This document shows positions 1 through 53,446 of a stretch of DNA of 53,446 nucleotides, one piece after another. A program made the translations under genes and the position numbers. The DNA is from a virus, in IMG/VR virus record IMGVR_UViG_3300013285_000579, positions 1-53,446 of that record; one strand, 5' to 3'. Within the stretch, counting starts at the first letter, position 1; each line of letters opens with the position of its first letter. The notes under the pieces are model-generated. The model was not told where the DNA came from. It did not search any database and worked only from the letters and a program-made list of their open reading frames with translations.

Positions 1-1993
1 AGTGACCGGTGATGTTAGTGCAGCTAATATAACTGCAACGACTTTCATTGGTGCATTAACCGGTCTTGCTTCAAGTGCAACTGTTGCTGCATCAGCTAAT
101 AGTGTTGCGGGTGCTAACGTAAGCGGCACCGTTGCTAATGCAACCTACGCAACTACATCTGGAACATCTTATTCTGTATCCGGCGCAAATGTAACGGGCA
201 CAGTAAGTCTAGCAACATATGCAACAACAGCCAACGCAGTAGCGGGTGCTAATGTCAGTGGTACAGTAGCTAATGCAACTTATGCAATCACATCTGGTAC
301 ATCTTACTCAGTGGCAGGCGCTAATGTAAGTGGTGCAGTTGGACTAGCTACGTTCGCAACAACATCTAATGCTATAGCGGGTGCTAATGTAAGCGGTACT
401 GTTGCTAATGCAACATACGCAATTACATCAGGGTCAGCAACTACTAGTGCTACGGTAACAACAGCAGCACAACCAAACATAACTTCACTCGGCACACTAA
501 CAAGTCTTGGTGTAAACGGAACAGTAACCGCAGTAGCATTTACTGCAAACACTGGTGTGTTCACTGGCAATGGTTCTGGACTAAGTGCAATTACTTCGGC
601 TAACATCGTTGGTCAAGTTACCAATGCATTGGTTGCAGGAACAGTATACACATCAGCACAGCCTAATATTACTTCAATCGGTACACTAACATCATTGGCG
701 ATTACTGGCAATATCACAAGCGGTAATGCAACTCTTGGTAATTTAGTGACAGCTAACTTCTTTACTGGTAACGGCAGCTTGCTTACTGGTATAGCTAAAG
801 CAACTAGTGCAGACAGTGTTGCCAATGGTACTAGTAACGTAAACATTCCGTCCATCAATGGTAACATTAATCTTAATGTTGCTGGAAATGCTAACGTAGC
901 TGTGATAACTGGCACAGGTGTCAATGTTGCTGGATACTTGACTGCAACAGGTAACGTAGCAGCTAATTACTTTACTGGTAATGGTAGCTTACTAACCGGA
1001 GTTGCAGCATCTACTGCAACTAGCGCAGCTACTGCAGGTACAGTCACTACCGCAGCACAGCCAAATATCACTAGCACTGGTACATTGACTGGGCTAACTG
1101 TAACCGGTAATGTATTATTCTCTGGTGCTAACATAACACTAGGTGATATTGCTAACTTGCATATTTCCGGTGGCACAGCTAATTACGTATTAAAAACAGA
1201 CGGATCAGGCGCATTAAGTTGGACAGCACAAACCAGCGGCAGCAGCAATGCAGCAGGTGCAAATACTCAGATACAGTTTAATGATGGTAACATCTTTGCA
1301 GGTAATGCAGGTTTAACCTTCAACAAAACAACTACGGTTCTTACTGCAAATAACTTAGCAGTAACAGCATCAACTAGTTTGGGAGCGGTTGGGAACATTA
1401 CGGTAACCGGTGGTGTAGGTGGACAAGTACTTGGTACTAACGGTAGCAATGTATTAGCTTGGATTACTCCAGCAACAACCTCTATCACATCATCTACTGG
1501 TATAACAGTTGATACTTTTGTAGGTAACGGATCAACTGTAGCTTTCACCTTAAGTGTTACCCCTGCAACCATCACGCAAACACAAGTTAACTATAACGGT
1601 GTCATGCAACTACGTTCAGCATATACATTGACTGGCGCAAGTATAGTGTTCTCTGAAGCTCCTATTAGTGGGTCATCGATTGAAGTCACTACTACTCAGG
1701 GTGTTACTGCAACTTCAGGCACATATGCAGTACGTTCATACATTGGAACTGGTTCACTTACTACATTCACAGTGACAACTGGATTAACTGATAGTAGCGT
1801 ACTGGTGACAGAGAATGGAGTATTGCAAACCCCAACAACTGACTATACGGTATCTGGTACAGTATTAACCTTTGCAACAGCACCGGCAGTTGGTGTAAAA
1901 ATACAAATCAGAGAGCTTGGAATCTTCGTAGTAAACAGTGCAGCAACTGCGACTACAGATATATTAAGTCCCTTCTTGTTGATGGGAGCTTAA
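1..1993 (+). CDS. Repeat-rich phage tail fibre protein (5' partial)
   Basis: The frame is open to the left edge, so the true start lies outside the window; at least 663 residues are visible. The first ~170 residues are tandem copies of a GANVSGTVANATYA-type repeat rich in Ala, Thr, Val and Asn. Later copies of FTGNGSLLTGI and AAQPNITSLGTLT follow, the low-complexity beta repeats typical of trimeric fibres of T4-type aquatic phages. The C-terminal ~130 residues hold two related segments (VGNGSTVAFTLSV and IGTGSLTTFTVTT, each followed by a NGV-Q motif) that resemble fibre C-terminal domains. It heads the adhesin gene run and ends 7 nt before the next ATG. Host-recognition or structural role is inferred; no enzymatic motif is seen. 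Confidence 0.75.
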   Translation, partial: VTGDVSAANITATTFIGALTGLASSATVAASANSVAGANVSGTVANATYATTSGTSYSVSGANVTGTVSLATYATTANAVAGANVSGTVANATYAITSGTSYSVAGANVSGAVGLATFATTSNAIAGANVSGTVANATYAITSGSATTSATVTTAAQPNITSLGTLTSLGVNGTVTAVAFTANTGVFTGNGSGLSAITSANIVGQVTNALVAGTVYTSAQPNITSIGTLTSLAITGNITSGNATLGNLVTANFFTGNGSLLTGIAKATSADSVANGTSNVNIPSINGNINLNVAGNANVAVITGTGVNVAGYLTATGNVAANYFTGNGSLLTGVAASTATSAATAGTVTTAAQPNITSTGTLTGLTVTGNVLFSGANITLGDIANLHISGGTANYVLKTDGSGALSWTAQTSGSSNAAGANTQIQFNDGNIFAGNAGLTFNKTTTVLTANNLAVTASTSLGAVGNITVTGGVGGQVLGTNGSNVLAWITPATTSITSSTGITVDTFVGNGSTVAFTLSVTPATITQTQVNYNGVMQLRSAYTLTGASIVFSEAPISGSSIEVTTTQGVTATSGTYAVRSYIGTGSLTTFTVTTGLTDSSVLVTENGVLQTPTTDYTVSGTVLTFATAPAVGVKIQIRELGIFVVNSAATATTDILSPFLLMGA

Positions 1994-1996
1994 ATA
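1991..1996 (+). promoter_or_regulatory. TAAATA box 4 nt before an ATG
   Basis: TAAATA followed by CATC and then the ATG at 2001. It resembles the core of the T4 late promoter TATAAATA. If used, transcription would start at or next to the start codon. It belongs to a set of identical arrangements in this window. Confidence 0.35.
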
Positions 1997-2000
1997 CATC

Positions 2001-3962
2001 ATGGCAATATCATATCTAGTTCTTGGTCAAATCATTCCACCTGCTACTGTAGCTACGAATCTGTACACCGTTCCACCGTACATTAGCACAGTTGTTAGTA
2101 CAATTGCAATATGCAATCAATCAACTTCGCCTACAACGTTTAGTCTGTCAATTAGACCAGCCGGTGCAACGGTTGAGACTAAACATTATTTGAATTATAA
2201 CACTGCAATTGCCGGCAATGATACAATTGCATTGACGCTGGGCATAACACTGGCTACTACTGATGTGGTTACCGCTACTTCATCATCGGGCAATGTTAGC
2301 TTTGTAGCATTTGGGGCAGAGACTGGTACACTACCGGTGATTGTTGCCCCCGTGATTAACACAATTACCTATACTGATAGTTCGTACAATGCAATAAGTG
2401 AGACTGCAATTGCACCCGCCGGTGGTTATATCAAATTAGCAGGATCGGGATTCACATCTGGTTCTATTGCATATGTAGATGGTGTTGCTGCAACAGCTAC
2501 TACATATATTAGTCGCGATGAAGTGCGAGTTCAATTACCCGCAAAAACTGTAGGCAATTATTCATTGATGTTGTTCACTAGTGCCGGTCTTGGTGCTATA
2601 TACGCCAATGGCATTGTATGCTCATCAGTACCAAGTTGGACAGCTAGCTCTTATAATAATCCTACTGCTGGTCAGATAGTAAACGTCCAGTTGTTAGCTA
2701 CGGGTGATGTGCCGTTGACTTATAGTTTGCAAAGTGGAAGTTCATTGCCAATTGGTGTTACCTTGAGTAGTACTGGATTGGTGTCGGGCACTGCTACTGG
2801 GATATCAAGTACGACCACAGTTACATTTACCGTGGTAGTAAGTGACGTGCAACTTCAAACGGCACCGCAATTAATCAGCTTAACATTGACATTCTATATA
2901 GGTAAACTTTGGGCTTGGGGCAATGACGGATTTGGTCAGCTAGGTGATAACGCAATATCGTACCGATCGTCACCAATTCAAGTGGGTTCATCAATTGATT
3001 GGAAAACAGTTTCGGTTGGATACTCACATACTACCGCAATAAAAACAGACGGAACACTATGGACTTGGGGAAAAAACGGCTTCGGCCAATTGGGTGATAG
3101 TACTACCGGTATCGCAAATTCTAAATCTAATCCTAACCAGATTGGGGTCTTAACTACGTGGCTATCAGTATCTGCGGCAGGGTATTGTACTGCTGCGGTG
3201 AGAACAGACGGTACACTTTGGACTTGGGGATATAATAATAACGGTCAATTGGGATTAGGTAACACTATTAATACGTCTAGTCCCGGCCAAGTTGGTAACC
3301 TGACTAATTGGTTGTCAGTTTCAAGTGGACAATACCATATAGTAGCTATCAAAACAGATAAGACAATATGGACTTGGGGCGCCGGCACTGATGGTAAGAT
3401 GGGGTTAGGTAATACCACCAGCTATTCCAGCCCCAAACAAATAGGATCATTAACTGATTGGTTACGAATATCTGCAGGTGTATACCATACTGCAGGTATT
3501 AAAATAGATGGCACACTATGGACGTGGGGTAAAAATGCAAGCGGCCGGCTAGGCCTAGGAGATACTCTTAGTAGATCCAGCCCGGTACAAGTTGGATTGT
3601 TGACCACTTGGCTATCACTAGCTGGCGGCTATCTATTCTCGACAGCAGTTAAAACGGACGGAACTCTTTGGACCTGGGGTAGCAACCCGTACGGCCAACT
3701 TGGCCTAGGTAATACTACAACTTATTCAAGTCCCAAGCAAGTTGGTGCATTAACAACGTGGAAATCAACTTCAACTGGTTGGTATGATTCACTCGCTACA
3801 AAAACAGGTGGCACACTTTGGTCATGGGGGTATAACTATATCGGACAGTTAGGTCTAGGTGACACTATTAATCGTTCTAGTCCGGTACAAGTTGGTACAT
3901 TAACTAACTGGACATCAGTTTCTGCTGGAAATACGCACACCGCAGCAATCTCATCCACCTAA
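2001..3962 (+). CDS. Modular tail adhesin with seven-repeat RCC1 propeller
   Basis: 653 residues. Modules in order: an N-terminal ~105-residue domain starting MAISYLVLGQ, also found in the next two genes; an IPT/TIG-like domain (~120-215, GGYIKLAGSGF...); a putative-Ig domain (~220-300, LPIGVTLSSTGLVSGTA); then seven RCC1-type repeats (~305-653) with the WxWGxNxxGQLGLG signature. Seven repeats is the number that closes an RCC1 beta-propeller. RCC1 domains bind protein or nucleic acid partners in cells; here a receptor-binding tip is the likely role, by inference. The ATG at 2001 follows a TAAATA box. A Shine-Dalgarno-like GGGAG lies too far upstream (about 12 nt) to be convincing. It lies between other virion genes. 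Confidence 0.8.
   Translation: MAISYLVLGQIIPPATVATNLYTVPPYISTVVSTIAICNQSTSPTTFSLSIRPAGATVETKHYLNYNTAIAGNDTIALTLGITLATTDVVTATSSSGNVSFVAFGAETGTLPVIVAPVINTITYTDSSYNAISETAIAPAGGYIKLAGSGFTSGSIAYVDGVAATATTYISRDEVRVQLPAKTVGNYSLMLFTSAGLGAIYANGIVCSSVPSWTASSYNNPTAGQIVNVQLLATGDVPLTYSLQSGSSLPIGVTLSSTGLVSGTATGISSTTTVTFTVVVSDVQLQTAPQLISLTLTFYIGKLWAWGNDGFGQLGDNAISYRSSPIQVGSSIDWKTVSVGYSHTTAIKTDGTLWTWGKNGFGQLGDSTTGIANSKSNPNQIGVLTTWLSVSAAGYCTAAVRTDGTLWTWGYNNNGQLGLGNTINTSSPGQVGNLTNWLSVSSGQYHIVAIKTDKTIWTWGAGTDGKMGLGNTTSYSSPKQIGSLTDWLRISAGVYHTAGIKIDGTLWTWGKNASGRLGLGDTLSRSSPVQVGLLTTWLSLAGGYLFSTAVKTDGTLWTWGSNPYGQLGLGNTTTYSSPKQVGALTTWKSTSTGWYDSLATKTGGTLWSWGYNYIGQLGLGDTINRSSPVQVGTLTNWTSVSAGNTHTAAISST
3561..3595 (+). 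repeat. 35-nt exact repeat, copy 1 (RCC1 region)
   Basis: The 35 bases from GATACTCTTAGTAGATCC to GTACAAGTTGG are identical to 5791-5825 in the next RCC1 gene. The bases before and after differ, as expected for a short gene-conversion or recombination tract. Confidence 0.8.
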
Positions 3963-3971
3963 TCCCAACAA

Positions 3972-3977
3972 TAAATA
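3972..3977 (+). promoter_or_regulatory. TAAATA box 4 nt before an ATG
   Basis: AATAAATA (3970-3977), then CAGC, then the ATG at 3982, with no Shine-Dalgarno sequence. Same geometry as at 1991, 13346 and 34513. Confidence 0.35.
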
Positions 3978-3981
3978 CAGC

Positions 3982-4605
3982 ATGGCAATCACATATAAAG
4001 TCCTTGGACAAATCAACCCTGTAGCTACTATTGCTACAACATTGTACACTGTACCTGCTACTGTAAGTGCAGTAGTCAGCACCATCGTAATGTGCAATCA
4101 AGCTGCAACTGCGACTACATTTAGCTTGTCAATTAGACCAGCTGGCGCAACAGTTGATACAAAACACTACTTGAACTTCAACACCGCAATTGCAGCTAAC
4201 GATACGATTCCAATGACATTGGGATTAACACTAGCTCCAACCGATGTGTTGAATGCTACTTCAACATCGGGCAGTGTCAGCTTCAGTGCGTTCGGTGCAG
4301 AGAGCACACTATCAACTAGTGCAGCACCTATCATCACTAACTTGTATATAACTAACAGTAGCTATGTAACACAATCTGACACTGTACTGCCTCCCGCTGG
4401 TGGATATATTAAATTGATTGGCATGGGATTTATTGATGGCTGCTCAATCTACGTAGGTGGTGTTGCAGTCGCTACCACAGTGATAAGCAGTACTGAACTT
4501 CGTGCAGCACTATCCGCAAAGACAGTGGGGACATACTCGGTGATGATGTTCAATGCAAATGGTAGTGGTGCTATCTACTCCGCTGGTATTATTTATTCGG
4601 CATAA
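3982..4605 (+). CDS. Short adhesin: N-terminal virion domain plus IPT/TIG-like domain
   Basis: 207 residues. Residues 1-~108 (MAITYKVLGQINPVATIATT...) closely match the N-terminal domain of the preceding gene product. Residues ~115-205 match its IPT/TIG-like domain (GGYIKLIGMGF, then VGTYSVMMFNANGSGAIY). The protein stops where the larger relative continues into a putative-Ig domain and RCC1 propeller, so it reads as a propeller-less paralogue. A structural role, perhaps as an adaptor or alternative tip, is inferred from domain sharing and position. No Shine-Dalgarno is visible. Confidence 0.7.
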   Translation: MAITYKVLGQINPVATIATTLYTVPATVSAVVSTIVMCNQAATATTFSLSIRPAGATVDTKHYLNFNTAIAANDTIPMTLGLTLAPTDVLNATSTSGSVSFSAFGAESTLSTSAAPIITNLYITNSSYVTQSDTVLPPAGGYIKLIGMGFIDGCSIYVGGVAVATTVISSTELRAALSAKTVGTYSVMMFNANGSGAIYSAGIIYSA

Positions 4606-4612
4606 TTTAACC

Positions 4613-4942
4613 ATGGCAACAACATATAAAATCTTAGGGCAAGTTAACACAGCAGTTGACTCATTGACTACATTGTATTCAGTACCTGTAGCAACCAGCA
4701 CCATTCTCAGTACTCTTGCAGTGTGCAATCAAAACAATACTGCTGCTAACTTTAAGATAGCAATCAGACCAGCTGGCGCAACTATTGACCTTAAACATTA
4801 CATCAACTACAACACCACTGTGCCAGCTAACGATACAGTGACACTGGCAATAGGTATAACATTGGCTGCAACAGATGTAATCACAGTCAGTGCCAGTTCT
4901 ACTACAGTTAGTTTTCTGGCGTTTGGTAGTGAGATTTCATAA
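4613..4942 (+). CDS. Single-domain virion protein, N-terminal adhesin module only
   Basis: 109 residues from the ATG at 4613 (MATTYKILGQVNTAVDSL). A longer in-frame extension upstream is rejected because this ATG aligns with the starts of the two preceding paralogues. The whole protein equals the ~105-residue N-terminal domain of those paralogues (VCNQNNTAANFKIAIRPAGA, then a LKHYINYNT motif). It ends in TAATG, overlapping the start of the next gene. That gene carries the remaining modules, so the pair looks like a two-gene version of the 2001-3962 adhesin with translational coupling. Confidence 0.65.
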   Translation: MATTYKILGQVNTAVDSLTTLYSVPVATSTILSTLAVCNQNNTAANFKIAIRPAGATIDLKHYINYNTTVPANDTVTLAIGITLAATDVITVSASSTTVSFLAFGSEIS

Positions 4943-6654
4943 TGTCTGTAAAGACCAGTAGCAAGCAATCGCTAGCAAGATTCAGCACTTTAGCCAGTGC
5001 ATCAATTATTACTCCGGCGGCCGCAGCGGCGGCCGCAGCCACTGTTCCGGTTATAAGTCAGGTTTATATCACCGATGGCAGCTATGCTACTATATCACAG
5101 ACTGCACTCAGCCCAACAGGTGGATATCTTAAAATTATCGGATCATCTTTTCAAGCTGGATCAGTTGTTTATGTAGGTGGACAAACTGCAACTGTATTAG
5201 CAACTACATTTGTAAGTAGCACTGAAATTCGTGTGCAAGTTTCAGCATTGACGGTTGGTAACTATTCAGTGATGGTTTTCAACACTAACAGTAGTGGCGC
5301 AATTTATGCCAATGGTATTGTGGTGTCATCGGTCCCGAGTTGGACTACTAGTAGTTATACTTTTGCTGGCAATGCGGTCAACACTCAATTGACTGCAACC
5401 GGCGATGTGCCGTTGACCTATAGCTTGCAAGGTGGAAGTTCGTTGCCCGTTGGTGTCACATTAAGTTCAACTGGATTGATATCGGGTACTGCTATCGGTA
5501 TTTCAACTAATACAGTCGTAACTTTTACAGTTGTTGTAAGTGACTTACAGCTACAACCAACTCCGCAGTTGATCAATTTAACTATGACCTTCTATGTTGG
5601 TAAGTTATATACTTGGGGGTATAACGGTGATGGGCGGCTGGGATTAAACAACACTATTAATACATCCAGCCCGGTACAAGTTGGTTCATTGACCGACTGG
5701 ACAGCAACGGTTAATCTGCTTGCCGCAATTAAAACAGACGGAACTCTCTGGACTCGCGGGCCAAATACGTACGGTCAACTTGGCCAAGGTGATACTCTTA
5801 GTAGATCCAGCCCGGTACAAGTTGGTACATTAACCTCGTGGTTACGAGTTGCCGGTGGCTACAATATGGGCGCAATTAAAACAGACAGAACACTGTGGGT
5901 ATGGGGCGCCAACTTTCAAGGTGCCTTAGGTCTAGGCGACACTATACATAGATCAAGTCCGGTGCAAGTTGGTGCATTAACTAATTGGGCAACTGTTCGA
6001 GTTGGGGTTTCTTGTATTTTAGCAACCAAAACGGACGGAACTCTTTGGACTTGGGGTCAGAATTACCGCGGCACCCTTGGGCTTGGCGACTCGTTACCGC
6101 GATCTAGTCCTGTTCAGGTGGGTACATTAACAAATTGGTTGTCTCTGGCCGCCGGCCATCAAGTAGCCGCAATTAAAACGGACGGAACTCTTTGGACTTG
6201 GGGCTTCAACTCATATGGTCAATTGGGATTAGGTGACATTATTGACCGATCTAGTCCAATACAAGTTGGCTTGTTAACTAATTGGAAATCGTTAGATAAT
6301 AGTGACGGCGGCCGGCTTGAATTTTTAGCAATCAAAACCGACAACACGCTGTGGGCTTGGGGATATAATACTTCTGTCCTTGCCGAGGGCAAACTAGGAT
6401 TAGGCGACACGGTTAGCAGGTCAAGTCCAACTCAAGTTGGTGCACTGACTAATTGGTCAACTGTTACTCACGGTTCGAAAGCAGTGGTTGCAATTAAAAC
6501 AAACGGTACACTTTGGTCCTGGGGAATCGGTCAATACGGCGAGCTTGGGCTAGGTAGTACAACTAACATCTCAAGTCCACAACAAGTTGGTTCATCAACC
6601 ACGTGGGTAGCTGTCAGTTCCAGTAACCTAGGTTGTAGTGCAATCTCCAGCTAA
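4942..6654 (+). CDS. Tail adhesin: IPT/TIG, putative-Ig and seven RCC1 repeats
   Basis: 570 residues. A short N-terminal stub with a polyalanine stretch (residues ~25-33) replaces the N-terminal virion domain. It is followed by an IPT/TIG-like domain (~38-135), a putative-Ig domain (~140-215, LPVGVTLSSTGLISGTA) and seven RCC1 repeats (~220-570). Most repeats have a W-x-WG motif; the second has WTRG and the sixth carries an insertion (NTSVLAEGKLGLG). The ATG overlaps the stop of the upstream gene (TAATG), suggesting coupled translation of separate anchor and propeller polypeptides. DNA segments are identical to parts of the 2001-3962 gene. Receptor binding is inferred. Confidence 0.75.
   Translation: MSVKTSSKQSLARFSTLASASIITPAAAAAAAATVPVISQVYITDGSYATISQTALSPTGGYLKIIGSSFQAGSVVYVGGQTATVLATTFVSSTEIRVQVSALTVGNYSVMVFNTNSSGAIYANGIVVSSVPSWTTSSYTFAGNAVNTQLTATGDVPLTYSLQGGSSLPVGVTLSSTGLISGTAIGISTNTVVTFTVVVSDLQLQPTPQLINLTMTFYVGKLYTWGYNGDGRLGLNNTINTSSPVQVGSLTDWTATVNLLAAIKTDGTLWTRGPNTYGQLGQGDTLSRSSPVQVGTLTSWLRVAGGYNMGAIKTDRTLWVWGANFQGALGLGDTIHRSSPVQVGALTNWATVRVGVSCILATKTDGTLWTWGQNYRGTLGLGDSLPRSSPVQVGTLTNWLSLAAGHQVAAIKTDGTLWTWGFNSYGQLGLGDIIDRSSPIQVGLLTNWKSLDNSDGGRLEFLAIKTDNTLWAWGYNTSVLAEGKLGLGDTVSRSSPTQVGALTNWSTVTHGSKAVVAIKTNGTLWSWGIGQYGELGLGSTTNISSPQQVGSSTTWVAVSSSNLGCSAISS
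5791..5825 (+). repeat. 35-nt exact repeat, copy 2 (RCC1 region)
   Basis: Identical to 3561-3595. A shorter exact repeat, AAAACGGACGGAACTCTTTG, also occurs three times, at 3651, 6028 and 6175. Confidence 0.8.
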
Positions 6655-6675
6655 CCCTCTCAACAATCAATATAG

Positions 6676-6683
6676 CATAAATA
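6676..6683 (+). promoter_or_regulatory. T4-late-like box CATAAATA
   Basis: Seven of eight bases match TATAAATA. It is 18 nt upstream of the ATG at 6702, leaving room for a conventional leader. Confidence 0.4.
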
Positions 6684-6701
6684 CAATAAGAGAACACAAA
6701 T

Positions 6702-7085
6702 ATGGCATTAACAAAAATACTCAGCGCAAGCGTATCAAACATAGCTTCAATCATTCTGAACGATATTTCGTCACAGTTTGACGGGGTGAAGTCTGTATTT
6801 CCATTAGTTCTAGAACAGACAAGCATAAATACTATCGTTGATAGTAAAGATTTAGAAGTTGTAGTTAACGGACAACGGTTAGCCCCGTACGTAACTACAT
6901 ATACGTATCCTTGGATTAATCCATATGATTCGTTCAAAGGATTCAAAGTTAGTGGTAGCAATCTTATAATTTACAATGCGCCTTATATCGGCGACACTGC
7001 ATTTTTGAAGTTGACACCCGTGTCTGCAACTAAGCAGACGAGAAGATACCCGTTTTCAGCGACAACAATCGCATTAGGAGATTAA
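6702..7085 (+). CDS. Small virion structural protein (unknown)
   Basis: 127 residues starting MALTKILSASVSNIASIIL. The protein has a hydrophobic N-terminal segment, a VVVNGQRLAPYV motif and a YPWINPY segment, a pattern I associate with small structural proteins located beside large tail proteins in T4-type aquatic phages. It lies 4 nt before the next gene and after the RCC1 adhesins, so a tail or baseplate accessory role is likely. No catalytic motif or signal peptide is seen. Confidence 0.55.
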   Translation: MALTKILSASVSNIASIILNDISSQFDGVKSVFPLVLEQTSINTIVDSKDLEVVVNGQRLAPYVTTYTYPWINPYDSFKGFKVSGSNLIIYNAPYIGDTAFLKLTPVSATKQTRRYPFSATTIALGD

Positions 7086-7089
7086 TTAA

Positions 7090-9885
7090 ATGGCAAAACA
7101 CGTAATATTAGAGAGTTATACATTCACACCGTCAACTCGCACACTGGTAGTAACTGGTAAAAACATTCGCAGAGAGCAATTGTTATTGATTACTAATACC
7201 ACTACTGGTACGGTAATTTATAACTTTTCTGATCCTTCATTACTTGCAACTGCATATACAAATGCAGTAGACAGCGTAACGGGACAAGAGACAACTACGG
7301 TAGTATTAGCTTACAACACCGTGTCAATGTCTGCTACTGACAAAATTGCAATAATGACTGAGGAAACTTACACCGAGATCACTCCATCGGAAACAATGCG
7401 TGACCCGGTTGACAAGTTACGAGTTAGTACACCCCAGTCACTAATTGACACCGACTTTGAGTATGGTATTCAGTCCACTAAGTGGGAAAGTTTGAACTTA
7501 CTCAATAATCGTCCTAGTGCATTTTATGACCCTACTACACCTCTCTCTGGTATCACTGGTATCAGTGCCACTGCAAAAGTAGTCACCGTATTATTACCTA
7601 GCACCACAGGTATTGCAGTTGGTCAATCGATTTTCGTTCAAGGTACGTTAGACCCCGTTAACGGTGATGGCTGGTGGCTAGTTGAGTCGGTTTCTGCTAA
7701 CGTCAACTTTACGTTTACGGTAACTAATACTCCGGCAGCAGCACTGTGGGACGCTACTAAATCTTACATTTATGCTGGTACTTTCTACACCGGCGCTGCA
7801 TTACCAGCAGCCACTAGTGCCATTGTTATTGCCACCGGTGTTGCCACTGTTACTACTACAAATGCTCATGGACTGCGAGTTGGTGATGGCATTTATGTAG
7901 TTGGAACAACTGGAGCAACTGGTACTCTAAACAGTACTTGGATTATTGCAACTACTCCAACTAACAATACATTTACTTTTGCTACGGCAGCAACCGGCAC
8001 TATCACTGCTGTAGTTAACGCAACGATCTACCCTAGGGCCGCTGGTTATGTGCAACACCGAGCATTTGACGGGGGCGTACAGTTTACCAATGTAACCCCA
8101 TGGCATGGCTACCAAGTTGTTCGTCAGACTCGCCGCTACTTTAGATATCAATCTGGTAAAGGTATTCAGTTCTCAACCGGTAGTAGCTTGAAGCCACAGC
8201 TGTTACTTGATGGTATTACATCATCTGGTACCACTGTAACCGTACAGACTAAGTTCGCGCATGGTTTAATGCCTGGTGCAACAGTTAAAATCTCCGGAGT
8301 AAACGAAACTGCCTACAACGGTACCTTCACAGTGCTAACAGCACCATCTGCAATTACATTTACATATGCTGCATTAACTGCTCCATCTGCAACTCCTGCA
8401 ACTGGCTTTCCGATGTATGCTTCGCCAAATACTTGGTACGGCAGTTCCAACCGTGTTGGTATGTTTGACTTTCAGAACGGATTCTACTTTGAGTACGATG
8501 GTCAAACACTATATGCAGTTCGTAGAAACAGTGTACGACAAATCTCCGGTAACTCAGCCGTAACAGCGGGTAGTCAATTAGTAACAGGTACTATTAGTAA
8601 ATTCTCAAGTGAACTAAAGCCCGGTGACTATGTTGTTATTCGCGGTATGAGCTATCTAGTACAACAAATCACCAGCGACACACAAATGTATATCTATCCA
8701 GAATATCGCGGTGTTACTGCAACTGCTTGCCAGGTATCTAAAACAATAAACACTCGTTATGCACAAAGCGCATGGAACATTGACAAGATGGACGGTACTG
8801 GCGCTAGTTTGACTACACTAGACTTGGCCAAGATGCAGATGTTCTACATCGACTATACATGGTACGGCGCAGGTGCGATTCGCTTTGGATTTAAGAACAA
8901 TCGTGGCGAAATTATTTACTGCCACAGAATCCCCAACAACAATGTTAACTATGAAGCGTATATGCGCTCTGGTAACTTGCCTGCTCGTTATGAAGTTAAC
9001 TCAACTCCATATCAGACAAACTTAACTGCTACTCTGGCCAGCACTTCGCTTGTTGGTTCCACTATCAGCGTAGCAGATGCAAGTCTATGGCCAAGTTCAG
9101 GCACCGCGGTGTTGACACAGGCAGCAGCAACTGGTGCGGTTATTGAGTATGTAACTTATTCTGCAAAAACCAATACTACACTGACTGTTCTTGCTCGTGG
9201 TGTGACTGGTGGCGGAGCAGCAACTACCTTTACATACAGTGCAACTGCACCTATATCAGTTGAGTTATACGCTCCTCAAAATGCAAGCACTATTAGTCAT
9301 TGGGGTTCATCTGTTATTATGGACGGTAGATTTGACGATGACAAATCATTTGTGTTTAACGCAGGTATGACTTCTACATTGACTAATGCAACAATCAACG
9401 TTCGTTATGCACTGATGAGTATTCGCTTAGGCCCCACGGTAGACAACGGATTGACTGGTTTACTAGGTGCCCGTGAAATTATCAATCGTATGCAGTTAAC
9501 TATGCGCTCCATGGATGCTTATACTAGCGGTTCAGGTTTTAGAATTGAGCTGGTTCTTAATGGTCGTCCGGCATCGGGCACTTTTGCATCCGTTGGCGGA
9601 TCCAGTCTAGCTCAGGTTTCTTACCATGCTCTTAATACTGTAATTACTGGCGGCGAAAGCATTTACGGATTCTTTACTAACTTAGCAGGTGCAACTAGTC
9701 AGGATTTGAACTTAGTTCGTGATATCGGCACTAGCATCTTAAGTGGCGGTATATCATTGACTGTTCCTACTACTGCGGCCGGCCTATACCCAGACGGTCC
9801 AGATGTTATCACTATTGTTGCAACTGCACTGGGTGCAACAAGTTCTATTAACGCTCGTATTTCTTGGACTGAAGCTCAGGCCTAA
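7090..9885 (+). CDS. Large virion structural protein (tail/baseplate-associated)
   Basis: 931 residues. An N-terminal part with MAKHVILESYTFTP and a DKLRVSTPQSLIDTDFEYG segment (~125-145) is the sort of conserved block found in large structural proteins of marine and freshwater T4-type phages. The middle carries repeated beta-rich segments with a THxHGL/KFAHGL element (around 265 and 390) that looks like a duplicated domain. The C-terminal third has IRFGFKNNRGEIIYCHRIP and LGAREIINRMQL. It is the longest gene in the window and sits centrally in the tail cluster. Specific function is unknown; structural assignment is by context and composition. Confidence 0.65.
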   Translation: MAKHVILESYTFTPSTRTLVVTGKNIRREQLLLITNTTTGTVIYNFSDPSLLATAYTNAVDSVTGQETTTVVLAYNTVSMSATDKIAIMTEETYTEITPSETMRDPVDKLRVSTPQSLIDTDFEYGIQSTKWESLNLLNNRPSAFYDPTTPLSGITGISATAKVVTVLLPSTTGIAVGQSIFVQGTLDPVNGDGWWLVESVSANVNFTFTVTNTPAAALWDATKSYIYAGTFYTGAALPAATSAIVIATGVATVTTTNAHGLRVGDGIYVVGTTGATGTLNSTWIIATTPTNNTFTFATAATGTITAVVNATIYPRAAGYVQHRAFDGGVQFTNVTPWHGYQVVRQTRRYFRYQSGKGIQFSTGSSLKPQLLLDGITSSGTTVTVQTKFAHGLMPGATVKISGVNETAYNGTFTVLTAPSAITFTYAALTAPSATPATGFPMYASPNTWYGSSNRVGMFDFQNGFYFEYDGQTLYAVRRNSVRQISGNSAVTAGSQLVTGTISKFSSELKPGDYVVIRGMSYLVQQITSDTQMYIYPEYRGVTATACQVSKTINTRYAQSAWNIDKMDGTGASLTTLDLAKMQMFYIDYTWYGAGAIRFGFKNNRGEIIYCHRIPNNNVNYEAYMRSGNLPARYEVNSTPYQTNLTATLASTSLVGSTISVADASLWPSSGTAVLTQAAATGAVIEYVTYSAKTNTTLTVLARGVTGGGAATTFTYSATAPISVELYAPQNASTISHWGSSVIMDGRFDDDKSFVFNAGMTSTLTNATINVRYALMSIRLGPTVDNGLTGLLGAREIINRMQLTMRSMDAYTSGSGFRIELVLNGRPASGTFASVGGSSLAQVSYHALNTVITGGESIYGFFTNLAGATSQDLNLVRDIGTSILSGGISLTVPTTAAGLYPDGPDVITIVATALGATSSINARISWTEAQA

Positions 9886-9900
9886 TCACAGGAATACTCA

Positions 9901-10779
9901 ATGTCAAGTAGAAATAGTTTACAACATACTGTATCCGCGACTGCCCCCGTTGGTGCAGCACTAGGTGATGAATGGTATAACTCCACTACCAACTTACTGT
10001 ACAAGCGTATGGCGGTTGCCGGAGTCCCTCAATGGGCTACAATCACCGCAGGAGCTAGTACAACAGCAAGTACAGTGGTTGTTCCTACTAATATCTCAGA
10101 AAAGATTAATAGAACAATTACTAATCAGGCTGGCTATACTATCACTAGTACACTAAGTGCGACACTAGTATTGCCATCTACTGCGGGATTCATGTATATT
10201 ATACACTCGATTTACATTACTAACATTGATGCAGCACTGGCCGCAACTACGCAAGTTAGTGGTAGCATAGTATTTGCATCACCGATTTCTACTGTCTCTT
10301 TTGCAAACAAGATACCTATTCCAGCAAGGGCTGCACTAGAACTTCTTCGTAAACCGCAATTATTGAATCCGGGCGATGTGATAAATTTACAGTCATTAAC
10401 TTCCGGTACTGGTGCCAACAGCCTGTTAGCCTCAACTATAACATACGAACAAGTACCATCAGCTGGCAACTACTTTGGAGTTGGAGTAAGTGCAGCTAAC
10501 GTTGTAGGTGATATATATACTGCAACTGGCACGGGCGCAGTAATTGACAGCATTAGATTAGCAAACAGTAGTGATTTGGGTGATATTGCAATAACATTGA
10601 CGTGGACTGATGCATCTAATGTTACACAATCTACATTGACTAACAGCTTTATTGTTCCTGCTAACTCTACTGTAGAGTTATGTGAAAGTTCCAAACGTAT
10701 TCCTGTTGGACATAAAATTAGAGCAGTATCAACTACTGCATCAGCCGTGAGCGTGTTTATCTCTGGTAGGACACAGTAA
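9901..10779 (+). CDS. Tail fibre-type structural protein
   Basis: 292 residues. The N-terminal ~45 residues contain APVGAALGDEWYNSTTNLLY, a motif typical of phage fibre and collar proteins (GDEWYN...). Two related beta-rich halves follow (YIIHSIYITNIDAALAATT and VIDSIRLANSSDLGDIAITL), which suggests an internal duplication of a jelly-roll-like domain. The stop codon overlaps the ATG of the next gene (TAATG), so the two are probably translated together. A virion role is inferred from this motif and from the neighbours. Confidence 0.6.
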   Translation: MSSRNSLQHTVSATAPVGAALGDEWYNSTTNLLYKRMAVAGVPQWATITAGASTTASTVVVPTNISEKINRTITNQAGYTITSTLSATLVLPSTAGFMYIIHSIYITNIDAALAATTQVSGSIVFASPISTVSFANKIPIPARAALELLRKPQLLNPGDVINLQSLTSGTGANSLLASTITYEQVPSAGNYFGVGVSAANVVGDIYTATGTGAVIDSIRLANSSDLGDIAITLTWTDASNVTQSTLTNSFIVPANSTVELCESSKRIPVGHKIRAVSTTASAVSVFISGRTQ

Positions 10780-13298
10780 TGGCTGGTGGGATTTATAGGC
10801 TCAATCAAGCCGTAGAGCAGCAGATCGACGGTGTATGGCCTGTAGTTGCGAAATACCCACTAGTAAATTCACTTACCCCGGTTATATCAGGCGGTACTGC
10901 TACCGGGTCAGTATTAACATGCAGTACTGGCTCATGGACGGGTGCAGCATCCTACAGCTACCAATGGTACAACAACGGAGTGGTGATAGCTGGCCAAACA
11001 GCTAATACGTATACTATATTGGTAGGTGATGTGGGTTTTACCATCACTTGCCGTGTATCAGCAATTGATTCTCCATTCACTACTACATCGGTAGCTATTT
11101 CAAACAGTATTGTTGCCGTTTCCTACAACATCGCTGGCCAAATAACTTTACTTGCCACCACTAGCTGGACGGTTCCGACGGGGGTTACTTCAATAAGTTT
11201 TGTTGCAATCGGAGCCGGCGGAGCCGGCGCCCAAGGCGACTCAACTGGTTTTGCCGGTGGCGGCGGCGGCGGCGCCTTGGTGTATCGCAATAATGTTACA
11301 GTAACCCCGGGTCAAACTGTAACGGCTAATATTACGTATTATATATCATCCTTTGTGACTGTTACCGGAGTAACTTCTACTGCCGGCGCTGGGAAAAACG
11401 GCCTCAACGCCGCCGGCAGCGCAGCACCCGGCGCCCCATCAGGTACGTATGATGTCGGGTTCAGTGGCGGCAGTGGCGGCAGCATTGCCGGCGGAACATA
11501 TGGTGGCGTCGGCGGCGGTGGAGGCTGTGCCGGCTATTACAGCAATGGCGGCGCCGGCGGATCTACTACTGGTATTAGTATATACGTTGCACCTGGTATC
11601 TCTATAGGCGGCGGCGCCGGCGGCAATGCCTATTATACTACATCCGGCGCCAGTTCTCTTATTACGGGCGGGGGAGGAGGAGGTGTAGGCTTATTTGGTG
11701 GTAGTATAACTGCCGGTGGCCCTAGTCAAGGTGGCTCCGGTGGCACTGCCGGCGGCCTTGGCTACCCTTACGCCACCGGAGCCACCTCAGGTAGCGCTGG
11801 CACCTACGGTGCCGGTGCTGGTGGCTCAAAAAATAGCACATCGGCTACTGCGACCGTACAAGCGTATGGCCCAGGCGCCGTCAAAATTATTTGGGGTGTT
11901 AACCGTGCTTTCCCATCCACTGGAATGTCGGATCAAGCATCCGGTGCCCCCACAGTAGCGACTGTAAACTATGCAACAATAACGGTACAGCGCGGTGCCT
12001 CCCTGACTTCAATTATACCCGTAGTTGCTGCTGGCGGATCAGTTGGTACATTTACTTATTCTATTAGTCCGGCACTACCTACCGGTTTAACCTTATCTAC
12101 CTCTACCGGGGCAATAACAGGTAGTACCGCAGCAGCAGTAAGTTCAACCATATATACTGTTACAGCTAGTGATGGGACTGTAGTATCAGCCTCCTTTACA
12201 CTGAATATTACAGCAGCAGCACCTTTAGCCGGAACATTATTTAACACTAATTACACTTTACCTCAGTGGTCAACTACGTCAATTATACCATTTACTGCAT
12301 CAGGTGGCACCGGCCCGTATACCTATTCAGTACGCCCTGCTCTCTCCGTTGGTCTATCACTTAATTCGTCTACTGGACAGATTACTGGTGCTCCATCTAC
12401 GTTTTATGATAGTACACCCTGCCTTATTACGGCAGTAGATCAAGACTTGAACCAGGTTACCGCATCGACTTCGATTCGGGTTACTTACGCAGCAGCCGGA
12501 GCCGGCCCCATAGTTGAATACTTAGTTGTGGCCGGCGGCGGCGGCGGCGGCGCTATTGCCGGCGGTGGCGGCGGCGCCGGAGGCTATCTTACTGCCACCG
12601 GCTACCAAACATTACAAGGCATTCCTATTACAGTGACAGTCGGCGCCGGAGGCCCCGGGTCAGCTTCAACTTCGGGTACTGTAGGATTTAATAGCGTATT
12701 TGGAACTATAACTGCAACCGGCGGTGGCGGTGGCGGCTACGGTGCGGCGCTCGCCGCCGGTGGCGCCGGCGGATCCGGTGGCGGAGGTGGCTACGGTGGG
12801 GCCGGTGGCGCAGCCTCACCCGCAGGGCAAGGCAAGGTTGGCGGAACCGCCCCAGCTGGCGGCTTTGTAGGCGGTGGCGGGGGCGGAGCTGGAACGGTCG
12901 GCGTCGCCGGCTTGTCGTCTAGCAACGGCGGCAATGGTGGCATCGGTTTAAGTTCATCTATATCCGGCTCGGCAGTGAATTATGCTGGTGGCGGAGGTGG
13001 TGGAACTATCTTTACTGCGGTAGGTGGTACCGGTACATATGGCGGCGGCTCTGGTGGTTACAGTGGTGGCACATTGGGCGTTGCTGGCACTGCTAATACC
13101 GGCGGCGGCGGCGGCGCCGGAGGGAATAATAACCCAATCAACGCATCTACTAGCCAACCGGGAGGTTCCGGCATCGTAATCATCCGGTATGCAAACTCAA
13201 GTGCATTAGCAGTATCAACTACCGGTAGTCCAACGTATTTGAACTCCGGTGGTTATCACATTTATACATGGACTACTAGCGGGTCTATCACATTCTAA
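10779..13298 (+). CDS. Glycine-rich modular tail adhesin with putative-Ig domains
   Basis: 839 residues. The N-terminus (IYRLNQAVEQQIDGVWP) shares an anchor motif with the products starting at 15186 and 17243. It is followed by an Ig-like segment (~30-115), then a long Gly-rich domain (~135-370), two putative-Ig repeats (LPTGLTLSTSTGAITGS and LSVGLSLNSSTGQITGAPS, ~385-570) and a second Gly-rich domain (~580-815) ending IVIIRYAN. The Gly tracts use GGC/GGT runs and are locally far more GC-rich than the surroundings. Polyglycine sandwich domains occur in phage adhesins such as those of S16-type phages; a receptor-binding role is inferred. Confidence 0.7.
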   Translation: MAGGIYRLNQAVEQQIDGVWPVVAKYPLVNSLTPVISGGTATGSVLTCSTGSWTGAASYSYQWYNNGVVIAGQTANTYTILVGDVGFTITCRVSAIDSPFTTTSVAISNSIVAVSYNIAGQITLLATTSWTVPTGVTSISFVAIGAGGAGAQGDSTGFAGGGGGGALVYRNNVTVTPGQTVTANITYYISSFVTVTGVTSTAGAGKNGLNAAGSAAPGAPSGTYDVGFSGGSGGSIAGGTYGGVGGGGGCAGYYSNGGAGGSTTGISIYVAPGISIGGGAGGNAYYTTSGASSLITGGGGGGVGLFGGSITAGGPSQGGSGGTAGGLGYPYATGATSGSAGTYGAGAGGSKNSTSATATVQAYGPGAVKIIWGVNRAFPSTGMSDQASGAPTVATVNYATITVQRGASLTSIIPVVAAGGSVGTFTYSISPALPTGLTLSTSTGAITGSTAAAVSSTIYTVTASDGTVVSASFTLNITAAAPLAGTLFNTNYTLPQWSTTSIIPFTASGGTGPYTYSVRPALSVGLSLNSSTGQITGAPSTFYDSTPCLITAVDQDLNQVTASTSIRVTYAAAGAGPIVEYLVVAGGGGGGAIAGGGGGAGGYLTATGYQTLQGIPITVTVGAGGPGSASTSGTVGFNSVFGTITATGGGGGGYGAALAAGGAGGSGGGGGYGGAGGAASPAGQGKVGGTAPAGGFVGGGGGGAGTVGVAGLSSSNGGNGGIGLSSSISGSAVNYAGGGGGGTIFTAVGGTGTYGGGSGGYSGGTLGVAGTANTGGGGGAGGNNNPINASTSQPGGSGIVIIRYANSSALAVSTTGSPTYLNSGGYHIYTWTTSGSITF

Positions 13299-13333
13299 CA
13301 TAGTAATACAGTATATTAAATAATTATCAGCAC

Positions 13334-13355
13334 CAAGTATCTCAGTAAATACTTG
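13334..13355 (+). promoter_or_regulatory. Hairpin plus TAAATA element abutting an ATG
   Basis: CAAGTAT (13334-13340) pairs with ATACTTG (13349-13355) around an 8-nt loop, and the ATG at 13356 follows directly. The TAAATA box (13346-13351) spans the loop and 3' arm. A near-copy stands at 18401-18422. Confidence 0.45.
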
Positions 13356-15128
13356 ATGCAAAAAACACTTCACTTCTTATCAGGCATTCCCCGTTCGGGT
13401 TCAACGGTACTTGCTGCAATTCTTAATCAAAACCCACTTACTCATGTCAGCACTACATCGGGTCTAGTTCACGCACTAGACGGACTAGCTAATACTTGGC
13501 ACAGTGCTGGCCTACTGAACGAAACAGACGCAGACCGTTCTAAACTAGCTGCTACTATGCGTGGTACAATCGATGCATTTTACAGCGATATTGATAAACC
13601 AGTTGTTATTGACAAATCACGAGGCTGGCCTATTGCTCAAATTATGCAAGCAATGGCACAAGTGCTACAACATGCACCTAAAATCATCGCTACAGTACGC
13701 TCAGTTCCTGACTGTGCTGCAAGTTTTATTCGTGTAGCAAAGCCTGTTGACTTAGATGAATTTATGCAATCAGGTCAACTAATGGATCACTTGAAAGCAG
13801 CATACATCTCGTTGCAAAATGGATACAACTTTGCTCCTGAATGTTTTCTGTTCGTAGAGTACGACGACCTAGTGCGCGATCCTAAAACTGAACTCGCAAG
13901 AGTACATGCTTTCTTGGGACTACCTGACTTTGAATATGACTTCAATAACATTGACGGTTCTTCTGTGTCAGAAGATGATGAGAACTTGCATGGTCATGCT
14001 GGTATGCATGATGTTAAACCCGTATTAGAACGTCAACACAATCAAGACCCAAGAGAACTATTGAAGCATCATTATCCTACGTTCTGTCAAGGTGAGTTCT
14101 GGCTAGAGCATCCACGCACTATACCTGAAATACATGACCTTGATTTGCAGCTAGCAGCTAGCACTACGGGTGACTTTGCTGAAGGTTGGCGCCTGACACA
14201 AAAGCTAGAAGCTGAAGAACCAAACAATCATCGTGCAGCATACAATCGTGGTTGGTATCTATTGCGTCAGGGACAGATTCAAAAAGGTTATCAGTTGATG
14301 GATCGCGGCCGACTATCCGGCGTGTTCGGCAATAGTAAGCCTGATGTTCCTACTCCGCACTGGGACGGCAAAAGCAAGGGCATTGTATTATTGTACTTAG
14401 AAGGTGGATTAGGAGATCAGATTCATCAGATCCGATATGCAAAGAATATTGCAGATCGTGGATGTAAAGTCATTGTAGCTTGCTCGGGCCAACTGGCTTC
14501 GTTATTCTTTAATGCAGAAGGTGTATCTAGTGTGATCCAACATGAAGCAGTGTTCGGTATCTATCATGACTTTTGGGTAGCTGGCATGAGCGCAGTTGTA
14601 CCACTTGGATTTGAATTAGCAGATATCAGCGGCAAGCCGTATCTAGCTAAGCCTAATGTGATAAAAGGGCACAAGAAACGAATCGGTCTACGTTGGCAGG
14701 GCAACAGTCAGTTCGAACATGAGCATCACAAAAAGTTCCCGTTCTACTTAATGTTTGACGCAGTAAAAGACGCTGATGTTGAGTTTATTAGTTTGCAACG
14801 TGATGAAGGTGCAGAAGCATGTCCGTACTGGGTTAAGCAAGTCCCGCTCAACTCATGGGATGACACTCGCGCAGCTATCGCAAGTTGCGACCTAGTGATT
14901 AGCTCTTGTACATCAGTTAGTCACTTAGCTGGCGCAATGGGCGTTGATACTTGGGTAGTGACTCCAATCATGCCCTACTTCATGTATGCACTAGAGGGCG
15001 AAAAGACCCCATACTATGCCAGTTTCACACTATTTAGACAAGAATCGTTTGGTGACTGGACTATACCTTTTATCAAAATGAAAGAACGCTTGTCAATTAG
15101 TTACCCTAAACTGAAACTTTTAGGATAA
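13356..15128 (+). CDS. Sulfotransferase fused to a glycosyltransferase-like domain
   Basis: 590 residues from the ATG at 13356 (a TTG one codon earlier is less likely). Residues ~5-260 are a PAPS-type sulfotransferase: the 5'-phosphosulfate loop is GIPRSGST (10-17), and the 3'-phosphate region is IIATVRSVPDCAASF (~115-130). A TPR-like linker (~270-325, RAAYNRGWYLLRQGQIQKGY) leads to a C-terminal half resembling TPR-linked GT9/heptosyltransferase-like enzymes: LYLEGGLGDQIHQIRYA, IGLRWQGNSQFEHEHHKKFP, then LVISSCTSVSHLAGAMG. Predicted to transfer sulfate and sugar to a glycan or glycoprotein. It lies among tail adhesin genes, so tail-protein or host-surface modification is plausible. No Shine-Dalgarno is visible. 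Confidence 0.75.
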   Translation: MQKTLHFLSGIPRSGSTVLAAILNQNPLTHVSTTSGLVHALDGLANTWHSAGLLNETDADRSKLAATMRGTIDAFYSDIDKPVVIDKSRGWPIAQIMQAMAQVLQHAPKIIATVRSVPDCAASFIRVAKPVDLDEFMQSGQLMDHLKAAYISLQNGYNFAPECFLFVEYDDLVRDPKTELARVHAFLGLPDFEYDFNNIDGSSVSEDDENLHGHAGMHDVKPVLERQHNQDPRELLKHHYPTFCQGEFWLEHPRTIPEIHDLDLQLAASTTGDFAEGWRLTQKLEAEEPNNHRAAYNRGWYLLRQGQIQKGYQLMDRGRLSGVFGNSKPDVPTPHWDGKSKGIVLLYLEGGLGDQIHQIRYAKNIADRGCKVIVACSGQLASLFFNAEGVSSVIQHEAVFGIYHDFWVAGMSAVVPLGFELADISGKPYLAKPNVIKGHKKRIGLRWQGNSQFEHEHHKKFPFYLMFDAVKDADVEFISLQRDEGAEACPYWVKQVPLNSWDDTRAAIASCDLVISSCTSVSHLAGAMGVDTWVVTPIMPYFMYALEGEKTPYYASFTLFRQESFGDWTIPFIKMKERLSISYPKLKLLG

Positions 15129-15136
15129 ATTACTAA

Positions 15137-15179
15137 ACCCAGCTTGATAAATACTGTATGAAGAATTTATCAACTGGGT
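15137..15179 (+). promoter_or_regulatory. 15-bp hairpin enclosing a TAAATA box and an 11-codon upstream ORF start
   Basis: ACCCAG (15137-15142) and TTGATAAAT (15144-15152) pair with ATTTATCAA (15165-15173) and CTGGGT (15174-15179), leaving one bulged C and a 12-nt loop. The loop contains ATG 15158, four bases after TAAATA (15148-15153). That ATG opens an 11-codon frame (15158-15193) whose TGA overlaps the start of the next gene. Confidence 0.5.
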
Positions 15180-15185
15180 ATTATT

Positions 15186-16004
15186 ATGGCTGAAACAAAC
15201 ACAAAAGGCTGTCTAACAGCAGGGGAAGTTTACGAACGACAAGTTGCTGGGGTGTGGCCTACTACTACCGCTGGTCAAGCTGCGTACACCACTCCGGGTA
15301 CGTTCTCGTGGACAGCACCGGCCGGGGTTACTAGTGTTTCGGTTGTTGCTGTCGGTGGCGGCGGATCTGGCAACGGCAGTGCCGGTGGAGCCGGTGCCGG
15401 CCTAGGATGGAAAAACAATATTACAGTTATCCCGGGTCAATCCTACACGGTAGTAGTAGGCGTAGCTGGAACCCGCAGCGCAAGTGTCGCAACCGCAATG
15501 GCAGGGGGAGATAGTTATTTTATCGATGCAACTACAGTAAAAGGTGGTGGCGGCGCCGGTATTACGACCGGTGGTACCTACGTCGGCACCGGTGGCGGCA
15601 ATGGAGGCGCAAGTTCTCTTGAGAATGCCGGCGTTGCTTATGGCGCTGGCGGCGGCGCCGGCGGCTATATTGGTAACGGCGGCGCCGGCGGATATAGTAG
15701 TGCAGGTTTAACTGGTACCGGCGGCGGCGGTGGCGGGGGTGCTGCCGGTGGAGGCAGCGGCGCGGGTGGCGGCGTTGGCATATTAGGTCAAGGGGCAAAT
15801 GGCGCCGGTGGTACCTACTCCGGTGGCGGCGGCTTCGGCGGAAGCGGTGGAGTTCAGGGTAGCTCTCCCTACCCGGGCGGTAATTACGGTGGAGGAAGTG
15901 GTGCGGCGAATGTCGTTAACCCAGGGGCCGGTGGACCAGGTGCAGTTCGAATTATCTGGGGCACTAGCCGTGCCTTCCCGAGTATACTTACCGCTAATTT
16001 ATAA
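15186..16004 (+). CDS. Glycine-rich tail adhesin
   Basis: 272 residues from the ATG at 15186. The N-terminus (CLTAGEVYERQVAGVWPTT) is the anchor motif also present in the proteins starting at 10779 and 17243. A short beta segment (FSWTAPAGVTSVSVVAVG) then leads into a polyglycine domain (~55-245) closing with GAVRIIWG, matching the first Gly-rich domain of the 10779 gene product. The sequence is GGC/GGT-rich. Its leader holds a strong hairpin. It is probably an alternative receptor-binding tip; no enzymatic motif is visible. Confidence 0.65.
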   Translation: MAETNTKGCLTAGEVYERQVAGVWPTTTAGQAAYTTPGTFSWTAPAGVTSVSVVAVGGGGSGNGSAGGAGAGLGWKNNITVIPGQSYTVVVGVAGTRSASVATAMAGGDSYFIDATTVKGGGGAGITTGGTYVGTGGGNGGASSLENAGVAYGAGGGAGGYIGNGGAGGYSSAGLTGTGGGGGGGAAGGGSGAGGGVGILGQGANGAGGTYSGGGGFGGSGGVQGSSPYPGGNYGGGSGAANVVNPGAGGPGAVRIIWGTSRAFPSILTANL

Positions 16005-16018
16005 TAGAAATATTTCTA
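16005..16018. repeat. 14-bp perfect palindrome
   Basis: TAGAAATATTTCTA starts one base after the stop of the upstream gene and ends 17 nt before a late-type box. It could be a protein-binding site or the tip of a weak hairpin. Confidence 0.4.
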
Positions 16019-16035
16019 AATAACGCAACACAAAG

Positions 16036-16043
16036 AATAAATA
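16036..16043 (+). promoter_or_regulatory. T4-late-like box AATAAATA
   Basis: Seven of eight bases match TATAAATA, 30 nt upstream of the ATG at 16074, which has a Shine-Dalgarno AAAGGAAA. Confidence 0.45.
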
Positions 16044-16073
16044 CATAACAGCATTTTATTAAAGGAAAACAAA

Positions 16074-16460
16074 ATGGCACTATTCGTACAAATTATCGAC
16101 GGCGAAGTTAAGCAAGTTTGGGACTCTACCCCGCCGGCCGGCGAAGCAGGTTGGGTTGACGCAGTTGAAGTTCGCGCTCCTATTCAATCAGGACGTCAGG
16201 GCTACACTGCACATCGTTATGATTTGACAACTACTCCAGTTCAAATCATCTGGGATACATATGATATCACAGTCGAACAGCGTAAAGCAGATATGTCAGC
16301 TAATGCAGGATTCGCATTCCAACAAGTTCTACAAGAACAGGCTCGCAATCCAGAATCTTACAGTGCAGAGCAAGTGGAAGTAGCACGTTTGGCAATGGTT
16401 GCTAAACAAGATGCAATTGCCGCAGCTACGACACACGACGAGCTAGACGCATTAGTCTAA
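16074..16460 (+). CDS. Small tail-fibre-associated protein (unknown)
   Basis: 128 residues with a good ribosome site (AAAGGAAAAC). The N-terminal half (MALFVQIIDGEVKQVWDSTP) looks like the short beta domain found in proteins encoded beside phage fibres. The C-terminal half (~75-128) is helical (ITVEQRKADMSANAGFAFQQ onward) and resembles the tail-fibre-assembly/DUF4376 type. A chaperone or fibre accessory role is inferred. Its last base is the first base of the next gene's ATG (TAATG), so it is coupled to a sulfotransferase gene. Confidence 0.5.
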   Translation: MALFVQIIDGEVKQVWDSTPPAGEAGWVDAVEVRAPIQSGRQGYTAHRYDLTTTPVQIIWDTYDITVEQRKADMSANAGFAFQQVLQEQARNPESYSAEQVEVARLAMVAKQDAIAAATTHDELDALV

Positions 16461-17239
16461 TGATTTACTTCTTAAGTGGCTTGCCACGATCGGGCTCAAC
16501 ATTGTTGGGTTCGATATTGAATCAAAACCCAGATGTTTATGTTTCACCAACAAGTCCTTTATTGGACTTGTTGTGCCTACAGAACGAAGCATTGAACAGG
16601 GTTAAAGAACAATATACATTTGATGATGTAAAGCAATCGGAATCGATTTACAACGCATTGCCAAAGGCTTTTTACCAGCATATAACCAAACCCCACATCA
16701 TTGACAAGCACAGAGCTTGGGCACGAAATGTTATGCCAGCACAGATGCACATTAGTAGTGACCCCAAAGTCATTTGCACCTATCGGCCTGTTGCTGAAGT
16801 TGTGGTTAGTTTTCTAAAGCTAGTTAACAAAGACCCCAACAACTTTATTGATGCTGCATTGCGAGAAAAGCGTATAGCTATTACTACTGAGAATCGTGCA
16901 AAAGAGTTGTGGGAAGGCTATATCAGCGATCCATGGCAAAGTCTGCAAATAGGATTAGAGAACTACAAACAGAACTTGTATTTCGTTTCATACAGTGAGT
17001 TAATTGCCGACCCTACCATTACTATTGACGGTGTCTATGACTTTCTTGGCATAGAGCGGTATCAGCATGAATTTGACAACATCAGCAACAGTTGCGGCGA
17101 ATCAAAAGACGCCGCATGGGGACTCAAAGACCTACATACTATCAGACCTAAACTAGCTAAAACTAGTGATGATCCTGTAACCGTGTTAGGTGAGAATTTG
17201 TGTAAATACTTTAATCAATTTGATATTAAACGAGTATAA
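16460..17239 (+). CDS. Sulfotransferase family protein
   Basis: 259 residues. The 5'-phosphosulfate-binding loop is GLPRSGST (~7-14), followed by SILNQNPDVYVSPTSP, nearly the same layout as the first sulfotransferase at 13356. The 3'-phosphate motif region is VICTYRPVAEVVVSFLK (~108-124), and a YFVSYSELIADP segment (~173-185) is typical of the family. Predicted to transfer sulfate from PAPS to an acceptor hydroxyl, probably on a glycan. The start overlaps the upstream stop by one base, and an RCC1 adhesin follows after 3 nt, so it is embedded in the adhesin operon. Confidence 0.75.
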   Translation: MIYFLSGLPRSGSTLLGSILNQNPDVYVSPTSPLLDLLCLQNEALNRVKEQYTFDDVKQSESIYNALPKAFYQHITKPHIIDKHRAWARNVMPAQMHISSDPKVICTYRPVAEVVVSFLKLVNKDPNNFIDAALREKRIAITTENRAKELWEGYISDPWQSLQIGLENYKQNLYFVSYSELIADPTITIDGVYDFLGIERYQHEFDNISNSCGESKDAAWGLKDLHTIRPKLAKTSDDPVTVLGENLCKYFNQFDIKRV

Positions 17240-17242
17240 CAC

Positions 17243-18385
17243 ATGACCAACAAGACCTCTCTCACATTAACGCAAGCGTACAGCAAGCAATTAAGCGGCA
17301 CTTGGCCTACTACTTGGTATGTCCCGCCGCAGTATTTATGGGCCTGGGGTACTAATGCTTATGGTAGGCTGGGACTAGGTGATACTACTAATCGTTCAAG
17401 TCCGGTGCAAGTTGGCGCACTTGGCACCTGGTCAGTTATTTCAGCTGGGGTTCTAGTAACGGCCGCAATTAAAAAAGATGGCACATTGTGGTGCTGGGGT
17501 TCTAGTAACGGACAAGGTGCAGTAGGTGACGGTACAACCTCACCTAGATCCAGCCCAACTCAAGTAGGTGCATTGACCAGCTGGACGTTAGTTGCAGCAT
17601 GCGGTCAGAGCGTTAATGCGATTAAAAATAACGGAACCCTTTGGGCCTGGGGATGGAATGGTTATGGTATGCTAGGCGACGGGACAGTGATTAGTAAATC
17701 CAACCCCGTGCAAGTGGGTATATTGACTAACTGGCTGACGATAGCATCCGGTCGATATCAAGTTATTGCAACAAAAACAGATAATACACTTTGGATTTGG
17801 GGTAAGAACAACGTCGGACAGCTAGGCCTAGGTGACACTATATCCCGATCTAGTCCAGTACAAGTAGGTGCACTGACTACCTGGAAATCAGGTTTTGCTG
17901 GTGGCCAAAATTCAATGGTGATCAAAACAGATGGGACACTATGGGCTTGGGGTATTAACACCTGGGGTCAACTAGGGCTAGGTGATACCATCAGCCGGTC
18001 CAGCCCAGTGCAAGTGGGTCTACTAACTACATGGCAGACGGCCGACGGCAACGGAGAGACTGCTATAGTTGCATCCCGAACAGATGGTACTGTTTGGACT
18101 TGGGGCAGAAACCTCGGCGGTGGACTTGGTCTAGGTGACACTATTAGTCGTTCTAGTCCGGTACAAGTTGGCTCGTTGACTAACTGGCTGTTAGTTTCTA
18201 GTAGTGGGTATTCAGCAGTAGCAATCAAAACAGACGGTACCCTTTGGACCTGGGGTAGCAACTACTATGGCCAACTAGGTCAAGGTAATACTATTGACCG
18301 ATCTAGCCCGGCACAAGTTGGGGCTGCAGCCGCGTGGCAGTCGGTGTCAGGCGGATATAACTGGTGTGTCGCAATCTCCAACTAA
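17243..18385 (+). CDS. Anchor-motif RCC1 tail adhesin
   Basis: 380 residues. The N-terminus (LTLTQAYSKQLSGTWPTTW) carries the anchor motif of the two glycine-rich adhesins (10779, 15186). It joins directly to seven RCC1 repeats (~28-380), each with a W-x-WG core such as LWIWGKNNVGQLGLG. The second and third repeats lack the full LGLGD. The protein combines the anchor of one adhesin family with the propeller of the other (2001, 4942), direct evidence of module exchange. Receptor binding is inferred. Confidence 0.75.
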   Translation: MTNKTSLTLTQAYSKQLSGTWPTTWYVPPQYLWAWGTNAYGRLGLGDTTNRSSPVQVGALGTWSVISAGVLVTAAIKKDGTLWCWGSSNGQGAVGDGTTSPRSSPTQVGALTSWTLVAACGQSVNAIKNNGTLWAWGWNGYGMLGDGTVISKSNPVQVGILTNWLTIASGRYQVIATKTDNTLWIWGKNNVGQLGLGDTISRSSPVQVGALTTWKSGFAGGQNSMVIKTDGTLWAWGINTWGQLGLGDTISRSSPVQVGLLTTWQTADGNGETAIVASRTDGTVWTWGRNLGGGLGLGDTISRSSPVQVGSLTNWLLVSSSGYSAVAIKTDGTLWTWGSNYYGQLGQGNTIDRSSPAQVGAAAAWQSVSGGYNWCVAISN

Positions 18386-18400
18386 AATAAATTTCAACAT

Positions 18401-18422
18401 CAGGTAACTTAGTAAATACTTG
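18401..18422 (+). promoter_or_regulatory. Hairpin/TAAATA element, second copy
   Basis: 19 of 22 bases match 13334-13355. The stem CAGGTA/TACTTG keeps pairing through a G-U pair. TAAATA is at 18413-18418 and the ATG at 18426 is 7 nt beyond. Confidence 0.45.
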
Positions 18423-18425
18423 ACA

Positions 18426-18992
18426 ATGAAATTAAACTTAGGCTGCGGGTACAATCAGTTACCTGGATATATTAATGTAGACCATGACCCAATCTGTAAA
18501 CCAGATGTAGTTGCTGATCTGGAAGCAACTCTTCCATTCGAAGATAACTCGGTAGATGAGATTTATCTGCACCACGTGTTAGAACATCTGGGTCAGACAA
18601 CCAAAACATACTTCAGTGTATGGAAAGAGTTCTATAGAATTCTCAAAGATCAAGGTGTAATCAGAATCATAGTGCCGCATTGGCAACATGAAAACTTTCA
18701 TCACGATCCTACGCATGTACGCAAAGTAACACCCGTTGGAGTAGATATGTTCAGTCAAGCACGCAACATGAACACTATCCGCACGGGTGGCAATGAGACT
18801 ACATTGGGTCTTCAACTTGGAATTGACATTGGTGTAACTGAAGTTGGTTATGATCTAATGCCGGACTTTGAAAAGATGATGCAAGGCCAGTCATCCCATG
18901 TAATAGAGCATGAAGCGAACAAGTATAACAATACTTGCTATCAAGTTCAAATCAATGCAAAAGCACACAAGCCCCCAAGGAGCACACTATGA
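18426..18992 (+). CDS. SAM-dependent methyltransferase
   Basis: 188 residues from the ATG at 18426; a TTG two codons upstream is rejected. Class I SAM fold: motif I LNLGCGYNQLPGYINVD (~4-20), acidic motif II INVDHDP, then VDEIYLHHVLEHLG (~45-58) and a YRILKDQGVIRIIVPHW motif (~72-90). This matches small methyltransferases in glycan clusters that act on sugars or polyketides. The acceptor is unknown. The stop overlaps the next ATG (ATGA), and the gene opens a run of modification genes after the adhesins. Confidence 0.75.
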   Translation: MKLNLGCGYNQLPGYINVDHDPICKPDVVADLEATLPFEDNSVDEIYLHHVLEHLGQTTKTYFSVWKEFYRILKDQGVIRIIVPHWQHENFHHDPTHVRKVTPVGVDMFSQARNMNTIRTGGNETTLGLQLGIDIGVTEVGYDLMPDFEKMMQGQSSHVIEHEANKYNNTCYQVQINAKAHKPPRSTL

Positions 18993-19615
18993 TTTTTGAC
19001 AAGAAAGTTATTATCATTGATGACTTCTACACTGATCCATATGCAGTACGTCAAATAGCATTAAATGCAGAGTATGAAGATGTACCGGGTATCAAGAATT
19101 ATCCAGGTAATAATTCAGTTAAGTCATTCTGGAGTGATGAACTAACTGAACTAGTGTGTAGAGCGACAGGTGAGAACATTGAACCAGAACCTAGTTCCAG
19201 TTGTGGTCATTTCAGATACACTCCTGCTGCTGCTTCCTCTAGGCAAATCATTCACTTTGACCCTAAGCCAACTCAGTGTTGGGCTGGTGTAGCATATCTC
19301 AGTTTACCCGAACACTGTATCCCTGATGCCGGTACTAAGATATACTCACACAAGCGCACTGGTATTAGCACCGCACCCAAAGATCATATTGAATCAAGTA
19401 TCATTGGTGTGCGTACTGTAGAAGATATGAAAACTTTCTTCGAAACTGAAGGACTAGATGAATCACTATGGCAACCCGAATTAACAGTTGAAATCAAATT
19501 CAACCGATTAGTACTGTTCAGACCTTGGTTATGGCACGGAATCTCTAATCACTTCGGAACTGATGTTACCGACAGCAGATTAACTCAGCTAATATTTCTG
19601 CAACCTAAAGGATAA
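18989..19615 (+). CDS. Putative 2OG-Fe(II) oxygenase (DUF6445-like)
   Basis: 208 residues from the ATG at 18989, chosen because it overlaps the upstream stop (ATGA) and starts MIFDKKVIIIDDFYTDP. Likely iron ligands are H and D in IIHFDPKPTQCWAGVAYLS (~90-108) and the distal H in LVLFRPWLWHGISNHFG (~170-187), with a downstream Arg (DSRLTQLIFL) able to bind 2-oxoglutarate. The layout fits prolyl-hydroxylase-like small oxygenases. Substrate unknown; hydroxylation of a sugar, protein or lipid is possible. Confidence 0.6.
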   Translation: MIFDKKVIIIDDFYTDPYAVRQIALNAEYEDVPGIKNYPGNNSVKSFWSDELTELVCRATGENIEPEPSSSCGHFRYTPAAASSRQIIHFDPKPTQCWAGVAYLSLPEHCIPDAGTKIYSHKRTGISTAPKDHIESSIIGVRTVEDMKTFFETEGLDESLWQPELTVEIKFNRLVLFRPWLWHGISNHFGTDVTDSRLTQLIFLQPKG

Positions 19616-19619
19616 AAAC

Positions 19620-20249
19620 ATGAAAAAAATTCTCATCATGGGCCTACCCGGGGCCGGCAAAACATTCTTAGCAAGCGAGGTTAAGAAGCAACTACAAGAG
19701 AATGGTTGTACTGTGGATTGGTTCAATGCCGATGTTATTAGGCAGCAGAATGATGACTGGGACTTTAGCCCAGAAGGTCGAGTTCGACAGTCACTCAGAA
19801 TGAAAGAGCTAGCAAAGAATTCTACTGCCGATTATGTTATATGTGACTTTGTTGCCCCACTCATTGAAATGAGAACCAACTTTGCCGCAGACTGGACTAT
19901 CTGGGTAGACACTATTAATGAAGGTCGATATGCAGACACTAACAGTGCATTTGTCTCACCGACTACCTATGACTTCAAAATAACCGAGCAAGATGCAGTA
20001 AAGTGGGCTAAGTTCATCGTTGAACATATGTTCGCAAAGAAAGCTACAAGTGATGAATCAATTATTCGCAGTTTGGTGAAAGCAGTTAGTTGGCGCATTA
20101 CTGGGACATTGTCTATCTTTGCCATCAGCTATGTAGTCGCGGGCGATATCGTAGTATCCAGCACAATCGCATTTATTCAATTAATCTGGAACACCGGGCT
20201 ATACTTAGTGCATGAAAGAATTTGGAATAGGGTAACCTGGGGCAAATAG
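19620..20249 (+). CDS. APS-kinase-like P-loop kinase fused to a DUF2061 membrane domain
   Basis: 209 residues. The Walker A motif is GLPGAGKT (8-15). The segment VDWFNADVIRQQ (~32-43) aligns with the APS-kinase LDGDNVR region, although DGD is replaced by NAD. YVICDFVAPLIEMR (~78-91) and IWVDTINEGRYADTN (~98-112) match the kinase core. From ~145 a DUF2061 domain follows: SLVKAVSWRITGTLSIFAISYVVAGD, then LVHERIWNRVTWGK, with two membrane segments. APS kinase makes PAPS, the donor for the sulfotransferases encoded nearby. The fusion would tether the kinase to the membrane. Phosphorylation of another substrate cannot be excluded. Confidence 0.65.
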   Translation: MKKILIMGLPGAGKTFLASEVKKQLQENGCTVDWFNADVIRQQNDDWDFSPEGRVRQSLRMKELAKNSTADYVICDFVAPLIEMRTNFAADWTIWVDTINEGRYADTNSAFVSPTTYDFKITEQDAVKWAKFIVEHMFAKKATSDESIIRSLVKAVSWRITGTLSIFAISYVVAGDIVVSSTIAFIQLIWNTGLYLVHERIWNRVTWGK

Positions 20250-20253
20250 CAAC

Positions 20254-20282
20254 TTGCATTCAGTGGTTAACTATGTTATGAT
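20254..20282 (+). promoter_or_regulatory. Possible sigma70 promoter ending at an ATG
   Basis: TTGCAT (20254-20259), a 17-nt spacer, then TATGAT (20277-20282). A start 7-8 nt downstream would fall on the ATG at 20290, making a leaderless message. Confidence 0.3.
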
Positions 20283-21006
20283 ATCGTCAATGGACAATAC
20301 ACTTAACTTATTTTATTCACGCGAAGCCCAAATTGAGAATGCATACATCATTACGGTAAAAGGTAATGAGTCATCCGAAAAATACTCTGCCCGATGCAGA
20401 AACTCATGCGACCAAGTGGGTATGAAGTACAAAGTTTGGGATGCATTTGACGGTACTAGGGGTCCGATCACTACACCGGATCAATGCATAGATGATTCGT
20501 TCATGCGCTTACTCAAAGTAACAGACCACTATCTTACCCGAGGGGAAGTTGCTTGCGCATTAAGTCACATCAGTCTATGGGTTCATTGTGCGAAGATTGA
20601 CAAGCCTATTATCATCTTAGAACATGACAGTATCATGGTTCAACGAATTGAAGCATTGAACACATATAATTCAATTGTATATCTAGGTGGCAGTGAATGG
20701 GCAGAGCAACGTTGGCCTATGTATCACGTCCCTCCTTTTGCAAGTGAAGGCCCTAACTACTTGTTTATCTGTCGCGCACACGCCTATGCAATTGATCCTG
20801 TGGTTGCTAAGAATCTACTTGCCCATGTGTTGAAGATGGGCATTCACGCCCCACTAGATATCATTATGAAAGCTGACTTGTTCAATATCTCGCATCAGGG
20901 CTTGTTTGCTTATGATAAGAATATCGATCTTGTTAATGACACAACTATCAAGTCTCGTCCTACAGCAGGCAGAACAACTGACCGTAACGACAACCTATCG
21001 ACTTAA
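20278..21006 (+). CDS. GT25-like glycosyltransferase
   Basis: 242 residues from the ATG at 20278; the ATG at 20290 is equally possible, and neither has a Shine-Dalgarno. The family pattern is visible in order: NAYIITVKGNESSEKYSARC, YKVWDAFDG, TRGEVACALSHISLWVHC and PIIILEHDSIMV (the acidic EHD cluster). These match the glycosyltransferase 25 (LPS biosynthesis) family, in which the E/D-x-D region binds metal and UDP-sugar. The C-terminal part is short. It probably adds a hexose to a glycan. A methyltransferase gene follows after one base. Confidence 0.7.
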   Translation: MISSMDNTLNLFYSREAQIENAYIITVKGNESSEKYSARCRNSCDQVGMKYKVWDAFDGTRGPITTPDQCIDDSFMRLLKVTDHYLTRGEVACALSHISLWVHCAKIDKPIIILEHDSIMVQRIEALNTYNSIVYLGGSEWAEQRWPMYHVPPFASEGPNYLFICRAHAYAIDPVVAKNLLAHVLKMGIHAPLDIIMKADLFNISHQGLFAYDKNIDLVNDTTIKSRPTAGRTTDRNDNLST

Positions 21007-21007
21007 T

Positions 21008-21613
21008 ATGTATAAATTTAGCATGGATTTTAACATGGGCAGAGGCGCGATGCAAAACATCAGCACCTTGGTATCTACTTACGGTGTACCAAGCACAGTG
21101 ATTGAAGTTGGAGTGTTTGAAGGTGGTACTACGTTTTGGATTAGTGAGCAGCTAGCGAAGACTAATCAAACAGCACGTGTATACGCAATCGATCCGCACG
21201 TTGGTAGCAATGATATGAGCGAAGATTTTAATGTAATCCAGCAGAACTTTGCATACAACTTAGCAGCACACCCTGCTAAAAATGTAACTTACATTCAGAA
21301 GCACAGCAAAGACGGACTGATTGATTTAATCAATGCAGGCGTAAAAGCTGAACTAATCTACATCGACGGTGATCATAAAGCTGCTGAAGTATTAACTGAC
21401 TTGGTACTATCTTGGGAGCTACTTAAAGTCGGTGGCATCATATTATGTGATGATACTACTACTTGGAAGTACAAAGACATTAACGGAACACAATCTGCTC
21501 AAATGAGTCCTAGGCTTGCAGTTGAAACCTTCATTCAGTGCAACTGGCATAAACTAAATGTATTGAGCATTCCGGATGGGGCACAGACTGCCTTCATTAA
21601 AATTCAAGAATAA
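21008..21613 (+). CDS. Class I SAM-dependent methyltransferase (Methyltransf_24 type)
   Basis: 201 residues from the ATG at 21008; longer in-frame extensions overlap the GT25 gene and are rejected. Motif I is VIEVGVFEGGTTFWI (~27-41), motif II VYAIDPHVGSNDMS (~57-70), then LIYIDGDHKAAEVLTDL (~115-131) and LLKVGGIILCDDTTTW (~137-152). The DGDH and CDD motifs are typical of O-methyltransferases that use a divalent metal or act on sugars. The acceptor is unknown. Context suggests glycan methylation. Confidence 0.7.
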   Translation: MYKFSMDFNMGRGAMQNISTLVSTYGVPSTVIEVGVFEGGTTFWISEQLAKTNQTARVYAIDPHVGSNDMSEDFNVIQQNFAYNLAAHPAKNVTYIQKHSKDGLIDLINAGVKAELIYIDGDHKAAEVLTDLVLSWELLKVGGIILCDDTTTWKYKDINGTQSAQMSPRLAVETFIQCNWHKLNVLSIPDGAQTAFIKIQE

Positions 21614-21660
21614 CATACTAATTCTCAGCCGACCCTAGCATACTGATAAGTAGTTATCTA

Positions 21661-22095
21661 ATGAACGTGTTCCAACTTAACTATACTGCTAGACTCCAGC
21701 AATGGTATGATCTACGCACTAGGCTTATAGGCCTAAACATGCTTGAAAAATGTATCGAAATCGATAATTGGTGGCAAAAAGCTCCATTAGTAAATCACCA
21801 TTTACATCTGTTGGATAGTCTAGCATGGCCCGGTCCCTGGGACCTTTTGGAAGAAAATACCTACTGTACGGTTGCAAGAGCGCTAGGGATGTGTTATACT
21901 CTACTATTGATCGGTGTAGAAGACATTGAACTAGTCGAAGCGACTGATCCGCAAGGGGAAGATATGGTACTAGTCCTGGTCGACCGCGCTAAGTATGTAC
22001 TTAATTATTGGCCCGATACCGTAGTAAATAACTGTTCAACCGATTTTACAGTAAAACGTCATGTAGACGTATCCGCAATCAAATTAAAATTATAA
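21661..22095 (+). CDS. Hypothetical protein upstream of nrdA
   Basis: 144 residues; not recognised. It opens MNVFQLNYTARLQQWYDLR, is rich in Trp (WQKAPLVNHHLHLLDSLAWP), and continues YTLLLIGVEDIELVEATDPQ. No signal peptide or nucleotide-binding loop is seen. It lies 9 nt before nrdA in the same direction, so it is probably co-transcribed with the nucleotide-reduction genes. Confidence 0.5.
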   Translation: MNVFQLNYTARLQQWYDLRTRLIGLNMLEKCIEIDNWWQKAPLVNHHLHLLDSLAWPGPWDLLEENTYCTVARALGMCYTLLLIGVEDIELVEATDPQGEDMVLVLVDRAKYVLNYWPDTVVNNCSTDFTVKRHVDVSAIKLKL

Positions 22096-22104
22096 TAGGC
22101 AATT

Positions 22105-23760
22105 ATGAACATTAACGTAGTTAAACGTAACGGGGAAATTGTTCCCCTCGATATTTCGAAAATACAAAGGCAGGTAGCACACGGGTGCAGGGGTATTGAT
22201 AACGTCAGTCCTAGTATGATTGAAATCAAGGCTCAGATCGAGGTACGCGATGGAATGAGTACAAAAACCATCGATGAACTACTATTAAAAGCAATGGTTA
22301 ACCTGATCGATGAGAGTGAAAACAGCGACATTAACAATGTGAATTATCAGTATGTAGCAGGCAGGCAGAAGGTCAGTATGCTACGTAAAGAGGTATACGG
22401 TACATATGATCCTCCCTCACTGTATGATATCGTAGTCACTAATATCGCAGCGGGTATGTACACCACTGCCCTACTTGAGTGGTACACCAAAGAAGAATGG
22501 GATATCATTAACCTGTTTCTTGACCACAGCAAGGACGAAAATTACACTTACGCAGCTATCGCTCAATTAACCGAAAAGTACTTAGTGCAAAACCGTGCTA
22601 CTGGTCAAATCTTTGAGAGCCCACAGATTCGGTATGCAATCGCAGCCGCCACTGCCTTCCACGCAGAACCAAAAGACAAGAGATTGAAGTATGTCAAAGA
22701 GTATTACGAATGCGCAAGTGATGGTCAGTTTACTCTTGCTACCCCTGTTCTCGCTGGCCTTGGTACTACTACTAAGCAGTTTTCTAGTTGCGTACTTATC
22801 TCTAGCGATGATACACTTGACTCTATTTTCGCCTCGGGTGAAATGATGGCCAAGTATGCTAGCAAACGTGCTGGCATTGGGTTAGAGATTGGTCGCATTC
22901 GCCCTCTTGGCGCAGCAATTCGTAACGGTGAAATCAAACACACGGGTATGATTCCTTTTCTTAAGAAATGGTTCTCTGACTTGCGTAGTTGCAGTCAAGG
23001 TGGCATTCGCAATGCGTCATGCACCGTTACATTCCCGGTATGGCACTACCAGTTCGAAGACCTCATAGTACTAAAGAACAATCAAGGCACCGAAGAAACT
23101 CGCGTTCGTCAAATGGACTACAGTGTTGTAGTCAACAAGATGTTCTGGAATCGTTATCGCAACAATGAAAACATCACCCTGTTCGATCCGCATGAAGTGC
23201 CTGATCTGTATGAAGCATACTACCGAGACAGTGATGAGTTTACTAAGTTGTACGCATCGTATGAAGCTAGAAACGATATCAAGAAGAAAGTCCTGCCCGC
23301 AGTAGAAATCTTCAAGAACGGTATTCTAAAAGAACGCACCGACACCGGTCGCATCTATCTAGTGAATATCGACAATGTTATCAATCAAGGTCCGTTCGAT
23401 ACTAAAGTAGATCCAATCTATCAATCTAATTTATGTCTTACCGGTGATACTACGATTCAGATTATGGATACTAATAAAACTATTCACTCAATCTCTCTTG
23501 AGGATTTTGTCAATAAATTTGATGCTGGTTATATGTCAAATATAAAAGTTAGAAGTTCAAATATCTTAACTGGTGAAGTAACTTGGAATGCAGTGAGTAA
23601 CGCCGCTAAAACAGCAACAGTCACTGAATTAATTGAAATCGAAGATGAATCTGGTAAAATTATTAGATGTACATTGGATCATCAGATATATACTACAAAT
23701 CGTGGTTATGTTAGAGCCGGCGACTTAGTAGAAACTGACGAGTTATGTGTTGAAATTTGA
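22105..23760 (+). CDS. nrdA: NrdA N-terminal part fused to a split-intein N-half
   Basis: 551 residues. Residues 1-~90 are an ATP-cone (VVKRNGEIVPLDISKIQRQV). Residues ~150-443 are the class Ia large-subunit barrel, including ATPVLAGLGTTTKQFSSCVL (the active-site Cys equivalent to E. coli C225) and TGRIYLVNIDNVINQGPFD. At residue 444, after QSNL, the enzyme sequence changes to an intein: block A CLTGDTTIQI (444-453) and block B with T-x-x-H (T523, H526, in RCTLDHQIYTTNRGY). The frame stops after DLVETDELCVEI. The missing catalytic region is supplied by the product starting at 24725. Trans-splicing is needed for activity. Confidence 0.9.
   Translation: MNINVVKRNGEIVPLDISKIQRQVAHGCRGIDNVSPSMIEIKAQIEVRDGMSTKTIDELLLKAMVNLIDESENSDINNVNYQYVAGRQKVSMLRKEVYGTYDPPSLYDIVVTNIAAGMYTTALLEWYTKEEWDIINLFLDHSKDENYTYAAIAQLTEKYLVQNRATGQIFESPQIRYAIAAATAFHAEPKDKRLKYVKEYYECASDGQFTLATPVLAGLGTTTKQFSSCVLISSDDTLDSIFASGEMMAKYASKRAGIGLEIGRIRPLGAAIRNGEIKHTGMIPFLKKWFSDLRSCSQGGIRNASCTVTFPVWHYQFEDLIVLKNNQGTEETRVRQMDYSVVVNKMFWNRYRNNENITLFDPHEVPDLYEAYYRDSDEFTKLYASYEARNDIKKKVLPAVEIFKNGILKERTDTGRIYLVNIDNVINQGPFDTKVDPIYQSNLCLTGDTTIQIMDTNKTIHSISLEDFVNKFDAGYMSNIKVRSSNILTGEVTWNAVSNAAKTATVTELIEIEDESGKIIRCTLDHQIYTTNRGYVRAGDLVETDELCVEI
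23434..23757 (+). other. N-intein of a split NrdA intein
   Basis: 108 residues beginning with the nucleophilic Cys at 23434-23436. Blocks A and B are present and C-terminal blocks F and G are absent; they are in the gene at 24725. The DNA becomes visibly more AT-rich here than in the flanking nrdA coding sequence. Confidence 0.88.
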
Positions 23761-23768
23761 TTACCAAG

Positions 23769-23776
23769 AATAAATA
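23769..23776 (+). promoter_or_regulatory. T4-late-like box AATAAATA before the HNH gene
   Basis: It lies in the 32-nt gap between the N-intein stop and the HNH start, followed by TAAGGAAAT as a Shine-Dalgarno. It could give the endonuclease its own transcript. Confidence 0.4.
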
Positions 23777-23792
23777 CATATAAGGAAATTAT

Positions 23793-24728
23793 ATGTATAC
23801 AGAACTTTACGAGAAATTAATTGATAATGCAAGAAAAGAAAACAGAATGAGAGATCAGGGAACTTACTATGAACGACACCATATTGTTCCTGATTTTTTA
23901 TTTAAGAATAGAAAAAGAACAGGTCCTAAAGGAAATCTAGATGGTAATCCTGACAGCGTAGGAAACATCGTCTTACTGACTTTCTCTGAGCATTTAATGG
24001 CTCATTATTATTTGTATGAGATATATAAAGAAACTAGATATGAATACTCTGCTGGTTCTGCCCTACAATTCTTTTTTGTTAAGGCAACTAGTAATCACAA
24101 AAGACAGGTTAATTTATCTGAGATTGATGGGAAGTTTCTTAAGGACATGGACCATTTGAGGCTACTTGGTAACGAGTGTATTAGTAAAGCACGAAAAGGA
24201 AAGATGCCAGTAGTTAATGCTATTACTAGGGAAAAACAAGGATCGGTGCGCATAGACCACCCAAATGTATTGTCGGGTGAATGGATTCATCATAGCAAAG
24301 GTATCCCTGGAAAATCCGGTAGAGATATGACTGGTACTAAAAATGTCAACTTCAAAGAACTTACTCAGGATCGAAGAGAAAGAATGTGGAAATGTGTTTC
24401 AGTATCATGTCAAGAAGGATATCTAAAATTAAATTTATTACAAGAGTCTATGAAAAGAGAATTTATTGAATTTAAGAAAATTTCGTTAGCTTGGATTAGT
24501 AATAAATTTGGTTCTTTGAAAAACTTAATTGAAGAAACTAATAAAAATATGAATCTTACCATTAAGTACGATCCATATCATAGAAGTATATCGCACCGAA
24601 AGATTGCAGAGGAAAATTCAGCAAAACATCGATGGTATAATAACGGAATAACTAACGTCAGAGTAACAGATGAAAAAGAATTTTGTAAAGAAAATCCAGA
24701 ATTTGTCCAAGGAAGAATAAAAATATGA
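23793..24728 (+). CDS. Free-standing HNH homing endonuclease between split-intein halves
   Basis: 311 residues with its own Shine-Dalgarno (TAAGGAAAT). The HNH core is YYERHHIVPDFLFKNR (~27-42) followed by GNIVLLTFSEHLMAHYYLYE (~66-85), the H-H-I-V-P...N-I-V-L-L-T...H...A-H pattern of phage homing endonucleases. The central KMPVVNAITREKQGSVRIDH and VLSGEWIHHSKG and the late HRWYNNGITNVRVTDE (~270-285) look like the modular DNA-binding segments of such enzymes. The gene is AT-rich. Its stop overlaps the ATG of the C-half (ATGA). It probably cuts intein-less nrdA alleles and spreads the element by homing. Confidence 0.85.
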   Translation: MYTELYEKLIDNARKENRMRDQGTYYERHHIVPDFLFKNRKRTGPKGNLDGNPDSVGNIVLLTFSEHLMAHYYLYEIYKETRYEYSAGSALQFFFVKATSNHKRQVNLSEIDGKFLKDMDHLRLLGNECISKARKGKMPVVNAITREKQGSVRIDHPNVLSGEWIHHSKGIPGKSGRDMTGTKNVNFKELTQDRRERMWKCVSVSCQEGYLKLNLLQESMKREFIEFKKISLAWISNKFGSLKNLIEETNKNMNLTIKYDPYHRSISHRKIAEENSAKHRWYNNGITNVRVTDEKEFCKENPEFVQGRIKI

Positions 24729-24826
24729 TAAAAATTAAAAAAATTAAAGTAGAGCCTACTGACGTATATGATATCACTGTACCAGAAACCGAGTGTTTTT
24801 TTGCCAACGATATTTTAGTTCATAAC
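24725..24826 (+). other. C-intein of the split NrdA intein
   Basis: 34 residues ending HN immediately before the TGC codon at 24827-24829. With 23434-23757 it makes a complete, endonuclease-free splicing domain. Confidence 0.88.
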
Positions 24827-25828
24827 TGCCAAGAGATTCTATTACCTACTAAGCCTTTCCAACGTATTGAAGATGAGTCCGGCCGCATTGCCCTCTGCAC
24901 ACTTGGCTCAATCAATTGGGGTTCATTCAAGTCACCACAAGAAATACGTAAGTGCTGTAGAGTTCTTGTTCGTAGCCTGAGTAATCTATTAAGCTACCAA
25001 GACTTTCTATCTATTCAAAGCAAGTTGGCTAACGATGACTTTGAACCACTGGGTGTTGGTATTACTAACCTAGCTTACTGGCATGCACGTAAAGGATTTA
25101 AGTACGGTGAACCAGAAGCACTTGCAGAAGTTAAGCGTTGGATGGAACATCAGGCATACTATCTAACTGAAACTTCGGTTGAGTTAGCACAAGAGCGCGG
25201 TGCTTGCAAGCGTAGCGAATTCACTTACTACGGTAAGGGTGTGTTTCCTTGGGAACGTAGGAACAAGGGAGTAGACGAACTAACCAGTTTCGCTCCAAGT
25301 ATTAATCTAGACTGGGAAGGCTTGCGCCAAAAGCTATTGCAATATGGCATCAGAAATGCTACACTAATGGCTGTTGCACCTGTTGAAAGTTCTAGTGTTG
25401 TGTTGAACAGCACGAATGGTATTGAAATGCCAATGGAACTTATCAGTGTCAAAGAAAGCAAAGCGGGTAGCTTTGTTCAAGTTGTTCCCGAGTACAAGCG
25501 TTTGAAGAATCGTTATCAAATGATGTGGGAGCAGAAGGACTGTGTAGAGTACTTGAAAACTAGTGCGGTGTTAGCTGCATATGTGGATCAGTCATTGTCT
25601 ACCAACACATTCTACAATCCTGCATTCTTTGATCAAGGCAAAGTACCCGGTACACTGATTGCCAAGAACTTGATGCTTGCATACAAGTGGGGCTTGAAGT
25701 CAATGTATTATAGCCTAATTAACAAAGTGGGCAGTAAAGCTGCATTACAAGAGGAAAGCAACATCATTGCTTTCGTTAAGCAAGAACCAATTGAAGAAGA
25801 AGAATACTGTGAAAGCTGCGTCCTATGA
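24725..25828 (+). CDS. nrdA: Split-intein C-half fused to the NrdA C-terminal part
   Basis: 367 residues. Residues 1-34 are the C-intein: block F YDITVPETECFFAN and block G ILVHN, ending in the splice-site Asn34. Cys35 is both the +1 extein residue and the equivalent of E. coli NrdA C439, the thiyl-radical cysteine, in CQEILLPTKP; Glu37 matches E441. RIALCTLGSINWG holds the C462 equivalent. MYYSLI holds the radical-transfer tyrosine pair (Y730/Y731 equivalents), and the tail CESCVL carries the redox-shuttle cysteines. An AAGGA-like site lies about 13 nt upstream of the ATG. The stop overlaps the nrdB ATG. Confidence 0.9.
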   Translation: MIKIKKIKVEPTDVYDITVPETECFFANDILVHNCQEILLPTKPFQRIEDESGRIALCTLGSINWGSFKSPQEIRKCCRVLVRSLSNLLSYQDFLSIQSKLANDDFEPLGVGITNLAYWHARKGFKYGEPEALAEVKRWMEHQAYYLTETSVELAQERGACKRSEFTYYGKGVFPWERRNKGVDELTSFAPSINLDWEGLRQKLLQYGIRNATLMAVAPVESSSVVLNSTNGIEMPMELISVKESKAGSFVQVVPEYKRLKNRYQMMWEQKDCVEYLKTSAVLAAYVDQSLSTNTFYNPAFFDQGKVPGTLIAKNLMLAYKWGLKSMYYSLINKVGSKAALQEESNIIAFVKQEPIEEEEYCESCVL

Positions 25829-26925
25829 GTAAAGAACAATACGATTTATCAAAACAAACAAACTACCTCAAGCGCACTATGTTCTTGGACCCGGCAGGTC
25901 CAGTTACTGTTCAACGCTTCGAGGAAGTAAAGTACCCACGCATTGCTAAGTACGAAGAAACTGCCCGTGGATTCTTCTGGGTTCCGGAAGAGATTTCACT
26001 GACTAAAGACAAGATGGATCACAAGGATTCATCCGATGCTATCAAGCATATCTTCACTAGCAATCTACTACGCCAGACTGCACTTGATTCAATTCAAGGC
26101 CGTGCTCCTAGTCAGATTTTCAGCCCTGTTATCAGTATTCCTGAACTTGAAGCACTAGTAGGCAACTGGAGCTTCTTTGAGACTAACATTCATAGTAAGT
26201 CATACTCACACATCATTCGTAATGTATACGGAGTACCCAAAGAAGAATTCAACAAGATCCATGATACTAAAGAGATTATTGACATGGCCGCTAGTATCGG
26301 TAGATACTATGAAGCACTACACCAACTCAACTGTCGCAAAGAATGCGGAATGCCCGTCACTGAACGTGAGCATATCAAAGCTATCTGGATGGCACTACAT
26401 GCATCTTATGCGCTAGAAGCATTCAGATTCATGGTATCGTTTGCAACAAGTCTCGCTATGGTAGAGAATCGGATTTACATCGGTAACGGAAACATTATCT
26501 CCTTGATCCTGCAGGACGAGTTGCTTCATACAGAGTGGACAGCATGGTTAATCAACAACGTAACCAAAGATGACCCTCGCTTTGCATCTGTAGTAGACGA
26601 ATGCAAAGTAGAAGTTTATGCATTATACCTAGAAGTTATTGAAGAAGAAAAGAACTGGGCAACCTATCTATTCTCTAAGGGTGTAGTGATCGGGTTGAAT
26701 GCTGAGATATTAAAAGACTTTGTAGACTTCACGGCTTTCAATCGGTTGAAAGATATTGGCATCAAGTATGCTGAAGGTCATCCTAAGCACAGCCCTATCC
26801 CATGGTTTAATAAACATGTAAATCTCAACAAGAAGCAAGCAGCATTACAGGAAACAGAAAGCACATCATACGTCATCGGAGTGATGAGTGATGTAGTAGA
26901 CTACGACCAACTACCGGTACTATAA
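25825..26925 (+). CDS. nrdB: Ribonucleotide reductase small subunit
   Basis: 366 residues, class Ia-type radical subunit. Metal-ligand positions: Asp88 (TALDSIQGR), Glu119 and His123 (FFETNIHSKSY), Glu in LEAFRF (~205), and Glu/His in DELLHTE. The tyrosyl-radical residue is Tyr127, followed by SHIIRNVYG. The first Glu and His are separated by three residues instead of the usual two (E. coli ETIHSRSY), an apparent one-residue insertion. The gene overlaps the nrdA C-part by ATGA and is followed by a glutaredoxin. Forms the active enzyme with spliced NrdA to make deoxyribonucleotides for phage DNA. Confidence 0.92.
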   Translation: MSKEQYDLSKQTNYLKRTMFLDPAGPVTVQRFEEVKYPRIAKYEETARGFFWVPEEISLTKDKMDHKDSSDAIKHIFTSNLLRQTALDSIQGRAPSQIFSPVISIPELEALVGNWSFFETNIHSKSYSHIIRNVYGVPKEEFNKIHDTKEIIDMAASIGRYYEALHQLNCRKECGMPVTEREHIKAIWMALHASYALEAFRFMVSFATSLAMVENRIYIGNGNIISLILQDELLHTEWTAWLINNVTKDDPRFASVVDECKVEVYALYLEVIEEEKNWATYLFSKGVVIGLNAEILKDFVDFTAFNRLKDIGIKYAEGHPKHSPIPWFNKHVNLNKKQAALQETESTSYVIGVMSDVVDYDQLPVL

Positions 26926-26926
26926 A

Positions 26927-27169
26927 ATGACAATGACAGCAATCATTTGGTCGAAAGACTCCTGTCCTTATTGTGTTCAGGCTAAAGCCCTGCTCACACA
27001 AAAAGGCATCACGTATGAAGAACGAAACATCATGCATGGTACCTGGACAAAAGAACAACTATTAGAAGCAGTACCAACTGCACGTACATTACCACAAATC
27101 TTCTTGAATGAAGAATATGTGGGCGGGTTCACTGAACTCAGAACTAAATTAACAGAAAGCAATAAATGA
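26927..27169 (+). CDS. Glutaredoxin
   Basis: 80 residues with the dithiol active site CPYC (~13-16, in WSKDSCPYCVQAKALL), a TLPQIFLNEEYVGG segment (~58-71) containing the cis-proline and glutathione-binding loop, and the normal length of a small phage glutaredoxin (T4 NrdC/GrxA type). It is expected to reduce the C-terminal cysteines of NrdA. It starts 1 nt after nrdB and overlaps the next gene by ATGA, placing it in the ribonucleotide reductase operon. Confidence 0.9.
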   Translation: MTMTAIIWSKDSCPYCVQAKALLTQKGITYEERNIMHGTWTKEQLLEAVPTARTLPQIFLNEEYVGGFTELRTKLTESNK

Positions 27170-27468
27170 AATTCGAACAAGGCAAGACCTACACTATTAA
27201 ATTGAACTCAGGCGAGGAACTTATCGCTAAGGTATCCGGTCTCATTGATGCAAACACCATCGATATCACTGATCCAGTGTCAATTGCTCCCGCTCAAAAT
27301 GGTATGCAAATGATTCCTAGCATGTTTACCGCCGCCCCCGGTTCTTCAGTAACGCTAAATACTACTAACGTGGTAATGTTCTCAGAGACTGAGGACGGTA
27401 TCAAGATGAAATACATTGAAGCAACGACCGGTATTAAAGTTCCGGATAAGAAAATATTCTTGGGGTAA
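27166..27468 (+). CDS. Small Sm-like protein (putative)
   Basis: 100 residues. MKFEQGKTYTIKLNSGEELIAKVSG followed by IDITDPVSIAP and VTLNTTNVVMFSETEDGIKM gives the five-strand pattern of a small Sm/LSm-like barrel, known from T4-type aquatic phages. Whether it binds RNA or is structural cannot be told. It overlaps the glutaredoxin stop (ATGA) and precedes the PAAR gene by 1 nt, bridging the metabolic and virion operons. Confidence 0.45.
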   Translation: MKFEQGKTYTIKLNSGEELIAKVSGLIDANTIDITDPVSIAPAQNGMQMIPSMFTAAPGSSVTLNTTNVVMFSETEDGIKMKYIEATTGIKVPDKKIFLG

Positions 27469-27469
27469 T

Positions 27470-27754
27470 ATGGCAGCAGTAAGTCGTGTAGGAGATCAGA
27501 ATCAAGCCGGTGGCGCTATCAAGCGCGGCGCCGACTCGGTGTTTGTTAACGGGGTTGCAATCGGATTGCACGTTAGCGGCATAACTCCTCACGCGCCATG
27601 GGACCGTCGTTCACATTCTCCGCATGAAGCAGCTACTACCACTGAGGGTAGTGCTACTGTATTCGCTGAGGGTGTGCCTGTACTTAGAGTAGGATCGGGA
27701 AACACTTGCGGTCATAGTATCGTACAAGGCTCACCGGATGTATTTGTACCATGA
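27470..27754 (+). CDS. PAAR-domain spike-tip protein
   Basis: 94 residues from the ATG at 27470; a longer upstream start overlaps the previous gene and is rejected. MAAVSRVGDQNQAGGAIKRG, then FVNGVAIGLHVSGITPH, HSPHEAATTTEG and TVFAEGVPVLRVGSGNTCG are the repeated beta hairpins of a PAAR cone with His/Cys residues available for zinc at the tip. In T4 the equivalent (gp5.4) caps the cell-puncturing spike. Its stop overlaps the next ATG (ATGA), coupling it to a large structural gene. Confidence 0.8.
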   Translation: MAAVSRVGDQNQAGGAIKRGADSVFVNGVAIGLHVSGITPHAPWDRRSHSPHEAATTTEGSATVFAEGVPVLRVGSGNTCGHSIVQGSPDVFVP

Positions 27755-30126
27755 GCTTGACGGGTAAATACTCTCCTCTCAACTTAAACAGCTTGGGGTC
27801 ATTAGCGCAGAACATTGGATTGCGAATCAATGCTAATGCCGAACATCACATGGGTACTAGCGATTCATTGTCTGGACATGCAATGGGTACAACCTCACTG
27901 AATACTGTTATTAGAATGCTAGTTCATTCTATACGAGAAGGATTTCTAAACGGTAATCTAACCTGCTATGCGGATCTAATATCAATTGGCTCTGCATCTA
28001 TTCCTGCATTAGGGGATAGCAAGCCCCCTCAGTATTTGCGCACAGCAACTCTTGCCCCTTATCCTAGTGCATCACCGTATGATAGTGAGTACGCTAGCTA
28101 TGGTTGGTTAAGAACTATTCCTCTGCAAGCGCACTACGAATTCTATATCAACAATGGATCGTACAGTGACTTCCTGCATACATTCAACATGGCATCTGGC
28201 TTTATCGCACAGTCGAACAAAGCTATCGATGCAATGAATGCAGCGGATACATATCTTGACGGTGTGTACAGTAACATGAACGACTTAGTTACTGCTGATT
28301 TGGCAGGGGTAAGTTTAGCATTATTCTTCTGGGGACAAGACTTGATTGCATCGGGCAGAGCGATAGACCTCAGTCAGATAAGCACATTCGGTGACCCTAG
28401 TAACTTACTTAAGACCTTGCACAAGAACAAAGCAATGACTAAAGCAGTTACATTGGCATTATTAGTAGCCGGGTTCTCGTCAGATGAGATAGATCGTATC
28501 ACTGGTGGCGGCGATGTTTCAGTGGATCAGCAGAAGAAACTATACGGTGCATTCAGTATCGTTATGGGCAGTGATCTAGTTGACGCATTGATTCCATTGA
28601 ACTGTCAAACTAAGGGGCTAGACACTCTTGTTGACTTGCTAAACCCAAAGAAGCTGTTTCCTAATAGTTATTCAACGCTAACCGTCCCTGAGTATAATGC
28701 AATACCGGGCCCTACCAACAGCAAGACTTACTATCTACTGTATACCGGCGGTGAAGTAACATCACAGGTACTGCATGGATTCGGAGAGAGACTGAAAACT
28801 ATTCTCCCTGACACATTAGCAGCCGCATGCGGTGCATTCACTAATACGATGCTACAGGTTAAAAACATCAAGACAATGGACATTGAACGTTTCAGTCAAG
28901 TAGTACGTAACCTAGAGACAGTTAGTGACTTGGGTGTTAACGGTACCAGTGCACCGACTAATCAACCTATTAGAAACTCAACGCTGCCTATAATCGCAGT
29001 AGGTTCCGGTGATAAAGGAAGATACACTACTTGTGATTTCTTCGGTGCTATGTCGGGTCTGCCATATGACTGGACTAAGCTAGAGAGTTATCTAACATCA
29101 CTAGGTACTTCTACTCTCTTTTACATATACAAAGAACTATATCTAGCAGTAACATGGGATCAGGCAACCGCTACTGTATTATACTCTACTAGCACAGACG
29201 GAGATGGTATCACTGTATATCAAGCTACCGGAGTAGTACTAGTCGAGCAAGGCGGAGGTTTTGGCCGCGCCGGCGCTGCATCACCCATCGTCACTCTCAG
29301 TAACGGTGGCATGGGCATTACTACTATAGGGGTGAACGATTCAGAACCCACGATAGGAAATTTCGGCAGAGTCACATCAATATCACTCACTTCCACCGGA
29401 CCAGGCTCTAGTTCAATTCCTACTGCAATTATAGAAAACCCACCGGGCCCGGGATGGGGCGGTATGAATGCGGTTGTGTTAGGATATATTAATCAAGCTA
29501 ACGCTGAGATTGCTAACATCAAAACCAACAACCCCGCACTAGCACTAGTGATAAACAAACTATACAATGAATTCGGTAATCAGATGACAATTGAACAGAA
29601 TGCTAGAAGTCTTGGTTTAAGAGCAGAAAAGTTCTTACCTGATCTTAGCACTGTTATCACTGAAGTATACGGCTTCATGGAAAGTTTGAACATCTACTCA
29701 ACACAGACTGAATTCTGGGGTGCAGTACAGAATATAGAAGCTATCACTGATACTGCTACGGTAGGTGGTAACAGTGTTATTGGTGGCATGAGAGAAGTTC
29801 GCAATGCTCATCGTCTGGGATTAACGGGCGTCGAGCAAGATAACGAAGTGGGAGTAGAGCAGCTTGTCCTGCCTAGAGTCAACGGGTCAATTCCTACTAC
29901 TAGTACTGGTGCTATATACGGCATACCAGTCATGACTGGGGGTCCGGTTACTGGATTGACTCCTAGCGCTGGTAACGGCAACACATCGCCGTGGACTACG
30001 TTAGTCCCGGACACAGTAGACATAATTACAATTACGCCTATCGTGATACCGTCAATACTTACGCCGTCTCAAGCAATCGAGGAAGTTATATTATGTAACT
30101 GCGACTGCTGGGACAAGTTAATCTAA
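27751..30126 (+). CDS. Large virion structural protein downstream of PAAR
   Basis: 791 residues. MSLTGKYSPLNLNSLGSLAQN and GLRINANAEHHMGTSD begin a mainly helical protein with WLRTIPLQAHYEFYINNGSY (~112-131), a LVDLLNPKKLFPNSYSTLTV block (~298-318) and a C-terminal stretch ending CNCDCWDKLI. I recognise this as the kind of protein encoded next to baseplate or spike genes in T4-type aquatic phages, but no specific function can be given. The ATGA overlap with the PAAR gene supports a baseplate or spike partner role. Confidence 0.6.
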   Translation: MSLTGKYSPLNLNSLGSLAQNIGLRINANAEHHMGTSDSLSGHAMGTTSLNTVIRMLVHSIREGFLNGNLTCYADLISIGSASIPALGDSKPPQYLRTATLAPYPSASPYDSEYASYGWLRTIPLQAHYEFYINNGSYSDFLHTFNMASGFIAQSNKAIDAMNAADTYLDGVYSNMNDLVTADLAGVSLALFFWGQDLIASGRAIDLSQISTFGDPSNLLKTLHKNKAMTKAVTLALLVAGFSSDEIDRITGGGDVSVDQQKKLYGAFSIVMGSDLVDALIPLNCQTKGLDTLVDLLNPKKLFPNSYSTLTVPEYNAIPGPTNSKTYYLLYTGGEVTSQVLHGFGERLKTILPDTLAAACGAFTNTMLQVKNIKTMDIERFSQVVRNLETVSDLGVNGTSAPTNQPIRNSTLPIIAVGSGDKGRYTTCDFFGAMSGLPYDWTKLESYLTSLGTSTLFYIYKELYLAVTWDQATATVLYSTSTDGDGITVYQATGVVLVEQGGGFGRAGAASPIVTLSNGGMGITTIGVNDSEPTIGNFGRVTSISLTSTGPGSSSIPTAIIENPPGPGWGGMNAVVLGYINQANAEIANIKTNNPALALVINKLYNEFGNQMTIEQNARSLGLRAEKFLPDLSTVITEVYGFMESLNIYSTQTEFWGAVQNIEAITDTATVGGNSVIGGMREVRNAHRLGLTGVEQDNEVGVEQLVLPRVNGSIPTTSTGAIYGIPVMTGGPVTGLTPSAGNGNTSPWTTLVPDTVDIITITPIVIPSILTPSQAIEEVILCNCDCWDKLI

Positions 30127-30136
30127 TCCCAAAGTA

Positions 30137-30165
30137 TTGACCTTTACCCTGCATAGTGTTAAACT
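30137..30165 (+). promoter_or_regulatory. Sigma70-like promoter with inverted repeat
   Basis: TTGACC, a 17-nt spacer, then TAAACT (30160-30165). An imperfect inverted repeat (TGCATAGT/ACTGTGCA, 30150-30170) covers the -10, so an operator is possible. It would drive the hydrolase gene at 30187. Confidence 0.45.
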
Positions 30166-30186
30166 GTGCAACAGAAAGAAGTATAT

Positions 30187-30759
30187 ATGAAGAATATAGC
30201 CACTAAAATTTTAGCAATAGTCGTAGTGGTGTACACCCTCGTCGTTGTTGTATCTAGTGTCAACATAGAAGAACCTGCAGTTGCAGTAGAAGCCAAGCCG
30301 GTCGATAGTAAGCAATTACAATGTCTAGCGGAGAATATCTATCACGAAGCTGGTAATGAAAGCCTAACCGGGCAAGCAGCAGTAGCCTGGGTTGTTATTA
30401 ATCGCGTACATCACGGTTTCGCCAGCACACCCTGCAACGTAGTCTATCAGACCGCATGGATAACAAAGCTCAATGAAGAAACACTGGATGAGTATAAAGT
30501 TAGAATGTGTCAGTTCAGTTGGGTATGTGAGGGAAAAGCTAGACCTAACGCAACTGACCCTAGATATCAACGGGCAAAGCAAGTTGCATATGAAGTATTA
30601 GCATATGATGCATATAACGAAGTATTGCCCCGTACCGCATTGTTCTTTCATAATCTAACGGTTGACCCACTCTGGCCATACAAGCAAGTAGCAAGAATAG
30701 GCAATCACATCTTCTACAGTAAACAGAAAGCAACACATAATGAAGTCAAGTCCAGATAG
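30187..30759 (+). CDS. SleB-like cell-wall hydrolase with N-terminal membrane anchor
   Basis: 190 residues from the ATG at 30187; a GTG 7 codons upstream is less likely. Residues ~9-26 are a hydrophobic segment (ILAIVVVVYTLVVVVSSV) serving as signal-anchor. Residues ~45-185 match the SleB/Hydrolase_2 family: CLAENIYHEAGNESLTGQAA with the catalytic Glu, WVVINRVHHG, CQFSWVCEGK and LFFHNLTVDPLWP. The enzyme cleaves peptidoglycan; a SAR-endolysin-like role in lysis is plausible. A sigma70-like promoter precedes it. Confidence 0.8.
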   Translation: MKNIATKILAIVVVVYTLVVVVSSVNIEEPAVAVEAKPVDSKQLQCLAENIYHEAGNESLTGQAAVAWVVINRVHHGFASTPCNVVYQTAWITKLNEETLDEYKVRMCQFSWVCEGKARPNATDPRYQRAKQVAYEVLAYDAYNEVLPRTALFFHNLTVDPLWPYKQVARIGNHIFYSKQKATHNEVKSR

Positions 30760-31285
30760 AGGTACCTTTACTATGGGTATGTATGAGAAGAAACTCATAG
30801 ATTACCCTACGGATTCTGAATCATTGGATATGATTGACTTCTACAAGAATGATCTACAACGGCGACTAGAACTGGAAGAAACAGCAGAGTGGCAAACAGA
30901 AAATATGGAATATGATCTACGCACAAGTTCGTTGATGACAGAGAAATGTAGTGACAAAATCTATGCCCAGCATCTTTATGCAGCATTATGCAACAATGAT
31001 TTCACTAAGAATGACGTATGGCCTATACTAACAGACAAACGGTGGAGTTGTTCATGGCGACACGCAGGTGGAATCATATCTAATATACGTGAAGAGGGAG
31101 ATTATATTGACTGGTACTGTAGTGGAATTCAACAATCAACTGACTTAGACGATGATCAATTTAGAGCATTAACTAAGATAGAACAAGAAGTTTATCTACA
31201 GCAGGCAGCATACGTGGCCGAGGGCGTAGTTACAGATGAGATAAGACAGGACATATTACAGCTAGGTTGGATAGTAGCTGAATAA
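30740..31285 (+). CDS. Hypothetical protein after the hydrolase
   Basis: 181 residues; not assigned to a function. It is acidic and helical, with a distinctive WSCSWRHAGGIISNIREEGD segment (~103-122) and DYIDWYCSGI. It starts 20 nt inside the hydrolase gene in another frame; a later start at 30773 (MGMYEKKLIDYP) would remove the overlap. Similar proteins occur singly in many tailed phages. No membrane segment is seen. Confidence 0.5.
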   Translation: MKSSPDRGTFTMGMYEKKLIDYPTDSESLDMIDFYKNDLQRRLELEETAEWQTENMEYDLRTSSLMTEKCSDKIYAQHLYAALCNNDFTKNDVWPILTDKRWSCSWRHAGGIISNIREEGDYIDWYCSGIQQSTDLDDDQFRALTKIEQEVYLQQAAYVAEGVVTDEIRQDILQLGWIVAE

Positions 31286-31288
31286 ATA
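31281..31288 (+). promoter_or_regulatory. T4-late-like box AATAAATA
   Basis: 22 nt upstream of the ATG at 31311, which has a strong Shine-Dalgarno AAGGAGAT. Confidence 0.45.
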
Positions 31289-31310
31289 CATATCATTAAG
31301 GAGATATATT

Positions 31311-31430
31311 ATGTTAGACACATTATTTTGGTTAGCAATCGGAGCATTCGTAGGATGGAACTTCCCTCAGCCTCAGTTCGCAAAGAACATTCAAGCTAGA
31401 GTTATTGCAGTATTCAAGAAGCCTGTATGA
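31311..31430 (+). CDS. 39-residue membrane peptide
   Basis: A short frame (MLDTLFWLAIGAFVGWNFPQ to FKKPV) with a strong ribosome site AAGGAGATATATT. Residues ~4-17 are hydrophobic and the C-terminus is basic, giving a single-pass membrane peptide with probable N-out/C-in topology. The stop overlaps the next ATG (ATGA). Position after the hydrolase allows a lysis-accessory role, but it is smaller than a usual holin. Confidence 0.6.
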   Translation: MLDTLFWLAIGAFVGWNFPQPQFAKNIQARVIAVFKKPV

Positions 31431-31717
31431 ACAAGCTACTCGTAATTGTGTTGTTATGCTTAAGCAGTTCAGCTATAGCGCAACACAATGATGGTCACGG
31501 ACATTGGCAACGTGGTTACGGTGGCTGGAACTGGATGGCACCCGCTATTATCGGTGGAGCTATTGGATATGAACTATCACGCCCGCAACCGTATGTTATT
31601 CTACAACCACCACCATTAGTCATACAACAGCCTACTATTCTTACAAATTGCAGTCCTTGGACTGAGATTCAGAACATAGACGGCACTATTACTCGTACTA
31701 GAACCTGCACTCAGTAA
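31427..31717 (+). CDS. Small secreted protein
   Basis: 96 residues. A clear signal peptide (MNKLLVIVLLCLSSSAIAQ) with predicted cleavage after AIA. The mature part is His/Gly/Trp-rich (HNDGHGHWQRGYGGWNWM), followed by a small hydrophobic glycine stretch (APAIIGGAIGYEL), a proline-rich run and two Cys (TNCSPWTEI, RTCTQ) that could form a disulfide in the periplasm. Function unknown. Coupled to the membrane peptide gene upstream. Confidence 0.6.
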   Translation: MNKLLVIVLLCLSSSAIAQHNDGHGHWQRGYGGWNWMAPAIIGGAIGYELSRPQPYVILQPPPLVIQQPTILTNCSPWTEIQNIDGTITRTRTCTQ

Positions 31718-31741
31718 ATTATTTCGGGCGTCTACTGATTG

Positions 31742-31749
31742 TATAAATC
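31742..31749 (+). promoter_or_regulatory. T4-late-like box TATAAATC
   Basis: Seven of eight bases match the T4 late consensus, 22 nt upstream of the FkbM-type gene at 31772. Confidence 0.35.
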
Positions 31750-31771
31750 ATATAGACACTGAAAGATTTAC

Positions 31772-32626
31772 ATGACACACGCATCTAATACGGTACAAGA
31801 GACACTCGACTCTTTAACAGAGTCACTATTGATCACGGATTCAAGATTAGGACAATTCCTAGTATATAAGAATGATATGGTGATCAGCAAAGCCATCGAT
31901 CTATTCGGTGAGTATTGCCAAGCAGAAGTTGAAATACTCACTAAGTATGTCACATCCCCTGATCATTTTTATGTTGATATCGGTACCAACATAGGTTATC
32001 ATCTGGTTGCAGTACATAGAGCAACAGGATGCAATGTACTAGGATTTGAACCCAACCCAAAGCATTTTGCAGTAGCAACTTATAACAGTAGAGAATACGA
32101 TAAGATTCAGCTTGTCAATGCCGGAGCAAGTGATAAGCGCACTGAATTCACACTAAAAGACTTTGACCCCTCACAAGCTACAAACTACGGTGATATCCAC
32201 ATCACCTCAGGTGAAGGTATCACAGTAAAGATGATCACCTTAGATAGTCTATCATTAGATATATGCACTCTTATTAAGCTAGATGTAGAGGGTCATGAAT
32301 ATGAAGCATTACAGGGATGCACTAAGACTATTAGTAAACACAGACCCGTAGTCTTTTACGAAGCAATGGAATGGGATGTTTGGAACAAGTGTCACACTTT
32401 CCTAGCTGACAGACAGTACAAACAGTACTGGGTAGCATGTCAAACAAGGCCCTTGATTGAAACATTCAAACCCACAATTGAAAACCCATTCGGTGCTAGC
32501 ACAGTGTCAAACATTCTAGCTGTACCTGCGGACCGTGCGCAACCTGACTACTTAGTAGAAGTTGTTCCGGGTGAGAGTTTCCTTGCTTGTTTCGAACGGT
32601 ACAAGAAACTACGGATCATGTTCTGA
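31772..32626 (+). CDS. FkbM-family methyltransferase
   Basis: 284 residues. The SAM-binding motif is FYVDIGTNIGYHLVAVH (~67-83), followed by VLGFEPNPKHFAVA (motif II, ~90-103), VNAGASDKRTEF and the FkbM hallmark LIKLDVEGHEYEALQG (~169-184) with a VVFYEAMEWD segment. FkbM enzymes O-methylate sugars, polyketides or lipids. The stop overlaps the next ATG (TGATG), so it is coupled with the AMP-binding gene. Likely part of a glycan or acyl-modification unit. Confidence 0.8.
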   Translation: MTHASNTVQETLDSLTESLLITDSRLGQFLVYKNDMVISKAIDLFGEYCQAEVEILTKYVTSPDHFYVDIGTNIGYHLVAVHRATGCNVLGFEPNPKHFAVATYNSREYDKIQLVNAGASDKRTEFTLKDFDPSQATNYGDIHITSGEGITVKMITLDSLSLDICTLIKLDVEGHEYEALQGCTKTISKHRPVVFYEAMEWDVWNKCHTFLADRQYKQYWVACQTRPLIETFKPTIENPFGASTVSNILAVPADRAQPDYLVEVVPGESFLACFERYKKLRIMF

Positions 32627-33270
32627 TGAGCAAGTTAGTTCTATTTACTAGCGGTTCTACTAAAGAAGCTAAAGAAGTCTCACATGACTGGGACTTTATT
32701 GACAGTCGTATAGCTATATCTATCGATGAGCTACAGTTAACTAGCAATGATACCGTGCTGAACGTACTACCCTTCAACGTTATAGGTTACTATGCGATAA
32801 CGGCTGGCCCTGCAAGTAAAGCTCGTGCAACACTTATTAATGCTACATTCGACCCCTACTCATATATAAGACTGTTTAACAAGTATCAGCCCACGGTCAT
32901 TGCGCTTATTCCCAGACACATAGAGCTATTATTAGAGACTAAAGGATTTAGTACATTAGATATGAGTTGTGTACGCTATATGGTTATGGGCAGTCAAGCT
33001 GTATCTCAACATATGATAGATATGCTATTAATTAAGGGTGTTAAATTAATAGCCAATTGGTATGGTAGCACTGAGAACCCTCCACCAGTATCTATAGCGT
33101 ATAATAGCGCAGTCTTTAACTTTACGGAAACTCACGGATACAATGTAGAATTTGCATCAGACGGAGAATGCATTGTTAACGGAATCAGTACGGGAGACTT
33201 GTTTAACACTCAGTCCGGCGAGTTCATTAGCAGGAAAGAAAATGCAACTAACAGTACATGGAAGTCATAA
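32626..33270 (+). CDS. Truncated AMP-binding (ANL superfamily) protein
   Basis: 214 residues from the ATG at 32626, which overlaps the upstream stop. LVLFTSGSTKEAKEVSHDW (~4-22) is the phosphate-binding A3 motif, although TKEAKEV departs from the usual TGxPKG. NWYGSTENPPPVSIAYN (~145-161) is the A5 Y-G-x-T/S-E adenine and acyl pocket motif. The rest of the large N-domain upstream of A3 and the mobile C-domain with the A10 lysine are missing, so this is a minimal adenylate-forming core. It may bind or adenylate an acyl group for the acyltransferase-like protein encoded next. Activity is doubtful. Confidence 0.65.
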   Translation: MSKLVLFTSGSTKEAKEVSHDWDFIDSRIAISIDELQLTSNDTVLNVLPFNVIGYYAITAGPASKARATLINATFDPYSYIRLFNKYQPTVIALIPRHIELLLETKGFSTLDMSCVRYMVMGSQAVSQHMIDMLLIKGVKLIANWYGSTENPPPVSIAYNSAVFNFTETHGYNVEFASDGECIVNGISTGDLFNTQSGEFISRKENATNSTWKS

Positions 33271-33841
33271 GCTAATAGCCAGAGAATATCTAGCCGGCGA
33301 CTTGCCCGCACTCATTCAATTCTGCACCGAGTGTAAGGATTTAGGGTATGAGAACAATAGCTCACTAGAAGCTATTAAGCTAGATAAGATGACGATGTCC
33401 TACGGCAAGTTCTTCATAGCACTAGACGGGGATAAAATAGTAAGTATAGCGGGAGTGCATAAGCTACCCGAAGTACATGATCATGCATACAGATGTTTAT
33501 TCAGAGGGGCGCAGCTTAATGGCTACACTCCTAAGTTTAGCACGAACATGTTCACTAGTAGTATACATTATACATACTTTCTTTATCAACAAATCAACTA
33601 CATACTTTCCGTCGATGAAAATGCAGAATTCTTTATAAGCACCAATATAAACAGCGATACAGGCGCCTGCAGCTCACGAATTAACGCCATAATGATGCCT
33701 AAAATGGAAAAGCTCGGTATTTGGCGGTTATACAAGGAAAACATGCTACTGTACAACACAATGCAGAATATGTGGCAAATAGATACGAAAACATATATGA
33801 GTACGAGAGCTACTTGGTCAGCACAACAAAATGCTCTTTAA
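33242..33841 (+). CDS. Possible GNAT-like acyltransferase
   Basis: 199 residues from the ATG at 33242, preceded by AGGAAAG. IAREYLAGDLPALIQFC, FFIALDGDKIVSIAGVHKLP and YRCLFRGAQLNGY give the helix-then-strand order of a GNAT-fold N-acyltransferase, but the acyl-CoA pyrophosphate loop is not clear. It overlaps the AMP-binding gene by 29 nt and its 3' end overlaps the convergent gene at 33810 by 32 nt. A role in transferring an acyl group to a sugar is inferred. Confidence 0.4.
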   Translation: MQLTVHGSHKLIAREYLAGDLPALIQFCTECKDLGYENNSSLEAIKLDKMTMSYGKFFIALDGDKIVSIAGVHKLPEVHDHAYRCLFRGAQLNGYTPKFSTNMFTSSIHYTYFLYQQINYILSVDENAEFFISTNINSDTGACSSRINAIMMPKMEKLGIWRLYKENMLLYNTMQNMWQIDTKTYMSTRATWSAQQNAL

Positions 33842-34484
33842 CTAACTCAGTTAACTCGGTAACATACTGAGCCATTAGGGTAAATGTACATTCTAGCCCC
33901 ACGTGAGAAAAGTTATCTAATACACCCTCTTTGATTTTACGATTGATCCACTGACTAGCGCTGTCATCAAAGTAATAGCGATACTTCTCTTCGGGACCGT
34001 TGGGCCTAAGAGTAATATTAATAATATCAACGGTTCCCACGGTTTTCCGCGCAAAAAGTTGACGAACAACCAATTGCAATCTATCTACTCGCCCAAAGTT
34101 AACAGCACTATGTCTATAACTTGCATCAAGGTTATACCATTTGCTACGGTCATCTAGCCTATACATTGTATCAGTATCTAGATTAACTAAGTACGATCTG
34201 TCCCCACTGATGTTTAGATGATACCTATCGTCTATATCACTATGGCTACGGTATGCGCTTCCCGGTGATAATCGTATTAATCTAGCCTCTCCGTGAGTGA
34301 CCGGTAGAGTGTTTAACAGTTGATGCCATATAGTACCCTCAAATTCTTTCTTTATGGTCCATGCATCGTAATAGAAGTCTTTTGTGCATTCATTGATACT
34401 TACTTTGAAGTCTATATCTAGTGTGTTATGTTGAGCAAGAGTGACCAATTCGTTTGGTACATTATATATGGTAGGTTGTAGCAT
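33810..34484 (-). CDS. Aspartyl/asparaginyl beta-hydroxylase-like oxygenase
   Basis: 224 residues. RLIRLSPGSAYRSHSDIDDR (~70-89) carries the H-x-D iron-binding pair, and RHSAVNFGRVDRLQLVVRQ (~123-142) carries the distal His and an Arg able to hold 2-oxoglutarate. This is the layout of the Asp/Asn hydroxylase family (double-stranded beta-helix). The substrate could be a protein side chain or a small molecule. It is a single gene transcribed leftward from a TATAAATA box, with its start 4 nt after the box and no Shine-Dalgarno. Confidence 0.65.
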   Translation of the reverse strand: MLQPTIYNVPNELVTLAQHNTLDIDFKVSINECTKDFYYDAWTIKKEFEGTIWHQLLNTLPVTHGEARLIRLSPGSAYRSHSDIDDRYHLNISGDRSYLVNLDTDTMYRLDDRSKWYNLDASYRHSAVNFGRVDRLQLVVRQLFARKTVGTVDIINITLRPNGPEEKYRYYFDDSASQWINRKIKEGVLDNFSHVGLECTFTLMAQYVTELTELVKEHFVVLTK

Positions 34485-34488
34485 TAAA

Positions 34489-34496
34489 TATTTATA
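34489..34496 (-). promoter_or_regulatory. Exact T4 late promoter box TATAAATA (minus strand)
   Basis: All eight bases match the T4 late consensus. The ATG of the leftward gene (34484) is only 4 nt beyond, implying a leaderless or near-leaderless mRNA. Confidence 0.55.
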
Positions 34497-34512
34497 GACA
34501 CGCGCCTGTTAT

Positions 34513-34518
34513 TAAATA
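34513..34518 (+). promoter_or_regulatory. TAAATA box before the first radical SAM gene
   Basis: TAAATA lies 1 nt before ATG 34520 and 4 nt before ATG 34523, with no Shine-Dalgarno. It is divergent from the box at 34489. Confidence 0.35.
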
Positions 34519-34519
34519 A

Positions 34520-35785
34520 ATGATGAACGAATCCAAAACCTTTTGTATGCACCCTTTCACGGGCCTAGCTACACGCGAAGACGGCGCAATTAAATTATGT
34601 TGCCGCAGTAACCCTATAGGAGATATCACTAAAGAGTCATTAGAAGATATATGGAACAATGTTAGCATGAAACGTGTGCGTAAGCAAGTATTGAATGGAG
34701 AAAGACCCCCAGAGTGCGAACCCTGCTTTAGTGTAGAAGATCAAGGTGTGGAATCGTTGAGACAGAGACATAACAGTACTATCTTTCCTGATAGTCGCAC
34801 TGTACTATTCCCAGAGTATATAGATAGAATGACTGATGATTATTCAATGCCGTTTGACATCCCTACGATGGAATTAAAGATGAATAACTTGTGCAATCTT
34901 AAATGCCGTATGTGCAACCCTGTAGATAGCACTAGCTGGAACGATTGGAAAGAGATAGAACCGTTCTTTGTCAAAGAGAATAACTTCATGGTTAAAATCA
35001 TTGCAGATAATAACTTAATGAACAAACCCTACCTAGATAAGTTCGAAGACAATGCATACTGGTGGGATTCGTTTGAGAAGCTATTACCCTCATTGCGTAA
35101 GTTAGACTTTGCCGGTGGGGAACCGTTGATGGATCCACAGCATTATAAGATACTAGAGATGCTTGAGCCTTATGCCAGTAACATTAGCCTTAAATATGCT
35201 ACTAATATGAGTACATTGGGCAAAGGTAAACGTTCTGTAATGAATTACTGGCCTAAGTTTAAGGACGTTGCAGTCAATGTATCCATCGATGGTATTAAAG
35301 AGTCCTATGAATATATCCGCGGAAACAGTGATTGGAATATAATGATAGCTAATATTAAGACAGTGCAGGGTATGGGCAATATTAAAAGAATGATCGGGGC
35401 AACCTGCGTACAGGCAACTAATGCGCTTATACTAGATAAGATCATTGAATACACGTTAGATGAACTAGGTATTATATTCTGGTGTAACTTCCTACGTTAT
35501 CCTAATGTACTAAGCATTCAGGTATTGCCCCCTGAATTAAAGCTGCTAGCAGTAGATAGATTACTCATAGCTAAGAATAAGATTCACACCTATAGATTAA
35601 TCAAGCAGCAACCGGAACTATTACCCCTGATCAGTAACGAAATTGATAACATTATTAACTATATACAGGGTGAGGAACATCATGATAAATGGATGGATTA
35701 TCTTGAGTTTAATCGACGGTTAGATAAAACCCGTAATCAGGGCCCGGTACAAATGATTATACCTGAGTTCAAGCCCTATGTATAA
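34520..35785 (+). CDS. Radical SAM protein with N-terminal twitch-like Cys cluster
   Basis: 421 residues; the ATG at 34523 is the alternative start. An N-terminal Cys set (CMHPFTGLA, KLCCRSNP, PPECEPCF, ~residues 5-70) resembles a SPASM/twitch auxiliary iron-sulfur site placed before the core. The radical SAM motif is LCNLKCRMC (C-x3-C-x2-C, ~131-138), followed by LRKLDFAGGEPLMDP (GGEP, SAM binding, ~193-207) and VNVSIDGIKESYEYIRG. Such twitch radical SAM enzymes are common in aquatic phages and act on peptides or sugars; the substrate is unknown. It overlaps the next gene by 8 nt. Confidence 0.8.
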   Translation: MMNESKTFCMHPFTGLATREDGAIKLCCRSNPIGDITKESLEDIWNNVSMKRVRKQVLNGERPPECEPCFSVEDQGVESLRQRHNSTIFPDSRTVLFPEYIDRMTDDYSMPFDIPTMELKMNNLCNLKCRMCNPVDSTSWNDWKEIEPFFVKENNFMVKIIADNNLMNKPYLDKFEDNAYWWDSFEKLLPSLRKLDFAGGEPLMDPQHYKILEMLEPYASNISLKYATNMSTLGKGKRSVMNYWPKFKDVAVNVSIDGIKESYEYIRGNSDWNIMIANIKTVQGMGNIKRMIGATCVQATNALILDKIIEYTLDELGIIFWCNFLRYPNVLSIQVLPPELKLLAVDRLLIAKNKIHTYRLIKQQPELLPLISNEIDNIINYIQGEEHHDKWMDYLEFNRRLDKTRNQGPVQMIIPEFKPYV

Positions 35786-36680
35786 AGTAACAAGCATATA
35801 TCCCCATCAAGATAGAGTTAAAGTTGAATGGAATCTAGGAAAACGCTGCAACTATGACTGTAGTTACTGTCCTAAAGAGATACATGATAATATCAGCAAA
35901 CATACTGATATTGGTATACTCAAATATAGTGTAGATCAACTATCTATGATGAAAAACGTAAGGCTTAGCTTTACCGGAGGTGAGCCCACAGTACATCCAT
36001 TCTTTAGTGACTTAGTAGAATATGCCAAGCAGACTATTCAATGGGTGAGTGTAACCACTAATGGCACTCGTAAAGCTGATTATTATATCATGCTGCCCAA
36101 TGATCATTATGTATTCAGTTTGCATTTCGAACAAGACTGGGAAAGAGTCGTAGAAACTATCGTCACGGTTGCTCAAACTGGCAGAAGAATGATGGTTAAT
36201 GTGATGGCACACCATCTAAAGATGAACGAGGCCAGACTAGTAGTTGAAATATTGCGTGAACATGATATAATGTACGGTGTAAGACGCATCCGTTGGGGAG
36301 AGTTTGACCGTGATGACTATGACGATGATAAGTATACTCCGGATGATTTAGCCTGGCTATTAAGTAATACTAGCACAGTTGCGCATAATACTATAATTAA
36401 CGACGATGCCGCTATGACATATCATGCAAATGATATTATTAAGTTACATATGAATGATTTCAAAGGATGGACATGCAGTGCAGGCACTGAAAGTCTCATG
36501 ATTAACTGGGATGGGGATGTATATAGAGCTACATGCAGAGTCGGCGGTAGTCTAGGGAATATATATAAGGGTGGATTCTTACCAAGCCCCGGCCAAGTAA
36601 TATGTACACGTAACAGTTGCACCTGTGCAGCAGACATACCATTAACAAAGATAAAGAATGAAAAAAGTAATAGCGATTAA
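35778..36680 (+). CDS. Radical SAM enzyme with C-terminal Cys-rich domain
   Basis: 300 residues. WNLGKRCNYDCSYCPKE holds the C-x3-C-x2-C motif (~24-31), LSFTGGEPTVHPFF the GGEP motif (~64-68), and VSVTTNGTR a canonical beta4 motif. The C-terminal part contains CSAGTES, ATCRVGG, CTRNSCTCAA, a SPASM-type auxiliary cluster set. Closely related to the next gene product in both halves (RCNYDCSYC), so the two are probably duplicates. They overlap by 23 nt. Substrate unknown. Confidence 0.8.
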   Translation: MYKVTSIYPHQDRVKVEWNLGKRCNYDCSYCPKEIHDNISKHTDIGILKYSVDQLSMMKNVRLSFTGGEPTVHPFFSDLVEYAKQTIQWVSVTTNGTRKADYYIMLPNDHYVFSLHFEQDWERVVETIVTVAQTGRRMMVNVMAHHLKMNEARLVVEILREHDIMYGVRRIRWGEFDRDDYDDDKYTPDDLAWLLSNTSTVAHNTIINDDAAMTYHANDIIKLHMNDFKGWTCSAGTESLMINWDGDVYRATCRVGGSLGNIYKGGFLPSPGQVICTRNSCTCAADIPLTKIKNEKSNSD

Positions 36681-37773
36681 ACCAGTACAGCAAGTAGGCC
36701 CGATGATGGTTACATGGGACTTAGGCAGAAGATGTAACTATGACTGTAGTTACTGCCAAGCGCATCATCATAATAACTATAGCAAACACCGTACATTAGA
36801 AGAATGCACTAGTGTATTTGACTTTATTATAGAATGGACCGGTACATATAACAAGTACCGTAATACAAAATTCCCAACAACTATTAACTTTACCGGCGGT
36901 GAGCCTACTAATAACCCTAACTTCTGGAAGATATTAGAGTATATTAACCAACAGGATCCTAGCATTAGTCTCAGTTTAACTACTAATGGGGCATTCAATA
37001 AGAAATATGTTGATTATATTGTCAATTATATGACGGGAGTTACTGTTAGCTATCATACTGAAGCTGACCCTATGCTCAAAGAACAAGTAATACAGAACAT
37101 CCTAGAACTCAGTAAGCATAAGATATGGCTGCAAGTTAATCTAATGATGCACGTAGATCACTGGGATGAGTGTGTAGCTGTATATGAAAGATTAAAATCT
37201 CATAATGTCACTGTTAAGTTGCGGCCAATTGGTGACGGTGCATTCGCTATTAAAAGCTGGTTTATTGATACGGATGGGTCAAACCGTAGAACTACCCACG
37301 AATACAGTGAATCACAACAAGAATGGTTTTGGAAGCAGCATGGAGTAGATTATAAAGCTGTCAAACAATCAGCTGGCCATGACATGGGTAGACAATGCTG
37401 CGGTAATAGACAACTATGCGGTAAGAGTGAGTGTAGAACTGACGAGCCGGAGGCCAAGTGGGAAGATATCTCATTAATCAATACAGAGTTCAAAGGTTGG
37501 TCATGCATGGTAGATTGGTACTTCCTGCATATAGATCATGAAACAGAACTAGTGTATCATCATCAAACATGTAGAGCAAAGCATGGAAAACAAGTGGGTG
37601 CAATAGGAAGTCTATCTGACACTAAATCAATGCTTGACACACTTAATGCTAGACTAAGCAATAAAGTAATAGATCACATTATATGCCCTAATAGTCGTTG
37701 CGGATGTGGAATGTGCGTCCCCAAAGCTAAAGACGCACACGTATTCGAAGAAATATTCAACGAGAAGCGTTAA
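36658..37773 (+). CDS. Radical SAM enzyme, paralogue with extended Cys-rich tail
   Basis: 371 residues. TWDLGRRCNYDCSYCQAHHH contains the iron-sulfur motif (~25-32); TINFTGGEPTNNPNFW contains GGEP (~80). The C-terminus is richer in Cys than its neighbour: QCCGNRQLCGKSECR, GWSCMVDWYF, QTCRAKHG and CPNSRCGCGMC, enough for two auxiliary clusters. VSYHTEADP fits the core. It is the last gene of the rightward radical SAM trio and ends 3 nt from the convergent operon. Confidence 0.8.
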   Translation: MKKVIAIKPVQQVGPMMVTWDLGRRCNYDCSYCQAHHHNNYSKHRTLEECTSVFDFIIEWTGTYNKYRNTKFPTTINFTGGEPTNNPNFWKILEYINQQDPSISLSLTTNGAFNKKYVDYIVNYMTGVTVSYHTEADPMLKEQVIQNILELSKHKIWLQVNLMMHVDHWDECVAVYERLKSHNVTVKLRPIGDGAFAIKSWFIDTDGSNRRTTHEYSESQQEWFWKQHGVDYKAVKQSAGHDMGRQCCGNRQLCGKSECRTDEPEAKWEDISLINTEFKGWSCMVDWYFLHIDHETELVYHHQTCRAKHGKQVGAIGSLSDTKSMLDTLNARLSNKVIDHIICPNSRCGCGMCVPKAKDAHVFEEIFNEKR

Positions 37774-37776
37774 ATC

Positions 37777-38562
37777 TTAATAGAACGGTGTATCACCCAA
37801 TCCGATCTTAGATCGGAATTCTTCAGTAAACTCGCCGTCTATCCGTAGACTATAAGTTTGCTTGTTAGTAACTCCCCCGCTATGCCAATCCTGATCATTA
37901 AAGAAGCTGGCTAAACTGACCATGGGGACTTTGTTGTCAGTCTCTGCATCCCATATATAGAAGGGTTTATCTAAGTTAGGCCTTATATGGATAAACTCAT
38001 GACGATGATTAAAGTAGTCAAACTCTGCGGGTGGTAAGAAGTCACGATGAAACATCATGCGGCAGTCATGCTCCGCCTTAAAGATCAATGTACGGCCTAA
38101 ATGCTTAAAAACTTTATTCTCTACTAGGTCATCAAGCCATACTTTAAGTTCCGGAAAGTACTGTACGTCGGGACTCCAATCTTTCTCGTCGAATCGTGAC
38201 ACCCAAGGTCCGGCTTCAGTCTTTAGGAAGATCATTTGATATGGATCATACGCACCCATGGCCAACTTTAAGTATAATACAAACTTGTCTCTATTCTCTT
38301 TAGTAGATCCAATACTTCTCCCAACCACCTTTATCTCATGATCATCGGGTAGTTGATTGTATTCTTTTAATACGTGGAACAATGGCTTGAATCCTAGATG
38401 AGCAATTTCTTCTACAATGCCCGGAGCCAATAAATTTCCTTCTTTCTTATGCTCTGCTAGTACTAAGCCGCGGCATATCTGTAGATGAATCTTTTTGAAA
38501 CCCTCAATGTCTAAGTATGGGTCTAGGTTTATGTATGGTTGATTGTTGATTCCGCGTATCAT
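37777..38562 (-). CDS. 2OG-dioxygenase-like (cupin fold) protein
   Basis: 261 residues from the ATG at 38562, chosen because it overlaps the upstream stop (ATGA) rather than the TTG five codons earlier. Candidate iron ligands are H and D in CRMMFHRDFLPPAEFDYF and the distal His in FNDQDWHSGGVTNKQTYS, with an Arg in SLRIDGEF as a possible 2-oxoglutarate anchor; HEFIHIRPNLDKPFYIWD matches the strand between them. This order fits Asp/Asn-hydroxylase-like oxygenases. It is the last gene of the leftward operon and pairs with a radical SAM gene. Substrate unknown. Confidence 0.5.
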   Translation of the reverse strand: MIRGINNQPYINLDPYLDIEGFKKIHLQICRGLVLAEHKKEGNLLAPGIVEEIAHLGFKPLFHVLKEYNQLPDDHEIKVVGRSIGSTKENRDKFVLYLKLAMGAYDPYQMIFLKTEAGPWVSRFDEKDWSPDVQYFPELKVWLDDLVENKVFKHLGRTLIFKAEHDCRMMFHRDFLPPAEFDYFNHRHEFIHIRPNLDKPFYIWDAETDNKVPMVSLASFFNDQDWHSGGVTNKQTYSLRIDGEFTEEFRSKIGLGDTPFY

Positions 38563-39512
38563 GTTCTTACTCCGCAAGTTTTACTACACTGAGGAATCGT
38601 TTTGTTCTCTAGTGCAGTGTTGTATATATCTGTCCATGTACTGTTCAGTGTCTCACGTATAGAACGGTCCCGTAGATCGTTACCACCTATCTGTTTCAGT
38701 ACGTTTCCCATCATTGTTGTGTTGTCCTTCATGAAGGCTGTTTTTTGGTTTTTGTAGGGTATCAATCCTAAGTAACAACAGGGCCATATTAAGCCTTTGT
38801 TATCGATATATACGCTCTTAATCTTTTTAACCTCACACTGTATTATAGAATTGGCTACCACATCTTTGTAGTCAGTGACGCTAGTTACAGGAATTGTTGA
38901 AGTCAATACAAAGTCAGTGCTAATTATCTGTGAATTATCAGTGAATCTATCCGTAATCTTGCTAGTGAATGACTGAAACCCTAGCTCTATGCTAAGTTGC
39001 CGGCACAATTCAACTTGATGCACGTTATGTTGGAACACAAGCATGTGCCACTCAGCTAAACCCCCTGCGGCTATGTAGGCCTTAGCATTCTCTATAATCT
39101 TGGCGAAAACCGTGTTGATTCTGTATATGGAATGAGTATCTTCCAAGCCGTCTAGAGCGAAAATTGTCTTTACATTCGCTTTCGTCATGAAGGCGTTATT
39201 TCGCCAGTATTCAGTGTTGCGCAAACTACCGTTAGTATGCACATCAATACGTATATTACTGTTGCATTTAATGATATATAGAATAATGTCAAGTAGCTCA
39301 TTGTTCATTAAGGGATCGCCGATGTTGCCACAGAACATCACCTTCGTTAATTGTTTTATAAAGTCTTCCGGCACTATCGATTTGAAGAACATTAAACTCA
39401 TATTATTTTCAATTACAAGGGGATTACCTGTACGGATACACTGAGGACATGCTGCCTGACAGAAACTTGATACTTCTACATGTAACTCGGTTATCTCACT
39501 GTACTGATACAT
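38559..39512 (-). CDS. Radical SAM protein with SPASM-like tail
   Basis: 317 residues from the ATG at 39512, which has GGGGTAGAA upstream; ATG 39548 is a longer alternative overlapping the DUF2061 gene further. LHVEVSSFCQAACPQCIRTG holds C-x3-C-x2-C (~17-24). MFCGNIGDPLMNNELLDI corresponds to the GGEP region, here GNIGDP. The C-terminal part contains IIQCEVKK, IDNKGLIWPCCYLG and IPQCSKTCG, a SPASM-type Cys set. It resembles radical SAM enzymes of RiPP or glycan modification. It overlaps both neighbours. Confidence 0.78.
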   Translation of the reverse strand: MYQYSEITELHVEVSSFCQAACPQCIRTGNPLVIENNMSLMFFKSIVPEDFIKQLTKVMFCGNIGDPLMNNELLDIILYIIKCNSNIRIDVHTNGSLRNTEYWRNNAFMTKANVKTIFALDGLEDTHSIYRINTVFAKIIENAKAYIAAGGLAEWHMLVFQHNVHQVELCRQLSIELGFQSFTSKITDRFTDNSQIISTDFVLTSTIPVTSVTDYKDVVANSIIQCEVKKIKSVYIDNKGLIWPCCYLGLIPYKNQKTAFMKDNTTMMGNVLKQIGGNDLRDRSIRETLNSTWTDIYNTALENKTIPQCSKTCGVRT

Positions 39513-39912
39513 TTCTACCCCAGCTGATCCGATTCCATATTCGTTCATGTAGATAGTGAATGACTAAGAACGCCAGGTTGTTCCAGATTGTCCAACTGAG
39601 TGCGTCAGTACTAGATAACCCAAGCGTCATCCCAATGACAAACAGTGCAATGAAACTCATGATACGCCAGCTAACTGTTTTAACCATGGTACGTTTATGT
39701 GTATCTGATGTTCCGCTCTTAAGCCATTTGATACTATTCCATACCTTCTCATGTATATAGAACAATGCAAATCCTATAGTAAGTGTGATAACCAAAAACT
39801 TAAGTCCAAAGCCGGCGCCGTAGCTTAATACTATACTAAGAATGAACACTGTTAATGCCGCTGTTAGTCTATAGCTAAGAGTCTTTACTAGTGTGCGGGT
39901 ATTACTGTCCAT
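39496..39912 (-). CDS. Tandem DUF2061 membrane protein
   Basis: 138 residues with a Shine-Dalgarno AGGAAC. Two DUF2061 copies: LVKTLSYRLTAALTVFILS...FYIHEKVWNSIKW (~8-65) and MVKTVSWRIMSFIALFVIG...YLHERIWNRISWG (~75-134). Each copy starts with a VKT-x-S-[YW]-R signature and ends with an IHE/LHE-[RK]-[IV]-WN motif, with two membrane segments per copy. The same domain is fused to the APS-kinase-like protein at 19620. Function is unknown; it may anchor or transport in sulfate or glycan metabolism. Confidence 0.8.
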   Translation of the reverse strand: MDSNTRTLVKTLSYRLTAALTVFILSIVLSYGAGFGLKFLVITLTIGFALFYIHEKVWNSIKWLKSGTSDTHKRTMVKTVSWRIMSFIALFVIGMTLGLSSTDALSWTIWNNLAFLVIHYLHERIWNRISWGRNVSVQ

Positions 39913-40501
39913 TTTTTGTTCCTATTATCATATATCTATTATAGAGGGGTAGTTCTAGTACACTACTCAGTAGTACCTTTATATCAGACTGTCTGATAAA
40001 CTCCTCTAAGCTATTTACTGGGCGAATGTGTTCAGGGATTATATAGTTGTTGCTTTGTAGTACAATTATGCTGTTGTTAGGTATTCCTGATAACCATAGT
40101 TCATAGTCGTCCTGCGTAATATGTTCACATGAGGTATTGATTATGATATCACTGTCGGATCTAATATCTGTCATGTTACCGGTAACCGCTCTGAATTTAC
40201 CATAATGTGCTTCTACTTGATTCATTGTTATAGCTGTATGCTGACACAATGGATCTATATCTATTGAGCGAATGCTATCAATAGGGATATTAGATTGAAA
40301 CAGCATACTAGCTAATACTCCTACCCATCCACCGTGAATGTCTATTGTTACGGGTTTGGTGATATATTGCTTTAGATTATCTATTAGCCATTCTTTACTT
40401 TTTAGTTGTCCTGACCAAAATGCATCCATTGTACGCATAGGGTTATTACTCTGACGTATTGCTTGCATCCAGTGGTGTAAATGTTCTGTATCTATTAACA
40501 T
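39902..40501 (-). CDS. Putative SAM-dependent methyltransferase
   Basis: 199 residues. VTIDIHGGWVGVLASMLF (~51-68) resembles motif I, although the glycine loop is HGGWVG. SIRSIDIDPLCQHTAITMN (~77-95) fits motif II, and SDIIINTSCEHITQDDYELW (~117-136) fits the motif IV region. Probably a small class I methyltransferase acting on a sugar or small molecule. It overlaps the DUF2061 gene by 11 nt. Confidence 0.55.
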   Translation of the reverse strand: MLIDTEHLHHWMQAIRQSNNPMRTMDAFWSGQLKSKEWLIDNLKQYITKPVTIDIHGGWVGVLASMLFQSNIPIDSIRSIDIDPLCQHTAITMNQVEAHYGKFRAVTGNMTDIRSDSDIIINTSCEHITQDDYELWLSGIPNNSIIVLQSNNYIIPEHIRPVNSLEEFIRQSDIKVLLSSVLELPLYNRYMIIGTKNGQ

Positions 40502-40507
40502 GTTCTC

Positions 40508-41215
40508 TTATAGTCTAGTTACATTAACTCTATTAAAGTCAACGGTGTTCTTAATGGTTATGTTTTGTACCATTTGTTCCCAGTGAGCAATCTCATCATG
40601 GGTAATAGTTGATCCTAATTCTTCTACTAAGTAGTCAAGGCTTTCATATGGAGTAGGGTGCAAGTCACCGTGATTAGGTCTATTAGGTTTGTCCCTTATC
40701 TGTAGAAACAAGCTAGGATGAATAGTATCAAGTGTATCTTTATACAGTTCTAATACATCACTCTCGGTATCATATAACGGAATACTGCTTAGAAAGCAAT
40801 AGTCGCATCCTATATGTTCTAAAACTGTTTTAACTGCATCAATGTAAGCTAGATCACGTATTAGATTACCTCTAGTCTCGGTTCCATACTTCTGCATCCA
40901 TTCCGTGCCGTACATTGTCTGACGATAATCAGTAGCTGCGGTCGACCATTGCCCGTCAACGTATCTATCCTCTCTGAGTTCCCCTGTCCACATGACAACC
41001 ACTAAGTCTCCAACACATACGTTTTTTCGCTTTATACACTCAATCACACTATTGAAGATATAATGGTTACCTGCACCCTTTAATCCCCAATTCTCGTGGT
41101 AATTACTTTTTAGTGCTAGAATGTCTGCATACGTGGGCCAGTAATACTTTGTAAAGGAATCACCGAACGCAAAAAAGCGTTTGTATTTCTTCATATCTAT
41201 ATTATTTACACGCAT
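40508..41215 (-). CDS. SGNH-hydrolase-like protein
   Basis: 235 residues from the ATG at 41215, which overlaps the upstream stop by 10 nt; ATG 41194 is an alternative. RFFAFGDSFTKYYWPTYA has block I (GDS). GLKGAGNHYIFNSVIECIK has a block II Gly, VVMWTGELRED lies in the block III region, and GDLHPTPYESLDYLVEE holds the D-x-x-H catalytic pair. SGNH proteins of this kind add or remove acetyl groups on glycans. The first of three adjacent SGNH genes in the operon. Confidence 0.65.
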   Translation of the reverse strand: MRVNNIDMKKYKRFFAFGDSFTKYYWPTYADILALKSNYHENWGLKGAGNHYIFNSVIECIKRKNVCVGDLVVVMWTGELREDRYVDGQWSTAATDYRQTMYGTEWMQKYGTETRGNLIRDLAYIDAVKTVLEHIGCDYCFLSSIPLYDTESDVLELYKDTLDTIHPSLFLQIRDKPNRPNHGDLHPTPYESLDYLVEELGSTITHDEIAHWEQMVQNITIKNTVDFNRVNVTRL

Positions 41216-41937
41216 ATATTCTCTGCAATACATTCTGCTACTAGTTTAGCAGTCATTCTACCCGGATGAATCAAGTCCCGTGCATTATCTATCTGCCGAA
41301 TTAAATCGCACCCTAACTGTGCTCCGGTATCCTCAAACATACTACAGCTATAGTACTTTGTATCACGCCAAAGATTCTTTGCGCATTCTGTATCTAAGTA
41401 TGCATGTATTATAGGATTTGAGTCTATTCTACTATAAGTTTCCATATGGCTGTTCTTATCCATATTCCACGCACCTAAATGCTCTACTGAGTTGTTCTGA
41501 TAGTATATACATCGTAGATAGTGTGTCCAAATGTTAACAACTGCTAACGGCATGCCTTGCGCACGTAATATGACATTATTATGTAATGCTGCTCTAATAG
41601 ATGATCCAGGGCATCCTAGATTAATCACTGGCTTATTGATTAGTTTACTTAGTTGCTCACTGATAGTATTTTCAGTGTGTAATCCTAATCCAAACACATT
41701 ACTGCATCCTAGTAATACAACACACTGGTTCCAGTCTATTGTATCAAACTCTGAGGTACGATAATCGGATTTATTCAGAACATACTCTATTTCGCTATCT
41801 CTATAGTACCAGTCGGCCGGCATTACTTTAAGTGATTGCTTATAGACTATATGTGTATCTGATCCTACATAATTCTTAGATGTATGGGTATACTGAGGTA
41901 GAAACATGTGTTTCTTAATATTGTCTAATAAAATCAT
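41206..41937 (-). CDS. SGNH-hydrolase-like protein, GDS replaced by GCS
   Basis: 243 residues. CVVLLGCSNVFGLGLHTENT has the nucleophile Ser in a GCSN rather than GDS motif. PVINLGCPGSSIRAALHN has the block II Gly, VVNIWTHYLRCIYYQNN the block III region, and RDLIHPGRMTAKLVAE the catalytic His. The ATG overlaps the stop of the glycosyltransferase-like gene upstream (ATGA). Likely an O-acyl esterase or transferase acting on a sugar; whether it is active is uncertain because of the altered block I. Confidence 0.6.
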   Translation of the reverse strand: MILLDNIKKHMFLPQYTHTSKNYVGSDTHIVYKQSLKVMPADWYYRDSEIEYVLNKSDYRTSEFDTIDWNQCVVLLGCSNVFGLGLHTENTISEQLSKLINKPVINLGCPGSSIRAALHNNVILRAQGMPLAVVNIWTHYLRCIYYQNNSVEHLGAWNMDKNSHMETYSRIDSNPIIHAYLDTECAKNLWRDTKYYSCSMFEDTGAQLGCDLIRQIDNARDLIHPGRMTAKLVAECIAENICV

Positions 41938-42680
41938 AATCTATTACACAGTCCTAATTTGTCTATGAATTCATTTATTAATGTCTTATCTACTATGTCC
42001 CGGTGAACCCCTAAAACTTTGATATGGTCCGGACAATTATCTATGTTGATAATATCTTCTTTCCACCATGACTTATGCCATTTAATGGTATCGGTCACGG
42101 GAAGCTCGTCCCCTAGCAGATATGAATATAATACAAATTCGCTGTTCAATATATCTTGTTGATCATTAAACCAACGAACTAGTCCGTTATAGTTAGTAGT
42201 ACGCATAATAACCCTATTACTAATTACGAATGGAGTGCCCATATTCAAACATCTAGTTAATGGCGGCAGATTTAATTTCTCACTATATCTGAAAGATGCG
42301 GCAATAAAGTCTTCTTTATCATGCAAGTTACGGATAGTACCATCACCGTATCTACCTTCCCATTCAGATAATTGGCAGGGCTTAATAAAAAAGTTCTTGC
42401 TATCTAATATCAGATAATCATCATCAATGTGCTCCCCTACTATTAATTTGAACGTTTGTTGTGTATGCCAGCCTGAGCCTTCATATTCAGTAAATCTTAA
42501 TAGTATTAGTTTATGGGTTACATAATAGCTAGCTAATAGCTTGCGCCATTGAACTAAGTCAGGGTTAATCTCATTAACAATTACATAATGAGTACACGGT
42601 GATAGAAATTTATGAATACTCTCGGCCTGCAATATCATTGCCTGCTGATCCATTACACAGGTCACAGTTACTAATTTCAT
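41934..42680 (-). CDS. DUF6492-like glycosyltransferase
   Basis: 248 residues. MKLVTVTCVMDQQAMILQA followed by SIHKFLSPCTHYVIVN is the nucleotide-sugar fold start. DDDYLILDSKNFFIKPC (~87-103) carries an acidic cluster in the place of a DxD motif, and LNMGTPFVISNRVI follows. This is the pattern of DUF6492-type GT-A proteins from glycan clusters. It overlaps neighbours on both sides by ATGA, so it is strictly coupled within the operon. Confidence 0.55.
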   Translation of the reverse strand: MKLVTVTCVMDQQAMILQAESIHKFLSPCTHYVIVNEINPDLVQWRKLLASYYVTHKLILLRFTEYEGSGWHTQQTFKLIVGEHIDDDYLILDSKNFFIKPCQLSEWEGRYGDGTIRNLHDKEDFIAASFRYSEKLNLPPLTRCLNMGTPFVISNRVIMRTTNYNGLVRWFNDQQDILNSEFVLYSYLLGDELPVTDTIKWHKSWWKEDIINIDNCPDHIKVLGVHRDIVDKTLINEFIDKLGLCNRL

Positions 42681-43771
42681 TTGATAATACTCAGTATACG
42701 ATTTGCAATTAATGTATGAGCTTCTGGCCCGGGATGACCATCACTACAGTTTTGGGTATGACGTTTATAAGTATCTATTCCGCTATCATGTAATATATCT
42801 TTGATATAACTAGGGCGGTACATCTCTAATGGTCTTGCATACCCGGCAAAGTTAATATAATTGATTCCTAGACTGGTTAAAAACAATAGGGCGTGTTGAA
42901 TATGATACCAGGTTCTTACGGTTAAATCACTCTCAGAGTGGGCCAGCGCCCAATTCTTAGTTAATTCAGTATCTTGCCATGCGCCGATACTTTCCATCTT
43001 ATTCTTATTAAATAATAGGTCCCTATTACACGGTGCCCACATTAGTAATGCAGTATCACCCTCAATAAAGTTATATGTTAAAATGTTATGTAATATCTCT
43101 AGATTACTAGCACCCGGGGTAGCTATATTATCTACGTCACAGTTTAATAAACTGGCAAGAACATACGGGTACGCTTGCTTTGGATCAGTTAACCCTTGCC
43201 CTGCTGTCATGCTTGCTCCGAATGATACTATTCGTTTTATATTGCTCATTCTTTTAGTTATATGTTTACTGGCATAATAGTTCCCAATTGGCGACATATG
43301 ATTAATATCTCCGGGATGTTCTTTCCACAATAAATTAAGTGAATCAATTGTATCTGATTCAAAGAATGTAATATGGGTACTATTCTTCACTGTTTTTAAG
43401 TCTTCTACTAACAGATTGTAGTTATCCTTGAAGTAACTATCGTCCCATATAGTTTCCAATATGTTAATAAATGTTGTTTCATCATTACTGTATACATTAT
43501 TAAACAATAGATCGCATTTAGGGTGAGTTTCTAACTGTCTGGATATGGATTCAGCGTCATCTTTTAAGAATACTCGGCTGATACTAGTATGGCAGAATAT
43601 AACTCTGTCGGTACTATTAATCAAATGCTTATTATCTTGGTAGGTACGCCATATCCTATACTCACTAGAGCCATTAAAGCATTTGGTAGTTACCTGACCG
43701 TCTAATTGATTGGTCCAACCATTAGTATCGGCGCTAGCACTAAAACTGTCACCGAATATCCATATTTTCAT
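42677..43771 (-). CDS. Tandem SGNH-hydrolase protein
   Basis: 364 residues with a good Shine-Dalgarno (GGGAGAAAT). The first domain (~1-175): MKIWIFGDSFSASADTNGW (block I), CFNGSSEYRIWRTYQ (block II) and PGDINHMSPIGNYYA (D/N-x-x-H). The second domain (~178-364): RIVSFGASMTAGQGLTDP (block I with GAS), NIATPGASNLEILHNILT (block II) and CSDGHPGPEAHTLIANR (catalytic D-G-H). Two esterase-like domains in one chain is unusual. A glycan O-acetyl esterase or transferase pair is inferred. Confidence 0.65.
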   Translation of the reverse strand: MKIWIFGDSFSASADTNGWTNQLDGQVTTKCFNGSSEYRIWRTYQDNKHLINSTDRVIFCHTSISRVFLKDDAESISRQLETHPKCDLLFNNVYSNDETTFINILETIWDDSYFKDNYNLLVEDLKTVKNSTHITFFESDTIDSLNLLWKEHPGDINHMSPIGNYYASKHITKRMSNIKRIVSFGASMTAGQGLTDPKQAYPYVLASLLNCDVDNIATPGASNLEILHNILTYNFIEGDTALLMWAPCNRDLLFNKNKMESIGAWQDTELTKNWALAHSESDLTVRTWYHIQHALLFLTSLGINYINFAGYARPLEMYRPSYIKDILHDSGIDTYKRHTQNCSDGHPGPEAHTLIANRILSIIK

Positions 43772-45296
43772 ATTTCTCCCTTAGCCATTCATAGTCGTTG
43801 ATTAATTTCAGTTTCTCACTGTCATCTTTGTTCTTTTCACCGTATAATTTACCCATCAATGCACCGTTAATCGCTTCGCGCCCGTAATGTTCTTCCATTC
43901 CAACACTGCACCATATATACAATCTCTCTAGTGTAACTTCAGATTCTTGACGGTCTATTACTTGACTAGACAACTTCACACACTCACGAAACGCAGTACG
44001 CCACGTGCTGAATGCATCCGTATTGAACTTATGTATGTTAGCGACAATGTTCACGGGTTTGTATAATGGGCTGATACTTGTGGTCATATCTACGTTGCCT
44101 TTACGCATACGCATAGTAGCTAGACGGGGTAATAGCTTGACGCCACCATGACCGTATACTAACTTATTGATAGGGTTGATAGCACGAAAGACTCTTACAG
44201 TAGGTTGCTCATAAAATGGGATATCATGTGTGAAGTTGAACTCAGGATTGATAACTGCATCCCCGTCTACTGCCCAGAAGTAATCAGTCTGTGCCATCTT
44301 AGCAGCTATAATGTGTGCATTATGTATACCCTGTGCCCCATTTAATACTTGTACACGTGGGAACCGTTCTCTTATTTTAGCTAGATTGTCTTCAGCTTCG
44401 GGTTCATTGTTGTGTATGAATAGAATAGAGTACTCAGGATTGTGATTGATAGGGCTACGTACCGGGTTATTGATCCGTGCACGGTACTCACCACTGTTCC
44501 AACCCATAATCATGTTAGTGATGTTATTATCGTTAGTAGCTTCTTTGATAAGAACACCCAATACGTTAACTTCAACTGATACAGTACCGGACATAGTCTC
44601 TTGTACGGACTCATACAATTTGTTCAAAAACGCAAAGTTCTTGACGTTATGGGTGCCGTCCCAGTGATTAACTTTCAGCATGTAATACGCTAGCCGTGCA
44701 CCGTATATACAGTGTACACCATTCTCTACATCTTCTCCGATATGCATCCATCGCCATAGTCTATCGTAGTTTCTCCAGTCTATGTTCTCATCCCTACTTA
44801 ACTTGATAATCTCACGAAACCCAGCGCGCCATGCTTGTAGGGGACTACCGTTGATACGTAAGTCGCTGCTGACGTTGTTTAGCTCTATATACTTGTTTAA
44901 CACAAAGTCAATGCTATCCTCACTACCGTTCTCATGTGTACGCATATCTATTATATGCTTGACTGGCCAGCACTTGATGCCCCCGTTACCATAGCTAGTA
45001 CCGTTCACTATATTGTATCCACTATAACTGATAACGTCCTCATCCGTATACTCTATGTCAATATCAGTAGTGTAGAAGTTATCTCTTACCCAATTGTCAC
45101 CGTCTACTATGACTACTCTGTCAGTTAGTGCAAGTCTTGCACATTCTTTGTGTGCAGTGTCACTACCCTCAATGCCATGTACTCTAAGAGCATTCGGGTT
45201 AAGGGTCAGCAAGTGTTGATAGTTTTCTTCACAGTTGGGTTCGTCATAGCTTAAGAACACAGTGGTATAGTCTGAGGGATTAAATCGCATAAGCAT
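43749..45296 (-). CDS. Tandem GT-A-like glycosyltransferase, first gene of the leftward operon
   Basis: 515 residues; the start may instead be ATG 45290, the third codon. Two similar halves: CARLALTDRVVIVDGDNWV with YGNGGIKCWPV and AWRAGFREIIKLS (~50-200), and AAKMAQTDYFWAVDGDAVI with YGHGGVKLLPR and TWRTAFRECVKLS (~320-470). VDGD is the probable DxD metal and sugar-nucleotide site in each. Similar double proteins occur in T4-type aquatic phages. It overlaps the next gene by 23 nt and begins on an exact TATAAATA box. Confidence 0.65.
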   Translation of the reverse strand: MLMRFNPSDYTTVFLSYDEPNCEENYQHLLTLNPNALRVHGIEGSDTAHKECARLALTDRVVIVDGDNWVRDNFYTTDIDIEYTDEDVISYSGYNIVNGTSYGNGGIKCWPVKHIIDMRTHENGSEDSIDFVLNKYIELNNVSSDLRINGSPLQAWRAGFREIIKLSRDENIDWRNYDRLWRWMHIGEDVENGVHCIYGARLAYYMLKVNHWDGTHNVKNFAFLNKLYESVQETMSGTVSVEVNVLGVLIKEATNDNNITNMIMGWNSGEYRARINNPVRSPINHNPEYSILFIHNNEPEAEDNLAKIRERFPRVQVLNGAQGIHNAHIIAAKMAQTDYFWAVDGDAVINPEFNFTHDIPFYEQPTVRVFRAINPINKLVYGHGGVKLLPRLATMRMRKGNVDMTTSISPLYKPVNIVANIHKFNTDAFSTWRTAFRECVKLSSQVIDRQESEVTLERLYIWCSVGMEEHYGREAINGALMGKLYGEKNKDDSEKLKLINDYEWLREKYENMDIR

Positions 45297-45303
45297 ATTT
45301 ATA
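45296..45303 (-). promoter_or_regulatory. Exact T4 late promoter box TATAAATA heading the nine-gene operon
   Basis: The box overlaps the first ATG (TATAAATATG); ATG 45290 lies 5 nt after it. It is the only clear promoter for the leftward operon 45296-37777. Confidence 0.55.
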
Positions 45304-45349
45304 GCCCCAGTAATACGGGATAAGATTTAATAGATCCTAGTGTCAGAGA

Positions 45350-45357
45350 TAAATATA
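45350..45357 (+). promoter_or_regulatory. Late-like box ATAAATAT
   Basis: GATAAATATAG, divergent from the box at 45296 and about 33 nt before the ATG at 45390, which has AAAGGA as a ribosome site. Confidence 0.35.
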
Positions 45358-45389
45358 GAATATTGATTTCTCACTAAAGGACTAACCCC

Positions 45390-45980
45390 ATGACCCACTA
45401 TACTCTACTCCAATTCCCGATTCCGGGCAAGCACGAAGCCCTATATAGGGCCCTACATGATAAGCTGGAGAACTTCGTTGACTCCCTTACTCTACTAGGT
45501 GCCGGTCTACATTCGATTGCAGATGTCGCTGCGGCCTATGAAGCAGATAAAACTTCAGACCATAAGATTATTGCCATAAAGGTTAACCCATTCAAGCGCG
45601 TACTTATGCTATGGCAATATGTTGTAATTGGCGGTACCCCATATGGTTACGGAAACGTTGACTACTCAGAATACAAAGACTTCAACGACTTTGTTGCATA
45701 TTACTTTTCGGATAAAGTTCCGGCAATCGAGGGTGCTCATATAAACATGAGTTCATTTTATTTCACTGAGACATTAAAGCCTGACTACTTACTAGATTTT
45801 GATACTTTTCCGAACGACATTAGAACCATTCCGGAGTTTGCATCCGATCAGGATACTGACTTCTTCCACGACCAGTATCAGGCTACATTGAATTACCGAA
45901 CCTTTTTCAACACAGCCAGCCAAGCAACAGTTGAAGCAGCATACGCAGCCGACATTGCCAAGTTCGGCTACACTTTCTAA
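45390..45980 (+). CDS. Sulfotransferase-like protein lacking an obvious donor loop
   Basis: 196 residues. IIAIKVNPFKRVLMLWQYVV (~60-79) resembles the R-x-P-x-x-R-x-x-S-x-Y region of carbohydrate sulfotransferases. The C-terminus TFFNTASQATVEAAYAADI followed by AKFGYTF matches the usual family end (Y-x-x-D-x-x-x-F-G-Y). The N-terminus has no clear 5'-phosphosulfate loop (P-R-S-G-S-T or K-T/S-G-T), and the protein is shorter than normal, so it may be truncated or degenerate. It is a single gene facing away from the glycosyltransferase operon. Confidence 0.4.
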   Translation: MTHYTLLQFPIPGKHEALYRALHDKLENFVDSLTLLGAGLHSIADVAAAYEADKTSDHKIIAIKVNPFKRVLMLWQYVVIGGTPYGYGNVDYSEYKDFNDFVAYYFSDKVPAIEGAHINMSSFYFTETLKPDYLLDFDTFPNDIRTIPEFASDQDTDFFHDQYQATLNYRTFFNTASQATVEAAYAADIAKFGYTF

Positions 45981-45989
45981 ACAAAAGGC

Positions 45990-46018
45990 TTGACACTAAA
46001 TCCGTAACGTGATATACT
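45990..46018 (+). promoter_or_regulatory. Sigma70 promoter TTGACA-17-TATACT
   Basis: TTGACA at 45990-45995 and TATACT at 46013-46018 with a 17-nt spacer. It lies just after the sulfotransferase-like gene and is the first of a tandem pair. Confidence 0.7.
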
Positions 46019-46088
46019 TCATGCATGAATTGAGAAATTGATTCAATAAAGAATTTTTGTGTTATGGGTAAGCTGTTGAAAATTGTGG

Positions 46089-46117
46089 TTGACAACAATA
46101 TGATATGGTGCTATAAT
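46089..46117 (+). promoter_or_regulatory. Consensus sigma70 promoter TTGACA-17-TATAAT
   Basis: Both hexamers are perfect (46089-46094 and 46112-46117) with a 17-nt spacer. The transcript would begin near 46124 and end at the terminator at 46393. An 8-bp stem (ATTGCAAA 46128/TTTGCAAT 46156) lies at its 5' end. Confidence 0.8.
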
Positions 46118-46192
46118 ACATACATAAATTGCAAAAGAGCGAAAAAGTAGCCTAATTTGCAATATTTTGAAACCAGGACTAAATAAATTACT

Positions 46193-46369
46193 ATGATGAA
46201 AACTTTCAATCAATCGCTGAAACATACGAGCTTGTGGGCAGTCGCTCCGCAGGGCTCCGTGCTAACAGCCTTTGAGGGGAATTATTCAACAGCGCCGACA
46301 TGTATTCGCGGATCAAATGATCAGGGCAGAATGCAACAGGGGTTCATAGAAGGAGATGGTTACGCTTAA
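46193..46369 (+). CDS. 58-residue early-type small protein
   Basis: A short frame starting MMKTFNQSLKHTSLWAVAPQ and ending FIEGDGYA, not recognised. It lies between a perfect sigma70 promoter and a terminator, so it is probably an early gene. No Shine-Dalgarno is visible; TAAATA stands 7 nt before the ATG. No membrane segment. Alternatively the transcript is a regulatory RNA and the frame is incidental. Confidence 0.45.
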   Translation: MMKTFNQSLKHTSLWAVAPQGSVLTAFEGNYSTAPTCIRGSNDQGRMQQGFIEGDGYA

Positions 46370-46392
46370 TGTAACACTCTATAGATTTTATG

Positions 46393-46430
46393 AAACCCCT
46401 GGAAACGAAAGTTCTCAGGGGTTTTTGCTT
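46393..46430 (+). terminator. Rho-independent terminator
   Basis: AAACCCCTG (46393-46401) pairs with CAGGGGTTT (46416-46424); the right arm runs into TTTTTGCTTTT. It closes the transcription unit that starts at 46089. Confidence 0.75.
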
Positions 46431-46471
46431 TTGTGAATAAGAAAACTGTTGTAAGAATGCAACAAAGGAAT

Positions 46472-46500
46472 TTGACAGTAAATGGATTTTAAGATACAAT
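46472..46500 (+). promoter_or_regulatory. Sigma70 promoter TTGACA-17-TACAAT
   Basis: TTGACA (46472-46477) and TACAAT (46495-46500) with 17-nt spacing, just after the terminator. It is the nearest strong promoter to the first tRNA cluster, 440 nt downstream. Confidence 0.65.
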
Positions 46501-46619
46501 ATAAGAAAGCAGATTGGCTTAAGGAGTATACGTTAACTAAAGAGCAGTTCAAGCAATTGATTGCAAACAAGGTAATGCGAAACAAACCCCAATCTGTGGC
46601 TAGTAAATCACTAGTATGA
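46482..46619 (+). CDS. 45-residue basic small ORF
   Basis: MDFKIQYKKADWLKEYTLTK onward, ending KSLV; a basic helical peptide. AAAGGA lies 12 nt before the ATG, slightly far. The promoter at 46472 overlaps the start, so expression would have to come from read-through or from a downstream start. Probability of being real is moderate. Confidence 0.35.
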   Translation: MDFKIQYKKADWLKEYTLTKEQFKQLIANKVMRNKPQSVASKSLV

Positions 46620-46938
46620 TTCTAGGAAAGTGTAAAAGTATTCAGGGAACGAGGCCCTGGCAGCGCACTATAAACAAGCTGTAAACGGGCGGACAGAATA
46701 CATGAAAGTGTGATAGAACACATTAGTAAGACTTCTGGTTAGGGTATTGACCCTAACATACTCAGTAGAGATACTGGGTATTCTAAAACATATTGCTGAC
46801 GCCTCAGTTGTAAATTCTGCAGGATGAGAAGACAAAATAACGAAGTGTGCAGATGGGTTCGCACAATGCAATATGTTTTAGAATACATTCTGGGATAAAC
46901 ATTCACACAACATTTGTGCCCTAGAGTGTTAATTAATG
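46620..46938 (+). ncRNA. Structured non-coding stretch before the tRNA cluster
   Basis: No convincing frame is seen. Several hairpins are visible: CAGGG/CCCTG (46643-46659), TTAGGGT/ACCCTAA (46739-46756) and a perfect 19-bp inverted repeat, 46778-46796 with 46868-46886, that encloses 71 nt. It could be a stable RNA co-transcribed with the tRNAs, as T4 has beside its tRNA genes. No known RNA family (tmRNA, 6S, RNase P) is recognised. Confidence 0.35.
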
Positions 46939-46941
46939 TAT

Positions 46942-47016
46942 AATGCCATGTCCGAGCGGCTTAGGTGATAGTCTGCAAAACTTTCTATGGCGGTTCGACT
47001 CCGCCTGGCATTTCCA
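46942..47016 (+). tRNA. tRNA-Cys(GCA)
   Basis: Acceptor AATGCCA/TGGCATT, anticodon loop CTGCAAA, T-arm GGCGGTTCGACTCCGCC, discriminator U as usual for tRNA-Cys, CCA encoded. Confidence 0.85.
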
Positions 47017-47023
47017 AATTTAT

Positions 47024-47099
47024 GCAACCTTAGCTCATCTGGTAGAGCACCGCCCTGAAGAGGCGGGTGTGCTTGGTTCAAGTCCAAGAGGTTGTACCA
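47024..47099 (+). tRNA. tRNA-Phe(GAA)
   Basis: Acceptor GCAACCT/AGGTTGT, anticodon stem-loop CCGCC-CTGAAGA-GGCGG, T-loop TTCAAGT, CCA encoded. Confidence 0.9.
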
Positions 47100-47106
47100 T
47101 GTATAA

Positions 47107-47181
47107 GCCCTTGTATCCTTAATGGTAGAGGTCCTGTTTTGTAAGCAGGGTGCGGAGGTTCGATTCCTTCCTGGGGCACCA
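47107..47181 (+). tRNA. tRNA-Thr(TGT)
   Basis: Acceptor GCCCTTG/CTGGGGC (one mismatch), anticodon arm CCTGT-TTTGTAA-GCAGG, T-loop TTCGATT, CCA encoded. Confidence 0.85.
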
Positions 47182-47191
47182 AAGTTTTTAT

Positions 47192-47265
47192 TGGGGTATA
47201 GTGTAATGATAGCACAACAGATTTTGATTCTGTTGGCCTAGGTTTGATTCCTAGTACCCCTACCA
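47192..47265 (+). tRNA. tRNA-Gln(TTG)
   Basis: Starts TGGGGTA, anticodon arm ACAGA-TTTTGAT-TCTGT, T-arm CTAGG-TTTGATT-CCTAG, weak first pair typical of tRNA-Gln, CCA encoded. Confidence 0.88.
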
Positions 47266-47280
47266 ATATAAGGAGTTAGT

Positions 47281-47748
47281 ATGCCGTGGATTGAAAACGT
47301 AGCAAAAGTTGATATTACAACCGGCTTCCATCACGATGCTGGCGAAAACAGTATGCTGATCGGTATCAATGATCCTGCAGGCTGGCCACCAACTGCCAAG
47401 CATCAATTCAAAGAGCGTCACAACTTTGAGTTCCTTGATATCGAACTAAACGACTTTGCGCTTGATGAAGAAATGCGATGCAGCCAAGAGCAAGCTAATG
47501 AGTTGGTCCGACTTCTGCAACATGCATTAGAGAACAGGATGAACGTAGTTGTTCATTGTCACATGGGTGTATGTCGTAGCGGTGCAGTCACTGAACTTGG
47601 TGTTATGATGGGCTTTGACGATGTAGGTCGTTGGCGCAGTCCTAACTTGCTAGTTAAGCATCGTATGATGTCTGCATTGGGCTGGGCATATGATGAGAAT
47701 GAAAAGCCAAATATTGACGATTGGCGCACTATGACGAATGATATCTGA
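47281..47748 (+). CDS. Dual-specificity/tyrosine phosphatase-like protein
   Basis: 155 residues with a strong ribosome site (AAGGAG). The active-site signature H-C-x5-R is VVVHCHMGVCRSGAVTELG (~93-111), with Cys as nucleophile and Arg binding phosphate; a preceding LDIELNDFALDEE segment could supply the general-acid Asp. N-terminal part: ITTGFHHDAGENSMLIGIND. The length fits small cysteine phosphatases. The substrate may be a protein or phosphorylated sugar/nucleotide of the host. Next gene starts 1 nt after the stop. Confidence 0.75.
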   Translation: MPWIENVAKVDITTGFHHDAGENSMLIGINDPAGWPPTAKHQFKERHNFEFLDIELNDFALDEEMRCSQEQANELVRLLQHALENRMNVVVHCHMGVCRSGAVTELGVMMGFDDVGRWRSPNLLVKHRMMSALGWAYDENEKPNIDDWRTMTNDI

Positions 47749-47749
47749 T

Positions 47750-48946
47750 ATGGGTAAAAATATTTTAATAGTCGGCGGCGGCAGTGCTGGATGGATGACA
47801 GCAAGCTATCTAGCAGTACAAACGGATGCTAACATCACCTTAGTAGAAAGTCCTAATATTCCTATAATAGGAGTAGGGGAAAGTACAATACCTAGTATCA
47901 ATGACTTCATGGATGCAGTAGGCATTTCAGAACAAGACTTGGTAGAGAATTGCAACGCCATTAGAAAATATACGATACAGCATAACAATTGGAATGGAAC
48001 CAATGATACTTGGTGGCATCATTTTTGTTTCGATGAGAGTGAACATGATGAGCAGATTGAATGGATGCGTACACTGTCACTCCCTGATAAAAAATGGAGG
48101 CATGCTTATCACTTAGACGCCACTAAGCTAGGATTGTTACTGCGCGATAAGTCAGCTATTCCGGGTGGAGTAACGCATATTCTAGATGATATTCAAGAAG
48201 TGCAATTTGACGATGCAGGAGTAACCGCAGTTGTTGGTAAGAATGGAATATATACGGCAGATTTATATATAGACTGTACTGGATTCAAGGGCTTACTGAG
48301 AAAAACTCTAGGTGTAAACACTCATCAGCATCCGGGACTAGTTAATAACTATGCACTAGCAGGGCCCGGTGACTTCATGGAGCCGCAAGTTAATTACACT
48401 CAAACTTACGCAATGGATTGCGGCTGGCGATGGAGAGTATGTATCCAAAATCGTACAGGAAATGGATATGCGTTCAACAAAGATTTAATTAGTGTGGACC
48501 AAGCTCGTACTGAGTTCATTGCTAAGACACCGGGATTACGAATAGATAAAATATTCGAAGTCCCGATGTTCAATAGTTTTAATCCAGAACCCTGGAAACA
48601 AAACGTAGTAGCATTGGGATTGAGTTGTGGGTTCTTGGAACCGCTTGAAGCAACTGGCTTATTTTTGATTCACGCACCGCTAAAGTTATTAGCGAGATTA
48701 TTGAACGATGACAAAGCTACAGCAAAGTACAATCGGGTATGGACTCGTATGTATAATCACATTGCAGATTTCTTGAGTATGCATTTTACTACTAGTAAAT
48801 TAACCCATACTGAGTATTGGAGAAGCATTCCTAAAATTGATAAAGTAACTCTACCGGAGTATGGTCAAATACTATTCGATCAATACAGCTATAGAAATCT
48901 AGCTAAAGGTCGTAATATGGAAATAAAGGTTGACAACAATCCTTAA
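47750..48946 (+). CDS. Flavin-dependent tryptophan-halogenase-like protein
   Basis: 398 residues from the ATG at 47750; ATG 47738 overlaps the phosphatase gene. NILIVGGGSAGWMTASYLA (~4-22) is the FAD-binding GxGxxG with the halogenase-type WM. PIIGVGESTIPSINDF (~40-55) is the family's second signature. AIRKYTIQHNNW (~66-77) contains a Lys where the catalytic lysine is expected. The G-W-x-W-x-I-P motif appears as GWRWRVCIQ, lacking the Pro. LEPLEATGLFLIH is also typical. It is shorter than characterised halogenases (~500 residues). Halogenation or another flavin oxidation is possible. Confidence 0.7.
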   Translation: MGKNILIVGGGSAGWMTASYLAVQTDANITLVESPNIPIIGVGESTIPSINDFMDAVGISEQDLVENCNAIRKYTIQHNNWNGTNDTWWHHFCFDESEHDEQIEWMRTLSLPDKKWRHAYHLDATKLGLLLRDKSAIPGGVTHILDDIQEVQFDDAGVTAVVGKNGIYTADLYIDCTGFKGLLRKTLGVNTHQHPGLVNNYALAGPGDFMEPQVNYTQTYAMDCGWRWRVCIQNRTGNGYAFNKDLISVDQARTEFIAKTPGLRIDKIFEVPMFNSFNPEPWKQNVVALGLSCGFLEPLEATGLFLIHAPLKLLARLLNDDKATAKYNRVWTRMYNHIADFLSMHFTTSKLTHTEYWRSIPKIDKVTLPEYGQILFDQYSYRNLAKGRNMEIKVDNNP

Positions 48947-48953
48947 TTGTTGT
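48933..48953 (+). repeat. 8-bp inverted repeat at the halogenase 3' end
   Basis: ACAACAAT (48933-48940) and ATTGTTGT (48946-48953) with a 5-nt loop, spanning the stop codon. There is no U-tract, so it is not a clear terminator. Confidence 0.35.
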
Positions 48954-49069
48954 AATTCATAAACAAAAGGTACTATATGAAGCGAAGTTCAGCGAAACTA
49001 TAGTGTCAATCATCGACCCCGTATATGGTCCTCGGTTGGCACATTAAAGACAATTTAATATGCACAACC

Positions 49070-49144
49070 CCATGCTAAACTTTAGTGGTGAAGTAACCGG
49101 CTCTTAACCGGAGGAACAGAGTTCGAGTCTCTGAGCATGGACCA
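49070..49144 (+). tRNA. tRNA-Lys(CTT)
   Basis: Acceptor CCATGCT/AGCATGG, anticodon loop CTCTTAA, T-arm CAGAG-TTCGAGT-CTCTG, CCA encoded. Confidence 0.85.
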
Positions 49145-49149
49145 TATAT

Positions 49150-49225
49150 GGGATCATAGTTAAGCGGTAATAACATCAGGCTTTTAACCTGTAAATCCTC
49201 GGTTCGAGTCCGAGTGGTCCTACCA
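49150..49225 (+). tRNA. tRNA-Lys(TTT)
   Basis: Acceptor GGGATCA/TGGTCCT with wobble pairs, anticodon loop CTTTTAA, T-loop TTCGAGT, CCA encoded. Confidence 0.85.
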
Positions 49226-49230
49226 TATGA

Positions 49231-49288
49231 AAACATACTACGCACGGTGAACAGCCCGTCCCAAGGAACTTGAGAGGATAGTGTGTTT
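49231..49288 (+). other. Hairpin spacer in the tRNA array
   Basis: AAACATACTA (49231-49240) pairs with TAGTGTGTTT (49279-49288) with one G-U pair and a 38-nt loop. GAGGATAGTGTG at 49274-49285 recurs at 49571-49582. Possibly an RNA processing element. Confidence 0.35.
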
Positions 49289-49294
49289 CTATAT

Positions 49295-49369
49295 GGTAAT
49301 GTAGGACAATGGTAGTCCACCTCCTTCATACGGAGACTGTTACTGGTTCAAGTCCAGTCATTACCACCA
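49295..49369 (+). tRNA. tRNA with CAT anticodon (elongator Met or Ile2)
   Basis: Acceptor GGTAATG/CATTACC, anticodon loop TTCATAC, T-arm ACTGG-TTCAAGT-CCAGT, CCA encoded. No initiator-type GGG/CCC anticodon stem. Met versus lysidine-modified Ile cannot be decided here. Confidence 0.85.
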
Positions 49370-49377
49370 AGAGATAT

Positions 49378-49451
49378 ATTCGCGTAGCACAATAGTAGAG
49401 CGCCCGCCTGATAAGCGGAAGACGAAGGAGCGTAACCTTCCGCGGATACCA
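49378..49451 (+). tRNA. Aberrant tRNA-Ile(GAT)
   Basis: Acceptor ATTCGCG/CGCGGAT and anticodon arm CCGC-CTGATAA-GCGG are intact and CCA is encoded. The T-loop is AGCGTAA instead of TTCGANN, and the D-loop (AATAGTA) lacks GG, so the D-loop/T-loop contact is lost. Confidence 0.6.
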
Positions 49452-49649
49452 AGTTTCTGAGATAGACGTAAGAGTCGAGTCGTAAGTAGCGGCGTAGCAT
49501 AGGGAACGCAGGTTTAACGTGAAATAAACAAGACCTCCTCTATACGAGACAAACATGTGAGTCCTCCCAGGAGGATAGTGTGGCTCTCAGAAAACCTACA
49601 ATGGCACTTGCTAACTTAGTGTCTATATAAATGAAGTTAGATTAATTTT
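49452..49649 (+). other. 198-nt spacer inside the tRNA array
   Basis: No tRNA or convincing coding frame. It contains TCCTC-CCAG-GAGGA (a short hairpin at 49562-49575) followed by the 12-nt motif shared with 49274, which makes a transcribed RNA element plausible. Confidence 0.3.
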
Positions 49650-49723
49650 GGGCTGCTCGTATAATGGGATTACACTAGCCTTGCACGTTAGATATTGGGG
49701 TTCGATTCCCCAGTGGTCCACCA
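49650..49723 (+). tRNA. tRNA-Ala(TGC)
   Basis: Acceptor GGGCTGC/GTGGTCC (several G-U pairs), anticodon arm CTAGC-CTTGCAC-GTTAG, T-arm TGGGG-TTCGATT-CCCCA, CCA encoded. Confidence 0.82.
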
Positions 49724-49731
49724 AAATTCAT

Positions 49732-49809
49732 CTGTGTTTAGCTCAGTCTGGTCAGAGTTCTCGCCTTGGAAGTGAGGGGTCGGAGGTTCGAATCCTCCAG
49801 CGCAGACCA
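49732..49809 (+). tRNA. tRNA-Pro(TGG)-like, A at position 37
   Basis: Acceptor CTGTGTT/AGCGCAG, anticodon arm CTCGC-CTTGGAA-GTGAG, T-arm GGAGG-TTCGAAT-CCTCC as in bacterial tRNA-Pro. Base 37 is A instead of the near-universal G of tRNA-Pro, so identity is less certain. Confidence 0.65.
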
Positions 49810-49817
49810 AAATTTAT

Positions 49818-49891
49818 CTCCGATTGGTGAAATGGTATCACTCTGCGTTTGGGACGCAGGAGCGCAAGTTCGATTCTTGCATCGGAGACCA
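49818..49891 (+). tRNA. tRNA-Pro(TGG)
   Basis: Acceptor CTCCGAT/ATCGGAG, anticodon arm CTGCG-TTTGGGA-CGCAG with G37, T-arm GCAAG-TTCGATT-CTTGC, CCA encoded. Confidence 0.88.
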
Positions 49892-49898
49892 ATGTTTT

Positions 49899-49973
49899 GC
49901 GCCTGTAGTATAACGGATAATATACGAGCCTACGAAGTTCGGGACGGTGGTTCGATTCCATCCAGGCGCACCA
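49899..49973 (+). tRNA. tRNA-Arg(ACG)
   Basis: Acceptor GCGCCTG/CAGGCGC, anticodon arm CGAGC-CTACGAA-GTTCG, CCA encoded. A34 requires the host TadA deaminase. Confidence 0.9.
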
Positions 49974-49981
49974 AAGTTTAT

Positions 49982-50057
49982 GGAGTTGTTAGTGTATCGG
50001 TTCGCACTACAGATTGTGAATCTGTCAGGATGGGTTCGACCCCCATACATCTCCCCA
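49982..50057 (+). tRNA. tRNA-His(GTG)
   Basis: The extra G at -1 (49982) pairs with C73, the histidine identity pair; anticodon arm ACAGA-TTGTGAA-TCTGT; T-loop TTCGACC; CCA encoded. Confidence 0.9.
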
Positions 50058-50064
50058 ACAGTTA

Positions 50065-50138
50065 GCTCTTTTAGTTTAATGGGAGAACACAGTCTTGGTA
50101 TGACTGAAACCTAAGTTCGATTCTTAGTTGGAGCACCA
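50065..50138 (+). tRNA. tRNA-Thr(GGT)
   Basis: Acceptor GCTCTTT/TTGGAGC with two mismatches near the junction, anticodon arm CAGTC-TTGGTAT-GACTG, T-arm CTAAG-TTCGATT-CTTAG, CCA encoded. Confidence 0.85.
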
Positions 50139-50151
50139 GATAGAATTAAAC

Positions 50152-50167
50152 GGGTACTACGGTACCC
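50152..50167 (+). other. UACG-tetraloop hairpin after the tRNA array
   Basis: GGGTAC-TACG-GTACCC forms a 6-bp stem with an ultrastable UNCG-type loop, directly before a TATAAATA box. It lacks a U-tract; it may mark the 3' boundary of the tRNA transcript. Confidence 0.45.
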
Positions 50168-50175
50168 TATAAATA
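50168..50175 (+). promoter_or_regulatory. Exact T4 late promoter box TATAAATA
   Basis: Its last base is the A of ATG 50175; ATG 50181 is 5 nt beyond. The same arrangement, TATAAATATGnnnATG, is seen at 45296 on the other strand apart from base identity in the gap. Confidence 0.55.
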
Positions 50176-51467
50176 TGATAATGAAATTTAACTTTATAGG
50201 CAGTGACTGCACATTCAATAACAAGTTACAAAAAGGCATTACCGTCGATAGCAGCTACACAGTAGTTAGTAATGTCGATGGGGATTATATAACCGGAGTC
50301 GAAAGTGAAAATATTATATTGATTGCACCGATTAGTAGTGAAGAACAGTATTTTGAAGCAACGAAACATGGTTTCATGCGTATGAAAGATACTAACTTCA
50401 ATTCTACTAACCTGTGTACTACGATATTTGTTTACATGCACGAGTTCGTTGACATAAATCATATCATTGATACCATCAATAGCTTTGACAAAATCAATAT
50501 GGTTGACAATATATGGATCTATCCAAAGATGGAAAAATATCAGGTTCGTAGTGATTTTATTCCCGACTTGCCTTGGCAGAAGAAACAGAAACCAGAGTTT
50601 TACATTAAACTCCGTGGTAGTAAGTACATCAGTGAAAGTTTAATTCACTTTGGTATGATAATTCAAAATGACAAGTATAATGTAATCAAGCAATATGATA
50701 ATCAGACAAAGATACCGTATACAGTAATTACTGAAGGCATTATGTTTCCTATTCAACTTGCTAAGGATACTAGAGCGTATCCTAATGTACGCATCTATCA
50801 TGCTGATCAATTGGTGTACGAGAAGATGACTACTGAGAATGGTAATATAACCGAGTTCCGTGATAGTCCGGTCTATGATTACTATGCAGCAGATGATAGA
50901 ACACATCTGGACTCTTACATAACTAAGTTCGAAACAACACGTAAGATATACTTGTCCAATACTGAATCAGTAACATTCAGTGGTTCTACTGCAATTGCAG
51001 GACTATCTAGCGGTAATATATTGGCAAAACTTGCATTTGAGAATAAACTGAAGCATGTCATATTCTTTGATTATAGTCAAGCCAGCATAAACTTCCAGCG
51101 TGATCTAATGAGTAGTACTGATCGGAAACTACTGTATGCTAACTCGTTAGATAACATGACGTTAGGATTCGATGATGCAACAGTAAGTGACCTTAATAGC
51201 CTGAATATGTCAGACATAGATATGTGGTATGATTATCTCTGTACGATTAACGTAGAGTTTGTTAATATCGATCTTCGAATAGATGAAGATATTGAGAGAT
51301 TATTTGAATTGATGCCAAATGATAGCACACTCTGGATTAGTAATGTGTTATGTTATATTACATCAATGCGAGATTACTCTACTGATGTATATAAACTGAT
51401 TGATTCACGGTGTCATCAAAAGAATATCACAGTATTACCTCACACAAGGATATATTATGAAAGCTAG
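50175..51467 (+). CDS. Unknown protein with possible methyltransferase-like C-terminal domain
   Basis: 430 residues if started at 50175; ATG 50181 two codons later fits the promoter better. The N-terminal ~250 residues are not recognised (MKFNFIGSDCTFNNKLQKG, then PKMEKYQVRSDFIPDLPWQ). From ~265, STAIAGLSSGNILAKLAFE, KHVIFFDYSQASINFQRDL and VEFVNIDLRIDEDIERLFE, then STLWISNVLCYI give the order of a class I SAM methyltransferase fold (motif I, acidic end of beta2, beta4, beta5), but motif I is weak. It overlaps the next gene by 11 nt. Confidence 0.5.
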   Translation: MIMKFNFIGSDCTFNNKLQKGITVDSSYTVVSNVDGDYITGVESENIILIAPISSEEQYFEATKHGFMRMKDTNFNSTNLCTTIFVYMHEFVDINHIIDTINSFDKINMVDNIWIYPKMEKYQVRSDFIPDLPWQKKQKPEFYIKLRGSKYISESLIHFGMIIQNDKYNVIKQYDNQTKIPYTVITEGIMFPIQLAKDTRAYPNVRIYHADQLVYEKMTTENGNITEFRDSPVYDYYAADDRTHLDSYITKFETTRKIYLSNTESVTFSGSTAIAGLSSGNILAKLAFENKLKHVIFFDYSQASINFQRDLMSSTDRKLLYANSLDNMTLGFDDATVSDLNSLNMSDIDMWYDYLCTINVEFVNIDLRIDEDIERLFELMPNDSTLWISNVLCYITSMRDYSTDVYKLIDSRCHQKNITVLPHTRIYYES

Positions 51468-52056
51468 GATTACATGTAATGCAAATCATGCCTTGGGCCA
51501 AAAGTTCGCCGAGTTATTTGATGAAGTGACATACTTCAGTCGTAGTACCGGGTTTGATGCACACGGAGACTTATCTGAGTTTCTAGCAGATACTCCCAAC
51601 TATGATTGGACTATTAATCTTACTAGTGCCCCTATGTTCGGGCAAGTTAAAGTACTGGCACAACTTGATACATACTGCGACAGACATGACATTAAACACA
51701 AGGTCTTTAACATCGGTAGCTATGTGGGTACTGGACTATTAGCTGAACCTGAAACAAGTTATGACATTGAGAAATCAAGTCTTAAATATGCACATAAGAA
51801 AATTGCATATGAGTATATGTTTCATGATAACTGCCTGGATAGCTACTTGATCAACTTGGGTTTCTTGGAGAAACTAAGCCGTGGTATACATGAGAAGTAT
51901 CAGCATATCAATACATTGGGCCTTGATAAAGTCAAGGAGAATGTACAGTTCATGCTTGACCGCCCCTACATCAAGGAGATGTATCTACAATACAAACAAC
52001 CCGGCAACTATAGAATCAACAGTGGTGTTGGTATATTGATACCCGGCGTATACTAA
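51457..52056 (+). CDS. Short-chain-dehydrogenase-like protein
   Basis: 199 residues from the ATG at 51457 with Shine-Dalgarno AAGGA; longer starts lie deep in the upstream gene. ARITCNANHALGQKFAELF stands where an SDR has T-G-x3-G-x-G, here degenerate (NANHALG). NYDWTINLTSAP, KVFNIGSYVGTG and KSSLKYAHKKIAYEY follow the SDR order of an N-rich strand, catalytic Ser and Y-x3-K. If active it would reduce or oxidise a nucleotide sugar or similar. The degenerate cofactor loop makes activity uncertain. Confidence 0.45.
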   Translation: MKARITCNANHALGQKFAELFDEVTYFSRSTGFDAHGDLSEFLADTPNYDWTINLTSAPMFGQVKVLAQLDTYCDRHDIKHKVFNIGSYVGTGLLAEPETSYDIEKSSLKYAHKKIAYEYMFHDNCLDSYLINLGFLEKLSRGIHEKYQHINTLGLDKVKENVQFMLDRPYIKEMYLQYKQPGNYRINSGVGILIPGVY

Positions 52057-52057
52057 T

Positions 52058-52125
52058 GCCCACGTGGACAAATTGGCAAAGGCGTTTATGAACAAATTTA
52101 TGCCCTAATGGCGCAAGTGGCGAAA
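52058..52125 (+). pseudogene. Two decayed tRNA-Leu-like 5' halves in tandem
   Basis: GCCCACGTGGACAAATTGGC (52058-) and GCCCTAATGGCGCAAGTGGC (52102-) both resemble the acceptor/D-arm half of tRNA-Leu, but neither has a matching anticodon arm, T-arm or CCA. Confidence 0.35.
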
Positions 52126-52148
52126 AAAATATATATTATGAGGTCATT

Positions 52149-52496
52149 GTGAAATTTGAAATTGATGAAAGTTATATGTGTGACGTTTCTATTCGGAAAG
52201 AATGGGGTGTATACGACCACATCAAGCACGAAGATTTAGAACCCTATCAACTATTCAACATTATCAAAGGTGAGGATAGATGTTCATCAGTTAATAGTGA
52301 AGATCATCCTGAGTTCAATAAACTTAGAGAGCATTTGGGTAGAGAAGGATTCATTAGAATACAAAGAAGTTCATGGAACGGCGACATGGTAACGAAACCA
52401 TTCACCCTTAATGGCAAGAACTTCAAACTAGAGACAATATTTCCGTGTGGAGCTGCAATAAAGTCACACATGAAATATATGAAATATATGAAATAA
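52149..52496 (+). CDS. Hypothetical protein with GTG start
   Basis: 115 residues from a GTG at 52149 preceded by GAGGT. Not recognised; KFEIDESYMCDVSIRKEWG followed by a charged region, then GREGFIRIQRSSWNGDMVTK. The C-terminus is a small tandem repeat (MKYMKYMK) from three ATGAAATAT units. The stop is 3 nt before a tRNA-Arg gene. Confidence 0.5.
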   Translation: MKFEIDESYMCDVSIRKEWGVYDHIKHEDLEPYQLFNIIKGEDRCSSVNSEDHPEFNKLREHLGREGFIRIQRSSWNGDMVTKPFTLNGKNFKLETIFPCGAAIKSHMKYMKYMK

Positions 52497-52499
52497 CGC

Positions 52500-52579
52500 C
52501 TCGCTGTAGTTCAAAGGATAGAATAGAATAGAAGTTTCCTAAACTTTTGATCCCCGTTCAACTCGGGGCAGCGGGACCA
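52500..52579 (+). tRNA. tRNA-Arg(CCT) with a 5-nt insertion
   Basis: Acceptor CTCGCTG/CAGCGGG, anticodon arm GAAGT-TTCCTAA-ACTTT, T-arm CCCCG-TTCAACT-CGGGG, CCA encoded. Six bases instead of one separate the D-arm (GTTC/GAAT) from the anticodon stem, apparently a tandem AGAAT duplication, so function is uncertain. Confidence 0.7.
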
Positions 52580-52584
52580 AACTC

Positions 52585-52613
52585 TTGACAAATAGGCCTA
52601 TTTGTCGTATAAT
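52585..52613 (+). promoter_or_regulatory. Consensus sigma70 promoter for tRNA-Arg(TCG)
   Basis: TTGACA (52585-52590), 17-nt spacer, TATAAT (52608-52613). The tRNA starts at 52622, so the primary transcript needs almost no 5' trimming. Confidence 0.82.
52587..52606. promoter_or_regulatory. 20-bp perfect palindrome between -35 and -10
   Basis: GACAAATAGGCCTATTTGTC is its own reverse complement and fills the spacer of the sigma70 promoter, an ideal operator position for a dimeric repressor. Confidence 0.6.
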
Positions 52614-52621
52614 AAACACAC

Positions 52622-52696
52622 GGGTCTTTAGTGCAACGGATAGCATACGAGTCTTCGAAACTCATGACGTAGGTTCGATTCCTACAGGACCCACCA
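52622..52696 (+). tRNA. tRNA-Arg(TCG)
   Basis: Acceptor GGGTCTT/AGGACCC, anticodon arm CGAGT-CTTCGAA-ACTCA, T-loop TTCGATT, CCA encoded. Confidence 0.88.
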
Positions 52697-52738
52697 GAAC
52701 TAAGTTAAATACATGTAACAGAAACGCAGGAGTACAAC

Positions 52739-53299
52739 ATGGCTGTTCTAGCACTAGACATTTCGGGAATTCCAAGACAATGGATCTCATACGATGACGC
52801 AATCACTTACCAAGCTAAAGATGCGGTAGCATGGAGCATGGGCGAAGTGGTTGCAAGATATCGCGGCGGATACCAGAACGACGGATCAATTAGTTACCTA
52901 GAAACTTCTAGCATCATTGCTATTAAAGGCCATGGCTTCAATCCATACAAGCATTCAACTGTTGCACTGACTAACAAGACATTGTTTGGTCGCGACAGAA
53001 ACGTTTGTGCGTATTGTGGCGAACATCACGTTAACTATCATCACTTGTCACGTGACCACATCAAGCCAAAGTTCTTGGGTGGTGAAAATACTTGGATGAA
53101 CGTTGTCACAGCATGTAAGACTTGCAATAGTGATAAGGGTCACAAGACCTTGAAGGAATGCGGTAAGAAACTTTTGTACGCACCGTACATCCCTTCTCAT
53201 CACGAAAACATGATCCTACAACATCGTAACATTCTTGCTGATCAAATGGATTACTTGCTAGCAGGTGTGCCAAAGCACTCGCGTATATTGCTTTCATAG
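52739..53299 (+). CDS. HNH endonuclease (zinc-ribbon type)
   Basis: 186 residues with ribosome site CAGGAG. NVCAYCGEHH (~81-90), LSRDHIKPKFLGGENTWMN (~96-114) and VVTACKTCNSDKGHKTLKE (~115-133) form the classic HNH fold: two C-x2-C zinc pairs around the D-H catalytic pair and the N/H helix. The N-terminal ~75 residues (MAVLALDISGIPRQWISYDD) are a domain often found in front of such phage HNH proteins. It differs from the homing enzyme at 23793. It may be a free-standing nuclease gene nested between tRNAs. Confidence 0.8.
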   Translation: MAVLALDISGIPRQWISYDDAITYQAKDAVAWSMGEVVARYRGGYQNDGSISYLETSSIIAIKGHGFNPYKHSTVALTNKTLFGRDRNVCAYCGEHHVNYHHLSRDHIKPKFLGGENTWMNVVTACKTCNSDKGHKTLKECGKKLLYAPYIPSHHENMILQHRNILADQMDYLLAGVPKHSRILLS

Positions 53300-53312
53300 A
53301 AAGATTGGGAAG

Positions 53313-53330
53313 ACTCTTTGCAAAAAGAGT
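53313..53330 (+). other. GNRA-capped hairpin after the HNH gene
   Basis: ACTCTTT-GCAA-AAAGAGT, 7 bp with a GCAA tetraloop, directly before TTGACA. It could be a weak terminator or an mRNA 3' end structure. Confidence 0.4.
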
Positions 53331-53359
53331 TTGACAAAAATATTTCGTTGTGATATACT
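53331..53359 (+). promoter_or_regulatory. Sigma70 promoter TTGACA-17-TATACT
   Basis: Same hexamers and spacing as at 45990. It lies 47 nt before the last tRNA; a TAGTGA/TCACTA hairpin lies between them. Confidence 0.8.
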
Positions 53360-53405
53360 TTGTATAAATAAAGATGTAGTGAGTAACTTCACTATGTCAC
53401 AAATT

Positions 53406-53446
53406 GCCCCTTTAGCTCATCTGGTAGAGCAACTGTTTTGTAAGCA
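53406..53446 (+). tRNA. tRNA-Thr(TGT), 3' partial
   Basis: GCCCCTTTAGCTCATCTGGT then an anticodon loop TTTGTAA; cut by the window edge. Second tRNA-Thr with this anticodon. Confidence 0.75.

Follow-up and report, generated by a model that had tools for sequence, protein, structure and literature searches.

The window, by which we mean the whole 53,446-nucleotide stretch of viral DNA analysed, encodes two putative PAPS-dependent sulfotransferases and an APS-kinase-like enzyme among its virion and adhesin genes, with the following features.

13356..15128, + strand: sulfotransferase domain (aa 7-192) plus a long C-terminal extension with a weak TPR match (Sulfotransfer_3, E 6.3e-15; TPR_17, 0.011; phrog_27463, 3.2e-47); the ORF start is 13353/13356
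16460..17239, + strand: single-domain sulfotransferase, 259 aa (Sulfotransfer_3, 1.3e-14; Sulfotransfer_1, 2.2e-13; phrog_27463, 8.8e-60)
18426..18992, + strand: methyltransferase-like gene, context (Methyltransf_11, 9.8e-9; 80.5% identical in L082)
18986..19615, + strand: DUF6445 / 2OG-Fe oxygenase-like gene immediately upstream of the kinase (DUF6445, 6.3e-13; 91% identical in L082)
19620..20249, + strand: kinase-DUF2061 fusion, 209 aa (APS_kinase, 43.1 bits; DUF2061, 59.6 bits; model pLDDT 93.4)
19629..19880, + strand: APS-kinase-like portion of this kinase (Pfam match to PF01583, aa 4-87)
20073..20228, + strand: DUF2061 part of the kinase (Pfam match, aa 152-203), inside two long model helices (aa 126-174 and 177-204)
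20254..21006, + strand: glycosyltransferase family 25 gene immediately downstream of the kinase (Glyco_transf_25, 1.2e-13)

By sequence, both sulfotransferase ORFs are members of the PAPS-dependent sulfotransferase family. Their Sulfotransfer_3 scores (56.5 bits for 13356 and 55.4 for 16460) exceed the curated Pfam cut-off of 27, phrog_27463 is common to the two, and each carries a PRSGST loop and a downstream R...S, in agreement with an earlier sequence-only reading that had noted two genes with clear PAPS loops. P9-R10-S11-G12, R109 and S117 are invariant in all seven aligned members; we take the 5′ PRSG loop and the 3′ Arg...Ser to be the PAPS-binding positions. The best PDB matches of the seven-member sulfotransferase profile are protein-tyrosine sulfotransferases (8.5e-9). 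The GEE motif, presumably the site of the TPST catalytic Glu, has no counterpart in the phage profile, in which Pro-Thr is aligned at that place. A GT-like C-terminus of 13356, suggested by its motifs, was dropped and the extension left unassigned (best E of 0.3 in a PDB search; TPR_17, below its cut-off, as the only Pfam match). The third, degenerate sulfotransferase that the earlier reading had placed at 45390 was rejected: neither Pfam nor PHROG matched this 196-aa ORF at E 0.1, and nor did the sulfotransferase HMM, run unfiltered at E 1.

In a second virus contig, L082, both sulfotransferases and the kinase occupy syntenic slots, at 94% (93.7%), 88% and 59% identity, which excludes chance as the source of this arrangement.

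A short-lid relative of APS kinase

Family scores and predicted fold bear out the proposed relationship of the kinase to APS kinase. Its PF01583 score is about twice the cut-off (43.1 versus 21.1 bits), and every one of the best 42 Foldseek matches of its model in the PDB is a chain of an APS kinase or a PAPS synthase. A profile of the kinase family returned APS-kinase-type chains in 23 of its first 25 PDB matches (best 4.9e-15), and the first 29 matches of a SAR11 kinase-NTase model in a VIA search were APS kinases or APS-kinase-like domains (Z 15.9-18.3), with VIA-align covering only the kinase part, residues 1-138, of this fused model. The NCBIfam apsK equivalog cut-off is missed by the window kinase (31.9 versus 138.7 bits).

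The published account of Mycobacterium tuberculosis CysC (PMC4373884) gives Asp480, Arg483, Phe492 and Arg497 as side chains in contact with APS, Lys456 as the P-loop lysine, and residues 552-581 as the lid, with Lys562 over the active site and a lid lysine contacting both APS and ATP. Measured against the residues named there, the expectation that APS-binding residues are kept holds for the core contacts and fails for most of the lid. D38, R41, F49, R54 and K14 of the window kinase align with the first five of these residues in the order given; D38, R41, F49 and K14 are invariant in an 18-row family alignment, and R54 is conserved in at least 90%. The canonical lid is mostly missing, including a counterpart of the lysine that contacts APS and ATP. 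The profile match to APS kinases ends before the lid, and in a SAR11 relative model residues 1-136 (136 residues) span 170 residues of CysC (4rfv 443-612), a shortening of ~34 residues. From its sequence we predict that the kinase phosphorylates APS to PAPS, as an APS kinase does at the 3′ OH, and DUF2061 may form a membrane hairpin that would give the kinase a role at the membrane.

DUF2061, like the wider kinase family with its nucleotidyltransferase and SAR11 loci described below, lay outside the scope of the sequence-only reading. Viral loci seeded with DUF2061 carry a sulfotransferase or kinase in 7 of 10 cases. The domain occurs in 95/147 SAR11 genomes; its candidacy as a sulfur-specific gene was not supported, and no DUF2061 match was noticed near aprA when match lists were compared by eye.

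Linkage and a nucleotidyltransferase in viral relatives

For the linkage counts in viruses, 80 of 253 kinase relatives were used. An upstream sulfotransferase gene in the same orientation is present in 48 of the 50 loci with at least 5 kb of upstream sequence, in 33/34 of those with at least 8 kb, in 60/80 overall and in 9/10 kinase clusters at 80% identity, counts that are not independent because the viral loci are related. Control loci, retrieved with a virion gene from that region, contained a sulfotransferase in 2/80 cases and a kinase in 0/80. Seeding with the sulfotransferase instead recovered a kinase in only 13 of 78 viral loci, six of them (L119, L139, L147, L148, L150 and L151) lacking the nucleotidyltransferase. 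Family, fold and strong gene linkage support the assignment of the sulfotransferases and the APS-kinase-like enzyme to a sulfation module, as had been suggested from the sequence; ORF 45390 falls out of it, and a phage tail protein or a host glycan, the targets put forward in that reading, are possible acceptors.

Viral relatives of the kinase usually carry behind it, fused or adjacent, a NadM-like HxGH nucleotidyltransferase (NTase), and the three parts (kinase, NTase and DUF2061) are arranged and fused in several ways. No NTase was found in the window (best E 0.72). Two isolated Stenotrophomonas phages with a kinase-NTase lack any Sulfotransfer_3 match across their full records, and in one the kinase-NTase adjoins a NADAR gene.

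The NTase is ~115 residues long, with the signatures GRxQPxHxGH and SxTxxR. HxGH is invariant in 22/22 members, so the HxxH nucleotide-binding pattern of Sat is present; HxGH is not specific to ATP sulfurylase, because NadM shares it. By sequence the family is closest to NMN adenylyltransferases (1f9a, 3.5e-10), and all 22 members match CTP_transf_like. ATP-sulfurylase PF01747 matched only 2/22 members, weakly (best E 4.6e-4) and short of the score expected of Sat. The QxRN (RNP) loop described for Sat (PMC3779200) was not found in the family, which has GRxQP at the same place. Two members tested against the NadM model TIGR01527 scored 23.4 and 23.3 bits, below its cut-off of 181.2. The NTase lacks ~25 residues of 1f9a between matched blocks (profile 68 to 89 versus chain 64 to 110), and a bulky NMN-type acceptor would therefore fit less well. 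YGRDVGY, considered as a GRD-like ATP-sulfurylase signature, was set aside: the stretch aligns with the GY block in the NadM match, and D is replaced by G in most aligned SAR11 members. The most likely reaction of the NTase is the formation of APS from ATP and sulfate, a prediction from sequence as to catalysis, substrates and direction. Outside SAR11 the NTase is rare, with matches at E 1e-12 in 2/398 genomes of a phylum draw: G006 itself, and G520, where a gene judged by eye to be AMP-ligase-like is nearby and the sulfotransferase HMM has no match in 19 kb.

The NTase and the apr operon of SAR11

SAR11 are the most abundant ocean bacteria. Of 147 SAR11 genomes, 78 carry the NTase, 67 carry aprA and 58 carry both (Fisher 1.8e-14). 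The two genes share a contig in 40 genomes and lie within 10 kb of each other in 31, on the same strand in every one of the 31. In all five loci read the order was NTase-aprM-aprB-aprA, and the identity of aprA and aprB was confirmed in one of the SAR11 loci (L177). Seventeen of the 31 loci have no strong kinase match; in one of these (G038) the end of the contig truncates a kinase, leaving a fragment. Known ATP sulfurylases are mostly missing from these genomes, with PF01747 in 5/147 and CysD in 8/147. NTase and Sat show no clean complementarity, because the three aprA-positive genomes with Sat also carry the NTase; 9 of the 67 aprA-positive genomes lack the NTase, and 20 NTase genomes lack aprA. 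Away from apr, SAR11 kinase-NTase loci have glycosyltransferase, NeuB and SIS genes as neighbours, and one of them adjoins a CDP-glycerol phosphotransferase-like gene; a Sulfotransfer_1 protein occurs within three genes in 3 of 13 such loci and was not found within that distance in the other 10.

According to the literature, SAR11 possesses AprBA, which is strongly constrained by purifying selection and whose role has been interpreted as sulfite detoxification (PMC5069961, PMC12636525). Both sat and cysDN have been described as missing (PMC5069961), which leaves the fate of the AprBA product APS unexplained. In Allochromatium vinosum, sat lies directly upstream of aprM-aprB-aprA (PMC3779200). 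The NTase may be the long-missing sulfur enzyme of SAR11.

Interpretation and comparison with known systems

We propose, with a probability of roughly 70%, that the kinase supplies the sulfotransferases with PAPS and that the NTases are ATP sulfurylases of a non-canonical type, a proposal drawn from sequence and gene order. A short-lid APS-kinase-like enzyme, tethered to the membrane by DUF2061, would convert APS to PAPS for the sulfotransferases, and in most relatives the kinase and its fused or adjacent NTase would constitute a compact, non-canonical PAPS synthase. The window virus would have lost the NTase or encode it off the contig, and APS would then come from the host or from elsewhere in the virus genome. 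The fuller claim, to which we give somewhat better than even odds, is that the NadM-like NTase is a new ATP sulfurylase and the missing sat of SAR11 (as NTase-aprMBA), and that with the short-lid kinase it forms a minimal PAPS synthase, carried by phages together with sulfotransferases for virion or cell-surface sulfation independent of host sulfate activation.

Alternatively, the product of the kinase-NTase could be an NAD-type cofactor, or a glycan unit that is phosphorylated or nucleotide-activated, and the sulfotransferases would sit nearby since all of these genes decorate surface glycans. The closeness of the NTase to NadM, its uniform CTP_transf_like match, the glycan-gene surroundings of SAR11 loci away from apr (including the CDP-glycerol case), the NADAR neighbour in a Stenotrophomonas phage, and a kinase-nucleotidyltransferase pairing like that of other bifunctional sugar-activating enzymes all speak for this. 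We consider it rather unlikely: it does not explain why the NTase immediately precedes aprMBA, in the same orientation, in 31/31 linked cases, or why the kinase is close to APS kinases, and the residues missing relative to 1f9a make an NMN-type acceptor a poorer fit. The lone NTase at the sat position before aprMBA in SAR11, and the several orders and fusions of kinase, NTase and DUF2061, also count against a true APS kinase that feeds the sulfotransferases with APS always supplied by the host and an NTase that is no ATP sulfurylase. This seems improbable to us, even given that the kinase evidence is stronger than the NTase evidence and that sulfotransferase-kinase pairs occur without an NTase in the window and in six of the 13 kinase-bearing loci seeded with the sulfotransferase. 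That the neighbours are unrelated, phage adhesin regions just gathering cargo such as the methyltransferase, GT25 and DUF6445 genes found there too, is disfavoured by linkage of 48/50 against a background of 2/80, and we find it very hard to credit.

If the non-canonical ATP sulfurylase and PAPS-forming kinase are real, phages possess a sulfation system able to move as one unit, and sulfate on virion or surface components would be a layer of phage-host recognition open to testing. In SAR11, this enzyme family would also answer the question of where APS from AprBA goes, with NTase-aprMBA closing the oxidation of sulfite to sulfate. The protein is small enough to express and assay, so the phage and SAR11 questions are both directly testable. 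Within the open-licence PMC literature, we found no paper joining sulfotransferases, an APS-kinase-like enzyme and the NTase.

TPST1/2 are the best solved relatives of the phage sulfotransferases, and cyanophages S-SRM01 and S-SKS1 encode proteins of the same family at 44% and 34% identity; S-SRM01 differs from the window in that no kinase match was found in its 22-kb locus. Predicted fold, P-loop and contact residues are common to the window kinase and to APS kinases (CysC and the PAPSS1 kinase domain), from which the phage enzyme differs in lacking most of the lid and in its fusion to DUF2061 or the NTase. The NTase shares GRxQPxHxGH, SxTxxR and its best PDB matches with NadM NMN adenylyltransferase, but falls far below the family cut-offs and sits in apr and sulfotransferase contexts. 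A nucleotidyltransferase gene lies directly ahead of aprMBA both in Allochromatium and in SAR11; the SAR11 gene in the place of sat encodes a NadM-like NTase and not Sat. Most relatives resemble the PAPS synthases (PAPSS1/2 and the Aquifex SAT/APS kinase) in joining an APS-kinase-like and an HxGH nucleotidyltransferase domain in one chain, with the difference that the latter is a NadM-like domain of ~115 residues in place of the large Sat domain.

The sulfotransferase module

The window, an IMG/VR virus record of 53,446 bases (GC 42.2%) that may be a fragment, is best described as carrying a phage sulfation module that includes a putative PAPS kinase, a reading to which we give a probability of about 0.7. 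Three genes are central to it:

13356-15128 (+), sulfotransferase ST1, above the curated Pfam cut-off
16460-17239 (+), sulfotransferase ST2, above the curated Pfam cut-off
19620-20249 (+), kinase: APS_kinase 43.1 bits at residues 4-87, DUF2061 (putative membrane hairpin) 59.6 bits at residues 152-203

The sequence-only reading had proposed sulfotransferases at 13356 and 16460, and both are upheld: they pass the Pfam cut-offs, keep the PAPS-binding positions by alignment and fall in one PHROG. Top PDB matches of a seven-member sulfotransferase profile were protein-tyrosine sulfotransferases (8.5e-9), and we refrain from giving ST1 and ST2 that name because the GEE motif of those enzymes faces Pro-Thr in the phage profile. 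The C-terminal 340 residues of ST1 have no clear family (TPR_17, 0.011; best PDB match, 0.3), and the entire protein is 94% and 79% identical to its counterparts in viral loci L082 and L089. A third, degenerate sulfotransferase had been suggested at 45390; Pfam, PHROG and sulfotransferase-HMM searches gave no match for ORF 45390-45980 and rule it out as one.

Genes 5′ of the module encode virion and tail-fibre-like proteins together with RCC1-repeat and glycine-rich ones; the module itself also encodes a methyltransferase, a DUF6445/2OG-oxygenase-like protein and a family-25 glycosyltransferase (Pfam). Several RCC1-repeat proteins sit among the virion/adhesin genes (2001-6654 and 17243-18385), and their copy number and position vary in L082, L248 and L089. 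The region is syntenic with a second virus contig (G150; L082, L248), with identities of 93.7% for ST1, 88.4% for ST2, 80.5% for the methyltransferase, 91.3% for DUF6445 and 83.8% for the glycosyltransferase. At the kinase slot identity is just 58.6%, and the other contig has a kinase fused to a NadM-like nucleotidyltransferase (NTase), followed by an overlapping DUF2061 gene. We infer a single-slot replacement between the two contigs, with function retained and the NTase missing in the window, where the NTase HMM found nothing across the 53 kb (best E 0.72). The window virus may rely on APS supplied by its host.

Elsewhere in the window, the ribonucleotide reductase gene is apparently split (22105-25828), with intein-like parts at the 3′ end of 22105-23760 and the 5′ start of 24725-25828 and the halves separated by an HNH-type endonuclease-like ORF (23793-24728), a layout that resembles the split-intein 'fractured gene' arrangement; in L082 the enzyme is a single uninterrupted 776-aa ORF. 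Distant from the module, ORF 39496-39912 (-; 138 aa) reads as a tandem pair of DUF2061 repeats (HMM 9.9e-23), with a similar look in L174.

The kinase and its viral neighbours

The predicted model of the window kinase (pLDDT 93.4) had APS kinase or PAPS synthase chains as its top 42 Foldseek matches in the PDB, shikimate kinase ranking 43rd. Of the top 25 PDB rows for a profile of 18 kinase domains, 23 were chains of the APS-kinase type (best 4.9e-15) and two were very long chains matched over ~30-40 residues. The modelled kinase part of a SAR11 relative, 136 residues of which cover 170 of Mycobacterium tuberculosis CysC, scored Z 15.9-18.3 against APS kinases (rmsd 1.6-2.6); gluconate kinase came next at Z 15.8, level with the lowest APS kinase. 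PMC4373884 lists Asp480, Arg483, Phe492, Arg497, Phe576 and Lys562 as APS contacts of CysC, with P-loop Lys456. Whether the APS-binding residues are kept, as the earlier reading had asked, has a divided answer: window D38, R41, F49, R54 and K14 align with Asp480, Arg483, Phe492, Arg497 and Lys456, and Y104 may correspond to Phe576 in a weakly aligned stretch, but no counterpart of Lys562 was found in the kinase alignments and most of the lid is missing by alignment. The protein looks like an APS kinase, yet falls outside the family by its lid and NCBIfam score.

Linkage was analysed in the best 80 of 253 viral relatives of the kinase, and four HMMs (kinase, NTase, sulfotransferase, DUF2061), each built from few members, were run over the collected loci. 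A sulfotransferase was present in 60 of the 80 loci, upstream and on the same strand in 60/60, and the fraction was 52/58, 48/50 and 33/34 where at least 3, 5 and 8 kb of upstream sequence was available; counted by kinase cluster (80% identity, 3 kb or more upstream), the result was 9/10. Among 80 control loci retrieved by the virion gene at 7090, a sulfotransferase occurred in two, of which one is the syntenic contig, and a kinase in none. In the reverse direction, 13 of 78 sulfotransferase-seeded loci had the kinase, seven of these with the NTase too. The 22-kb locus of cyanophage S-SRM01 has a sulfotransferase and no kinase match. Counting against the coupling, two Stenotrophomonas phages with kinase-NTase, Bhz60 among them, showed no Sulfotransfer_3 match across their entire records; in Bhz60 (L086:7559-8732) a NADAR gene immediately precedes kinase-NTase and a DNA methyltransferase follows. 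In L085 (2883-3809) and L128 (10761-11663), a DUF6445/2OG-oxygenase-like domain is apparently fused N-terminal to the kinase domain directly 3′ of a sulfotransferase; in the window the two are separate neighbours. The window has a GC content of 42%, compared with 0.32-0.55 among the 80 viral loci and 0.30-0.34 in five SAR11 loci, so SAR11 is probably not the host of many of these viruses.

The nucleotidyltransferase in viruses and SAR11

Kinase, NTase and DUF2061 are found as fusions or as neighbouring genes, and their order varies, for example:

L002: NTase as a separate gene, then kinase-DUF2061
L173: kinase, then DUF2061, then NTase
L175: kinase, then NTase, then DUF2061

With its HxGH motif, the NTase comes nearest to NadM by profile search (PDB 1f9a, 3.5e-10); CTP_transf_like matched 22/22 members and ATP-sulfurylase, weakly, 2/22. 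About 25 residues between matched blocks of NadM are missing from it, a shortening that would favour a small acceptor, for instance sulfate.

A genome scan gave 13 relatives, ten in records titled Pelagibacteraceae or Pelagibacter, two in alphaproteobacterial single cells and one in a Euryarchaeota MAG. In five loci (L177, L178, L179, L186, L187) the relative adjoins genes reading as aprB/aprA, confirmed in L177 by TIGR02060 (190 bits) and TIGR02061 (994 bits). Across a sample of 147 genomes drawn from the SAR11 family, for which completeness is not stated, 78 had the NTase, 67 aprA and 58 both (Fisher 1.8e-14, uncorrected for relatedness). The two genes shared a contig in 40 genomes and lay within 10 kb in 31, on the same strand in 31/31; 17 of these 31 had no strong kinase match, including G038, whose kinase is cut at the contig end. 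In each of five such loci examined over their whole length, the genes run CADD/PqqC-like, NTase, aprM, aprB, aprA, with aprM named by position and CADD/PqqC-like, aprM and aprB by likeness to the L177 proteins. Known ATP sulfurylases were rare in the same genomes (PF01747 5/147, CysD 8/147); nine aprA-positive genomes had neither NTase nor Sat, and all three with Sat also had the NTase. PMC5069961 describes AprBA in Pelagibacter, read as sulfite detoxification, with cysDNCHIJ and sat reported absent; a table there nevertheless gives cysC and cysQ for most strains.

Further SAR11 loci carry a fused kinase-NTase distant from apr, chiefly amid surface-glycan genes. The 81 neighbouring proteins at 13 such loci included glycosyltransferases, SIS, NeuB, epimerases and three Sulfotransfer_1 proteins (L237, L240, L241), immediately adjoining kinase-NTase in L240 and L241; one locus had a CDP-glycerol phosphotransferase-like neighbour. 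No Sulfotransfer_1 match lay within three genes of kinase-NTase in 10 of the 13.

Predicted functions and comparison with known systems

These contexts have APS or PAPS in common, through APS reductase in SAR11 and through PAPS users in the phages and a few SAR11 glycan loci. Together with the APS-kinase fold, this favours PAPS synthesis as the predicted function of the kinase and ATP sulfurylase as that of the NTase, a candidacy we rate somewhat better than even. Phage sulfotransferases paired with a dedicated PAPS kinase would be a new variation on parts already known; an NTase acting as ATP sulfurylase, if borne out by assay, would be more than that. A parallel is the aprMBA operon of Allochromatium vinosum, which, as PMC3779200 describes it, is preceded by a co-transcribed sat at the place that the NTase occupies in SAR11.

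What the first reader, a model, noticed from the sequence alone, without database searches (positions are those of the whole stretch)
22105..25828. Fractured nrdA: split intein with a free-standing HNH gene between the halves
Seen: NrdA stops 108 residues into an intein (blocks A, B), an HNH gene with its own ribosome site follows, and a second gene begins with a 34-residue C-intein (blocks F, G) and continues NrdA in frame at CQEILLPTKP. Known: fractured genes with split inteins have been described from metagenomes, including NrdA-type cases. Inference: an active trans-splicing NrdA from an apparently uncharacterised phage.
Basis: partly seen in the sequence, partly recalled or inferred. Interest (0 to 1): 0.9.

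Follow-up and report, generated by a model that had tools for sequence, protein, structure and literature searches.

The report
Split-intein phage nrdA with nested endonuclease
A phage gene for making DNA building blocks is cut in two by a pair of self-splicing protein ends with a selfish DNA-cutting gene between them; this layout has been described before, but over a hundred relatives gathered here show it being invaded, re-invaded, stripped of its endonuclease and, at least once, fused back together.

Summary
Confirmed at the stated coordinates. NrdA (class Ia ribonucleotide reductase, large subunit) is encoded as N-extein plus a 108-aa N-intein, then a free-standing 311-aa HNH endonuclease, then a 34-aa C-intein plus C-extein. 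The 1,393-bp insert lies exactly before the catalytic cysteine (Cys439 of E. coli NrdA); all 78 comparable nearest nrdA relatives have an empty, seamless site. The best mechanism is protein trans-splicing, with the HNH homing the element. Splicing itself is not shown. This is a new member of the published 'fractured gene' kind (Dassa 2009, known here only through later papers); the isolated Yersinia phage TG1 has the same layout. New in this report: (i) 103 distinct split loci at this site; splicing residues are essentially invariant and halves are in random relative frames. (ii) Between the halves lies an RNA hairpin plus a T4-late-promoter-like motif, with compensatory base changes, resembling I-TevI and mobE control. 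(iii) The HNH cassette is mosaic: this window's HNH came from another intein lineage. (iv) The endonuclease has decayed or been deleted many times (28 of 103 loci) while the split persists. (v) At least one contiguous mini-intein (L279) is a re-fused split intein.

The parts
22105..23433 (+). nrdA N-extein, 443 aa, ends ..IYQSNL
23434..23757 (+). N-intein, 108 aa (C1; block B CTLDH), TGA stop at 23758-23760
23770..23777 (+). ATAAATAC, T4-late-promoter-like motif
23774..23798 (+). hairpin ATACATATAA-GGAAA-TTATATGTAT: ribosome site partly in the loop, HNH start codon in the 3' arm
23793..24728 (+). free-standing HNH homing endonuclease, 311 aa (HH29-30, N58, H67 invariant; PHROG 655)
23728..24763 (+). 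outer limits of the transferred mosaic cassette (end of N-intein, leader, HNH, start of C-intein); fits gave 23728-24741, 23736-24710, 23736-24763
24710..24715 (+). AGGAAG, ribosome site of the C-half, inside the HNH 3' end
24725..24826 (+). C-intein, 34 aa, ends HN; start overlaps the HNH stop (ATGA)
24827..25828 (+). nrdA C-extein, 333 aa plus stop, begins with the catalytic Cys (position 439 of E. coli R1)
25825..26925 (+). nrdB, small subunit (context)

Best explanation
The locus makes NrdA as two polypeptides joined by protein trans-splicing. The two intein halves associate; Cys1 of the N-intein, Asn34 of the C-intein and the +1 cysteine carry out standard splicing, and the +1 cysteine afterwards serves as the enzyme's radical cysteine. 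The gene between the halves is a homing endonuclease that should cut nrdA alleles lacking it, so that the element is copied in during mixed infection. On the long nrdA transcript a hairpin hides the HNH start codon, so NrdA halves are made early without the endonuclease; late transcripts starting at the ATAAATA motif would lack the 5' arm and free it. Shown here: anatomy, exact insertion point, conservation, empty sites in relatives, covarying hairpin, mosaic HNH. Inferred: splicing activity, DNA target, timing.
For: Empty seamless site in 78 of 78 comparable nearest relatives. 103 distinct split loci: C1 in 102 (the other begins at a contig end), TxxH in 103, HN or SN at the end, +1 Cys in 102 and Ser in 1; C-half frame relative to N-half 26/32/45, which excludes a fixed readthrough or frameshift. 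dN/dS about 0.04-0.15 for most close N-intein pairs and 0.05-0.08 for the HNH. The fold of a contiguous homologue matches NrdJ-1 (8ubs) E 2.4e-11. Leader: median structure z -3.25 against about 0 in two controls, 56 of 75 below -2; ATAAATA in 44 of 75 against 8.8 expected. Hairpin covariation: 5 of 10 pairs with changes on both sides, 0 of 500 shuffles reach the covariation score. A late sigma factor family (phrog_234, T4 gp55) is found in three large relatives. HNH cassette mosaic, lnL gain 54-94.
Against: No splicing, cleavage or transcript data. HNH has no Pfam hit and its model matched nothing in the PDB, so its identity rests on motif, PHROG and context. The late-promoter motif is only weakly enriched in the window as a whole (8 against 4.2; TATAAATA not enriched), and phrog_234 was seen in only 3 of 20 records, many of them fragments. 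This window's own hairpin is modest (-8.4 kcal/mol, z -2.37).
Confidence: 0.86

Rival explanations
1. Genes-in-pieces without splicing: the two NrdA parts assemble non-covalently, as in Aeromonas phage Aeh1 where mobE splits nrdA, and the intein ends are vestigial tails.
For: Aeh1 NrdA is split by an HNH gene and works without a splicing element (PMC3653736, PMC2988022). Two relatives (L247, L271) have an additional break without recognisable intein halves.
Against: Both intein halves keep every splicing residue in essentially all 103 loci and low dN/dS even where the endonuclease is gone. The break lies directly before the catalytic cysteine.
Confidence: 0.07
2. Assembly error or recent frameshift in an ordinary contiguous intein.
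For: The record is a metagenome contig; contiguous inteins occur at the same site (LIMEstone1 L083; L279, L286, L289, L177).
Against: Same layout in 16 loci with a related HNH, 103 distinct loci in all, and an isolate genome; HNH has its own start, ribosome site and conserved leader.
Confidence: 0.02
3. RNA-level intron (group I or II) with an encoded HNH, the intein resemblance being accidental.
For: HNH genes often sit in phage introns, and phage RNR genes are frequent intron targets (PMC3653736).
Against: No Rfam match at E up to 1; both sides score as intein ends; the insert encodes conserved protein up to both junctions.
Confidence: 0.01

Closest known systems
Fractured genes of Dassa et al. 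2009 (doi 10.1093/nar/gkp095; paper not held, known here through PMC3653736, PMC7090010, PMC6892783 and recall)
   Same: Conserved nucleotide-metabolism gene broken by a split intein with a free-standing endonuclease between; nrdA cases included (7 nrdA and 2 nrdJ per PMC3653736)
   Different: Different phage; HNH endonuclease of PHROG 655 type; HNH cassette swapped between intein lineages; relatives show loss and re-fusion
Yersinia phage vB_YenM_TG1 nrdA (NC_028820, L082)
   Same: Same insertion point and three-gene order, related HNH (31%), hairpin with TATAAATA in front of the HNH
   Different: Only 31-41% identical in HNH, N-intein and exteins (C-intein 56%); annotated merely as two NrdA-like genes plus a homing endonuclease
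Split inteins NrdJ-1 (PDB 8ubs) and NrdA-2
   Same: NrdJ-1 is the nearest solved intein. L217 and L209 resemble NrdA-2 as I recall it (a lead, not tested)
   Different: NrdJ-1 sits in a class II RNR (established knowledge); no close sequence identity
Aeromonas phage Aeh1 nrdA-a/mobE/nrdA-b (PMC2988022)
   Same: HNH gene splitting nrdA; hairpin plus late promoter controlling the HNH
   Different: No intein; the parts assemble without splicing
Pseudomonas phage MIJ3 PolB split intein with HNH (PMC6892783)
   Same: Split intein with an HNH gene between, in an isolated phage
   Different: Host gene is DNA polymerase B

Membership tests
Fractured gene (Dassa-type) | Conserved enzyme gene broken in two in phage DNA | tested here: met
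   Pfam and NCBIfam RNR hits on both halves; empty site in relatives
Fractured gene (Dassa-type) | Split intein halves at the break | tested here: met
   TIGR01445 and TIGR01443; splicing residues conserved
Fractured gene (Dassa-type) | Free-standing endonuclease gene between the halves | tested here: met
   HNH ORF, PHROG 655 homing endonuclease 9.5e-13
Split intein | Trans-splicing activity | not testable with these tools
   needs co-expression
Homing endonuclease (HNH) | H-N-H residues conserved | tested here: met
   HH29-30, N58, H67 invariant in 11 sequences
Homing endonuclease (HNH) | Cuts an allele lacking the element | not testable with these tools
   indirect: mosaic cassette
I-TevI/mobE-type expression control | Hairpin hiding the endonuclease start, with covariation | tested here: met
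I-TevI/mobE-type expression control | Functional late promoter at the hairpin | tested here: inconclusive
   motif in 44 of 75 leaders against 8.8 expected; no transcript data
Group I/II intron | Catalytic RNA core | tested here: not met
   no Rfam match up to E 1

The most novel reading that the evidence does not exclude
Split inteins at this nrdA site go through a reversible cycle: an endonuclease invades, is swapped, decays and is deleted many times while the gene stays split, and a deletion can weld the halves back into an ordinary contiguous mini-intein. Contiguity would then not mean ancestral, and split inteins without endonucleases would be products of endonuclease loss.
Probability: 0.7. 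Interest if true: 0.72.

Novelty: new member of a known kind. Interest (0 to 1): 0.6.

Why it matters
The locus is a clean, testable trans-splicing enzyme in which the splicing nucleophile is also the radical cysteine of ribonucleotide reductase. The family around it is a natural series from fractured gene with endonuclease, through remnant, to bare split intein and re-fused mini-intein. That speaks directly to the open question of how split inteins and split genes arise and whether splitting is reversible. It also yields over a hundred natural split intein pairs as candidates for protein-engineering tools.

Tried and rejected
HNH structure prediction plus Foldseek gave no match, not used. First hairpin alignment A5 used wrong coordinates for four loci and was redone (A6). 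Sigma-70 promoter and terminator scan gave nothing above shuffles. Full TATAAATA is not enriched in the window. Rfam found no intron in the window or in seven other loci. The genome-contig scan gave few relevant loci: a Prevotella MAG and a Cloacimonadota MAG with this arrangement, probably phage. Dassa 2009 and the Aeh1 paper could not be read. The N-extein comparison of L296 with L298 was set aside because the upstream part of L296 is not comparable.

Full report
Observation. The three ORFs are at the stated places. NrdA is read to ..DPIYQSNL (443 aa), continues as a 108-aa N-intein and stops (TGA, 23758-23760). A 311-aa HNH gene follows. Its stop overlaps the start of a second gene (ATGA), which opens with a 34-aa C-intein and goes on with CQEILLPTKP. 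Both intein ends are recognised by NCBIfam models. The first residue of the C-extein aligns to position 439 of E. coli R1, the radical cysteine by established knowledge. Of the 80 nearest nrdA relatives (77-89% identical over the C-half), the 78 that cover both sides have no insertion and a junction gap of exactly zero. The insert is poorer in G+C than nrdA (about 26-38% against 38-47%).

The arrangement is real and common. All 16 relatives of the HNH first found in viral contigs lie in the same broken nrdA. The isolated Yersinia phage TG1 has the same three genes. Wider scans with N-intein and HNH profiles gave, after removing duplicates, 103 distinct split nrdA loci at this point: 79 directly before the catalytic Cys (SNL|C) and 24 one codon later (SNLC|C). 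Their splicing residues are essentially invariant. The C-half lies in frame 0, 1 or 2 relative to the N-half (26, 32, 45), so no common readthrough or frameshift can join them. By pattern, 39 carry an HNH gene, 32 a GIY-YIG gene, 4 another ORF and 28 none intact (examples checked with Pfam and PHROGs).

Function of the intein. N-half against PDB: NrdJ-1, E 4e-13 for the sequence and 7e-22 for the profile. A contiguous homologue (L111, the same contig as L279) was predicted with pLDDT 88, and its best fold match is the NrdJ-1 split intein fusion. Close pairs give dN/dS of about 0.04-0.15 for most N-intein comparisons, including pairs where one member has lost the endonuclease (L296/L298, L293/L285). 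I take this as selection for splicing, not as proof.

Control element. Between the N-half stop and the HNH start lie ATAAATA and a perfect 10-bp hairpin that holds the ribosome site partly in its loop and the start codon in its 3' arm. In 15 related leaders (12 distinct), 97.5% of pair cells are standard and 5 of 10 pairs show changes on both sides; slid controls fail. Over 75 endonuclease-bearing loci, the 75 nt after the N-half stop have median z -3.25 and 56 are below -2, against medians near 0 for the stretches before the C-half and inside the N-intein. ATAAATA occurs in 44 against 8.8 expected. Stems in distant loci have unrelated sequences but the same layout. The leaders are not all independent, so these are not probabilities. 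The layout is that described for I-TevI and Aeh1 mobE: hairpin on early transcripts, late promoter placed so that late transcripts lack the 5' arm (PMC2988022). A T4 gp55-like late sigma family is present in three large relatives. Timing is inferred.

The HNH of this window came from elsewhere. In the N-intein the window resembles L293; from about 23730 to about 24740 it resembles a different lineage (L138, L296, L114: HNH 77-83% identical, against 52% to L293); after that the signal returns or is even (lnL gain 54-94). Cassette counts: 71 sites like L293 against 249 like L138; N-intein: 73 against 24. The endonuclease with its leader has thus moved between split inteins, including between the two insertion points one codon apart.

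Loss and re-fusion. 28 of 103 split loci have no intact endonuclease. Some keep 3' pieces of the HNH (L122, L135, L149, L127), some only the last codons with the ribosome site (L300, L131), some nothing (L298, L285, L290). On the intein tree (142 columns; bootstrap not fully settled) well-supported branches force at least 19 changes of the 'no HEG' label. Sister pairs with and without HEG are L296/L298 (100/98) and L092/L290 (100/88). For L296/L298 the intein halves have dS 0.05-0.19 while the C-extein has 1.68, as expected if the intein moved recently. Contiguous mini-inteins occur inside split clades: L279 next to L283 (100/98), L286/L289 (clade 99/96) and L177 (100/83). The linker of L279, TTACACAAGGCAGATCACT-ATG, matches the 3' end of the HNH of L283 and keeps the C-half start codon. 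This is direct evidence that it arose by deletion from a fractured gene. For the other two lineages only nesting supports this; a contiguous ancestor there is not excluded.

Known versus new. The kind is known: split inteins with nested endonucleases were described from ocean metagenomes in 2009, and PolB of phage MIJ3 is an isolated example (PMC6892783). I could not read the 2009 paper, so I cannot say whether HEG-less or re-fused forms were noted there. The locus itself is a new member of a known kind; the comparative series is what deserves follow-up.

Noticed in passing
L247 5001-7082; L271 3989-6314: NrdA encoded by four ORFs: a HEG-less split intein at SNL|C, a second break after IDD/LND with unrelated tails, and a second split intein before SSVVSNATNG / TSAQIANATNG.
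   Followed up: partly
L084 2029-7559 (Klebsiella phage KP13-7): NrdA spread over four ORFs with two split inteins (GIY-YIG between the first halves, an HNH-like ORF between the second) and a further break at SCSQG next to a small HNH-like ORF; no Rfam intron at the gathering threshold.
   Followed up: partly
L289 754-3463: Contiguous mini-intein followed 15 residues later by another break whose N-side tail looks like intein block B and N4 but lacks block A; the C-side head is about 13 aa.
   Followed up: no
L085 2753-5714 (Streptococcus phage GXN1): A probable terminase gene in pieces: one ORF starts with a C-intein and ends with an N-intein plus extra domain, and the next starts with another C-intein.
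   Followed up: no
L086-L101: Two insertion points one codon apart (SNL|C and SNLC|C), each with its own intein lineage but sharing one HNH type.
   Followed up: partly
L021 2092-2274; L037 5873-6115; L088 8084-8260: Weak relatives (30-34%) of the HNH lie just downstream of nrdA in relatives, as mobE does in T-even phages.
   Followed up: no
L306 (Methanobrevibacter MAG contig): Intein-like ends with a 238-aa ORF between them, possibly a fractured gene in an archaeal genome or provirus.
   Followed up: no
window 2001-3962, 4942-6654, 17243-18385, 47738-48946, 34520-35785, 52739-53299: Three RCC1-repeat proteins, a tryptophan-halogenase-like protein, a radical SAM/SPASM protein and a second, unrelated HNH gene in the same phage.
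   Followed up: no
window 3971, 6677, 15147, 16037: ATAAATAC 11-39 nt upstream of other, partly structural, genes, suggesting T4-like late promoters in this phage.
   Followed up: partly
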